Shown here piece after piece: positions 1 through 64,000 of a stretch of DNA of 64,000 nt. Origin of the DNA: Magnolia sinica (lineage: Eukaryota; Streptophyta; Magnoliopsida; Magnoliales; Magnoliaceae); assembly GCF_029962835.1 (NCBI RefSeq), contig NC_080574.1:39375501-39439500 (forward strand), in the 5' to 3' direction. The notes below the pieces were generated by a model. That model worked only from the letters and a program-made list of their open reading frames with translations, was not told the DNA's origin and did no database searches. Every line of letters begins with the position of its first letter. The stretch's first letter is position 1. Made by a program: the position numbers and the translations under genes.

Positions 1-165
1 GATTATGCATTGAATTTTTTATAGTTTGCCCCATTGAATATCTAGCTTGCCCTGCTCATTATGCAGTTTGCCTCGCTCAATTTCATGTTTGTCTTGATCA
101 AATTATAGTTTGTCTTGCTTACGTTGGTAGTTTGGCTTGCACAATTTTCAGTATTTTCCGTTCCA
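1..165 (+). repeat. 21-bp minisatellite array, left side of MULE 1
   Basis: Degenerate units of about 21 bp with the core CTCGCTCAATTTCATG and the linker 'tttgcc'. It continues off the window to the left. It lies just upstream of the first visible exon of the DUF1985 gene, in the same orientation relative to that gene as the array at 37440-39180, and inverted relative to the array at 16985-18235. Confidence 0.75.
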
Positions 166-299
166 GTTCTATCTCCATTTCATATGAAGCTTGTTCAAAT
201 TAATGAAATGCTACATTCTTTTCAACGTAGTCTGATTTTGTCCACAGTGTTTATCTTGTGAATTTTATGTTTGATATGTTTTTTAATTCATCTTTGCAG

Positions 300-3200
300 G
301 CGACGAATATTCTGTCATAATCCCCAACCCAACATGTAGGTGTACACTCACATGGTGGTTTGACAAGGTGAAGGGTGGAGTGGAGAAGCAAGATAGTCGC
401 CTAAATTTGTTTAGGCAATCTCCTTTCTCATTTCTATTGCATGTTACATCCTTTAGATTTTTAGGGGCTCTATTTCACCTTCTTTTTGTAAAATACAAAG
501 GTGATCTACTATTTGAGATCAAAGGGAGGCGATTGCACTTTACCGAGATGGACTTCGCCCTTATTACCGATCTTAAGATTAGAGATCTAACTGTACCGAA
601 GAATCATTGCACTACAAGTACATTAAGAGACAAATACTTCAAAGAATATCCAGTATTAAAGAAGCAACTAATGGAGGTGTTTGAGAGATTAGTTGACACC
701 AATGAGCATGAGGACGTCGTGAAGGTTGCCCTACTTCTAGTTGTGGAGCACTTTCTTAGGGGAACCGAACTGAAAACCATGTGCCACATGGATTATATTT
801 ACCTAGTTGACTCGCTAGATGATTTCTATAGGTATCCCTGGGGTAGTTTGGGATACTATACAATATCACAAGGAATTGAATCTGCTGTTGCTGCATCAAG
901 TTCCCCTCGGTATACTATATGTGGTTGCGTCCTTCCTCTACAAGTAAGAACACCTTTTACTTTGTGTATGTTTTCCCTCTATAGTCAATTATGGATTTTT
1001 AACCTGGTGCAATTTCATTCTAACAGGTATGGGCAGTAGAGATATTACCGGCCCTACAAGACTGTGTTGTTTCGTATGTTCCGCATCAAATTCCACGCTT
1101 CATCAATATCGAGGCTGGAAGGGTTGGAGGTATAACAGAATACATCCTATTTTCAAGGGTAAAGCTATAAGTTTATATATATATACATATCATCATTTAC
1201 TTCGCTTAACTTGACGTATATGCTTTTTTATTTAACATTACTCTTTGTTCCTTTGCAGACAACAGTAGTAATGAAATTAGAACCAACGCTACGAGAATGG
1301 GAAACGGATGCCGTTCGCTCTGTGCGTGACAGTTTCCAGGTGAGATGCTATGGAAAACGAGGTATAATTTCATATCTACCATTGTAAAGTTATCCTTACT
1401 CTTACATATCCATTTATATATTTTTGTAGCTTACTGAGACCCAGGAAGATGATGAGGAGGGTAATGAGATTGATCATGAGGAGGGTGACGAGTCAGATGA
1501 TAGCGATGAGAAAGGCGTGGAGGGAGAGGGACCGAGGGGTGGTGTACTGAATGTTGTTCTTATGGAGGAATTTATTATTGAGAGGGAAGAGTTGAAGAAG
1601 GAGAGTGAGGAATTGAAAAATGAGAGGGACGAATTGAGAAAAGAGAGGGCAGAGATGAGAAGGAAAGAAGCACTGTTTGATAACTGGGAAACGTTACTGA
1701 GGAGGGAGAAGGAGTTGTTCTTTGTGGACAAGGAATGGTTCTTCAAGGACAAAGAAAAGTTAGCGAATGAGATGGAGGAGTTTAATAAGGAGAAGGAACA
1801 TAGTCGTACATAGAGGGGACGTAATGTGATGGAGGAGAAGGGTGAGGAGTTGAGGAAGAGCGTGGAAGTAAATGATATTGAAGATAAAGAACTTGGACTT
1901 GTGGATCTTGATGTGCAATCGTCTAGTAAGGTCAAAGGTAATGTATGGAATGAATCCACTTCTCATGCTGTTTATGAAAGGAGAGCCAAAAGGATACCAA
2001 AGCCGTCATATTACAAGATTTCTCCATACTTGTCCTTGTCTACATTCGATACAACCCCTGGGGCGGACAAGGAATCGTTCTTCAAGGACAATGAAAAGTT
2101 AGCGAATGAGAGGGATGAGTTTAATAAGGAGAAGGAAGGTAGTCCTAAACAGAGGGGGCATTTTGTGATGGAGGAAGGTGAGGAGTTGAGGAATAGAGTG
2201 GAAGTAAATGATACTGAATATAAAGAACTTGAACATGCATCCACTTCTCCTCCCGTTTATGAAAGGAGAACCAAAAGGATACCGAAGCCGTCATATTATA
2301 AGGTTTCTCCATACTTGTCCCTGTCTGCATTCGATACAACCCCTGGGGCGGTTCGTGAACCCGAGCAAGTAACAACTTTTGTTACTTCTCCGATACCATT
2401 TCCTGTACAGATGGATCCTTTCAGGATACTATCCGTACAGGAGGTGAAAGAGGCAGAGGACTGGTATGAAGCAAACAAGGACATGTCAGAGGGAAAATGG
2501 TTCGGAACGATATGGATGAAGGATGCCTGAGTTGATAGCGAGGTAAGCATTACTAATTTATTCTCTGTATGCATCGATTGCCATGTAATTAATTGTTATA
2601 GGAATCTATGACGAAATCGTACTATCCTATTGATTAGGCTATCGACACGTACATCGACTTCCTTGAGAAAAGGCATAACGCCCTCTCAATAACATATCCT
2701 CATAATTGCAAGTTCTATCCTACGTATTTTACGGTAAATGTTTATTACGGCAATCCTTAATCTATTTGAAAATTTTACTTTATTACATGTATTGAACTTT
2801 GATCATGTTTGTAACAGCAAAGCCTCGAGGGGTGTTTATCGGTTTTGATCCCATACCGGGCCTCCAATTCAGTGTTAGAACGGTCGTCGCTAATAGGCCA
2901 GCTGAACACGGCCTAATCAATTGCCAGGCAACGAGATAAACCATACGCTAGAGCGATTTGGTGTTATGAACGGGTAATGCACTCGTCACAGAACATCATC
3001 TCTTACTGTTATAAGTTTTATCATGTTTTGACAAATATATTATTTTGTGAATCATGGACATGTTTATGCGCCAATAAATCATGACAATTCACTTTGGTTT
3101 TTGCTTGTCATCTATCCTAGAGAAAGAGAAATCATTATTGTGGATAGCTTATACACATATCTAACGCCGAAGTTCAAGCATAAGATGAAGAATATGACCG

Positions 3201-3445
3201 ATGCACTCCCCGTTCTCTTCCATGCCACTGGAGACAGTATTGCGCTTGAATGGAAGAAGTGGATCGTCAGATTCGATGAATCTGCACCGAAGCAGGATAA
3301 TGGTTATGACTGCGGCATATTTGTGATGAAATTCATTGACATTTTGTGTAGCGGTCTCACCTTGGAGGGAATAGACATGTAAAAATTCACCTCCAATTGG
3401 AGGAAGTCAATAGCATATGATTGCTTGTCTATTGTCAGGAAGTGA
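300..3445 (+). pseudogene. DUF1985 / coiled-coil / Ulp1-like C48 protease gene of MULE 1
   Basis: Multi-exon gene with GT-AG junctions at about 300-943, 1027-1158, 1259-1339, 1430-2542, 2602-2733, 2818-2973 and roughly 3040-3445. The acceptor before 300 implies an upstream start exon off the window. Exons 1-2 encode a DUF1985-type domain (start GDEYSV, then FRFLGALFHLL, FTEMDFALITDL, MDYIYLVDSLDDFY). Exon 4 is acidic, then a long E/K/R-rich coiled coil. The last exon is an Ulp1-family cysteine protease core: His in APINHDNSLWFLLV, Asp in IIIVDSL, Gln and Cys in PKQDNGYDCGIF. Family members cleave SUMO-like modifiers; what the transposon-borne forms do is unclear. Exon 4 holds a TAG near 1811 and a TGA near 2528 in the otherwise open frame, and exon 6 also reads into a stop, so this copy is decayed. 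Exon 4 contains an internal tandem duplication. No ATG is assigned. Confidence 0.82.
1726..2352 (+). repeat. Internal tandem duplication in the coiled-coil exon
   Basis: Two consecutive copies, about 1726-2067 and 2068-2352, of a segment running from GACAAGGAATGGTTCTTC through the coiled coil to a conserved RRxKRIPKPSYYK motif and FDTTPGA. The second copy lacks an internal stretch. The related gene at 39262-41250 has only one copy, so the duplication is specific to this locus. Confidence 0.85.
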
Positions 3446-3517
3446 TATTTGTGCAGTGCATGGGAGAAAATTTTTCTAAGAATGTATTATTCAGAGGTTT
3501 ACAGTAATCTTGGAGTG

Positions 3518-3663
3518 CTGAAAATTTCCAAGTATGTGCATTTCAGTGTAAGTTCCTTCTCTAATCACGATAACCTTGGGAGGGTTGATCCGAATTCCTC
3601 TCAAGTCTATCGTGATTAGAGAAAGAACTCGCACTAAAATGCATATACTTGGAAATTTTCTAC
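3518..3663. repeat. Hairpin-forming inverted repeat
   Basis: Arms at 3518-3583 and 3597-3663 are reverse complements over about 65 bp at roughly 85 percent identity by eye, separated by a loop of about 13 bp. Each arm contains TCTAATCACGAT (or its complement) and 'atttccaagtat'. It starts about 75 bp after the stop of the protease exon. It could be a small fold-back MITE, a precursor-like hairpin or a replication scar. No gene is implied. Confidence 0.8.
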
Positions 3664-4203
3664 ATACTCACCGGAAGTGCAAGTTTCGATGTATAGCATA
3701 CTCTGTAATTTTAGTGAATGATGAAATGAACTTTATACTGTCCCACAATATTTTCAGTTTGTCTCGATATGCTCATCGATCAAGTACAATGCACATGGAA
3801 CTCGATGTTTGGCAATTGCTCTAGATCAAGTTCAATGTCTCGATATTACACATTGTATGGATTTTATGCACAATGATGCAACCACTGTTGGGCACTTCCT
3901 ACTCTTTTTTACTGCAATGGGGTGATTTTTAAAGGGAGGTCAGAGATGCTTGTGTTTTCTCTACGCCATGTTTGGAAATTATGGGTTCATGCCAAACTGC
4001 AGCAGGGGAAACTGGGTGAATATTATGTGGGGAATATTAAAATTGAAACCTGTATGATCATTTTGCTCATTCTTCCTATGCACCCAAGCTTTGAAATGAT
4101 TTTAAATGTAATCCAAGCTTTCACCTTGGAGTTCAAATCCCTTGGATTTGAAACCCCCCAATTACCATATGGTGCGAAACATATTAGGAGATTTGAAATC
4201 CCC

Positions 4204-4661
4204 TCAATGCTTCTTATAGACACCAACGATCTTTCCTCTACGGCCTGTTGTTTTGGTGTGCTGACCACGAACACGGAGACCCCAGTAGTGCCTCAAACCA
4301 CGATGGTTCCTGATCTTCTTCAGTCGCTCCAAATCATCTCTCAACTTCATATCTAGTGCATTTGAGACAACTTGAGAATACCTCCCATCCTTGTAATCCT
4401 TCTTCCTGTTCAAAAACCAGTCTGAAATTTTGAACTGGCGGGGGTTGGCAACAATCACCATGAGGTTCTCTAGTTCTGTCACAGATAATTCACTAGCCCT
4501 CTTGTTCAAATTCAATCAGCCTTTTTGCATACGATGTTGGCGAAACGCCTCCCGATACCTTTGATGGAGGTCAGAGTGAACATGGTCTTCTGCTTTCCAT
4601 CGACGTTCGTGTTCAGAACACGAAGAATGTGTTGGAAATCTTCGTTCGCGATTAAAGACAT
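4204..4661 (-). pseudogene. RPS18: 40S ribosomal protein S18 (uS13) retrocopy, frameshifted
   Basis: The reading begins at the ATG at 4661-4659 ([17 protein letters not shown]) and ends at 4204 ([12 protein letters not shown], stop). It covers essentially the whole 152-residue cytosolic S18/uS13 protein, including [16 protein letters not shown] and the C-terminal [17 protein letters not shown] block. Compared with the family, one base is missing in the KKAD/VDMNKRA region near 4515, splitting it into two frames. There is no intron, which suggests a processed copy, although no poly(A) tail is visible on its downstream side. It lies inside MULE 1 on the strand opposite to the DUF1985 gene. Whether it was captured by the MULE or inserted later is not decidable from this window. 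Confidence 0.85.
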
Positions 4662-5029
4662 TTTTTCGCCGAGAGGATAGAGCTTTCGCTGGAGCCATGA
4701 ATGCAAAATCGCTAAGAATGGAGAAGACCATCGCATATTCATAGTTAGGATGACCATTAAATGTCCCTTCGCTGCTGCTGCAGAAGAACCACACATCTCA
4801 CGCAACTATGCTTATCATTCCTGCAAAGAAACATTTCCAACTTGAACAATCACAAGCATGCATTCCTATAATTTGGCAATTGTATACGAACCTCTAGATT
4901 TCTTGACACCCAGTACATGTCCCCATTGCTTTCAACAACACATCCAATAGGTCTTAAGTACAAAACATACCTATCAATGCAATGTGCTTATTGGAACGAA
5001 CATTTCGAGCATCATTCAAAGCATGGAAT
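4662..5029. other. Flank of the S18 copy; possible exon remnant
   Basis: No complete gene. On the minus strand there is an acceptor-like 'ttctttgcag' at about 4822-4831, upstream of the S18 copy. About 60 bp further upstream, a short open stretch near 4895-4960 reads PIGCVVESNGDMYWVSRN and ends near a GT. This could be a small captured exon pair, but I do not recognise the protein. Confidence 0.3.
4953..5023 (+). repeat. Left copy of a 70-bp direct repeat flanking the LTR block
   Basis: About 70 bp, including TGGAACGAACATTTCGAGCA, is repeated nearly exactly at 8036-8105. The pair brackets the LTR-like block at 5030-8005. Confidence 0.85.
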
Positions 5030-8005
5030 AGATTAAGCCAAAACACAGATATGATTCAGGGATAAGTGAATAAAGCCAGCGGAAGACTTATAGAAAAATA
5101 TGTGTACAAGTGTAAATCCTTGAAGTACATATACAAACCAGGTCGTATGAAAGTGTTATTTAACAAAACTATAAGTATCAAGTTACATCATTTAAATTCC
5201 CAAAAATAATCCCAGAGATCCCGCGCATCAGACCAAGGCTCGCTAGAACCCATCTGAAAACTGCATAAAAGAGAAGGCAGCCTCATCATCATCCATCTCC
5301 CGCTCTGCCTCAGAAGTCGCATCAACATCTGCAACATCAGAACCTAAGACAGAGTCTGGTGGGTGTTTAACACCGCCCCAGAACGTGGGAGTGAGTGATC
5401 AACTCAGTGGAACAATAAGGCACTGGTTAACATGTTATCAGTTCAATCAAGCAGTAATGATAAAGCAGAACAATTAAATAAATCCTAAGTACTCTTGTTA
5501 ATGCAAGGATGTATGCAATATGATGCGTGCCCTCACGCGTACACCCTCAGCGTCTTCATCTTACGTTACGCATGACATCGCCTCAAAGTGCGCCACATCT
5601 ACAAAGCACATGCAAATGCGGTGCATGGATATGATTACCAAGTTGTTATTAGTCCTTTTCATACAGCAGGATTGGGAAGCTAAGATACCTTCCTCATATC
5701 ACCATCCAAACAGTGATCCATTCTAGGGTCGTCAATCCTAGACATCTCATACGATCATATATTTAAGGTCGTGGCAAAGGGCTCGTCACTAATCAATGCA
5801 CGCCTTTCACACTTTTACTACCACAGTTCGGCTCGTCACCTCCTTGCGGTATTCAGGTATGCTCGAGGTCACTACAAAGGGCTCGTCACCAATCAATGTA
5901 GGCCGACAGCACGAATATAGTGTCCCATACCACCATAATCGGCTCACGAGTTTAGTTGCTCACTGGTCACTACGGGGAGGCTCGTCACCCCAGCGTAGGC
6001 CGACAGCTCGACCACGGTGTCCCATACCACTATGTCTGGCTCATGAGTCTTAGCGGATCAAGGTACCATGGTTATTAGGATTTTACTGGTAAGTTCGGTA
6101 CCCTAGATTCAAGCAGTAGCGTCCATACATGGTGAACATATATCGGATAATTGGGTTACTTGACGAACTCGACTAGCACGAGCGCACATTGAATTGAGTG
6201 ATATAGAGTGCGTAAATACTCCGTGTGGCCAAACCACTGCCGACAACTCTAATACGGCTCGGGTTCGTCTAATACATCCTATGTGGTGAAAGCAATCTCA
6301 GCCACGAACATAGGGTCAATTACCGATTTCCTGGACTAATGCATAGTCCCAAACACATTACACTACTACAGATGTTCATATTAAATGTAAAACAGTAATG
6401 GAACAACAACTTAAATCATGGTACATACGCATCTGAAGAATATCAACTTAACATAAACGTAAGCATAAGTAATGCTTGAATTTAAATAACATGGAATGTA
6501 ACTTGCATAAAGGAAATCATCCACATCAATAGGAGTGTTGAGAATCACTTCTCAACGCCCGCAATTAGTGTAATAAGTTACACTTTAGATCATTCATGCA
6601 TTTCTACAAACACTTAGCATACATGGAACAACATACATGACGTATGTTGAAATACATGCATTTAGACAATTCCTTTTACCAAGGAGTTGTCATACATACA
6701 TCTAGCATACATACATGACAAATAATCATGGCAAACACAAGTGCATATTTTATACGTATACGGTACTTTATACATACACCTAGAATACACAAATCTCAAT
6801 ATAACACATGCATATCAGGAAAGCAACGTAAACACAACATTTGGCATGCGAAATCTCATCCATAACAAGGATAAATCATTCACTGGCATTGAAAGCCTTG
6901 AAAACCATAACCTATATACTTAAAGTCTGCACCTTAAGCAAGGAAAGAAACACCGAACTGATTTAGACGAGTTGTCTTCGTCAACGGCGACAGATTACCC
7001 TAAAACAAGGATAGAAATGAGATACAACAACACCAAGACTATTCTAAGCTCCAACACAGATTAGGGTTAGGTTAACTTACCCCAAAAAGAACTCAAAACT
7101 GTCAGAATAATGATTCAAAGTGAAGGTTCAAAGATGTAGAAGAACAAGAAAGAATCCAAGATGATTCACCAACTTATCTCTCTCACTTTCTCTCTCTTTT
7201 CCACTCTCTTTCCAAGCTAGGGTTAGAGAAAATTCGTATGGAAAAGAGAGCTAGGGTTTAAGGACTATAAATAGGCCTATTTTTTATGAAAATAACCCCA
7301 GGGTCAAGGTATACTTAGGGTATAACCAAAACCCGACTCTCGCGATCTAACGAAGCACTTCTGGTAGGCTTATAACCACGAAAGGTTGGACTTAAGCTCA
7401 CTGACCATGGATCTAGGTCAGGCTGAGTTTTGGTACCGACCGACTCTTCAGATCAGCCGTGGCGGACCACACTCAATTCAACGGTCACGGAATCTCGATC
7501 AGGTCCACAAGCACTAAGATATGCCTGGGCCACCTTCCCTGATCAGAGGGTGAAATTGGGTCAAAATCCAACGGTCAGATTGCTTAAAATCGTCGCACAA
7601 GCGACACGACTCAGATTTCATAAAAACTTATTAAATTCCAACCGTTCTCACACTCTTCACTCCGAGCTCAATCAAATCGACCCAGAACATCAGATGGACT
7701 TGATTTTTGAGGTAATAGTCAAGCCCAACTCGGTGACCGCAACAGCCTAAGATCATCGCCATCGGACTTTCGACGCGGTCCAGTCCGATCCAGATCTTTC
7801 AAAAATTTCCTAGAACAACCTGGATTTAGCGATGGATCCCGGATTTCCGAGTAACGTAGTGCTAACTAATCTACAAGTTTAGAGTCATGCGAGATCGAAT
7901 TTAAAGTGATTGATGCAGATTTCACAAGCAATCAAGTATAGCGCTAATTACCCCAAAAACAACTACTTAAGGAAAGATTAGCACAAAATTTCTAAGGTCG
8001 TTACA
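5030..8005 (-). mobile_element. Old chromovirus-type LTR block, reverse orientation
   Basis: Fossil. It ends at 8005 with TTACA, as the other LTRs here do. In reverse complement it carries the same landmarks as the LTR at 20547-23723: the 'ccactgagttgatcactcac' and 'tgttttaaaacacc' region (here near 5360-5410), the repeated 'gactcatgagcc' / 'tgggacac' section (5880-6050), and the TATA-like promoter region (near 7260). No internal coding sequence is attached, so it behaves as a solo LTR. The TG end on the other side is not clear. About 70 bp of flanking sequence is repeated on both sides instead of a short target duplication. Confidence 0.72.
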
Positions 8006-8035
8006 CTAAACCTAAACCATTACTGACATTTAAAA

Positions 8036-8105
8036 CCTTAAAAATATACCTATCAATGCAATGTGTTTATTGGAACGAACATTTCGAGCATCATTCAAAG
8101 CATTG
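8036..8105 (+). repeat. Right copy of the 70-bp direct repeat
   Basis: Matches 4953-5023 with a few changes. It starts about 30 bp beyond the LTR end at 8005. Confidence 0.85.
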
Positions 8106-8149
8106 CTCAGAAGATCCATCAAACTTTTCTTTTAGGACACCTCCATAAA

Positions 8150-8305
8150 CAAACTAACCCAAACATAAACAAAATAAAAAAGGTACACCAACAAACTAAC
8201 CCAAACATAAACAAAATAAAAAAGGTACACCAACAAACTAACCCAAACATAAACAAAACAAAAAAGGTACACCAACAAACTAACCCAAACATAAACAAAA
8301 AAAAT
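8150..8305 (+). repeat. 42-bp tandem repeat, about four copies
   Basis: Near-identical copies of a 42-bp unit containing ACTAACCCAAACATAAAC and an A-rich tail with 'ggtacacc'. The unit is a multiple of three, so frames stay open on both strands (for example NPNINKIKKVHQQT). I regard these as translation artefacts of the repeat. The copies are almost identical, which suggests recent expansion. Confidence 0.9.
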
Positions 8306-8389
8306 ACACCAACAAAAAGGTACATGAATAAATTCCAAAAAAAATACACCAAAAAAATAGGTAAAAAATATAGCAAAATTTGCAAACGT

Positions 8390-9293
8390 CGATATGATCT
8401 ACATATCATTGATTTTATCGACATAAGTCGTAGATAATATCAACACATTGTCGATAATATCGAATATGGATGACAGCAGTCCAACAAGCTTTGCTGAAAT
8501 TGCACTGTAAATCGATATATCGACAACCTGTAGATATATCGATAGCAGATGACATGTCGATATATCGACATATTGTGGATAATCTCGAATTATGTCCTCA
8601 TTTGTCTAGTGACCAAACTTGAAAATTCCATATTTAATCGATATATCAACCACCTATCGATATATCGATAGCAGATGACATGTCGATATATCGACATCTT
8701 GTGGATAATATCGAATCATGTCCTCATTTGTCTAGCGACGAAACCCAAAAATTTCATATTTAATCGATATATCGACAACATGTCGACATATCGATGGAAC
8801 GATATATCGACATCTTGTGGATAATATTGAATTATGTCCTCATTTGTCCAGCGACCAAACACAAAAATTATATATTTAATCGATATATCGAGAATTTATA
8901 TGACAGACGTTACGATATATCGACAATATGTCGATATATCTACAAATTTACCAACCAAAAATGTACGGTCGATGTTATCGACATATCATGGATATGATAT
9001 ATGTAAGTTCTAGATATAATCGACACATCACAGATATAATCGACATAAGTTGTCGATAATATCGACGACGGGTCGATAATATCGAATCTGGAGTGCAAAT
9101 GTGTAGCGAACTTTTGATCATTTTCATAATATGTCGATATATCGACAACGTGTCGATATATCTATTATAGTTTGGCGATATATCGACTAGTGGTCGATAA
9201 TATCGATTACAAAACTGAACTCTCTAGTAGTTTGTCCGTTGAAATTCCGATATTGTCGATATATCGACAACTTGTCGATATTATCGACGATGA
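8390..9293. repeat. Array of TCGATATATCGA palindromes with a higher-order unit of about 125 bp
   Basis: About 900 bp studded with the self-complementary motif TCGATATATCGA and close variants. In 8506-8890 a longer unit repeats three to four times. Each unit starts at 'taatcgatatatc', contains two further palindromes, and closes with 'tgtcctcatttgtctagcgac'; starts are near 8508, 8634, 8760 and 8877. The rest is more irregular. No gene is seen. The DNA could extrude cruciforms or bind a dimeric protein; both are inference. Confidence 0.85.
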
Positions 9294-10746
9294 TCGGTTT
9301 TGAAGAAAAAAAAATAATAGCATTAACTGCTTTCACCAACCTTTATTTCTCTCAAATTCCTTTTTTAGAATCCTTCTTCCAAAACATTTGCTCTACTTCA
9401 TCTCAACTGGATTTCTCCACATTAGCAACGGGGCTCTTCGAGAGATTTCTTCTTTGACAATCTCGGTATGTGTCTTCATTGCAATCGATATGAAATGTTG
9501 TGTTTGTGTTCTACAGGTTCTTGAAGCACTGATGATGGATAAGTTCTTGATCTTCTTGTTAAACATTACTGATTTGGGCAACATGCCATACAATATATAT
9601 GATGGTCATGTCCCCACCATTTTTGAAATGGTGGTGAAGTTTCATTGGAGTCTATCTCATTCATCATTCCTATATAGAGATGCCCCGGTTATAAATCTAT
9701 GAGCCTATGATGATGGTCTTTGGTTTAAGAATAGAGGAATGTGGTCTAACCTGCGTTTGTGATTGTAAGTTATGTGAAGAAAATCCTGAAATAAAGGAAA
9801 AAAAATCATTGCTGCTGTTGGGTGTGTTTGGTTGGACCAAATATCTGAAATTTGTGTGAACTGTGATACCGACGCTATCAAGATTGCAAACACTAATCAT
9901 ACGATTTGGGAAGCAATGACTTGACTATGTGTCCCCGGATTACCTTAATTGCCTTGGCCGACAAATGAACAGTTTGGCAACAGTAGGGGCACAGATCTTC
10001 ATTGGGCTGATAGGATGTGAATGTTGAATATGTACCATTCTTTTATTCTAACGATCTGTTTTTCTCGTATTTGTTATGTCAATCTGCATGCATATGTTGA
10101 CATAGAAACATTTTCTCTTTATTTTCCCACCGTTGTCTTCTTTTGTTACAATTTGAATGTATTGAATGATATTGTTTACTTGAATTGTTTCTGCTTTTTC
10201 ATGTTCCAAGTAATATGGGTGGTGAGTGACCCATTAGTACTGTCGATCACTGGCTGTGGGAGCAGGTGGCCCATAAACATCATTGATTCATTGATTGAGC
10301 TTGCCACCGGCCAAAAGTTCAAAGGGACTAATTTGGTTGAAGGGTGTGATGGACGATAGTATTTGACTGTTGCAAGGATCCATGTGAAGCAATGACGGGA
10401 GTGTTTTGTAGATATGTCAATCTCGTGGACGGGGGATTAGCCATACCTTCCTTGTCATTGAGGATTCTTTCCCTCCACTGTGATGTGTTTTCCTTCCTTT
10501 AATGAGAAATTTCTCAATTGAAAAGAAAATCTTTTAATGTTTCTTTTGTAAGAATATGGTTGTGACCGAATTTCATGCATATGAACCACTTGCTGATTTT
10601 GAGTAAATTTTGAACAAAGGGAACATTCTCACACATAATATCAACAGATTTCCTTTAGATGGTTTTATCACCTTAATTACCTTAATTGACTTATTTTATC
10701 ATATCTCTTAATGTTTGTAACAGGCACTATCATCGCAGCATTCATA
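9294..10746. other. Gene-poor stretch before the plant-transposon-domain gene
   Basis: No recognisable protein. Several junctions look like splice sites: a GT after 'gacaatctcg' near 9465, an acceptor 'ttctacag' near 9518, and 'tttgtaacag' near 10724 just before the ATG used downstream. These could be 5' untranslated exons of the 10747 gene. Confidence 0.4.
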
Positions 10747-12050
10747 ATGCCTAAGGATAAAGGAAAAAAGGCTATGGTTGGAGAGTCATCCAGGGGAGAT
10801 CGTACAAAACTCCGTACAAAACGTACATCGGAACGGACTTCCCCGACCGAATTGCCGGTTAGGCGACCTCGTACTCAAAGGAGTACTCCAATTCAGGATC
10901 CCCCTCCACCAATACAACCAGAACAATTGATCCCAGAGGTTCCTCCTCCCCCTGCGAATATGTACGACAAATATCGCGTCCGAAAAATTGTATATGAAAA
11001 AAAGGTCGATCGAGCATGCATCCAGCAATTTGGGATTTCACAAATTTTGGAGAAAGTTGGGTGGAGTAACCTGTTAGATTTTGGAGGGATAGTTAGAAAT
11101 GAGCAAATGATCATATTTCTATCATACTGTCACTCGCCAGTAATGCACCCTGCTTCATTTCGGGTGACCATTGGAGAGACCACCACCACCATTAATACTG
11201 GGGTAGTTGCACAACTTTTAGAGATTCCAGCCACAGGTCAAGGCTTAACGAATCACAACATTGATGACCCAGCTGTGCGGATAGAAATGATGAAGTATGT
11301 TTGTAATAGACAGAATGTTTCGTGGCATAAGGGTAATGCACTGAGAGCGACGCACTTGGAAGACAAGTACAAGATGCTACACAGTATCTTCACCTGGAAT
11401 GTATATCTGAGGGACTCGAACAAGTCTGACATTACTTCGTATATGTTAGATATTCTATATAGCATATGTCATGGTTTCCTCTGTGTCTGCCCACCATCAT
11501 TACTCAAATAATTGCCGACAGCATAGCGACCACCAGAAGGGATGACATTCCATTCCCACACCTATTATGCTTACTCTCCCGTCATGTTGGCCTGATGCCC
11601 ACCACTGACCAACCCAGACCCGTGAAAATGTTTACACAAGACAACATTAAGCGCATGAAACAGGGGTTGAAAGGGGCATCAACATCAGTAAGGCGCAGTG
11701 AAGATTTTATGGGAGAGACAGAAGCAGAGGCAGTGGAGACAGATGCCGCAGAGACAGACGTGGCTGAGACAGAGACAGTTGACACCAACCATCCTACGAA
11801 GGGAGAGCAGCGTGAGGTGCCAGGACCCTCATATGGTCATACCAGTCGAAGGATGCCATACTGCAACTGCAGGGCATATATTGTTAGGCACATGGATGAG
11901 CAGGATAGACGACTGACACGACTGGAGCGATTTTTTGAGGCCATTCAGAATAGTATCGACTGGGTCGAGCGTAAAATTGACAACCTTATTGCCATGATCA
12001 CCTACCGGCGTGATGATGTCGCTCCACCGGTTGCCGGTCCATCCAGCTAG
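10747..12050 (+). pseudogene. Putative plant transposon protein domain gene, broken
   Basis: Start chosen at the ATG at 10747 (MPKDKGKKAMVGESSRGDR), 23 bases after an acceptor-like CAG. A basic, proline-rich N terminus leads to a globular region (RKIVYEKKVDRACIQQFG, ILEKVGWSNLL, TTTINTGVVAQLLEIPATG, LHSIFTWNVYLR). This resembles the family annotated as putative plant transposon protein domain, whose function is unknown. It is followed by a low-complexity T/E/A tract and a C-terminal helix (DEQDRRLTRLERFFEAIQN) ending at 12050. The coding sequence is in two overlapping frames with about one break. A related protein sits inside the chromovirus at about 24500-25800, so this copy may also come from a retroelement. 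Its host element is uncertain. Confidence 0.6.
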
Positions 12051-13703
12051 ACTGTATTTACTCATGTCTGTTGGCTTGTGCATCAAGTATCTTTTTGGGA
12101 TGCCAAGCCTATTGGATATTATTGTCGAACTGTTTCTTTAAATAGTGGCGTTAATTTTACTTTGACTGATGCAGGGGACTATGAATTTGGTGCCCAAACT
12201 TGGGGTACTTATTTTGATTACAATATTTAGTGTTATGATGAAAAAAGAACTCTTATATCAATCTGCCCATTCGACAAAACTGAAAAACAAACTCAACCCA
12301 GCCTTAAGTTTACTACAGCTTGCCATCTAAATTCTTTATTTGGTGAACCAATGAATTTGTTGTCTATGGCAATTTTATATGTTTTCTCATGATATGTGAA
12401 TTTGCTGCCTTTGATGCCATTTGGATGCTTATTATCTTCTGGCTCTGATTGATTCCAGTCAGGTTTCAGATAGCTAGTAATATCCATAATGAAGTGCACA
12501 TATGATTTCTTCCCTGAATTTGGTAAAGATTCAACTTGTTCGTTTCCCTTACATATTATATAGTTTTATTGTACAGAGAGAAATTTCAAATTTGAATCTT
12601 ATCATAATAAGATTACTTGATACATGCTATATCCCCTATTCGTGCTCTCGATCTCTTATCAACAGTGACAAATTACCCATCCAAGAACCGTACTAACGAA
12701 TCAGTTATAGGTTTTCTTGCTTTCGTGGTCTAGGAATGCCGATTATAGCATTTTATTCTCCATTAGTCAGTGGGCATATTTTCTCCTAGGCGGGGGGCGG
12801 CATGGGGTGAAAACAAAAATGAAGGCTTGTCAAACTGGTAGAGGAGAAATTCGAGATGAGTTATGGGGGAATTGATCCTTCTATCTGTTATAAGCAATTC
12901 ATTGAAGTAGTAATTTGGTATCCTACTATATATCAAAGGCGTTTTCTTTAAAGCCATGTCATATGTTCCTTCCTGATTATCTATACTCCACAGTAGCAAA
13001 TGATTTCAGATAATCTTTATGTTAATTGTGCATTGTAATGCAATAATATGCATAAAGATTCTGTACTGAATGATGCAATGTGGCATAGAGAGATGTTATT
13101 ATGTTGTGCTTTGTGAAGTTCTATTAGGTGTTGCTCCACCACCACACCCATCGCTAACATGTGTGCTGATTAGGACCGTTGATCTGGTTGGATGCCTTGC
13201 TAATGGGGCACTCGTGAGCTAATTTGAATCTCTTTGTCTTTAGGTATGAAGGAGGTCCAACAGTGACTAGGTTAGTGCCCAAACATGGGGTACTTATTTT
13301 GAATCTGTCAGTATGTTAGATAGTTTACATTTCTCTTTTGTTATAAATGCAATTTTCCAGTTGCTTCTCAATGTGAAATTGTGAAGTTGGATTCGTTCTT
13401 GAAAACTTTTAGAAGAATTTTTTTTTTTCCAAAGTTGAGCTAGTGATCAAATCTGCCTTTGATAGCAATGGGTTAAGTGGTAAGATTCCTTCAACATGTT
13501 CTAACTTAAGAAACACGAAGATCAACTAGGAGCAATACCTACCTTTCAATTGTATGTATCATACAAAGTATGAGGAGACACACTCACAGGTAAAGCATAT
13601 GCATGATTTCTTCTTCATTGCTGATGATAAATTTTTTTAGATGGGTGGCTCAACCTATTCAGTTGTTTTTTCCGTAAATATTTCAATGTGGACTGTGACT
13701 TAG
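12051..13703. other. Non-coding stretch between the transposon-domain gene and helicase exons
   Basis: No gene seen. A short phrase, 'gtgcccaaac.tggggtacttattttga', occurs near 12191 and again near 13275. The segment 13516-13571 (GATCAACTAGGAGCAATA to CATACAAAGTA) recurs at 14226-14279, so the helicase exons are bracketed by a direct repeat of about 55 bp. Confidence 0.55.
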
Positions 13704-14120
13704 GTCAGACAGACACATTTAGTTGCCCCTCTTGACACGCATTTTTTAATACTATATAGCATTCTCACAAAGCATATATCAGAGGATATTGACTATAAGG
13801 TATGCATCATTACTTGGTCACAGTTACCGAAATCAAATTTACTCCTCTTGCCAAGATTCTTCGATCCGCAACCTCTGGTTTATACCAGTTGAAGTTAATT
13901 GCAGGTTCTTGTCTTTTGTACTACTGCAATGGTCACAAGACTGGTTGCTAAGCTTCTTTTCGAGTTGAACCTGAAGGTGCAGGAGATCCATTCTAGAAAG
14001 CTACAGAGCTATAGAACCAGGGTTGGAGATGAGTTCCGGAAGTCAAAAGGTCTTATTCTTGTGACTTTTGATGTATCTGCACGTGGTGTTGATTATCTAG
14101 ATGTCACCCTTATTATGCAG
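13704..14120 (+). pseudogene. DEAD-box RNA helicase gene fragment, two exons with intron
   Basis: Exon 13704-13799 encodes VRQTHLVAPLDTHF, then LYSILTKHISEDIDYK, followed by GT. Exon 13905-14120 follows 'aattgcag' and encodes VLVFCTTAMVTRLVAKLL, EIHSRKLQSYRTRVGDEFR, and motif V as TFDVSARGVDY, followed by GT. This is the start of the helicase C domain of plant DEAD-box helicases of the RH26/RH31 type. Both exons are open and spliced in phase, but the DEAD domain and motif VI are absent, so the piece cannot make a helicase. Retention of the intron indicates capture at the DNA level, as in Pack-MULEs. It lies between the two gene modules of MULE 1. Confidence 0.82.
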
Positions 14121-14599
14121 GTAATATAGTGGATAATTTCTTTTTACAATACAAGAGGGCATTTTGGAATGCATGTATAGATAGGGCTGACAGTTGGTGC
14201 ATTTTTACACGATATGTTATACATGAAGATCAACTAGGAGCAATATATAACTTTCAACTATATGTATCATACAAAGTACATAAATTACATAAATTACACG
14301 ATATGCTATACACCGGGTATCGAAAACTTGCACGACCGACGATTATGCCCGGACCGGTGACTATGCCGGGTTTGTTTGCATCGCCTACACTTTACTGTTT
14401 TCGATTCCTCTCCACGCGATGAAATTCTAAGCTTTTTGGATCTTCCAGCTGACCTCCTCGGTCTTGGGGGTTTAATCTACACACAATACTCCTTCATCCC
14501 CACTGAAATTTCTCACTCGCTATTGTCGCGTACTGAATACACCGATTCACTATACGTGGCCAGGTAATTATGCGCCGTGTAGAATGGGGAGCAATATAA
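14121..14599. other. Non-coding stretch after helicase fragment
   Basis: Contains the right copy (14226-14279) of the direct repeat bracketing the helicase exons. I see no supported gene. Confidence 0.5.
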
Positions 14600-16724
14600 T
14601 TAGTGATCCAGATTGTAGTTTATGCAGGCTGATAGGACATGCATGCAAGGGTACCCCTTCACGCCAAACTCACGACATGTACATGAAAACTCACTGAGCT
14701 TCACCGTATCGTTATAATTTCCAACGACATAATACTCATCTCGAGAAATAGCATGGCAGCGAACATCTTGCGCCTTCTGTACGATATCCTTTAACTGTTT
14801 CTCCGCCCATGGTGTCAATGGACCCACAACTGATTCCGTAAATTCTCGTCTCTTGTAAAACAATTCTTGTATCTTCAATATTACAGCCTCTATCAATTTT
14901 GTAACGGGGTAATCGCGTGCTTCTTTGAAAAGGGCATTAACGCACTCAGAAATGTTCGTCGTGACCAAGTTGAATCTTCTTCCTGGAAAGTGCGAAGATG
15001 CCCATCTCTCGTACCCAATTTCTGTCAGCCATGCATGTACTGGGGGATTGGCCATTTCGATATCATGCATTATTTTTTCAAATTCGGCCCTCCTGCAAGT
15101 CTTCACAGCCATCTAGTAATACATCTCCAACGACTTGTCCTTAAAAGTGTCCACCAAGTTTCTGTAGATGTGGTACGCACAATACCCATGGATTGCACGC
15201 GGGAAGACTTAAGGAACCTCTTTCATTAAACCTTTATATCGGTCGAATATAATGACAAAACTCTCCACAGACCCTAACACATTGTTAAGGTGGGTAAGGA
15301 ACCAGTTCCAACTACTGTTGTTCTCTGATTCCCCGATGTCAAACGCAAGTGGAAATATATGATTGGCCCCATCTAAGGCCGTGGCGATGAATAGCACACC
15401 CTTGTATTTGCCCTTTAAGTGTGTCCCGTCAATAGCCAATACTCTCCACAATGATTTCTGAAAACTTCGAATGCATTGTTCGAGGGCTAGAAAACATCTC
15501 TCGAACCTCCAAGTCTATTGGTTTACAGAAACGACAGTAACTGTCCCTGGGTTGGCCCTCCTCAACTCATGCAAATACAAAGGGAGTTGATTATAGGAGT
15601 CTTCGTAAGACCCCATCACGTGATTAATTGCAAGCTCCTTAGCTTTCCATGCCTTCCAATAACTGATACGAATATTATATTTCTCTTGTATGGCGGAGAT
15701 AATGTCATGTGGCCTCAACCCTAGGTGTTGTTCAATACGGCTAATAACCAGATCACACACTAGCTGACTGCTGGCTTGCAGGTTATCGCTCTTCATCCAT
15801 GCCATGCCGCACATGTGTTTTGATGTGTAAGTCCGTATTTTGAACATACCCATATCACTCACCCGGGATGCATGAACCCTCTATTCGCATATATCTTCGA
15901 AGCACACCACAGTGAATCTGCTCGAATTTGAGTATAGTACTCTATACTGAAAATTATTCCGAATTACAAATTGACTCAAAACATACTGGCACCGACTCGT
16001 CCTTAAACGTTTGCCCTTCAGCTATATCAGTCGGTTCACATAACAAATCAGTATATTCCTGCATTTTTGCATTGGCGAGTGCATCATCATCAAATGGGGC
16101 GAGAACTTAACGAGTCATGAGGTTTGATGTTTCGGGGAGGTCTCGAAGCGGAACGACGCTTACACACACAGATGGGATGGTAGATGATGATGGCAGATCT
16201 ACTGTTGATGCTAATGGCGATGTCTTGTATTCATAATTACTGTTAATGTCAACTGCACCACTGACTTGCCTAGTTACGAAGTTTACTATTTGCGGCGGCT
16301 CAGGTAATTGATCATTGCTTACTACCACTTGTAATGGAGAAGGATTATATTTGAATTCCATGCCATACTCCTCAGCCACACTGTCTACATATGTTGTGGT
16401 ATTGATGTGGTGGATTGTTTCGATGACTAACGGAATGAATTTTTCCGAATGCTCAAACTGGTAAGACAAGAACTCTTTGACGTCATTGTCGTCTTCGATT
16501 TCGATTTGAGGCATTGATTCATTAGTGCAAGGATTTAATACTTTCATCCTGATATCACAATCTTCTGGTCTGCTCTTAATAATCTTGTAAATTCTAGATC
16601 GAAGCTCCTCGTACGTAGTCTCGAGACGTAGCGTCATTTGTTTTGATGTTCCACCCGTGTACGAGTATCGCTTGTTTTCAAATTCTAACTCCCCGCCAAA
16701 TGAGCACATGATTCTTGCAGCCAT
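14600..16724 (-). pseudogene. mudrA-like: mudrA-type MULE transposase, decayed but nearly full length
   Basis: The start is taken at the ATG at 16724-16722 (MAARIMCSFGGELEFENKR), just after an acceptor-like 'ggttttcag'. In order: a PB1-like N terminus (GGTSKQMTLRLETTYEELR); a MuDR DNA-binding region (RVSDMGMFKIRTY, HMCGMAW); the DDE transposase domain with first Asp in LAIDGTHLKGKYKGV near 15430, second Asp in IIFDRYKGL, and Glu in NISECVNALFKEAR; and a C-terminal SWIM zinc finger (CTCREFGVKGYPCMH). One frame runs through most of the roughly 700 codons, interrupted by about five nonsense codons (including near 16109, 15870, 15515, 15207 and 15113) and a frameshift near 15990. Several stops are TAG where Trp or Gln is expected, as C-to-T decay would give. 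It reads away from the right TIR, as mudrA does. Confidence 0.87.
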
Positions 16725-16984
16725 TATCTGAAAACCAATACAATGACACATTATCAGTGAATCGTAAATCAATGGAACCATGCCATATGACAAAACTTGG
16801 TTAAATAATGAAGGACCTTCGTCGTTAACAAATGAATTCAAGTGGTGCTTGTTTATTTTTGTGACGTTATCTATCATGTCATTGAGCGAGGTAATTTTAT
16901 GACGTTATCTATCATGCCTTTGAGCGAGGGAGGCATTATCAGTTTGAGCGAAGCACACATGAAATTCAGTAGGGCAACCTGAAA

Positions 16985-18235
16985 ATTGAGCAGGTCAAAA
17001 TAAAAATTCAGCGGGAGTAACCTGAAATTGAGCGGGGCAAACTAGGAAATAAGCGGGGTAATCATAAATTTGAGCGGGGCAAAAATATTGAGCAGGGCAA
17101 ACTAGGAAATGAGCGGGCCAAGCATGAAATTGAGCGGAGCAAATTAGGAAATGAGCAGGGTAAACATGAAATTGAGCGGGGCAAACTAGGAAATGAGCGG
17201 GCAAGCATGAAATTGAGTAGGGCAAACTAGGAAATAAGCGGGGCAAGCATGAAATTGAGCATGACAAACTAGGAAATGAGCAGGGCAAGCATGGAATTGA
17301 GCGGGCCAAACTAGGAAATGAGCGGAGTAAGCATGAAATTCAGCGGGAAAATCCGACACTTTTGCGCGACAAGCATGAAATTGAATGGTGCAAACTGAAA
17401 ATTGAGCGGGACAAACTATAAATTCAGCTATGCAACCAAGCATTAAATCGAGAGTGCATAGCATGATATTGAGCTGGGCATACGATAAATCGAGCGAGCA
17501 TATCATGATATTGATGTGGGCAAACAATATTTCGAGCGAGCATAACGTGATATTGAGTTGGCCAAATATTTCTTCGAGCAAGCATAGCATGATATTGAGC
17601 AGGGCAAACATTAAATTGAGCGAGCATTGCATGGATATTGAACGGGCAAACTATAAATTGAGTGAGCATAGGATAATATTGAGCTAGGCAAACAGTAGAT
17701 TGAGCAATCCTAGCATTATATTTATCGAGGTAAACATTAAATTGACCTTATCTACCATGAAATTAAGATGGGCAAACATTAAATTGAGCGATCCTAGCAT
17801 GAAATTTATTATGGTAAACATTAAATTGACCTTATCTACCATGAAATTAAGTTGGGCAAACATTAATTGAGTGATCCTAGTACGAAATTTATCACGGCAA
17901 ACATTAAATTGACCTTATATACCATGAAATTAAGCTGGGCAAACATTAAATTGAGCGATCCTAGTATGATATTTATGAGCCAAACATTTAATTGACCTTA
18001 TCTACCATGAAATTAAGCTGGCCAAACATTAAATTGAGCGATCCTAGCATGAAATTGAGCAGGGTAAACATGGAATTCAGCAAGCGTAACATCAGATCAA
18101 GTGAGCCCCAACATAGAATTGAGTGAGCTTCAAATTGAATTGTGCGAGTTTGACATGGATTCAATCAATCAACACATAAACTTAACTAAGCCTAACGCAT
18201 GAAATTGACTACGCCTAACACATGGAATTGACCAA
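16985..18235 (-). repeat. 21-bp minisatellite array, right side of MULE 1
   Basis: About 1.25 kb. On the minus strand the unit core is GCTCAATTTCATG with 'tttgccc' or 'cttgccc' linkers; on the plus strand it looks like 'gaaattgagcggggcaaactagg'. In 17040-17330 the units alternate as 42-bp dimers. In 17690-18060 four units form an 84-86-bp higher-order repeat ('gcgatcctagcatgaaattt', then 'ttgaccttatctaccatgaa'). The array lies upstream of the transposase start, between it and the TIR, and is inverted relative to the array at 1-165. Confidence 0.92.
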
Positions 18236-18584
18236 ACTTCGCATGTAATGCCATTGTACGAGTGTAGCTTTTTTTTTCAAGATCTATACCTCTAACTGCC
18301 CCAGTAAAGAGGTGTTTTGGAGTGAGGGAATATTTTGAAACTTTTCAAGGAGATGCAACCAGTTCGTTGGATTTCATGTAACCCTGGCCAAGATGAAATA
18401 TGGAAAATGTAGAATAACGATGTCTAGATGGATATCTAGATGCTTCACAGAGATTTCAGTCAGGAAAATGACAAAAAAAAACCCTTCGTACTTCAGTTCT
18501 TAGAGAGCGCAGGGGAAGCACCTGTTTTTTTCATTAAGGGGAGTGAAAGCAACGCTGAAAAGCAGCAACAGTGAAAAGAGTATG

Positions 18585-18713
18585 CAAAAAGGAGGGGTAT
18601 TTTCGTCCTAAAATTCGTAATCCGCACGTGCAGGTCTAAGTTGCAAAAGAAGGTTTGTCTTCTTCCATAAAACCAGCTGGCTAAAAGGTGGGGTCCACAG
18701 TCCTAAATTTCTC
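18585..18713 (-). repeat. Right terminal inverted repeat of MULE 1
   Basis: Aligns with the right TIR of MULE 2: 'ggaggggta.tttcgtcct', then 'ccgcacgtgc.ggtctaagtt', 'cttccataaaa', and 'ggctaaaaggt', ending in TTTCTC at 18713. The following nine bases (CTTGCTAAA) would be the target duplication, but the left end needed to test this is outside the window. Confidence 0.82.
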
Positions 18714-20541
18714 CTTGCTAAATCGCTCTAATAAAAAAAATGCTCCAGTGGTTCTTAGAGCACTATAAGTTATAGTGCTCCTATTTGCATTAGGACGATT
18801 ATACAGTTCAATCCACTGATCTAGACTCTTCATTAGGTGGGATTTCATGGGTTTTTGTGCAAACATCACACCAATGTAACAAATATGAACCATTGATCAA
18901 ATGCTCTTTAATATGGAGGGTCAAGATCATTCACACAAAGATAAGTCTAATTAACAACTTGACCCATCTATTTGTTAGGGCCATCATGGATTGCTTATGA
19001 TTCTACATAATCACTTTTGTCAGGTAATTGTAATCAATTCGTACAATACATGGCTTTGAAAAGGGATGGTTGTAGAAAATTATGCCAAATCCAAGATGGA
19101 CTGGAGCATCCAATTAGTACAATTTTTGTATGATAGCTTGTGAAATGTGTACCAGACTTAAAGGACCATTCAGATTGATCCATTGGACTGTCCAAGTGAA
19201 CCAATGCAACTAGTAGCGCCATAACTTATGATGATCTGAAAGTAATAAAGCATTTATCTTGACAATGGGGTTTTTGGTCCACTTTGTGAAGTGGCCATGC
19301 CACGAATTCATATGTACCAGACTTAAGGATTTATATCATTGAATTCGCTATTTTGTGGAGGATGAAAATGTCATTTTGTCATATTTACGCCTTGTATGGT
19401 GAGCTCTTATCTCATAAAGAGAATGGTTATTTTAAAAAGGACATGTGCTCCACTCAAAATTAAAATTCAGCTCACCTCTTGGTTGCTTTGATTCGTTCAT
19501 TTTAATTGGACAATTGTGAACTGACAGAAGAGTTTTTTTAGTTCTATGTTTTAAGTTATATGTGGCACACAACTACACTAACGATGTGTATTAATTATGA
19601 ACTGTTTTTCCTATGTGGTTTATCTGTGATAAGTTTTGCCCCCTACATGTAGACGAGATGGATTTGCTTGAAGACAACCCAGTGGGCCCCACATAAGTGG
19701 AAATTCACACGTGGTTTAATGAGATTACCATTGTTGTGATGCTAAAGTTATGCGAGGCTACAGAATGAAGGCTGTCTTAAAGGGAGGTGATTACGACCAA
19801 ATAAAAATTTTCATCTTTTAATACATAATTACTTACTTAAGCTAAGACGCAATTAAGCTAAGCAAGAAAATTAACTCTAAAGCTTCCAAATCAATAGATG
19901 GTTCAATCACATAGATTACAAATGATATGCCAATTAAGCAACTAGTGTATAAACATTGTTATGAGGAAAGTTGAACTAACCTAACGTATGAGACACGTGG
20001 CAAGGGACCATCAGAGCAGATTCTCTGAACTACTGAAGTGCTTACTACTAGGGAAGTTGAGTCGAGCAAAGATACCCAGTGGTCGAGCTAAGTTAGACAA
20101 TCAAGCTCAGTGATAAGGCTTATCGACAGGCCTCGATGACAGATGCTAACCTCAACGCATATGCACCTCAACCACAGATGCTAACCTCGTCGGATATCAA
20201 CCTCGACCTCGGATACCGACCTTGAGCCAAGGATAGAAGTATCCAAAGAGAATCTCATGCCATATACAGGCAGGATTACTCAGTAAGATCATAGCCGAAG
20301 GTCGTGTGAATCAAAACATAATCGGAGAAAAACTCAAGAATAGATTTTAACTTTAATATGATCCCTCCAACAATCTCATAGATCTACTTGGCATCGGAGG
20401 GTCCCTGGCCACAACCGACACTCCCAATATCCTCAAGTTCTCTATTAAAGTGTATGTACCCAACAACTCATAGGAGGTGGAACAGAATTGACCAGATTTA
20501 GGCAATAACAAACATGATAGTGTACATGTGTGTGTGGGATG
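18714..20541. other. Intergenic flank between MULE 1 and the chromovirus
   Basis: No gene seen. It contains dispersed-repeat phrases common in this genome (near 19040-19330). A section rich in 'cctcgac' repeats at about 19980-20240 may be the eroded end of another LTR element. Confidence 0.4.
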
Positions 20542-20546
20542 TGCTA

Positions 20547-21386
20547 TGTAATGTCTCAGAAAAAATCCGTACAAAGGCTCGAGTACCACCTCAGGTAGAA
20601 ATACCTAAGGATTGTATTTTATCGTAATTTAGATAGAAATTAATTAAGTACTAAACTAAATAATTAGTGGATTTAGCTCGGCCACCGTTTCCACAAATAG
20701 GAAGGCCTAAAACCATTAATACCAATGACTTAACATGACATAAAGACCTAGGAAAAATCCTAAGAGCTTGTCGCTCTCGGGAGTACATTGAAACCCCGTA
20801 TCGGACCTAGACTGCATGTTGAGAGTCCGATGACCGTGAAATTATAGGGTTATATCCGTCCTACTGGGCTTGACAACTATCATGGAAATCAAGCCCCTAT
20901 GGTGTCCAGAAATGCACAACTTGAGCCCTGAATGAAGTGTGTGAGAAACGCGAATATCTTAAAAAAATTGTATTGAAACTTAAGTGAATTGGGCCATTCG
21001 CTCACACGCAAAATTGAGGATTTCGAGCCATCAGTTTCTGACCAAACTTCACCCATGAAAAAGAAAAATTTCCCTGCACATATCCGTATAACTGTGGCCC
21101 CAATCAAGTAAGTATGACCGTTGATCTGACACGGGTCCTCCACGGTTGATCAGCTTATCTGATCGCACCAAAATCACATCCTGACATAGATCCATTATCA
21201 GGGAACTTACCCTATGATGTAGGTGAGTAGTGGGCCTCCCTGTGAGCCCTGTTTGTGAAAAATAGCTGCCCAAAGGGTATAACCCATGTATATAGTGGCC
21301 CTAGGGCCATTTGCATCACTTCTGGGCTTATAAATAGCCCTTATATCACCCCACTCCTCTCATATACGAATTTTCCCAAAACTCTA

Positions 21387-21423
<37 letters not shown>

Positions 21424-23723
21424 AAGAGAAAAGAGGAAAGAGAGACGATGGATTTTTGGTGATTGATGTTGTGATTCTCTCCCATTACACGCACTGAATC
21501 ACCTTCCTGTTACGCTACACACTCAGTTTCGGCTATGATTTTGGATAAGAAACCCTAACCCTAATCTTATCATAAAGATCTGGGCTGATTATTTGTCAAA
21601 CTAGCTAACCATATGCGTTATTTAGGTGTCTGGCGTTCTATTTTCGGGAACGTAGAATTCAAAGCAAGTCCGAATCGAGTATTCCGATGAAAGGTGCGGA
21701 CTATAAACGTTTAGGTTGTGGTTGTCAATGCTTTCAATGTCAGTTAATGATTTATGTCTGACTTGATTGTTATCATATTGTCTTAGATATGCCATTTTTG
21801 ATATTGTATACATGTATGAACTATGTTGAACGAAAGATGCATCCCATGTGTTTGTTGAAATGTTTAAATGAATATGTAAACATGATTTATGCTTGCCATG
21901 ACTACTAATCTAGGATTCATCGTTGTCATATGCATGCCAACCTCTCTGTACAAGGATCTGCTAAAATATATGTTGTAACTAACCTAGTCTACGTATTTGG
22001 TGATGTGTGGTCTAAGTGTTTGATGAATTGTCTGAATGAGAAATTGTTGATGATTTGTATGTGATATGGGTGTTAAGATAGGATTCTTTCTTGCCTTACA
22101 CATATGTGTAGTTTCTTTCACGAAATCATATTCGCCTCTATGCAAATAATTGATAAAATGCTAGTATTTGGTAACATGATCAAGGTATTTGACGAAATGC
22201 TCAAATGAGGATTTCACTTGGATTGTTTGTTAAATGCTAAATTGATTATCACAGGTATTTAATTGTTGCATCTGAGTAAGATTGGGGTTACAACCTAGCC
22301 CAGGCAATCGGTAACAGTTCTTGTTCAGGTGACTGAATTAGTCTCGCCACATTGGGTATACTTGATGAATCTGGGTCACACGACGATTGTAGACAATGGT
22401 TAGGCCACGAGGGGTGCTTATGTGCTCCATGTCGATTAAGTCAGCGTGTGCCCGTACCAATCAAACTTGCCTAACAAACCGATCGGCCTATTGTGTGTTT
22501 ACCATGTATGGACATTATTGCTTGAATCTAAGGTACCCCTCTCCGATCTAAAGATCCACTTTAACTATGGTATCACGATCCGCTAAGACTCATGAGCCAG
22601 GCATGGTGGTATGGGACATCGTGTTCGAGTTGTCAGCCTACGCTGGGATGATGAGCCTCCCTGTAGTGACCAGTGAGCAACTCAAACTCATGAGCCAGGC
22701 ATGGTGGTATGGGACACCGTATTCAAGCTGTCGGCCTACGCTGAGGTGATTAGTCATTTGGTAGTGACCGCGAGAATAAACTTTTAAATTTGCCTATCGA
22801 CTGCTTTTCATTGGCAGTGATGACCCTACAACTTGCCTATCGTATGTGCTTGACTAAGAGTGATGAACCTAGATGGATCCTTCGGTTTGGGTCAATGATA
22901 TAAAGAGAGGTACCTTAGCTTACCAAATCTGTTGTATGAATAAGCTTAATTAACTATTGGGCTAACATGACCATGCATTACACTGCATTAGTTAGGACGT
23001 GCTTTAAAGGCGTGGAAGTTGCAAAGGAGGTAGTGATGTCATATGCGAAATTGGGTGTCAGAGTCGCTTGTTGAGGGAGCTTTGATGTGAGGGTATGCAT
23101 CATTACTTGCACTCCATTCTTGCATTAACAAGAGTAGTTAGGAAGTGATTGTTATGTTGTTTTGTCATTACTGCTTGATTGACTTGATAACATGTTAACA
23201 TTTGCTTTATAGTACCACTGAGTTGATCACTCACTCCCACTTTGGGACGGTGTTTTAAAACACCAACCAGACTCTGGTTTAGATGCAGGTGATGATGAAG
23301 TCTATGCGACGGAGCAGGACTTTATGGATGAGGAGGAGGAGTTCTCCTACTTTCAGCTCTCGAGCGGGTCTACGTAGACCTCATGCCGATGCGCAGGGAC
23401 TATAGGGATACTTTTCTAGTTGAACACCTTACAATTCCACATTTTGTATATTTTGAAACAATACATGTATATATTGAGTCCGGTTACATACTCATACTCT
23501 GGAGGTTTGTGAAACACTTACATGTTTAAATATATATGTTTCAGACTTCCGCTTGCTTAATTTAATTATATCCGGAGTATGATATGTTGTTTTAGTATAA
23601 TCTCACTCATGTTTAACTCATTAATATGGGCGAAATCTGAACATCATTATCCATATTGCATAAGTGATGTGTTGGATCTCGGGAGTAGAGCTTTGCTCGA
23701 CCCTCGAAATTCAGGGCGTTACA
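20547..23723 (+). repeat. 5' LTR of the chromovirus
   Basis: 3177 bp, from TGTAATGTCTC to GGGCGTTACA. It holds a TATA-like element TATAAATA at 21329-21336, about 60 bp upstream of a (GA)n microsatellite at 21388-21419, a plausible promoter and leader. It is related to the solo LTR at 56980-60239 and the block at 5030-8005. Confidence 0.92.
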
Positions 23724-23726
23724 AGT

Positions 23727-23738
23727 TGGTATCAGATC
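23727..23738 (+). other. Primer binding site (initiator tRNA-Met)
   Basis: TGGTATCAGATC, three bases after the LTR end, matches the complement of the plant initiator tRNA-Met 3' end in 11 of 12 positions as I recall it. Confidence 0.85.
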
Positions 23739-24499
23739 ATGATTTGGATTAAACTGGACCTGGGTTATAGGTAACACGATGCACTCGGACGCACTCTAAC
23801 TTAAGGAGGGGGCGATGAAATTTAGAGACCGCATTAGGATCCCAAAATTTCACCGATAGGCGAGACCGAGCAATTGTAATGGAGTTCCCGACGTATACCT
23901 GAGGGACGTGGGTCACGTGTATTGACCTAAGTTGCCTCTGGGTCATTAGTCGACGGGTTTAAGTCATTAGTCGATGACTTTCAAACCTGAAATGCATCTA
24001 AATGGCACGAATACGCGCGTGTTGAGCCATGAAAATGGGCCATGCAGACCTAAAACCCCAAAGCACGAAATTTGGTGGGGCCCAGGGGGTTCCACGCATC
24101 AAAACACAACCCGGGGGGGGGGGGGGGGGTGGCCACCACTGGACAGCCTAGATGGGCGCGGCGGCACTGTGGGGACGGCAGCGCACCACCGCCGGCCGAC
24201 CCAAGTAGGTCCCTCCCACGTGTGGCGGGCCCCTTTTAACCCTCAAAACCTCCCTCTTTCTTCATTTTACCCTATTCCTATTCCACAAACACTTCCAAAC
24301 CTCTTAAAAATCCTCTTTCTCTCTCGAATCTCCTTCTCCATACATTCAAATCTCTCATTTCCCCTACATCCTACACCCCTCCACCACTATTCCTCTAAAA
24401 CTACCCATTATATCTTCTCATTTCTCTTATTCTCACCTATTTGGGCACAAAAACCCTCTTTTTGTGTCTCATAACTTCCATACCTTCAAACCCACTTCA

Positions 24500-25802
24500 T
24501 TCTCAAAGCCTTTCCATCTCAATGGCTCTCTTTAAGCTTACATCGCCATTTTCTTCATCTCAACACTCATTTCCCTTATGGGAAAGAAGAGAGCAGCCCC
24601 AATGAGGCCAGGCCTAGTCATCCAAGCTGTTCTAAGAAGAAGACAAGTGCCGAGACAAGCACAAGTGCCGAGCGAAAGTCAAAATGGGACCTCGACCCTC
24701 GAATCCTGATAGAAAGGTCTCTATCGGTGGGCGCCGAACTCGGTAAGTTTTGTGATCGCAAGGTTGTGTTTGAAGCTCACATTGATGAGAAGTTATTTGG
24801 GTTATATCCCTTGATCGATCTCCTCCTTGAGAGTGGGTGGGGTCCCATATTTGAAGGAAAAACTCATACAAGTGAAGGCACCGTACGAGCCTTCTATGCT
24901 CACATATGGGACCTTACTCTGGAGCCTCTCCAGTTTATCATACCGTTGAGAAGAACTCAAGCCAGGGTCGATGTGGATATCATGGCACGTATCATGGGAA
25001 TGGAACATGGAGTTGTACACGCCAGTGATACCAATCTCGCTAGTGAACGGGAGAGAAATCGCCACACACATTTTCTTTGCGGCCAACTTATTGAGGGGAG
25101 GCAAGGGAATAGCCTCGCATCGACCAGTATGACAGAGGATTTCCACCTACTCCACCATATCTGCACGTACAACGTGTATCCTAGGTGGAGTAATCGCACA
25201 AAATGCACTAGATTTATGGTGGACTTCCTATACCGGGTCAGACAGGGAGAAAAAGTGCGCCTGCCTACTCTCACCTTGACTCAGATAACCAATACTGCAC
25301 GATCTACTCGGGGGGATGCTTCCCTCCCATTCGGCTGACTTATCTGCAAGATCATCCGCAACTTCAGATTCAGGCTTCATATGGATAATCTTGCGCCTAT
25401 CCACTTCATTAATGAGACTACACTCAACAATATGGGAATAAGCCCTAGGCAACGCCAAGCCAGGATTGATGAGTACGAGGTGAGATAGAAGAAGAGACTG
25501 AATAACAGGAAGGCAGTGAAGAAGAGGAAGGCGGTGAGGAAGAGGAGCAGGAAGAAGAAGAGGAGGCCCAAGACTCCGACGGGGGACCTCCTACTACACA
25601 TGAAGACTGCCATGATCGAGCCACCTTAAAGGCCCGCATGGCCAAGATTGAGGAAAATCGGGCCTACTTAAAGCAGAAGTTCGAGGAGAACTAGGCCTAT
25701 CTGAAGCAAAAGTTTAAGAGAATGTCTCACACCATAAAGGCCCTTTTGTGTTGTATGCAGGATAAGGGTGCGCCTCTGCCTTTGCTGAAATCAGAGGACT
25801 AG
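24500..25802 (+). pseudogene. Extra ORF upstream of gag: putative plant transposon protein domain
   Basis: Fossil reading frame between the primer site and gag. Its longest open part is 24727-25338 (about 200 residues, LFGLYPLIDLLLESGWGP, DVDIMARIMGMEHGV, LLHHICTYNVYPRWSN). Downstream come an acidic stretch and a helical tail. The order of domain, low complexity and coiled tail matches the gene at 10747-12050, and the shared pattern H-x-I-x-T-x-N-V-Y suggests homology. Tekay-type chromoviruses do not normally carry a pre-gag ORF; Tat/Ogre elements do, but of a different family as far as I know. It may be a captured gene or a nested remnant. Confidence 0.6.
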
Positions 25803-26399
25803 TTATATATTTGTAGTTGTTTCCTTGCTTTTTGTAATAGCCTTCGTTAGGCTTAGGCTTTTTGTTAATTCGCTTATATGGATCCTCTGTCATAGTTCAT
25901 GTAAAAACTACATCATATGTATTGTGACAAATTTTATTAAATGAAATGCATGAAGCTTCTTTTATTTAGAAATGTGTGAAATATTTAGAAAAAGTGGATG
26001 ATGTTATCCTAATCATATAAACGTTGCACCCTATTTTGTATATAGGGAATGCCTCCTAAAACCACTCGAAATATGGCACGTCTCCCACTTGGCGGATCGA
26101 TTGATGGGGCCCCTCCCCCGAGCAATAGCCACACGGACCCTAGTTTGGGCCCTGGTATTGAGATAATGCCGGATTTACAACCGCAATGGGCCAACACCAA
26201 GTGCACCACCAGTTCTGGGTCAGAACCGTGCGTCTTCGTCGACCCCACACATGCCTCAGGCGGCCTCTCCCCCTGATAGGTTGGAGTAGATGATGCTCCT
26301 AATGTAATAATAAAAATAAGTTTTGGCCACTATAGTAGGGGCCATTACACAAAACATGAATGTGGCCCTGCCTATGCCACCCGTGCATCCTACTGGGAC

Positions 26400-29300
26400 T
26401 ATGACTACAAGTGGCCTATTTGAGCACTTTTAGCACCTCCGCCCTCTCACTTTTGCGTGTACTCATAGACCCGAGGAGGTTGAGTACTGGTTGGATCACA
26501 TATTCAAGATGTTGAAGCCATTGCACTGTACTGAAGCAGAGCAAGTCGAGCTTGTTACGTATATGTTTGAAAAGGAGGCTAGTCTTTGGTGGGATAGTGT
26601 CCTACGAACCGTTCCCACAGGATTAATGTGGACATGGGACGAGTTCAAAACCTATTTTCATGGAAAGTATTTTCCCCTCACTTACTGTAATGAAATGAAG
26701 GGCAAATTTCTCCACCTCTGACAAGGAGAAATGACCGTGGCAGAATACGAGAACCGTTTCACAGAGCTGGCCAGATATGCTCCATTGATTCTGGTAGATG
26801 AGCCGATGAGAATGCAACAGTTTTCAGAAGGTCTACGGGCTGATATCTGCACTAAGATGTGTTGCGCTACCATTCCCAACTATACTGAGCTAGTGAACAT
26901 GTCCCTACGAGCTGAGCAGGATAGTGAATGAGTGTCTCGAACACGCATGCCGATGGGCCCGAGGCCTAGGCCTGAATTACAGAACCGGCCATTTCTCAGC
27001 AAGAGGCCACGTATGAACTCGCCTCCCAGACCAATGGCTCCGCCGACACATCAGAGGCGAACTGACCGTTGGTGTACTTATTGTAACATAGGGGGACACA
27101 ATGACCCCTTTTATTTTATCAAGATGAAAGACAACGGTTTCACGCCACCTCATAAGGTTAACCGTCAGCCACCACTAGCTATTTCAGCTCCACCTCTATG
27201 ATCTGCACCACCGGCACAGCCATTCTACCAACCGCCTGTACCTCAAAAAAGGTCACCTCAATGACCTATGGTAGCACAACCAAATCATCCACAATAAGCT
27301 CGTGTACATGCACTTGCAGCTGAAGCATCTGAGTCAGCAACTGCAGTACCGTTAGCCTTTGAAGTTACTGCCCACATCTAAGGTACACCAGTTTTTCTAT
27401 TGATGGACACTGGGTCCATTATTTCGATGATAGCTTACTCTACAGTCAAGCATTTAAGGCTGAACACTACCTCTATGGTTGGGGTGAGAGTCATTATAGC
27501 AGCAGGAACCTTCACCAACGTTACTAACCTTTGTAAGTAGTGCCCGATAGACTTAGGGAGCAAAGTGGTGAACATTGACTTGATAGTAACCAAGATATAT
27601 CATTATGGCGTCATCCTAGGCATGGATTGGCTCACCAAAATGAAAGCAAAGATTGACTGTGAAACTAGATTGGTGATAGCCTATGGGCTCGAAGATACGA
27701 CCTTCACTTTCCTAGTTCAGGTCAGTTGTGCTTACCGCATTCGTTGTTATGCCTCCCTATTGAAAAATTGTGATAGTCCGTCACTTAGGAACACGCCAGT
27801 AGTCCAATATTTCATGGATGTGTTTAAAGCGATCCCTGGAATACCTCCTCAATGCAAGATCGACTTTACCATCGACCTTGTGCCAGATGCGACGTTATTT
27901 CCTTACCGACATACCGCATGCCTCCGTGTTAAATGGATGAATTGAGGAAGTAGATTGATGATTTGTTGAATTCAGGTTTCATAAGGCCGAGCGTATCTCC
28001 TTGGGGAGCACCTATGTTATTTGTGAAAAAAAGGATGGATCCCTACGGTTGTGTATAGATTATTGCAGGTTAAACCACGTCACAGTGAAGAACAAATATC
28101 CTCTGCCCAGGATAGATGACTTGTTTGACTAGTTGAAGGGGGTGCAATATTTCTCTAAAATAGACTTATAATTCGGGTATCATCAATTGCGCGTCAGAAA
28201 TGAAGACGTGCAGAAAATAGTTTTCATGACCAGTCTCGGGCACTACGAATTCCTCGTGATGCCGTTTGGACTTACAAATGCACCTGCCGTGTTCATGGAT
28301 CTCATGAACCGGGTATTTTGGCCGTATCTATATTGATTCATCATTATATTTACAAATGACATTTTGAAATACTCAAAGAGCCAGAAGGATCACGAAGAAC
28401 ACCTGCGAGCAGTCCTTGATACTCTCAGGAAGAATCAATTATTTGTATAGTACCGGAAATGTGACTTCTGGAAGGAAGAAGTCAAGTTCTTAGGACACGT
28501 GATTTCTAAGGAAGGAATCGCCGTGGACCTTGCCAAGGTAACCGCGGTACAAGACTAGGAGTAGCCCGGTTCAGTAATAGAAGTGAGGAGCTTGCTTAGA
28601 CTTGCCCGCTATTATTGCCGATTCATTAAAGATTTCTCCAAGATAGCCCGATCGTTGTTGCAACTCACTCGGAAAGATCTTAAGTTTACTTGGAACAAGA
28701 AAACAGAAGTAGCCTTTTTGGAATTGAAGGACAAGCTGACGTCCGCACCCGTGCTAGTACTACCAAAGCAAGGGGTCAAATATACTGTATACACTGACGC
28801 CTCTCGTGTCGATTTCGGATGTGTACTGATGTAGAAGGATAGGGTGATTGCCTATGACTCACGACAGTTGAGGAAACACGAAGAAAACTACCCCACTCAC
28901 GACCTGGAATTAGTGGCAGTTATCTTCGTATTAAAGCTTTGGAGACATTACTTTTACGGAGAGGAGTTCGAGCTCTTTGCGACCACAGGAGCCTCAAGTA
29001 CATCTTTACGCACAGGGACTTGAATATGAGACAATGATGTTGGATAGAGACCTTGAAAGACTTCAAGTTTGAGGTCTCCTACCATCTTGGCAAGGCCAAC
29101 CTTCTAACCGATTCGTTGAGCTGCAAGAAAATAATAGAATTTGCAACCCCACTGATGATAGAAGAGTGAAATATGGTAGAATCGTGGAAGATTTTGAACA
29201 AAAGCTGACAGTGGAGGAGCCATTCCAGAGCGTCGCACACATCCACGTGTAGCCACTTATTGATTACCGAATCATTGTGGCTCAGAAAGAAGATGAACTG

Positions 29301-30700
29301 TTGCTGAGGATGAGAGAACGTGCAAGTGATAGTGAAGAATCCGAATGGAGGGTTGGCTCGGATGGAGGTTTGTGAAATCATGACCACCTATGCGTCCTGG
29401 ATCTTCATGACTTGAGGAGAGAAGTTCTGGAGGCCGCTCACAATTCAGAGCTAGCAATGCATCCGGGTAGTACGAAGATGTATTGAGACATGAAATGTTC
29501 GTACTGGTGGAACAACATGAAGGCCCAAATAGCAGACTTTGTGTCTCGATGTCTCACATGCTAGCAAGTTAAGGCCGAACATCTACTTCAGCCTATGCCC
29601 ATAGCCGAGTGGAAGTGGGATTTCATATCCATGGAAGTCATTTCTGAGTTACCCAAGACGAGAAAGGGGCATGTCTCCATTTGGGTGATTATAGACTGAT
29701 TGATGAAATCGGCTCATTTCCTCCCAATTAGAGTTTCTAATTGGGTAGATGACCTGGCCAAGCTATACATTAAAGAGTAGTATGACTGCATGGGGTTCCT
29801 ATGGAGATTGTGTCGGACTGAGACACACAATTCATATTTATTTTCTGGACTCGAATCCAAGAAGCAATGGGAGTAAAACTAAAGTTCAGTACCTTGTTCC
29901 ACCCACAAACCGATGGGCAGACAGAACGAGTAAATCAGATACTTGAAGACATGTTACGAGCGTGCATACTTGACTTTAAGGACAACTGGGATGACTATCT
30001 CCCTTATGCCGAGTTTGCTTATAACAACAACTTCCAAGCAAGCATTGGCATGGCTCCTTACAAAGCCCTGTATGGACGCCCATGTTGAGCTCTACATTGT
30101 TGGGCAGAAGTTGGCAAAAAGAGTTTGGTTGGCCCAGATTCGGTTCAGGCGACCTCAGAGAAGATTGATATTATCAGGTGTCAACTTCTTACAGTCCAGA
30201 GTAGATAGAAGAGTTACGCCGATATAAGATAGAGACAACTAGAATTTGATGTTGGAGACCATGTATTCCTTAAGGCTTCCCCAATGAAGGGAGTCCTTCG
30301 TTTTGGCAAGAAGGGAAAACTTACGCAGAGATTCATTGACCCATTCCAGATTTTAGACCGAGTGGGTGTGGTAGCATACCGTCTCCCTTTGTCCACACCA
30401 TTCGCAGGCTTGCACAACGTATTTCACGTATCGATGTTGAAGAAATATGTTCCTAACCCTATCCATATTATCAAATGGGAGCAAGTGCAGCTAAGTGAAT
30501 ATGCTACCTATGTACTGCGACCAACACGTGTTCTAGATAGGAAAGAATAAGTGTTACGCAGCAAAGTGATCCCACTCGTAAAAGTGTTATGGACACACCA
30601 CACTGAGGAAGAGGCTATTTGGGAAACGGAAGCCGAAGTCTGAAAGAACTACCCTCAGATCCTCAAGCAGTACGAAAATGTACAAATTTCAAGGAAGAAA
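26400..30700 (+). pseudogene. gag-pol region of the chromovirus, heavily broken
   Basis: Fossil. Recognisable parts in order: gag capsid-like region about 26450-26930 (LVTYMFEKEASLWWDSV, MTVAEYENRFTELARYAP); a basic, proline-rich nucleocapsid region with a degenerate zinc knuckle to about 27200; aspartic protease near 27390-27500 (LLMDTGS); reverse transcriptase and RNase H about 27900-29050; integrase about 29450-30100 (HPQTDGQTERVNQ, YNNNFQASIGMAPYKALYG); and a C-terminal chromodomain-like tail about 30550-30680 (VKVLWTHHTEEEAIWE). The tail and the integrase C terminus point to a Tekay/Del chromovirus. Confidence 0.88.
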
Positions 30701-30722
30701 ATTTTCTTTAAGAGGGGTAGAT

Positions 30723-32307
30723 TGTAACGTCTCGGGAAAAATCCGTACAAAGGCTTGAGTACCACCTCAGGTAGAAATACCTAGTCTACGTATTTGGTGA
30801 AGTGTAGTCTAAGTGTTTGATGAATTGTTTGAATAAGAAATTGTTGATGATTTGTATGTATTACGAGTGTTAAGATAGGATTCTTTCTTGCCTTATACAT
30901 GTGTAGTTTCTTTCATGAAATCATGTTCGCCTCTATGCAAATGATTGATAAAATGTTAGTATTTTGTAACATGATTAAGGTGTTTGATGAAATGCTCAAA
31001 TGAGGATTTCACTTGGATTGCTTGTTAAATGCTAAATTGATTATCACATGTATTTAATTGCTGCATCTGAGTAAGATTAGGGCTACAACCTAACCCAGGC
31101 AATCGGTAACAGTTCCTGTTCGGGTGGCTGAATTAGTCTCGCCACATTGGGTATACTTGATGAATCTGGGTTGCACGATGATTATCAACGGTAGTTAGGC
31201 CAAGAGGGGTGCTTATGTGCTCCATGTCAATTAAGTTAGCATGTGCCCGTACCAATCAAACTTGCCTAACAAATCGATTAGCTTATTATGTGTTTACCAT
31301 GTATGGACACTATTGCTTGAATCTAAGGTACCCCTGTCCGATGTAAAGGCCCACTTTAACCATGGTACCACATTTGAATTTGCTTATTGACTACTTTTCA
31401 TTGGGAGTGATGACCCTACAACTTGCCTATCGTATGTGCTTGACTAGGAGTGACGAACCTAGATGGATCCTTCGGTTCGGGTCAATGATATAAAGGGAGG
31501 TACCCTAGCTTTCCAAATTTGCTGTATGAATAAACTTAATTAATTACTAGGCTAACATGACCATGCATTGCACTGCATTAGTTAGGATGTGCTTTAAAGG
31601 CGTGGAAGTCACACAAGAGGCAGTGATGTCATCTGCGAAATTGGGTGTCGGAGTCGCTTGTTGAGGGAGATTTGATGCGAGGGCATGCATCATTACTTGT
31701 ACTCCATTCCTGCATTAAAAAGAGTAGCTAGGAAGTGATTGTTATGTTGCTTTATCATTACTGTTTGATTGACTTGATAACATGTTAACCTTTACCTTAT
31801 AGTACCACTGAGTTGATCACTCACTCCCACTCTGGGATGGTATTTTAAAACACCAACTAGACTCTGATTTAGATACAGGTGATGATGAAGTCTGTGACGG
31901 AGCAGGACTTTATGGATGAGGAGTTCTCCTACTTTCAGCTCTCTGGCGGGTCTATATAGACCTTATGCTGATACGCAGGGAACACTGGGATAATTGGCTT
32001 AGTTGGACATCTTTAATTTTCACATTTTGTATATTTTGAAACAATATATGTACATATTGAGCCCGGTTACATAATCATACTCTGGAGGTTGAGAATCACT
32101 TACCTATTCAAATACATATATGTTTTAGTCTTCCGCTTACTTAATTTAATTATATCCGGAGTATGATATACTATTTTAGTATAATCCCACTCATGTTCAA
32201 CTCATTAATATAGGCAAAATCTTATCATCATTATCCATATTGCATAAGTGATGTGCTGGATCTCGGGAGTAGAGCTTTACTCAACCCTCGAAATTCAGGG
32301 CGTTACA
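30723..32307 (+). repeat. 3' LTR of the chromovirus, short form
   Basis: 1585 bp, TGTAACGTCTC to GGGCGTTACA, directly after a purine-rich tract. It is collinear with the 5' LTR but lacks about half its length. The shared parts are about 90 percent identical by eye. Confidence 0.9.
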
Positions 32308-32312
32308 TGCTA

Positions 32313-33049
32313 ACTATCAATTCCTAGCTTTATCTAATCATGCATACATAAATTAAATATTCAATCACATAAGCATAATTAAACAAGTGTGTAAATACAA
32401 TCCCAAATACAAACATGTATAGTGGTTCAATTTTCCTACTCTACTCTCGGCGGATGCACTTAAACCATGAGTGTATCAGATTTCACTATCAGAGATTTTA
32501 AATCAGGTTGACCTCTAACCTTTAAAATCATATACAAGAATCGGATCCTCCAAGAGACTTTCCGTGCTTTTCTATACGCTCACCACAAACCTCAGTCCTA
32601 CACAAGAACCTACTAACGTACTCTAGCCGGAGGCTCCCCTAAGAGACTTTAGTTGGTTTTTCTTAGGCTAACCAATAACCTCAGGGTCTGCTCAATGGAA
32701 TTGAGTAACACTTGAAATATGGCATTTTTGGTGTATGATTTCACAACAGCTTCACATCTCTTCAAGCCTTATTTATCATGTTTCAATTCGGTTTCTAAGG
32801 CTAAGAGATTATTAACAAGGTTTACCTATTAAGCCAAGATCATATAGAGGTTCAAGGGTTATTTTGGGTTAAGGGTTAGAGTCACTAAGGCACATCATTT
32901 ATATATTCTTTGTTCCTTGATGCACTTGTCCTCTTGTATCTTCGGTCTTCAGCTTCCAGAGACTTAACTAACTACATGACATAGGGACTCACGTGATTGA
33001 CAAATAAGATGCACAAATCAGTGCACTAATAATAAGATGTCGATATGTT
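32313..33049. other. Intergenic stretch
   Basis: No gene seen. The section 32400-32700 ('cggcggatgcacttaaacc', 'gagattttaaatcaggttga') has the look of a dispersed repeat or an eroded LTR-element piece, without coding sequence. Confidence 0.4.
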
Positions 33050-35912
33050 CAAAATGTGGGGCCTTTCTATGCAAGGGTCATTTGGTTGTTGCCTTCTTCC
33101 TTGGTTTTTTTTCACAAGAGGAGAGGGTGGTGTTTTTTGGATCCATTCCTTCTTTCTTCTTCATTCATTCATTCATCCTTCCTTGCTCCCTTTATAGTTG
33201 TTTTTTAAAAAAAAAATTTATTTTTAATATTAATGGTAGGGGTTTGTGAAAGGGAAGAGGGTGTGGAAGAATATTATAATGGATGATTTTTTATAATGGA
33301 AGGATACTGTAATAAATGAATTTTGTAATAGAAAAATATTGTAATGCATAATTTTTATAATGGAAGAATGATGTAATGAATGAATGTGATGAACGTTGGA
33401 ATGGATGATTTTTTGTAATAAAAGAATGTTAAGATGGAAGTATGTTGTAATTGATTAATATTATATGGTGAATCATCAATATTTACTATAAATCGCTGAT
33501 ATTTTCACTATGGATCACCGATATTCAGTGTAGATTGTTGATATTAATTGTGGACCGTTGATATTCATTATGGACTACTGATATTAAGAGTGGACCATTG
33601 ATATTTCCATAATGGATCATATATATTCATTATGGGCCATGGATATGAAGAAAATGACTATAACTTCCTTGTTACATGTTCGATTTAGGTGATCTTGTGT
33701 TCGTTGGAAAAGTAATTTGATGAAATTTTAAATAAATTTTGAATAATTTTATTTGGACATAATTTGATTGCCCAAAAGTGGGCATAAAGTTCATCAACAT
33801 CACTGTGAATCACTGATATTTACTATGGGGCCATTGATCTGACAAAAATAGCCATAACTCCCTTGTTACATGTTTGGTTTAGGTGATCTTATGCTTGATA
33901 GAAAGGTAATTTGATGCAATTTCAAATAGATTTGGAATCATATTATTTGAACACCATTTGAATGCCCAAAAGTAGGCCTCAGTGAATATCAGCGATCCAC
34001 AATAATCTTAATGAACTTTGGGCCCACTTTTGGGAAATCAAATGGTGCCTAAATGAGATAATTTCAAAACCATTTGAAAGTTTAATAAATTACCTTACAA
34101 ACGAGCATAAGATCACCTAAATCAGACATTTAGTGAGGGAGTCATGGTTGTTTTTGTTAGATTGATGACCCATAGTTAATATTAGCGATCCATAGTGATC
34201 TTTAGGGGTGTACATCGAGTCGAACTGAGTTGAGTCGGCCTCAACTTGACTCGGCTCGGCCACTAGTTAACCCAGCTTAAACTCGGCTCGGCTTGGTCCT
34301 TGAGCCTAATTGGCCAGCTCGGCTCAGTTCGGTTAGCAGCTTGGGCCAGTTCGAGCCGAGTTCACCTGTGCAGCATTTTCACAAACACATGGATTGCGCC
34401 TTCAAAATCTCACCATAAGTAAAACACACCTTCTAAGCAACATAAAAATCAAGAAAAAAAAGGGAATTTGTTTCACATACATACCTTCCTTTCCACTAGC
34501 CATACTTCATCAAGTCATTTCATCAAACACTTGGTGAGCAACATCCATATCAAAGAAACCGAGTCACCGAACTGGTTCGATCCGAGTTCGATTTGAGTTG
34601 GGTTCGATCTGAGTCGAGTCGAGCTGGGGCCAACTCGAACTCATTTTCGAGCTCAAAAAATCAGCTTGACTCGACTCGAACTCAGCTTCGAACCGAGTTG
34701 AATCGAGCTTTTTCGAGTCGAGCCGAGCAAGCTAACCGAGCTAGCTCGGTTCGTGTACACCCCTAGTGATCTTAATAAACTTCGGGCCCACTTTTGGACT
34801 ATAAAATGGTGTTCAATAATATTATTACAAAGCCAACCTTTCTAACGAGTATAAGATCACCCAAATCAGACATGTAACGAAAGATTTATAGTTATTTTTG
34901 TCAAATCAATGACCCATAATTAATATCAACGATCCACAATTATTTTGATGAACTTTGGACCCACTTTTAGACAATAAAATGATCTTTAAATGAGATTATC
35001 CCAAAGTCATCTGAAATTTCATCAAATTAAATTTCTAACGTGCATAAGATCACCTAAATCATACATGTAACAATGGATTTATGGCCATTTTCATCAAATC
35101 GATGGCTCACGGTGAATATTAGCAATCCACAGTAATCTTGATGAACTTTAGGCCCACTTTTGGGTAACCAAATGGTGTTCAAATAAGATGATTCCAAAGT
35201 CATTGATGGTTCATCAAATTATCATTCCAATGAGCACATGATCAGCTAAATCGGACATGTAACGAGGGAGTTATGGCAGTTTTTGTTAGATCAATGATCT
35301 ATAGTGAATATTTGTGATCTACAGTAGAAATATCAATGGTCCACTCTTGATATCAACAGTCCACAATAAATATTGATGATCTACATTGAACATTGACGAT
35401 CCGTATTAAAAAATATGGCGATTCGTAATAAAAATATGGGCGATCCATGGTGAATATAGGTGATCCACAGTAAATATCGATGATCCACTATACAATATTC
35501 ATCCATCGCATCATACTTCCATCTCAACATTCTCCCATTACAAAAATTCATCCATTATAACATTCACCTATTCCAACGTTTATCACATTCATCCATTACA
35601 ACATTCTTCCATTGCAAAATTCATTAATTACAACATTCTTTTATTATAAAATTCATCCATTACAACATCCTTTCATTATTAAAATTCATCAATTGCAATA
35701 TTTTTCCACACCCTCTTCCCTTTCATAAATTCTCACTATTCATACCAAAAAAAAAAAAAAAACCTAAAAAATAATTATAAAGGAAACCAAAGAAAGAAGC
35801 AAAAAGAATGAAGGAAGAAGAAGGGAATAAAAAAAACACCATTCTCTCCTCCAATAAAAAAAGGAATGAAGAAGGAAACGGTCAGATGACCATAATGCAA
35901 AAGGGCCCCATG
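33050..35912. mobile_element. Large fold-back (palindromic) element
   Basis: Left arm about 33050-33985 and right arm about 34015-35912 are inverted copies: 'aagggaagagggtgtgg' near 33251 is the complement of the sequence near 35715, and 'tggggcc...gcaagggtcat' near 33058 pairs with the sequence near 35905. Both arms contain runs of 'gatccacagtaaatat' and units of about 170-190 bp ('gggcccacttttggg', 'gcataagatcacctaaatc'), two in the left arm and four in the right. The extra units and the hAT MITE make the right arm longer. No coding capacity is seen. It could be a fold-back MULE or another non-autonomous DNA element; I could not identify its target duplication. Confidence 0.78.
34203..34765. 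mobile_element. Non-autonomous hAT element (MITE)
   Basis: 563 bp with ends TAGGGGTGTACA...TGTACACCCCTA and an exact 8-bp target duplication GTGATCTT at 34195-34202 and 34766-34773. TIR form and duplication length are those of the hAT superfamily. The interior is dominated by 'gagtcgagccgag'-like repeats and has no ORF. It lies inside the right arm of the fold-back element, so it is the younger insertion. Confidence 0.92.
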
Positions 35913-36414
35913 TTAACCCATCCACATCTTACGTGGGGCCCACTGGGTTGTCGTGAAGCAAATCCAACCCGTTTACATGTAAAGGGTTTTAATTTCATAT
36001 CATTGGTTCAAGTTCGAGGGTAAAACTTATCACATATGAACCACATAAGAGAAAGTAGTTAAAAATTAACACAACGTTAATGTAGTTATGAGCCACAAAG
36101 AACTTTAAACACAAAAAATAATAATTCTATTATGGGTTCACATCTATCCGATTAAAATAAATGGATCAGATTGACCAAATGGTGAAAAAAATTTCAATTT
36201 TGAATGGGCCTACACCATTTTAAAAGGACCTTTATGTTTTCAAGATGAGAGCCCGCCGTACCGTTAAAGGCACAACCGTGGCACATGGACATTTTCATCT
36301 ACCGAAAAATGAAAAAAGTGAATTCCAAACTACAAATCTTTATCTGGTCTGTAAAGGCTCTTACCATGACCACATCATAGTACAAGGCCATCCGTACCAA
36401 AAACCCTGATAACG
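35913..36414. other. Spacer between fold-back element and MULE 2
   Basis: No gene seen. Dispersed-repeat phrases only. Confidence 0.5.
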
Positions 36415-36423
36415 ACATCCTAC

Positions 36424-36550
36424 GAGAAAATGACCACTGTAGACAAAACCTTTTATCCAGTGGTTTTTATGAAGGAATACAAACTTATGTTACCAACTTA
36501 GACTAGCACGTGCGGACAACAAATTTGAGGACAAAACTACCCCTCCTTTT
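36424..36550 (+). repeat. Left TIR of MULE 2
   Basis: GAGAAAATGACCACTGTA at the tip, then 'ccttttatccagtgg', 'gaaggaatacaaactta', 'agactagcacgtgcggac' and 'ctacccctccttttcac'. It matches the complement of 44180-44306 at about 90 percent by eye. Confidence 0.93.
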
Positions 36551-37054
36551 CACTTTTCACTGTTGCGTCGTTTCCTCTCCCTCCCTTCCCTCACTCCATT
36601 TTCAAAAAAAAAAAAAGACGAAAACTCCACCACTACATCTGTTGCTTAGATCGCACCACGCTCTAGCTGGATCCCACCCTCTCTATTCATCAGCATTAGG
36701 GCATTTTTCTGAAAATGGTCCCTCCACAGAAGAAAGGACGTACTACAGGTATAATGTAGTACATTTAGCTAAACGTGTAAATTTTTTATGGGCCATTGAA
36801 CTACTAGATGAAGCTCACATCTTGGTTTTCGATTCATCCATGCAAAAATCATCTTATGAACATGATGGATTACTAGTAAAACATCATTATGGGGGCATAA
36901 CAAGGTTTCTACGGTGGAACCACTGTTTCCTGTGGTGTGATCCACTTGATATTTCGATATGCCACCATTTTGGGCTGAAACCCTTACTTTAGATGGAAAA
37001 ATGGATGAATGTGGTGGATAGTCCACGTACATTCAAGGCAGGCCCAACTCAGTT

Positions 37055-37239
37055 TTATTTATTTATTATTTTTTTTTTTACTATTAATTTTTTTTTTTTG
37101 GGTTAGCTTATTAGTACACACCCATGTCAGTACACACACTCCATGTTAGCCACCCCCACTGGGGATCGATACCAAGACCTCAAGTGTTGACACGAGGTAT
37201 CTCCACTCAGTCTGCCAATTGAGCTATGGATCTGGGTGT
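37055..37239 (-). mobile_element. tRNA-derived SINE
   Basis: Read on the minus strand: an A-box-like TAGCTCAATTGGCAGACTGA, a B-box-like GGTATCGATCC, a body, and an A/T-rich tail. It is flanked by a perfect 13-bp target duplication GCCCAACTCAGTT at 37042-37054 and 37240-37252. Internal Pol III promoter boxes, tail and duplication are those of a plant SINE. It is inserted in a dispersed repeat inside MULE 2. Confidence 0.9.
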
Positions 37240-37439
37240 GCCCAACTCAGTTAACTCAACACTATAAGTGCGTACTGAGCAAACTATAGATCCAAATTGC
37301 GAGAGGTATTGGTCCATTTGACCTACTTCTCGGTTCATGATTGGTGAAATTCCCCAAGCAATTTATAAATTTGACGGAGATATCATAAAAATATGATGGG
37401 GAACTTACATGGATTCATGTAATGTAACAGAAAATTTTA

Positions 37440-39180
37440 TAAACCGGCTCGGTTAATTTCATTAATTGCTCGGTCAAATTCACCGAAGAGAATTTTATGT
37501 AAATCTCGATCAATTTCATTAACTTCTCGGTCAAATTCACTAAAGAGCAAATTGTTAGGCTAGGTCAATTACACTTAAAGTTCATTCCAATTCATGTTAG
37601 CCTCACCTAATTTCAAGCTTGCCTCGCTCAAATTCATGTTTCCCTTTCTGAATTTCTCGGTTGTCTCGTTGAATTTTTACGTTTTCTTGCTTAATTCCTA
37701 GGTTCCATCGCTTAATTTCTAGCTTCCCTCGCTCAATTCCTAGGTTGCCTCGCTCAATTGATAGGTTGCCTTGCTCAATTCCTAGGTTCCCTCGGTCGAT
37801 TCCTAGGTTCCCTGGTTCAAATCCTAGGTTGCCTCGCTCAATTTCTAGGTTCCCTCGCTCAATTTGTAGCTTCCCTCACTCAAATCCTATGTTGCCTCAC
37901 TGAATTTCTAGGTTCCCTCACTGAATTTGTAGGTTCCCTCGCTCAAATCCTAGGTTGCCTCGCTGAATTTCTAGGTTCCCTCAATTCCTAGGTTACCTCG
38001 CTGAATTCCTACATTGTCTCGCTCAATTTCTAGCTTTCCTCGCTCAATTTCTAGCTTCCCTCGCTCAATTTCTAGGTTACCTCGCTCAAATCCTAAGTTG
38101 CCTCGATCAATTTCTAGCTTTCCTCGCTCAATTTCTACCTTCCCTCGCTTAATTCCTTAGTTACTTCGCTGAATTCCTACGTTACCTCGCTCAATTCCTA
38201 GGTTGCCTCGCTTAATTTCCAGTTTCCTTTACTCAATTTCTAGCTTTCCTCGCTCAAATCCTTAGTTGTCTCACTCAATTTCTCGCTCAATTTCTACCTT
38301 CCCTCGCTCAATTCCTAGGTTACCTCGCTTATTTTCTAGCTTTCCTTGCTCAATTTCTAAGTTCCCTCGCTCAATTCCTAGGTTACTTCGTTGAATTCCT
38401 AGGTTGCCTCGCTCAATTCCTAGCTTTCCTGCTCAATTCCTACCTTCCCTCGCTCAATTCCTAAGTTACCTCGCTGAATTCCTACGTTTCTAGCTTTCCT
38501 CGCTAATTTCTAGGTTCCATCGCTCAATTCCTAGGTTACCTCGCTGAATTCCTAAGTTGCCTCGCTTAATTTTTAGTTTCCTTTGTTCAATTTCTAGCTT
38601 CCCTCACTCAATTTCTACCTTCCCTCACTCAATTCTTAGGTTACCTCGCTAAATTCTTACGTTGCTTCGCTCAATTCCTACGTTGCCTTGCTCAATTTCT
38701 AGCTTCCCTCGCTCAATTTCTACCTTCCCTCGCTCAATTCCTAGGTTACCTCGCTGAATTCCTACATTGCCTTGCTCAATTCCTACGTTGCCTCGCTTAA
38801 TTTCTAGGTTCCCTCGCTTAATTTGTAGCTTCCCTTGCTCAATTCCTAGGTTGCCTCACTCAATTGATAGGTTACCTTGCTCAAATTCTAGGTTCCCTCG
38901 CTCAGTTTCTTGCTTTCCTCGCTCAATTCCTAGGTTGCCTCACTAAATTTTTAGATTCCCTCGCTCATTATCTCGGTTCCGTTGCTAAATTTCTTGGTTG
39001 CCTCGCTTAATTTCTAGGTTTTCCGCTCATTTTCACCTTGCCTCGCTCAATTTTTTTAGGTTGCCTCGCTCAGTTTCATCTTGCCTCGCTGAATTTAATG
39101 TTTGCCTTGCTGAATTTCATGTTTCCCTCACTCATTTTCTAATTTGTCTCGCTCAATTTTTAGTTTGCTTCGCTTGATTT
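37440..39180 (+). repeat. 21-bp minisatellite array, left side of MULE 2
   Basis: About 1.7 kb. The main unit is 'ttgcctcgctcaatt' plus 'cctagg' or 'tctagg', strictly 21 bp over long runs. The first 120 bp (37440-37560) instead carry the CTCGGTCAAATTCAC form, close to the arrays at 55810-61087, so the two forms meet here. Because 21 is divisible by three, frames stay open as heptapeptide repeats (for example 37758-37991); I do not call these genes. It ends about 80 bp before the DUF1985 exon. Confidence 0.93.
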
Positions 39181-39261
39181 CAATTATGTTTACTTTTTTG
39201 CGTTATGATTCTTTAAGTAGTGAAATTTGCTTTAAATATATTTTTCATTACATGTTTGTAG

Positions 39262-41250
39262 GTGACGATTCTTGTTCTCAATTCCCAAACCCATCCTCTA
39301 AGTGTTCATTGAGATGGTGGTTCGACACGGTGAATGGTGGATTAGAGAAGCATGATACTTGGCTAAGTCTATTCAAGCAATCCTCATTTTTCTTCTTGTT
39401 ACACCTCTCATCCTTTCGATTTATAGGGGCTCTATTTCACCTTCTTCTTGTAAGATATAAAGGTGATCTTATATTTGAGATACAGGGGACACGGTTGCAA
39501 TTCACGGAGATGGACTTTGCCCTCATAATAGGGCTTAAGACTGGGGAGCTTACAATACCAAAAAAGCGTCTCATCAGTAGTACATTAATGGATAAATACT
39601 TCAGAGAATATCCAATTTTTAAGGAGCATTTATTAGATGTGTTTAATAAATTAGTTAACACCAATAAGCACGAGGATGTAGTGAAGGTTGCTCTACTTAT
39701 GTGTGTAAAGTGTTTTGTTAAGGGAACCGAATCGAAAACTATGTGTAACATGGATTATATGTACCTAGTAGACTCCATAGAGGATTTCTATAGCTATCCT
39801 TCGGGTAGTTTAGCCTACAATACAATGTCGGAAGGGGTCGCAGCTGCTGTGATGGCATCAGGTGCAGTTCGCTACAATGTATAAGGTTGTGTCTTTCCTT
39901 TACAGGTAAGAACTCTTTCTTTATTCTACATGATTATATTCAATTGTAGTTTTTTATCCTCATGCAATTTCTTTAAAACAGATATGGGCTGTAGAGAGAT
40001 TACCGGCCCTATGACAGTGTGTTATTTCATTTGTTCCCTCACAAATTCCACGCTTCATTCAATATCGAGGCTGGAATGGTTGGAGATATAACAAAATATA
40101 TGCAATTTTTGAGAGTGAAGCTGTAAGTATATATATTTCTCCGTCATTCACTTTGCTTGATTTGACACTTACACTCCGTATATTAACATCAGTCTGGGTT
40201 CTTTTGCAGACTATCTTAATAAAGAACTTGGAACCCACCCTACGAGAATGGGAAACGGACACCGTTCGCTTGCTCTGTGATAGTTTTTAGGTGAGATATC
40301 ATGAGTGTTTAATTAAAACGAAATGTTGTTTAATTCACCGTTAAAAGGTTTCTGACTCTTATATGTGCATTGATACATTTTGTAGGTCATCGAAAGCCAG
40401 GAATTGAGCGATGAGGGTAACGAGAATGATGACGAGGGTGAGGAGAGATCAGCAGAAAGTGATGAAAAAGGTGTACATGGAGAGGGATCGGGGGGAAATA
40501 TCGTGAAACCAACTCTTTTGATGGATGAATTTAGGGTTGGGATAGATGGGTTGAAGAAGGAGAGAGAGGAGTTAAAGAAGGAGAGGGATGAGTTGAGGAA
40601 AGAGAAGGAAGAGTTGAGAAAGAGAGAACAGAGGCTCGATGAGAGGGAGGCATTGTTGAAAGAGAAAGAATTGTTGAAGATGGAGAGAGCAGAATTGAAC
40701 GAGAGAGCGCAGTTGAAGAAAGAGAAGGAATTGTTTTTCATTATGAATGAGGAGTTGAATAGGCGGATGTGTGAGTTGTTGAGAGAAACTGAAAACTTAG
40801 CGAAAGAGAGGGAGGCCTTGAAGAAGGAGCAGGAATATTTCTATATACAGAGGGGACAGTTTATGAGACATGAGGATGAGGAGTTAAAGAAGAAAGTGGA
40901 GATTGAGGATATAGAAGAAAAAGAACAGGGAAATGTGGAGTTGGAGGTGTAATCGTATGGTATGGCGGAGCGTAATCCATTGGATGAAGCACCCGTTTCT
41001 CCTCTATTTATGTAAGGAGAACTAAAAGGGTACTGAAGCCATCCTATTATATGGTTTCTCTATTCTTGTCCCTGTCTTCGATCGATACAACCCCGAATGT
41101 GGTGAGGCAGCCTGAGAAAGTCGTAAACTTTCCTACATCTCTGATACCATTTCATCTACAGATGGATCCATTCAAGATGTTATCGACGGATGAACTCAAA
41201 GAGTTAGAAAACTACCATGAAGCAAATAAGGAGACGGGAGAGGCTTCATG
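39262..41250 (+). pseudogene. DUF1985 / coiled-coil gene of MULE 2, protease part missing
   Basis: Exon 1 begins after 'tttgtag' near 39262 and encodes the DUF1985 domain (LRWWFDTVNGGLEKHD, FRFIGALFHLLLVRYKGD, FTEMDFALIIGLK, MDYMYLVDSIEDFYSYP). It has a stop at 39882-39884 before the exon end. A second exon near 39982 matches exon 2 of the MULE 1 gene but with an extra base near 40050. The exon from about 40386 is acidic and then a strong coiled coil (EELKKERDELRKEKEELRK) to 40952. A remnant of the conserved DTTPN.VRQPE.V...MDPFKML block runs to 41250, where the 21-bp array begins. The Ulp1 domain present in the MULE 1 copy is gone, and there is only one coiled-coil block. Confidence 0.85.
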
Positions 41251-41860
41251 GTTCAATTCCTAGGTTCCTTCGCTCAATTTATATATTGGCTCGTTGAATT
41301 TCTAGCTTCGCTCGCTCAATTCCTAGGTTGCCTTGCTAAATTCCTAGGTTCCCTTGCTCAATTTTTAGGTTGCCTTGCTCAATTCCTAGCTTCCCTCTCT
41401 TAATTCGTAGGTTTCCTCGCTCAATCCCTAGGTTCCCTCGCTCAATTTCTAGCTTTCCTCGCTCAATTTGTTGGTTGCCTCGCTCAATTGATTGGTTGCC
41501 TCACTGAATTTCTATGTTGCCTCGCTCAATTGCTAGGTTGCCTCACCCAATTCGTAGGTTCCTTCGCTCAATTTATATATTGCCTCGCTGAATTTCTAGC
41601 TTCGCTCGCTCAATTCCTAGCTTCCCTCGCTCAATTCCTAGGTTCTCTCGCTCAACTTTTAGGTTGCCTCACTCAATTCCTAGCTTCCCTCGCTCAATTT
41701 GTAGGTTGCCTCGCTCAATCCCTAGGTTCCCTTGCTCAATTCCTAGGTTCCCTCGCTCAATCCCTAGGTTCCCTCGTTCAATTTATAGCTTCCCTCGCTC
41801 AATTCCTAGGTTGCCTCATTCAATTCGTGATTTGCCTCTCTCATTTCCTATGAGTGTGTG
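41250..41860 (+). repeat. 21-bp minisatellite array, right of the MULE 2 DUF1985 gene
   Basis: Same unit as 37440-39180 and in the same orientation, not inverted as in MULE 1. It begins directly where the DUF1985 gene is cut off. Some units are long identical runs ('ttccctcgctcaattcctag'). Confidence 0.93.
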
Positions 41861-42135
41861 GTCCCGATTTTAGATAAGATTTTAGATGCACCTTTGGCTG
41901 GGGTATGACACTTTTGGACTGTTCTAAGCTTTATGATAAAGTCAATAAGCCACATGGCATATTCCAATGCGTAGCATGCTTGGAATACAGTTATTTCAGT
42001 AATTTTTAAAGGCTACTGCAAACTAATCGAATGGGTTAAGTTATTGTGCGAGAGAACCTATGAACGGTGACCATTAATTGTAAATCGGACTCTTGCGATA
42101 AATCCCCACATCTGTTTGACATTAAACATTAGACA

Positions 42136-42350
42136 GTCCCTGAGAAACGACTACCACATCCAAGGAAGGTAGCAGGCGCGTAAATTACCCAATCTTGACA
42201 TGGGGAGGTAGTGACAATAGATAACAATACCGGGCTCTTCGAGTCTGTTAATTGGAATGAGTACAATCTAAATCCCTTAACGAGGATCCATTGAAGGGCA
42301 AGTCTGGTGCCAGCAGCCGTGGTAATTCCAGCTCCAATAGCATATATTTC
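42136..42350 (+). pseudogene. 18S rRNA gene fragment inside MULE 2
   Basis: About 215 bp of nuclear small-subunit rRNA, from 'cctgagaaacg' through 'gggaggtagtgacaata', 'gaatgagtacaatctaaatc', 'cgaggatccattg' and 'gtgccagcagccg' (the 530-loop region) to 'ctccaatagc'. Against the plant consensus as I remember it, the differences are mostly C-to-T or G-to-A at CG or CHG-like sites. This suggests methylation-driven decay rather than a functional gene. It is far too short to be an rRNA gene. A 21-bp repeat begins at its right edge. Confidence 0.93.
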
Positions 42351-42475
42351 CATGCATTTCACGGTCATTTTCGGTGATTCCGTGTTGATTCACGGTCATT
42401 TCCACGTATTTCACGGTCATTTCGCTTCACTTCACGGTCATTTCCATGCATTTCATGGTCATTCCCGGCGATTTT
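42350..42475 (+). repeat. Short 21-bp repeat (CACGGTCATTTC type)
   Basis: About five to six units such as 'cacgtatttcacggtcattt', most with a 21-bp period. The core resembles the CTCGGTCAATTTCATG monomer of the other arrays. It starts immediately after the 18S fragment. Confidence 0.8.
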
Positions 42476-42509
42476 TTGAGCCTGATCACTGGCCCGCAAC
42501 GTACCTTGG

Positions 42510-42780
42510 CTTATCTATTACTAGAATCCTTAGCCCTAGGTGCGGATTACCTTGTGAGCCTTGTGAGCCTCCCCTTGTAACCTTATTGACCAACAATGAC
42601 CCATATAGGGTTAGTATGGGAGTACAAGTGCCACTAGGGCCATTTACATCAAAATTGGAGTTATATATAACCTCATTTCCTCACACCTCTCTACCTTGCA
42701 CGAATTTTCTATTTTTTCCTAGGGCATTTCAAAAGGGGAAATAAGGAGAAGAGAAGAGGAAGCTTGGAGAAGTGGGATCC
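42510..42780 (+). mobile_element. LTR fragment (same broad family as the 20547 LTR)
   Basis: Fossil fragment resembling the promoter part of the 5' LTR: 'ccactagggccatttacatc', a TATA-rich 'gttatatataacctc', then 'gcacgaatttt' and a purine-rich stretch. Ends are not defined. Confidence 0.55.
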
Positions 42781-42929
42781 AACCAAGGAACATTTATTTT
42801 TTTAATTTTTTTTTTACATGGAGAATTTTTAATTTTTTATATGCTTATATATACATATTTATATAAATATGTGTTAGAGAAAAATGTAGGTAGAATAAAA
42901 TTCTCCATGTAAAAAAAAAGTACACAAGA

Positions 42930-43092
42930 TATGGCTATAGCTACGGTTATAATCCGTAGCCATAGGCCTTTTGTTTGAATCGGCAATGAATTGCGGATTC
43001 CGCGATCCATTCCCAAATCCTACAGCGAGCTGCGGTGGAATCGCAGAATCTGCGATTCAAGGCCTATGGCCATGGATTATAACCGTAGCTAT
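42930..43092. repeat. Inverted repeat (hairpin) with 'ggctatagctacgg' arms
   Basis: The left arm 'tggctatagctacggttata' near 42933-42972 is the complement of the sequence at 43050-43090. The interior also contains smaller palindromes ('gaatcgcagaatctgcgattc'). A wider pair, 'acatggagaatttt' near 42818 and 'aaaattctccatgt' near 42899, lies to the left. The style resembles inner repeats of CACTA elements or a small MITE. Confidence 0.7.
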
Positions 43093-43129
43093 AGCCGTAT
43101 ACCAGCTATGCAGTTTGGTTTTTTTTTTT

Positions 43130-44100
43130 TTTTTAAATTCCGTAGAATTTTCGTTACTTTTGTGGGTCCCATCAAGAGGTCTGTGTTATATCCAAACCGT
43201 CCATCTATTTGGCAAGCTCATATTAAGGCTTGAGACGAAAAATAAGACAGATCTAACATCAAGTGGACTACAATGTAAAAGCCAGTGGGGAATTGAACGT
43301 CTACCATTGAAACCCTTTTAGGGGTTACATGAGTTTTGGATCATTGTGAAATTTGTTTTTCCTCTTCATCCAGGCCTTTGTGACCTTATGAATAGATTGG
43401 ATGGAAAATAAATGTTATGGTGGGCCCTACAAAATTTTTAATGGTGAAAATCAATTTCCCCGCTGCTCTTTGTTAGGAGTGGATTGCAGATCGAGCAACT
43501 CTTAACATACTGAGTAAACTGTGTGGGTCTACTGTTATTTAGTTATTTTATCCACTCCGTCAATCCATGTTAACAGATAATTTTATGACTAGATCCCAAA
43601 ACGAAGCAAATTGATATCTCAAGTGGACCACACTACAGAAATTTGATTGAACCTCTACCATTGAACATTTTTTGAGGCAAAGAAGTTTTGGATCAAGTGT
43701 GGTTTCTCTTCATTCATGTCTTTGTGATCTTATGAACAGGCCGGATGATAAATAAAAATTAATTTGGACCCAAGGAAGTTTTCAATCGTGAAATCATTAT
43801 TCCACACTGCTTTCGTGTAATGGTCCACTTGAGCTTTGGATTCACTTTAGTTTTGGTATCAACCCTAATTATCAGTAAAAATGGATGGACGGTGTGGATA
43901 AACTACATACATTAACAGTGGGCCCAACTGAGTTTACTCAGTATGATAAAAGCGTACTGAGTAAATCAATTTCCCCGCTGCTCTTTGTGGTGTGGTCCAG
44001 TTGATCTTTGGATATGATTTTTTTTTTTTTTTTTGATAATGCTGCGAAATGATCTCGAAATATGTATGAACGTTGTGGATATAATAAATACATAGCTGTG
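43130..44100. repeat. Two to three copies of a common dispersed repeat
   Basis: Blocks at about 43150-43480, 43540-43830 and 43830-44100 share the phrases 'aagtggaccacact', 'accattgaa', 'agttttggatca', 'gtgaccttatgaa' and 'gatggaaaataaa'. The same family recurs near 36740-37020, 55405-55800, 56313-56700, 60480-60710 and 62500-62950. Non-coding; probably an old MITE family. Confidence 0.65.
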
Positions 44101-44179
44101 GGGCCATGTAACGTTGATCTCTTTTAAGCCGTTCGTACAACTCTCAGTTGGAGGAGCGTCAGCGCTCGTCTCCGCAGTG

Positions 44180-44306
44180 AAAAGGAGGGGTAGTTTCGTC
44201 CTCAAAGTCGCTGTCCGCACGTGCTAGTCTAAGTTGGTAACTTAAGTTTGTATTCCTTCATAAAATCCGCTGGATAAAAGGTTTCGTTTACAGTGGTCAT
44301 TTTCTC
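44180..44306 (-). repeat. Right TIR of MULE 2
   Basis: Complement of the left TIR, ending TACAGTGGTCATTTTCTC at 44306 and followed by the target duplication ACATCCGAC. It also aligns with the MULE 1 right TIR at 18585-18713. Confidence 0.93.
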
Positions 44307-44431
44307 ACATCCGACTATGATAATAGGAAATGATTCGGTGCTCTCATAGCTATATAACTTACACCTAGTTGCATCAACACACTTGGACAATTTAATTGAT
44401 TAATCTGTGCTGTCCATTAACTCCAGTAGGT

Positions 44432-44565
44432 CCTTACTCATGCCTTAACGGTAGAATCACGAGAGTTTCAACTCAAGGTCATGGTTCGAGTACCCATTAA
44501 GGTGAAAATCCACTGTATCCACTGTAGTGTAAGTGCGTATCGAAAAAAGAAAAGAAAAAGAAAAG
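44432..44565 (+). mobile_element. Probable tRNA-derived SINE
   Basis: An A-box-like 'catgccttaacggtagaatc', a B-box-like GGTTCGAGTACC at 44483-44494, and an A/G-rich tail from about 44543. I could not find a convincing target duplication. Confidence 0.7.
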
Positions 44566-45403
44566 TCCAGCACACATTCAAAGGCTACTAACTACACAAG
44601 CATCATGCCAACCAGGCCATTGTAACCATCCAATCAATAGACCATAAAATAGACGGTGAAAATTGTCTGTATAAAAACTCATCCAATCAAAATTTTGATC
44701 AGGACAACTTATAGTTCCAAAGAATTACCTTTATCAGGGGATTCTTACCATCCCATCAATTCGTTCGGAATACAAATGGCGAGAGAAAAGAAGGGAAACT
44801 AATGGATGGTTTAGATCATCCGGATGGTGCGTTTTGCAATGAGCCAATGGAACTTATGGTCCGCATAAAGACAATCATTGGACTGTCCAGGTGACCCAAA
44901 CTAAAACTAGCCTTAGTTAATTTCATATGGTTAGGATAGTGGGTCCCTCAATTTGATCAGTTTAATTCGAGTTACTATATGTCATGTGTACAATTTCTAA
45001 GTACCTGCATATCAACCATCATGCTCAGCCAGAGTATCAAGTAACTTCCAAAGCCATCTATTGAGGTGGATTTAATTCATTTCTACCAAGAATATATTCT
45101 CAGGTATTTATAATCACTTGCTCATGAAGCTTAACCATCCAAAGAACAATCAGTTCATGCATGAGAATCTTTCCACTAAATAGAAAAGCTTCTCACAATA
45201 AAAGGAAAAGAAGGAAAACAAACTATAATTTGTAGAAATGCTTCTTACAAGAAGAAAAAGAAAGGAACCCAAAAAAAAAAAAAAAAACACTAGTCATTAG
45301 AAAGCTTCTAACAGGGAAGGGAAGAATTCAAAACAACCCAACAAACAAAATACTAAAACAATGGCAAGTGCATTCCACTCTCCACCAACATCCTCTTCTA
45401 TCT
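44566..45403. other. Intergenic region upstream of the X8 gene
   Basis: No gene seen. AT-rich, with a poly(A) run near 45271-45288. It contains the upstream region of the X8 gene. Confidence 0.6.
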
Positions 45404-45412
45404 CTATATAAA
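45404..45412 (+). promoter_or_regulatory. TATA box of the X8 gene
   Basis: CTATATAAA about 60 bp upstream of the ATG at 45473, at a spacing that would give a short leader containing a GA-rich stretch. Confidence 0.7.
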
Positions 45413-45472
45413 CTAAGGTAGAACAGACGACCTATGGTCGAAGAGAGAACAGAGAGAGTGAGAGAGAAGAAA

Positions 45473-45814
45473 ATGAGAGCCTTTTACACTCTGGTGGTGG
45501 TGACGGTCCTTGTGGGAAGTGTGTGGAGTGCACCCACTCAGACAGTCTATGCAACCACCTGCAATATTGGGCAGATGTGGTGTGTGGCAAAGCCCCCTTC
45601 GACAGACGTTGAACTCCAAGGGGCAATCAACTATGCATGTATTGCTGCCGGGGCAGACTGCTCGCCCATCCATCAAGGTGGTCAGTGCTTCCAACCACAG
45701 ACACTCTACAATCATGCCTCGTTTGCCATGAACAGGTACTACCAGTCGCGGGGCGGTCACACGTGGGATTGTAACTTCGGCGGAATTGGAATGTTTGCTT
45801 GCAGTGACCCAAGT

Positions 45815-45854
<40 letters not shown>

Positions 45855-45966
45855 GGTCTTGTTCTTGATGTACTTACATTTTTATTTTTATTTTTATTTT
45901 TAAATTTCAGGTCATGGGTCTTGCCACTTTGATCCTTTGACTATGGCGGTTAGCATTCATCAATAA
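45473..45966 (+). CDS. X8-domain (CBM43) secreted protein, Ole e 10-like
   Basis: Two exons, 45473-45812 and 45911-45966, with a 98-bp GT-AG intron; predicted 131 aa. The start is the ATG at 45473 (MRAFYTLVVVTVLVGSVWSA), a good signal peptide; an upstream in-frame ATG at 45434 would bury it. The mature protein is a single X8/CBM43 domain: MWCVAKPPSTDVELQGAI, NYACIAAGADCSPI, QTLYNHASFAMNRYYQ and CNFGGIGMFACSDPS, with SCHF encoded by exon 2. The cysteine spacing is typical. X8 domains bind beta-1,3-glucan (callose) in walls and at plasmodesmata. There is no glucanase domain and no hydrophobic C terminus for a GPI anchor, so it fits the short secreted Ole e 10-like group rather than the PDCB group. 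No defect is seen. Confidence 0.9.
45819..45852. repeat. (TC)n microsatellite in the X8 intron
   Basis: About 17 TC units shortly after the donor site, within the 98-bp intron. Length changes here could affect splicing; that is inference. Confidence 0.95.
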
Positions 45967-47074
45967 ACAAAGTCGCCAGTCGCCGCTTGCTTTATCTGTG
46001 TGTCTAGACGTCTCCCCGTAGTGAATCATTACAAATAATGAAGGGCTGCATATGCTTTCTCTTTCTATTCTTCTAGGTTTTGCAAGCATATTTCTATGCA
46101 TTTGTCTTTGAGGTTCTTTTGTCAAACCGTACATGGTAGAGATGTTGCAAAAATTACTATGTAGAATCTACAGGAATTTTTTTCTACAAGTAGTCTACTT
46201 GTGAGTTGCAATCAATCACTGCTGTAGCTATATTTTTTGGCATTTGGATTTTCGATGATCCCCTAACTTGAACCTTTCCATAATTGCTAACCTTGCCTGT
46301 ACTTGGATAATGTCGGCAATGCAAATAACAAGAACACAAAAATAATTTATAGAGGAATTGTATAGTTTTCATCCCAAGGATATTTTTACCCTTGGGCCCT
46401 AAATCTGTAGAAGTGGGACCCATGGTTTGGTGTTCCAGACTCTGGATTTGATGCACCCCAACATGATTGGACAACCCCGAGAAATCTCCTAGTTGGAAAA
46501 TCCTAGCCATCCAATCTTTTTCTTTTTTTTTAGTGGACCATTGTAGTATTTAATTTGTTCTCTTAAGGATTTATCTATAGCCCCTTCATCCAAAGGGTTA
46601 TCAGTTCCAATTTGGGGAGATTCTCAGCGCATGGTCTATCCCATGGAGGGCTCATCAGATAAACGACTCTGGATCACCAAAACCATGGGTCCCATTTGTA
46701 TGGTCTCAAGGGCCTTGTATAGTACACATATCTTAGGGTTGAAGGAAGTCCTCCAATTTCAACAGACACACCAGAGCAGAGAGCTGGAACTATGGTTCAC
46801 TTATTCATGATACCCAGATGCTACATTGTAGCATGACATGTTCTCATCTCGTGGACATTATTGAATGGCTGAAAATGTATAAGCTTATATTTTTTTGGAA
46901 TTGGAAGAGATACCCAAGAATAATGAACTGCACAGTTACTAAGTGGTTGAAAAAGCAAAATGCATTTGAAGCATCAACTGACCTGTAAGGAAATCTTACA
47001 GTCAGTGCTGAAAAAGTTAATGTGGCATATCACTCTTGTTAGTGTTGTCACTCTTCGACTCATCTGTATCTTTA
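45967..47074. other. Convergent intergenic region between the X8 and GLR genes
   Basis: No gene seen. It holds the 3' regions of both convergent genes and dispersed-repeat phrases near 46360-46740. Confidence 0.6.
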
Positions 47075-54108
<7,034 letters not shown>

Positions 54109-55404
54109 GGTGGGAATTCAATCACAAAACCCAGATCAAATCACAACCTCCCACCAAGCTTAAAAAAGAACTAAAATCATCAACACAAGAAAACTGGATT
54201 AAAACGCCAAGAACCCAAAATCCAATCTTATACTATAAGTCTAAGGGGTCATTTTGATGCCTGTAACTTGTGTAAAATGTAAGAAAGTTACAGTTGGTGT
54301 TTGGGGGAGAAACCTTATAGGTAACAAAATCTCAACCTGTAACTTTATATCATGTAAGGATGCAAGAAATGCCACAGGGGAAATTGGTGTTTTTCCACTC
54401 ATGAGAATCAAGAAAAGAAAAGAAAAAAATCAGACCTTGCCGAAACAACTCAATGGGATGACTAGCACTACCCAATACCCACCAAAGCTGTATGTAGCAG
54501 AAGTGCAAAAATCAGGTGCTTTTGGCAAAAAGAAGTGGATAGAGAGTGTTCTCAAAGTAGAGTGATCGTGGGGGGTAAAAAAAAGAAGAAAGAAATGCAT
54601 AGAATCAGGTGGAGTAAGGCTCGCGAACTCCTCTTTTAAAGAGGAGACTACTTGCGGGCAATACAGAATAAAAGGTGAAGGAGTACACATGGAAAGGAAG
54701 ACAGAACAAAAGCAGCAGGAGTACACATGCAGGCAAGATAAACAAAGGTCTCCTTTACTCTACCTTGGGACTGTCCATTTCTAGATATTGCTGGTGTATG
54801 TTTTTTTTTGGGGGGGTAAGGGAAGATGGGTTTTTTTATTTTATTTTGGGAAGACGGTGGCGTATGTTTGACGAAAGACACCTGACAAGAACGGTTGAAT
54901 TTGGAGTTTTTTCCCACCGTAAATCTTACCAACCGGTTTTTCCATTCAACCGAAACTACACTCACCCAAACCAAGTAAGTGCCTTTTTCTCGGACGATAA
55001 TACTCCTGCTATACAAACTCATTTTGAGAAATCTTTCTTCCTCTTTATACGTGAATACCCTACCAACAAGAACTCATTTTATGAAATCTCTACTCTCATC
55101 TTCTCGTTTCTTTCCGTTTCTTCTTTCGGTCGAGTATACACTACCGCGAATTGTTACTTCATCTTCTTCATTTTCTTCTCTTGAGAAAGGATGAAAATGA
55201 TGCCTCCCACAAAAAAGCAACGAATAGCAATTTCCCATAAACCTATGATACATGTGAATCCTAGTAAATAAGCAAATATTACTTTTTCACTTTGTTTGAA
55301 AATAAGAGAGTAATTCCACCTTGAAAATCAATACAAAAGTGTTGACTTAAATTTATGAACCCCACCGTAATGCATATGATATATCCACAACATACATTTA
55401 GGGC
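54109..55404. other. 5' region of the GLR gene and beyond
   Basis: No second gene is supported. A phrase at about 54247 ('ggggtcattttgatgcctgt') looks like one end of a MITE, but I did not find its partner. The GLR promoter lies in this stretch; I cannot place the start of transcription. Confidence 0.5.
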
Positions 55405-56760
55405 ATGAGCCAAAAAATGAAGCAGATCTAATGCTCAGATGGCCCACATGAAAGGAAACAGTAGCCTTATTTTGTCCATCATTAAAAGTTGTTTCCTTCA
55501 CTAGGCCCACATTGAGGTTTTTTTTTTTTTAATCATCTAACCCGTTCATTAGGTCACACTGACATGGATAAGGGGAAAACACAAATATCAGCATGATCCA
55601 AAACTTTTAAGGGGCCTAAGAAGTTTAATGGTAAGTGTTCAATTCCCATTATTTCCTTTGGAGTGGTCCCCTTGATTTTTGGGTTTGCCTCTACTTTTTG
55701 CTCATGCCCTAAATTCAGCTAACATAACAAATGAGCGGTGTGGATAAGTCACATATATCATGATGGGCCCTACATTGATTTTATAAAATTCTCGATTCAA
55801 CTGTTAAAAATGTGATGCTCGGTCAATTTCATGTGATGCTCGTTCAATTTCATGTGTAGCTTGGTCAACTACATGTAATGCTTGTTTGATTTCATGTGTA
55901 GCTCGGTCAACTGCATGTAATGCTTGGTCATTTTCATGTGATTCTCGGTCAAGTTCGTGTAATGCTCGGTCAAGTTCATGTAATGAACGGTCATCTTCAT
56001 GTAAAGCTCGGTCAATTTCATGTGATGCTTGTTCAAGTTCATGTGATGCTCGTTCAATTTCATATGAAGCTCATTCAATTTCTTGTGAAGCTCGTTCAAG
56101 TTCATGTAATGCTAAGTCATTTTCATGAGGTACTCAGTAAATTTCAAGAAGTACCTGTTCAATTTCATGAAGTACTCAGTAAATTTCAAGAAGTACCTGT
56201 TCAATTTCATGAAGTACTCGGTAAATTTCATGAAGTACTCATTCAATTTCATGTGATGCCCGATCAATTTCATGTAATGCTTGATCAATTTCATGTATTT
56301 TATTAGAACATTTTAAGGCATGAGCCGAAAAATGAGGTAATTCCAATGCTCAAATGGCCCACATGAAATGAAACAGTGGCCTTAATTTGTCCATCATTGA
56401 AAGTTGTTTCCTTCACTGGGCCCACATTGAGGGGTTTTTTTTATTTTTTATCATCTATCCTGTTCATATGTCACATTGACATAGATAAGGGAAAAACACA
56501 AATATCAACATGATCCAAAACTTTTATGGGGCCTAAGAAGTTTTTAATGGTAATCGTTTGATTCCCGTTGTTTCCTTTAGTGTAGTCTCCTTGATTTTTG
56601 GATCTGCCTCAATTTTTTGCTCACACCCTAAATTCACCTAACATAACCAATGAGCGGTGTGGATAAGTCATATACATCACAATGGGCCCTACATTGATTT
56701 CATAAAATTCTCAATTTAACTGTTAAAAATGTGATGCTCGGTCAATTTTATGTGATGCTT
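55405..56760. repeat. Tandem segmental duplication: dispersed repeat plus 21-bp array
   Basis: The block at 55405-55850 (from 'ggcatgagccaaaaaatga' to 'gttaaaaatgtgatgctcgg') is repeated at about 56313-56760 at roughly 90 percent identity by eye. In both copies a 21-bp array follows at the same point. The repeating unit is about 910 bp. Confidence 0.88.
55810..56300 (+). repeat. 21-bp minisatellite array (CTCGGTCAATTTCATG type), first
   Basis: About 23 units with core CTCGGTCAATTTCATG and linker 'tgatg' or 'taatg'. In 56118-56250 a 42-bp dimer containing 'aagtacctgttcaatttcat' repeats. It aligns with the MULE array core CTCGCTCAATTTCATG at 15 of 16 positions. Confidence 0.92.
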
Positions 56761-56979
56761 GTTCAATTTCATGTGAAGCTCGGTCAAGTTCATGTAATGC
56801 TCGGTCATTTTCATGTAATGATCAATCATCTTCATGTAAAGCTCGGTCATTTTCATGTGATGCTCGGTCAATTTCATATAAAGCTTGTTAATATTGTATT
56901 CTATTTTGTGATTGTTATTTTGTATGAAATTTATAGTAAATGAAAATTTATTTGTGAATTTCATAAAGTACTCATTCAA
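56728..56979 (+). repeat. 21-bp array, second, interrupted by the solo LTR
   Basis: Seven to eight units at 56728-56890, then a short AT-rich gap, then 'gtgaatttcataaagtactc' up to the solo LTR. The array resumes at 60245. Confidence 0.88.
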
Positions 56980-59900
56980 TGTAACGCCTTGAAAATCGGC
57001 ACCCGAGTACAGAGACCCCGATCCCGAGTTCTCGGGTGTTAACCCAATGAGAATGCACATGTGACATCATTCATATTCACATTCATTTCACATATGAATA
57101 ATCAGAGTAACACAATTCACTTAGCGGATCCAAAGCGATGTAGAGATAGCGAAAGATTTAGAAATATAGGGCTAACAATCAAAAATACAATTTAATAATG
57201 GTGATCCCCCAAAATGGGGATTATATAAGCCACAATATACATACCCAAGACAGTTAAAGTGTAAAACTTTCAGTTGACGCCCAATTCTCTGAAACATAAC
57301 AACGGTGGCACAAGCCGATCTAAGTCTACCTGTCTGAGGTCTCACTAGTACCTGCATCAATGATATGACTGATTGGTGTTTTAAAACACCGTCTCAGGTG
57401 GGAGTGAGTAGCTAACTCAGTGGTTTTATTAGTTCTAAGTTACACATGTTATCAACTCAATCAATGCAATTAATGATAAACATGAAATCAAGCATTTCCT
57501 AAATACTTTTAGTAAATGCATGAATGAGATTATGGAATGATGTATATGTCTTACAATCTAACACTCCCTCACAAGTGACTCCAATGCCTATTTCGCAAAT
57601 GCTAACACTCCCTCAATACGCGACTACAACGCCCAAGTCACAAAATCCTATCTAACATAATGCGGTGAATGCATATGTTAGTTGAGTAATTATTAAGTTT
57701 CATTCATCCAGCATAATTGGCGAAGCTAGAATATCGACGTTATATCACGAGTCCTTATTCGAATTACGTGGTTCGTTGCGACACGTAGCAGCTCCTCACC
57801 AGTGTCCCTTGATCCAAAATTAGGTATCACTCATTTATATCACTAATCAACAATTTCAAAGATACGACATGATACCCAAAGGTATGAGGATTAACCCGGT
57901 ATGGATTGTCACCCAAACACTGAGTATGATTACTCAATTCTGAGGTATTGGTTTGTCACGTAAAACCAAACCATCACAGAGGAAAGGGCTCGTCACCTAA
58001 TTCCATTCATGCTCGGGTTGTTCGAACGATACTCTGGCACGGAACCATCGACTAGATAATTTGACGGGAGCCATTCAAACAACAATCTTTCACCTTTATC
58101 AGTGCTCACTGGTTATTACGGGAAGACTCGTCACTCCGGCATAGGACGATAATTCGGACACGATGTCCCATACCACCATGCCTGACTCATGAGTCTTAGT
58201 GGGATCGTATTGCACAAATGGTTATGAATGGACTCATCCATTGGTAATGAGGTATCTTAGATTCAATTTGGTCATGCCATACATGGTGAACATATATGAT
58301 CAGTCAGCTAGTGGACTAATTGGATTGTCTTGGGAGAACCCCAACGCAACCGACATTGGGTGCAAGCATTCGTGTAGTCCAGCTACTACCGGTCGTCCGT
58401 GTTCAACCCGGATCGATCAAACGAGCGGTGGCCGCCCTAACTCGGACCACCCCTTTAGTTCGGGCGGTTAGCCAACTAACCCAATATCATAGCAATCCTA
58501 AGTATTGTTATGAATAAACACTACATCACGCAATTATAACACAAGTTCTACTACACAACCACTTAGGAACTTCATTAAACATGTAAGTATTCATGAGGTA
58601 CTACGTTCACTAAGGCATTCAATCAAACATGTGAGGATGCATAAAGTAATACAATCATTACAACATTAAATCAAGCATATGAGCATCGACAGAATAACAC
58701 ATTCCACAACTTAGGCATTTCATCAAACATGTGATCATCTATATCTAACACATGTTGCAATTAAATTGGGAATATGGACATGCTGGCAATCAACAAGCCA
58801 TTCACAATAGGACATCATTAACTGAGACCTTTAAGGGTCGATAAATGGAAACCTATGCATAATGGTCCATGCCTTTAAGAAGGAATCTCTGATTTTGAGC
58901 TACTAGGGTTAAGGAATTAGAAAAAAATAATTCCTACACCGATTTCAAAGCAATTAGGTGAGATTCATGCAATTCAACCTAGAAAAGCCTAGGTTGAAAA
59001 GTACGGTTCATTTCTTACTTCTCGATCATGAGTGAGATGGATTTGATGAAGGAGAATGGTTGAAGCTAAGGCTTAATCAAAGAGAATCCATCAAGAACAC
59101 TCTAAGATCTCCCTCCATCTCTCTTTTTATCTTTATTTCTTTCTTTCTTGGGCAAAATTCGTACGGAGAGATGGGGTGCCCAAATGAAAGCCTTATATAG
59201 TTTTAGATGTTATGCAAATGGCCCTGAGGGCTAGGTTTTCATTATACTAGCCCTATGAGATGGTGTTTCTAACTTCTAGGGCCCACTATGGGGTGTACAC
59301 GTCGATATACACCGTATAATAGTTAGCCCTAATGATGATCTATGTATGGATATGATCGGCCCGCCATTTGGATGCGTCGATTGACAGGTATGGTCAGAAG
59401 TCTGCTTGACGATCACTGATGGTTGATCGAGGCCGCGGCTATACAGATATGTGTGAGGAAATATCTTTAGTCAGTATTCCAACTTTGGCTATGAATCGAC
59501 AGTTCGAAAGTTACAACTACTTGAAAGAACAAAGTGACTAGTTTTACTTAAGTTCCAAACTTTCATCTATGGTATTTGCACAACCCAAGCACTCGTCTTG
59601 CAAGTTTAAGTTGAGCGATTCGAGACGCGACCTTGGCTCGATATCTCGAGATGGACGTCAAGCCCACATAGAAGAACATCTTTCTATAGTCTTAGGTTTA
59701 GTTGCCCACTTACAAGCGGTCTAAAGCTTGTTCGGATAACCAGGGCATTTCTGGAATGAATTAGGTAGCGAGATTTCTTGTTCGCAATGATTAGGGTTTG
59801 GATTAACTAAGTTTATAGTGTGGCTTATTTGCAACTAGCGGAAATGACGATTCGATTATAATCACTCTAAACCGTCGGTTCTTAAATTAAAAGGATACTA

Positions 59901-60239
59901 GATCAGTTTGGTTTATTAGTTAAGATCCGACCCCTAGTTGTATCGACTTTAAGTAGGCCTTTATTTAGTTACGGTTGCCTTAATTAGTTAGTGATAGGTC
60001 AACTAGATTTGGGCCCTAAATGAACAAATCACGAAGCTAAACTCGAGATTTACATGATTGGTGAATTCGTTGGCTCCCTACAATTGATTAATTGGATTTG
60101 TGTGGTTCCTTACCGATACCACCCGCATATAGGCACACCTCAAGCATTAAGGGTCAGTTAGTGACAACGTAGGCTAGTTATATCGAAATTTTTCAAAGAT
60201 TTTTGAAAATTCAAAATAACGAAAATCCAAGACGTTACA
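56980..60239 (-). mobile_element. Solo LTR, chromovirus family, reverse orientation
   Basis: Fossil. 3260 bp, TGTAACG...CGTTACA, with an exact 5-bp target duplication TTCAA (56975-56979 and 60240-60244). It has the same landmarks, in reverse, as the LTR at 20547-23723 (for example 'tgttttaaaacaccgtctc' near 57380, 'ccataccaccatgcctg' near 58165). No internal region, as expected after LTR-LTR recombination. It interrupts a 21-bp array, so it is younger than the array. Confidence 0.93.
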
Positions 60240-60244
60240 TTCAA

Positions 60245-60385
60245 TGTCATAAAGTGCTCGGTGAATTTTATATGGTGCTCAGTCAATTTAATGTAAAGCT
60301 CGGTCAATTTCATGAAGTGTTAGGTGAATTTCATGTGGTGCTCGATCATTTTCATGTAATGCTCAGTCAATTTTATGTGAAGCTA
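60245..60385 (+). repeat. 21-bp array, continuation after the solo LTR
   Basis: About six to seven units ('gctcggtgaattttatatgg', 'gctcggtcaatttcatgaag') continuing the array cut at 56979. Confidence 0.9.
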
Positions 60386-60902
60386 GGGTTTAAGGTTTAT
60401 CTTAATCACTAAGGCTATACATTTGCCTTACGTCCACGACATTCATCTGTTTCATATATATATATATATGAAGGAGAACCAAATCTCATGTGAACCACAC
60501 CATAGAAAGTGTTGATTGAATAATCACCATTAAAAACTTCTTGAGGCCCACCGTAATGAAGAGACCACACATATATCAGCTTGATCTAAAACTTTCATAC
60601 CATAATAAGTTTTTACTGGTCAATCGCCATTATTCTTTGAGGTGTGGTCCAGTTGAAATTTAAATTTCCTTTATTTTTTTAATTAAGTCCTAAAATGAAA
60701 TATGAAAAAGAATAAGGGCACGGATTTAAGGCACATACATCAAGGCAAGGATCCACCCACCTCCGCGCCGCGGCCTTATCTTGATAGACATGTCAAGTTT
60801 AGATACATTTTCGAGGAGTCACGTGGAAAATATAGATGGATACATTTCCGAGTAATGCTCATGGTCACTAACGAGGTTTGAGGATCATATCACTGACGGT
60901 TA

Positions 60903-61087
60903 TTGTCAATTTCATGTGATGCTCGATCAATTTCATGTGATGCTCAATCAATTTCATGTAAACCTCGGTCAATTTCTTGTGATGCTCAGTCAATTTCACG
61001 TAATGCTCGGTCAATTTCATGAATTGCTTGGTCAATTTCATGTCATGCTCGGTCAATTTCATGTGACGCTCAGTCAATTTCATGAAG
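60903..61087 (+). repeat. 21-bp array, third
   Basis: Eight to nine units of the CTCGGTCAATTTCATG type, about 515 bp beyond the previous array, with a dispersed-repeat block (60480-60710) between. Confidence 0.92.
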
Positions 61088-63105
61088 GCAACCTTGAAAG
61101 AGTGGATCCGACGAGATCTGAGGCATTCTTCTCAACTCAAAATTGAAAACTTTGAACCCATAATCCCTGTCCTCCTGCCCATGCATCGTGTGAATCACTG
61201 CCTTTAATTTCTTTATATCCATGGATGACCTACAAGAGGGGATGATGTATGAATTTAGGAATTATAGGATCCCTGTCTCGAGCCTTTCCACAGTATACTA
61301 AAAGTGATGGTATACTCAAAGTCAACTCTACATCACTACACAACACGCCTGGTGAGAGGGGTTACCCCTATTAAAACATTCATCATCATTTATTGGGCCC
61401 TCTGTGATGTGGTTCACAAATCCAGCCCATCCATTGTGTGTGTCCCACTTGGATGAGGAGTCGGACCACGTTTTAACTGCATCCAAAACTCAAGTAGGCC
61501 CCACTTGAGTTTTGTGTAAGGCTGACCGATGGGATATCCCATAAGGGGACCCATTCAGTATTGACCACATACGGTTGGGATATACGAAAACAATTAAATA
61601 ATACTCATAAACGCAAGAGATATCAAAGAGAAAGTAAGTAATCCCATGTTGGTCTATTTCATAAACAGGTCTATTACTGGTAATGTTTTTGAAATTTTCA
61701 GTCACTTATTCATGATATATATATATATATATTCTACAAGATGGGATCGACCGGGTTGGACAGGCAAGCTAGAAGGGTATTTTTGTCTGCAAACAGTATA
61801 TCCATACATCAGTGGTTAGCTGAGGAAAGTAAAGTTTGTGTAGTTCTGAAAAGTTTGGTGGGTAAAATGTGAGGTTTACAATTGGAAAAATCTCTCGAAT
61901 TTGGCAAGGCATGATAGAATAATGATTGTATAATACTCCAGAAGAATACGCTGGATGATGCTCATGTATTGCATCCAAGGCCTATCTGGCCAGGGTACTC
62001 AATCTAGACCGTCAAATTGTTGGTCTCAATTTAGATGGGCCATACATAAAAGTCTCAGTAATCAATCACACAATTTTAACCGTCCAATAGATGGTGATTT
62101 TATTTTCCATCTTTTCCCACCATTGAATGAATATTATTATTTTGAGGGGATTTTGATTAGTGGGGTGTGTATGGATAAGCAATATAAGTGGATTTATGGA
62201 TGAGTATGAACTACCTTGTGCTATTAGAATATCATACAAAACACCTTTATGGTAGACAGCAGTGGACAAGTGCATAGAATAATTAATCCATTAAAGCTTG
62301 GTATACTTAAAAAGTATTGAATGGAATGGTATTATATTCTTCCTTCCATTAATATTAATTATTTATAGTATGCCATATTTCTTTTATGTTAGACAGCTTA
62401 GAGATTAGGGCATCGGATTTGTAGTGATATGATCTTGTTTTGCGTGGAATGATGACATACATTGGTGGACGTGGAGAATCGATTATGTGGGACGCTGATT
62501 AGATGCTGACAATGTGGGCCCCACCAGGATGTATGTGTTGTATCCATACCGTCCATCCATTTGGAGAGATCATTTTCTGGCATGTGTTAAAGAATGAGGT
62601 AGTTCTAAAGCTCAAGTGGACCCACCACAGAAAACAGTGGGAGCAGTGATGCGCACCGTTGCAACATTTCCAGGGCCAATTATGATGTATTTTTGAGATC
62701 CAACCTGTTCATAAGTTAACATAGAGATAGATGAAGTGAAAACCCAAATATCAGCTTGATTGAAAACTTCAGTGGCCCCCCTGAGAAGTTTTGAACAGCG
62801 AATGTCACTGTCCCCACTGTTCTCTGTGTTGGGATTCACTTGAGCTTTGATCTGCCTCATTCCCTAAAATGATCTCTTCAAGTAGATGGACGGTGTGATA
62901 TCACGCATATATCATGGTAGGGCCTACAGGACTTGGTGACGTCACTTCAGCACCCAATCTTGCTACTTAGCTAATTATCCTTGTCCGATGAAGTGCCTCT
63001 TGGCCTCATGCAACACGGACGCGGATTGCGTACTTAAAGCATCCGTAGCCAGCGGGCTATGCTGTTGGCCGGCATATTATATATATATATAGAGAGAGAG
63101 AGAGA
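61088..63105. other. Gene-free region with repeat remnants
   Basis: No gene supported. About 61350-61570 is an inverted, diverged part of the MITE at 63106-63547 ('ggggttacccct', 'tgtgaaccacat' complement). 62500-62950 is a copy of the common dispersed repeat. (TA)n tracts occur near 61715 and 63076. Confidence 0.55.
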
Positions 63106-63546
63106 GAAGGTTCTATGCAGTCGAGTTCATGGGAACTTCCCATGAGGTTGGGCTGTGTAGGGTCCACCATGCTGTATGTCGAACATCTACACCGTACATT
63201 TGATGGGTCCCTTTTAAATTATGGGATATCCCAAAAACCAGCCATACGGAACTCAGGTGAGCCATACCATCTAAAATCATGTGAAGACATGCTTAAAACA
63301 TATAAAATCACTTGGTGGGGCCCACCTGAAATTTGGATGCATCTGAAAATTGGTCTTACCCCTCATCGAAGTGGGACACATAAAACGGATGGGCTGGATT
63401 TGTGAACCACATCTTGGTGGGCCCAACAAATGATTATGAATGTTTTAATGGAGGATAACCCCTCTCGACTTTTGTATGTGGTGTGGCCCACACAACTCGA
63501 CCTCATGGGAAGTTCCCATGAGCTCGACCGCATAGTACCATTTCCC

Positions 63547-63547
<1 letters not shown>
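63106..63547. mobile_element. MITE with about 60-bp inverted ends in TA-rich DNA
   Basis: The left end 'ggttctatgcagtcgagttc' with 'atgggaacttcccatgaggt' is the complement of the right end at about 63483-63547 (GGTACTATGCGGTCGAGCTC in reverse). About 440 bp, no ORF. It sits between (TA)n/(GA)n on the left and (AT)n on the right, suggesting a TA target preference as in Tc1/mariner-like MITEs. Confidence 0.8.

Positions 63548-63548
<1 letters not shown>

Positions 63549-63630
<82 letters not shown>
63549..63630. repeat. (AT)n microsatellite
   Basis: About 41 AT units between two related MITEs. Confidence 0.97.
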
Positions 63631-63636
<6 letters not shown>

Positions 63637-63637
<1 letters not shown>

Positions 63638-64000
63638 GGAAAAGGTACTATGCGCTCGACGTCACTATAAGCTCCCGTGAGGTCGAGCTGTGTGGGCCCC
63701 TCGTGATGCGTGTCGACAAGGAAAAATGGATGGTGCCATTACCAAGTTCTGTGAGCCCCACCAAGATGTATTTGTTGTATCTATACTGTCTATCCCTTTG
63801 GAAAGTTCATTTTAGAACATGAGGCCAAAACTTTAGGCAGATCCACTGCTTAAATGAACCACACCAGAGAAGGTATTGGGGACAATGATGCCACCATTGA
63901 AACATTCCTAGGGCCCACCATGATGTTAATTTTCCATCCAACTTGTTCATAATGTCACATAGATCTGTATGAAGGGGCAAAACAAATATCAGCCTGACTT
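63637..64000. mobile_element. Second MITE copy, runs off the window
   Basis: Begins GGGAAAAGGTACTATGCGCT with 'cgtgaggtcgagctgtgtgg', matching the end of the MITE at 63106-63547. The downstream part resembles the common dispersed repeat. The right end is outside the window. Confidence 0.7.

Follow-up and report, generated by a model that had tools for sequence, protein, structure and literature searches.

A TIR-bearing Mutator-like family of Magnolia sinica with a probable VANC/KIU-type anti-silencing system

MuDR has two convergent genes between its TIRs and a 9-bp duplication, as does the magnolia family described here, and mudrB, to our knowledge, carries neither DUF1985 nor Ulp1. The origin of VANC-type anti-silencing, a clear case of a transposon turning off its own host silencing via sequence-specific proteins, is placed in eudicots. 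The available text of PMC5735166 describes VANC proteins as combining DUF1985 with tandem peptide motifs and as binding tandem-repeat motifs in the introns of VANC21 and VANB21 and upstream of VANA21, and the review PMC13317346, as excerpted, equates Ulp1-bearing VANC genes with Kaonashi/KIU genes and reports conservation in the eudicot clade. A first-pass annotation of the DNA studied here had raised the possibility that the link to DUF1985 marks a distinct lineage, an idea we abandon in view of these descriptions. Searches on VANC helical periodicity, eudicots, and antisilencing returned nothing further on the system beyond that review among the matches listed, and our searches found no literature on Ulp1 in magnoliid transposable elements.

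We analyzed a 64-kb stretch of Magnolia sinica DNA, referred to as the window. MULE1 is a nested copy belonging to a large family of Mutator-like elements in this species that have TIRs and carry two convergent genes. From its domain content, the second gene is predicted to be of VANC/KIU type, its product combining DUF1985 with a coiled coil and an Ulp1 protease domain.

MULE1 and its relatives

MULE1 is 46,935 bp long, from C2:39347279 (window position -28221) to window position 18713. It had been placed at window positions 1-18713; the right end stands, but the window holds only the right 40% of the element. The left TIR, which was not found in the first 20 kb left of the window and appeared in the third 10 kb, lies 28 kb outside the window and is 91.4% identical to the right TIR over 140 bp. 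A left TIR and a 9-bp duplication had been predicted, and both are present, the TIR being preceded by exactly CTTGCTAAA. Much of the length is probably inserted DNA. The features of MULE1 in window coordinates are as follows.

17..135, plus strand: final segment of the left 21-bp array, within intron 1 of the DUF1985-Ulp1 gene
300..943, plus strand: exon 2, DUF1985 domain (Pfam; acceptor and donor common to MULE2)
1027..1170, plus strand: predicted exon 3, read from the sequence (3' border approximate; acceptor common to MULE2)
1259..1339, plus strand: exon 4, likewise predicted from the sequence itself (MULE2 has the same two splice sites)
1430..2530, plus strand: exon 5, with an acidic stretch, a heptad coiled coil, and an internally duplicated peptide
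3032..3382, plus strand: Ulp1/Peptidase_C48 catalytic exon (Pfam and residue comparison)
3520..3660, no strand: inverted repeat of 64 bp immediately 3' of the Ulp1 exon
3900..14500, no strand: inter-gene region, probably mostly inserted DNA (borders approximate)
4977-7802: relative of the window's LTR-type element
8.1-9.3 kb: satellite-like repeats
10690-12050: weak Transposase_32-like ORF, below the Pfam cut-off
14600..16724, minus strand: mudrA-type transposase with MULE domain and SWIM finger, in several broken frames
16943..18240, minus strand: right 21-bp array, lying upstream of the transposase and carrying the motif on the same strand as that gene
18514..18713, minus strand: right TIR region (outer 140 bp matched to the left TIR)
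18714..18722, no strand: 9-bp target-site duplication CTTGCTAAA, exact at the left end

Pfam matches for DUF1985 (PF09331, E 3.9e-14), Peptidase_C48/Ulp1 (PF02902, E 8.3e-20), MULE (PF10551, E 2.9e-11), and SWIM (E 6.8e-7) fall where these domains had been annotated, and the N terminus of the transposase gives a weak PB1-like match below the cut-off. Transposases of the family have DBD_Tnp_Mut, MULE, and SWIM domains. The MULE domain, the TIRs, and the 9-bp target duplications (exact in MULE1 and in the relative E, 8/9 in MULE2) identify Mutator-like elements. E is a compact, complete copy of 15.3 kb with a 734-residue open transposase frame; its DUF1985 and Ulp1 domains match Pfam at E 6.5e-15 and 4.8e-20.

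The variable region of MULE1 exon 5 contains tandem peptide motifs, namely heptad repeats and a duplication spaced by 339 bp, together with in-frame stops at 1811-1813 and 2528-2530. The coiled coil was checked in MULE1 and E, and heptads are present in both. The coding 21-bp repeats of MULE1 (1580-1653) were considered as the same thing as the non-coding arrays and dropped, their period being that of the coiled-coil heptad, seven codons. The Ulp1 domain of MULE1 keeps Asp, Gln, and Cys and has Leu at the catalytic His position; among nine other copies, His is present in all nine and Asp, Gln, and Cys in eight each. With stops in the coiled-coil exon, a frame-split transposase, and this Leu, the MULE1 copy is dead. 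The 64-bp inverted repeat has both arms in two sampled loci (L019 and L027) and one arm at two places in a third (L011).

MULE2 is a second, complete relative in the window, with a target-site duplication matching at 8/9 positions (ACATCCTAC/ACATCCGAC) and a DUF1985 Pfam E-value of 5.6e-11.

36424..44306, plus strand: MULE2, with no detectable Ulp1 or transposase
36424-36554 and 44176-44306: TIRs, 93% identical over 131 bp
36715..36748, plus strand: putative exon 1, starting Met-Val
37504..39182, plus strand: intron-1 array with a 21-bp unit
39262..39905, plus strand: DUF1985 exon, with a stop near its 3' end
41253..41850, plus strand: second array, where the Ulp1 part would follow

Among 13 long loci, exon 1 was located ahead of the arrays in six (E, L011, L019, L027, MULE2, and MULE1) and was not found in the other seven; the GT donor that follows it in MULE2 is at the matching place in the other five. 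AlphaFold2 applied to both window DUF1985 sequences gave a pLDDT of 36, too poor for use, and a scan of viral contigs with the DUF1985 protein yielded 15 pattern matches, none of them confirmed.

Tandem arrays and the proposed role of the second gene

In addition to the pieces listed above, the left array of MULE1 has a further piece at about -345 to -220, left of the window (L009 9657-9780), and no array occurs within 3 kb after Ulp1. The word GCTCAATTTC, picked after the arrays had been seen, has 16 exact matches in the 64 kb, all in MULE1 and MULE2 arrays and each oriented like the neighboring gene. A matrix was trained on MULE2 units, anchored with GCTCAATTTC. At score 10 it recovers 4 plus-strand sites in MULE1's left array, 28 minus-strand sites in the right array, and a single site elsewhere in the window, MULE2 excluded; the corresponding counts at score 8 are 4, 32, and 8. 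Arrays at 54-64 kb have another motif, without a match to this matrix at score 10. Arrays are also expected under transposase binding.

The comparison was extended to 21 loci, comprising 10 random and 8 top-scoring ones (about 1.5 kb of flank each), MULE1, MULE2, and E, the last chosen for compactness. The random loci are the first 10 analyzed of 40 DUF1985 loci drawn at random, MULE1 among the 40. Exon presence in these loci was judged by tblastn with MULE1 pieces (E-values up to 1e-4). Arrays of at least 90 bp lie within 2.6 kb upstream of DUF1985 at all 21 loci; among the controls, 3 of 18 tiles and none of four unrelated MULEs have one. Among loci with transposase pieces, 4 of 6 have such an array upstream of the transposase. 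The best period is 21 in 20 of 21 loci and 23 in the most diverged. By eye, there are five or more motif classes in the genome; the array of L027 is weakly like both the A and the B motif (0.09-0.25).

The array motif varies with DUF1985 lineage yet is alike at separate sites of one element. DUF1985 identity correlates with array 6-mer similarity (rho 0.81; 0 of 5,000 permutations as high), in part through common descent because the two are physically linked. Different sites within one element have a mean array similarity of 0.51 (n = 17), as compared to 0.08 for the same site between lineages of less than 60% identity (n = 114). Strand relative to the genes agrees in 15 of the 17 within-element comparisons; the array upstream of the transposase in L025, which accounts for the other two, is inverted relative to expectation.

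We consider it probable, at roughly 0.75, that the MULE1 family represents a VANC/KIU-type anti-silencing system in a TIR-bearing magnoliid MULE, for which we infer DNA binding, demethylation, and a protease role. The DUF1985 protein would bind the 21-bp arrays of its own lineage, which occur within the first intron of its gene, in the space between the two genes, and upstream of the transposase. The 21-bp spacing fits an argument from helical periodicity, in that units two helical turns apart would present their sites on the same face of the helix. The bound protein would then reverse DNA methylation and silencing across the whole element, so that both genes could be expressed and the element could move. 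A further contribution, local cleavage of SUMO or a SUMO-like tag from silencing factors, probably comes from the Ulp1 domain. Array-bearing copies that have lost genes, such as MULE2, would depend on proteins of their motif class supplied in trans. A mudrA/mudrB-like layout had been proposed in the first-pass annotation; the convergent pair holds, but VANA/VANC is the better model because the arrays, left unexplained in that annotation, point there.

The arrays might instead be subterminal repeats bound by the transposase, the DUF1985-Ulp1 gene having another role such as integration, as proposed for mudrB. That two of the three arrays are near the ends and mutually inverted is consistent with this, as are the DNA-binding domains of the transposase. 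However, the third array is mid-element in the complete E (45-52% of its length), MULE2 has an array after the coiled-coil exon, and no 90-bp array is found upstream of the transposases of the four unrelated MULEs, so that we regard this explanation as unlikely. Less likely still, the arrays could be minisatellites made by replication slippage that simply descend with each lineage and are bound by no protein. Linked sequences do diverge in step, and similar arrays exist elsewhere, as in the three control tiles that reach 90 bp, but slippage does not account well for a near-constant 21-bp period across dissimilar motifs, for sites within an element agreeing better than the same site between lineages, or for their agreement in strand.

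Pairing of the two genes and selection

In MULE1 the protease gene is on the plus strand and the transposase on the minus strand, converging as annotated. In the genome searches, scoring covered the 150 best among 819, 882, and 1,055 candidates, and the counts that follow are lower bounds. With PF10551 as the query, mostly higher-scoring MULE lineages were returned and the MULE1 transposase was absent among the best 150; a fragment of that transposase was therefore used as the query. Among its best 150 relatives, 66, including MULE1, have a DUF1985 or C48 match within 25 kb (about 1.2 in 150 expected by chance), and, counting the nearest match, all 66 are convergent, with none divergent or tandem; 84 have no pair. 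With a limit of 40 kb, 70 are convergent and 1 is tandem. From the other side, 60 of the best 150 DUF1985 matches have a same-strand C48 match downstream, at 1.84-2.20 kb in 59 of the 60. The 10 randomly drawn DUF1985 loci include 8 with Ulp1 downstream (none in the other 2) and 4 with a transposase, all convergent; no transposase was found within 15 kb in the remaining 6.

Among pairs with at least 60 codons and dS of 0.05-1.2, dN/dS is below 1 throughout, in 151 of 151 pairs for DUF1985 (median, 0.31) and 20 of 20 for Ulp1 (median, 0.27). The protease gene had been proposed to be a standing second gene rather than random cargo, and this purifying pattern, together with recurrent convergent pairing, leads us to the same conclusion. 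A function-free capture of host Ulp1 and DUF1985 fragments is very improbable: MULEs often capture genes, MULE2 holds an 18S rRNA fragment, MULE1's own gene copy is broken, and grapevine data were interpreted, in the accessible text of PMC2528002, as repeated ULP capture or frequent loss, but the fixed order, orientation, and spacing, the evidence of selection, and the retained catalytic His largely contradict it, and its rescue needs a host-gene cause of the purifying selection.

Comparison with known systems

At least 150 DUF1985 matches in the magnolia genome exceed the Pfam cut-off, and copies with long open frames are present. Somewhat short of even odds, we entertain the possibility that the DUF1985-Ulp1-array anti-silencing system was complete in TIR-bearing MULEs before the magnoliid-eudicot split and is not a eudicot invention; selection may preserve the spacing of two turns (21 bp) rather than the motif, so that protein and motif would drift apart into many private codes within a single genome, and the Ulp1 domain would be the catalytic arm. 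The magnoliid family offers both an outgroup and a ready-made collection of protein-motif pairs, making time of origin, specificity change, and the role of the protease directly testable.

ULP-bearing MULEs of grapevine, melon, and rice (PMC2528002) resemble the magnolia family in having an Ulp1 domain inside MULEs, some with TIRs. They differ in that both orientations occur and they show no monophyly, and the accessible text describes neither DUF1985 nor arrays for them. Kaonashi (KI) MULEs, or KIU, share an Ulp1 gene reversed relative to mudrA (PMC2528002 and PMC13317346), whereas the same excerpts characterize KI-MULEs as non-TIR elements with three genes.

The closest likeness is to VANDAL21/Hiun with VANC21 of Arabidopsis thaliana, for which the available text of PMC5735166 describes a mudrA-type transposase alongside a second gene whose DUF1985 product contains tandem peptide motifs. 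Motif arrays, dense and same-strand, occupy introns of that second gene and the region upstream of the transposase, and they differ between lineages. In contrast to VANDAL21, with its degenerate TIRs and extra gene VANB, the magnolia family has TIRs of 131-140 bp at 91-96% identity (96% over 136 bp in E), two recognized genes only, Ulp1, and a magnoliid host. Absent or degenerate TIRs, typical of VANDALs, are thus not seen here; they do not define the VANDAL clade, because PMC6446971 lists TIRs of 46-174 bp for the VANDAL group. The magnolia family shows that strong TIRs do not preclude VANC-type genes, a point relevant to the connection of TIR decay with VANC suggested in the excerpted PMC10398659. 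Of the features of VANC/KIU-type systems, the magnolia family has DUF1985, a C-terminal Ulp1, a gene opposite a mudrA-type transposase, lineage-specific non-coding arrays, and tandem peptide motifs.

Ends of MULE1 and the standing of its gene pair

The first-pass annotation had predicted that MULE1, a dead nested Mutator-like element whose right part occupies positions 1-18713, would have a left terminal inverted repeat (TIR) and a duplication matching CTTGCTAAA, and both were located. The window corresponds to C2:39375501-39439500. The TIR search in the nearest 20 kb left of it and the search for a target site duplication (TSD) partner in the nearest 10 kb found nothing; the left TIR starts at C2:39347279, in the third 10 kb. 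Over 140 bp it is 91.4% identical to its right counterpart, and it is preceded by nine bases that are exactly CTTGCTAAA. MULE1 therefore totals 46,935 bp. Its conserved exon 1 starts 284 bases in from the left end, and most of the excess length falls within intron 1 and in the stretch separating the two genes, where we infer that nested insertions account for it.

Elements and genes of the DUF1985-Ulp1 system
300-943, plus strand, left side of the window: MULE1 DUF1985 exon
1430-2530, plus strand: MULE1 coiled-coil exon
3032-3382, plus strand: MULE1 Ulp1 (Peptidase_C48, or C48) exon
14600-16724, minus strand, right side: MULE1 mudrA-type transposase
36424-44306, plus strand: MULE2, related element; TIRs 131 bp, 93%; 9-bp duplication matching at 8/9
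C14:78446232-78461562: E, compact complete relative, 15.3 kb; identical 9-bp TSDs, TTTCTTTTT (low complexity)

Arrays of 21-bp units flank the MULE1 gene pair on both outer sides. Directly 3' of the Ulp1 exon is a 64-bp inverted repeat (3520-3660), both arms of which also occur, with a longer spacer, in L019 and L027, two of the DUF1985 loci fetched from elsewhere in the genome, and one arm in two places in L011. At 4977-7802, MULE1 holds, in reverse orientation, a diverged relative of the LTR-retrotransposon-like element at 20800-32310, whose long direct repeats are 89-91% identical.

DUF1985 and coiled-coil exons are present in MULE2, and tblastn with MULE1 pieces (E up to 0.01) found no Ulp1 or transposase relative there. 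Between its TIRs, at 42003-42338, lies an 18S rRNA fragment (RF01960, 174.5 bits, E 1.6e-48), apparently captured host rDNA. By eye, open reading frames at 45413-53274 resemble a glutamate-receptor-like gene (minus strand) and a small X8-type protein (plus strand). More 21-bp arrays, with another word (GGTCAATTTCATG...) and no recognised coding region, occupy 55397-61090 and are perhaps the remains of another motif class, while an inverted pair of ~152 bp at 84%, starting GAGAGGGGTTA and spanning 2.1 kb end to end (61354-63466), looks like a short non-autonomous element.

In E, the outer 136 bp of the TIRs share 96% identity, and there is an additional inverted pair of 541 bp at 81%. The DUF1985, coiled-coil, and Ulp1 exons share one strand, and the other carries a transposase open frame of 734 residues, with matches above cut-off to DBD_Tnp_Mut, MULE, Transposase_mut, and SWIM.

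The proposal that the two genes co-occur in other elements is borne out across the genome. With a 170-residue piece of the MULE1 transposase as query, the nearest DUF1985 or C48 match within 25 kb was convergent, the two genes reading towards each other, for 66 transposase relatives including MULE1 (best 150 of 1055), versus ~1.2 expected by chance to have such a match in that range; 23 had both domains convergent, and 84 had neither among the matches listed. Within 40 kb, these relatives comprised 70 convergent, 1 tandem, and 79 without either among the matches listed. Of the 150, 18 (hand count) match without a stop within open frames that reach 700 residues or more, so some copies may have arisen recently.

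Within the second gene, the order of domains is equally regular. Among DUF1985 matches (best 150 of 819) set against C48 matches (best 150 of 882), 60 including MULE1 are followed by C48 on the same strand no more than 15 kb away, at 1.84-2.20 kb in 59 and 7.7 kb in one; the nearest C48 is upstream on the same strand for one and on the opposite strand for none. The other 89 are without C48 among the matches listed, which is not read as true absence. Of 40 DUF1985 loci drawn at random, ten were fetched: Ulp1 lies downstream in eight, and a transposase lies within 15 kb in four, all convergent. L025 has the same layout despite a DUF1985 identity of only 31%. At L017/L018, two DUF1985-Ulp1 units face each other within 20 kb, their same-motif arrays inverted.

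Constraint on both genes

Between MULE1 and MULE2, the DUF1985 exon (213 codons) gives an omega of 0.30 (bootstrap 0.20-0.46); two shifted frames give 1.02 and 2.2. Across loci, pairs were kept from 60 codons upwards at a dS of 0.05-1.2 and are not independent; median omega is 0.31 for DUF1985, 0.27 for Ulp1, and 0.19-0.49 for the transposase pieces. The dN/dS comparison suggested earlier thus yields values below 1 in every filtered pair (151/151, 20/20, and 16/16, respectively). Catalytic residues were assigned by alignment with yeast Ulp1 and from the triad of that enzyme: the His position holds His in 9/9 other copies and Leu in MULE1, and Asp, Gln, and Cys are each retained in 8/9.

Position and divergence of the arrays

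Arrays were compared in 21 loci: the ten random loci, eight top-scoring small loci, MULE1, MULE2, and E. Within 2.6 kb upstream of the DUF1985 exon (just 1.5 kb in the eight small loci), all 21 carry 90 bp or more of array sequence and 17 carry 250 bp or more; in 2.6-kb control tiles of flanking DNA, the counts are 3/18 and 0/18, and none of four stretches upstream of unrelated MULE transposases reaches 90 bp. In 6 of 13 long loci (E, L011, L019, L027, MULE2, and MULE1), the arrays are preceded by an exon that starts with Met-Val and stops at a shared GT donor, a pattern not found in the fetched DNA of the other seven. From the homology and phase of this exon, the arrays would lie in intron 1.

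Arrays of at least 90 bp also follow the coding exons in 10/13 long loci (exceptions: L021, L029 [89 bp], and MULE1) and precede the transposase in 4/6 loci with transposase pieces (E, L015, L025, and MULE1); on that side, the L011 array is 43 bp and the fetched DNA of L023 ends. The three arrays of E lie at 10-21%, 45-52%, and 80-93% of its length. The transposase is one candidate for a protein that binds the arrays, but the position of the central array speaks against this as their sole function.

A period of 21 fits best in 20/21 loci, and one of 23 in the most diverged locus. The word itself varies, being GCTCAATTTC-like, TTCACGGTCA-like, or of other types. Array similarity (6-mer cosine) tracks DUF1985 identity (rho 0.81, 21 loci, 0/5000 permutations as high), with means of 0.53 (>75% identity), 0.21 (60-75%), 0.10 (45-60%), and 0.02 (<45%). 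Linked descent alone would yield part of this correlation. However, arrays at different sites within one element have a mean similarity of 0.51 (n=17), versus 0.08 (n=114) for the same site between lineages below 60% identity, and strand relative to the genes agrees in 15/17 within-element comparisons, which together argue against descent alone. Both exceptions are in L025; agreement in L023 is nearly even (0.31 versus 0.27).

L027 (C4:40979440-40989439) has a group-A DUF1985, which is closer to those of MULE1 and E (82-86%) than to that of MULE2 (65%), and a MULE2-like left TIR (91-92%, versus 78% for MULE1), and is a possible recombinant. Its array weakly resembles both the A and the B motif.

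Age of the system and likeness to VANC and KIU

The M. sinica genome paper, in its abstract, places magnolias as the sister group of eudicots and Ceratophyllales together, with monocots branching off outside them (PMC10999834). If that phylogeny holds, the simplest inference from the presence of the DUF1985-Ulp1-array system in this one plant genome is an origin before the magnoliid-eudicot split; horizontal transfer is a possible alternative.

As shown by Hosaka et al. 2017 (PMC5735166), VANC proteins carry DUF1985 and tandem peptide motifs, bind short one-orientation motif arrays in introns of VANC21 and VANB21 and upstream of VANA21, and cause methylation loss over the element. A 2026 review classes KIU genes as VANC genes that bear an Ulp1 domain, and dates the capture of that domain in non-TIR MULEs to the monocot-eudicot separation (PMC13317346). 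The Magnolia elements likewise have DUF1985, tandem peptide motifs, Ulp1, and arrays in a predicted intron and upstream of the transposase. Sasaki et al. 2022 reportedly found that two helical turns matter for VANC action. Unlike VANC/KIU elements, those of Magnolia have good TIRs and two recognised genes, with no third recognised. As a wider study lists TIRs of 46-174 bp for its VANDAL group, in which certain non-Arabidopsis members possess TIRs (PMC6446971), those of the Magnolia elements are compatible with VANDAL kinship. Given the shared features, and with the TIRs no bar to kinship, we read the Magnolia elements as putative VANC/KIU-type anti-silencing MULEs.
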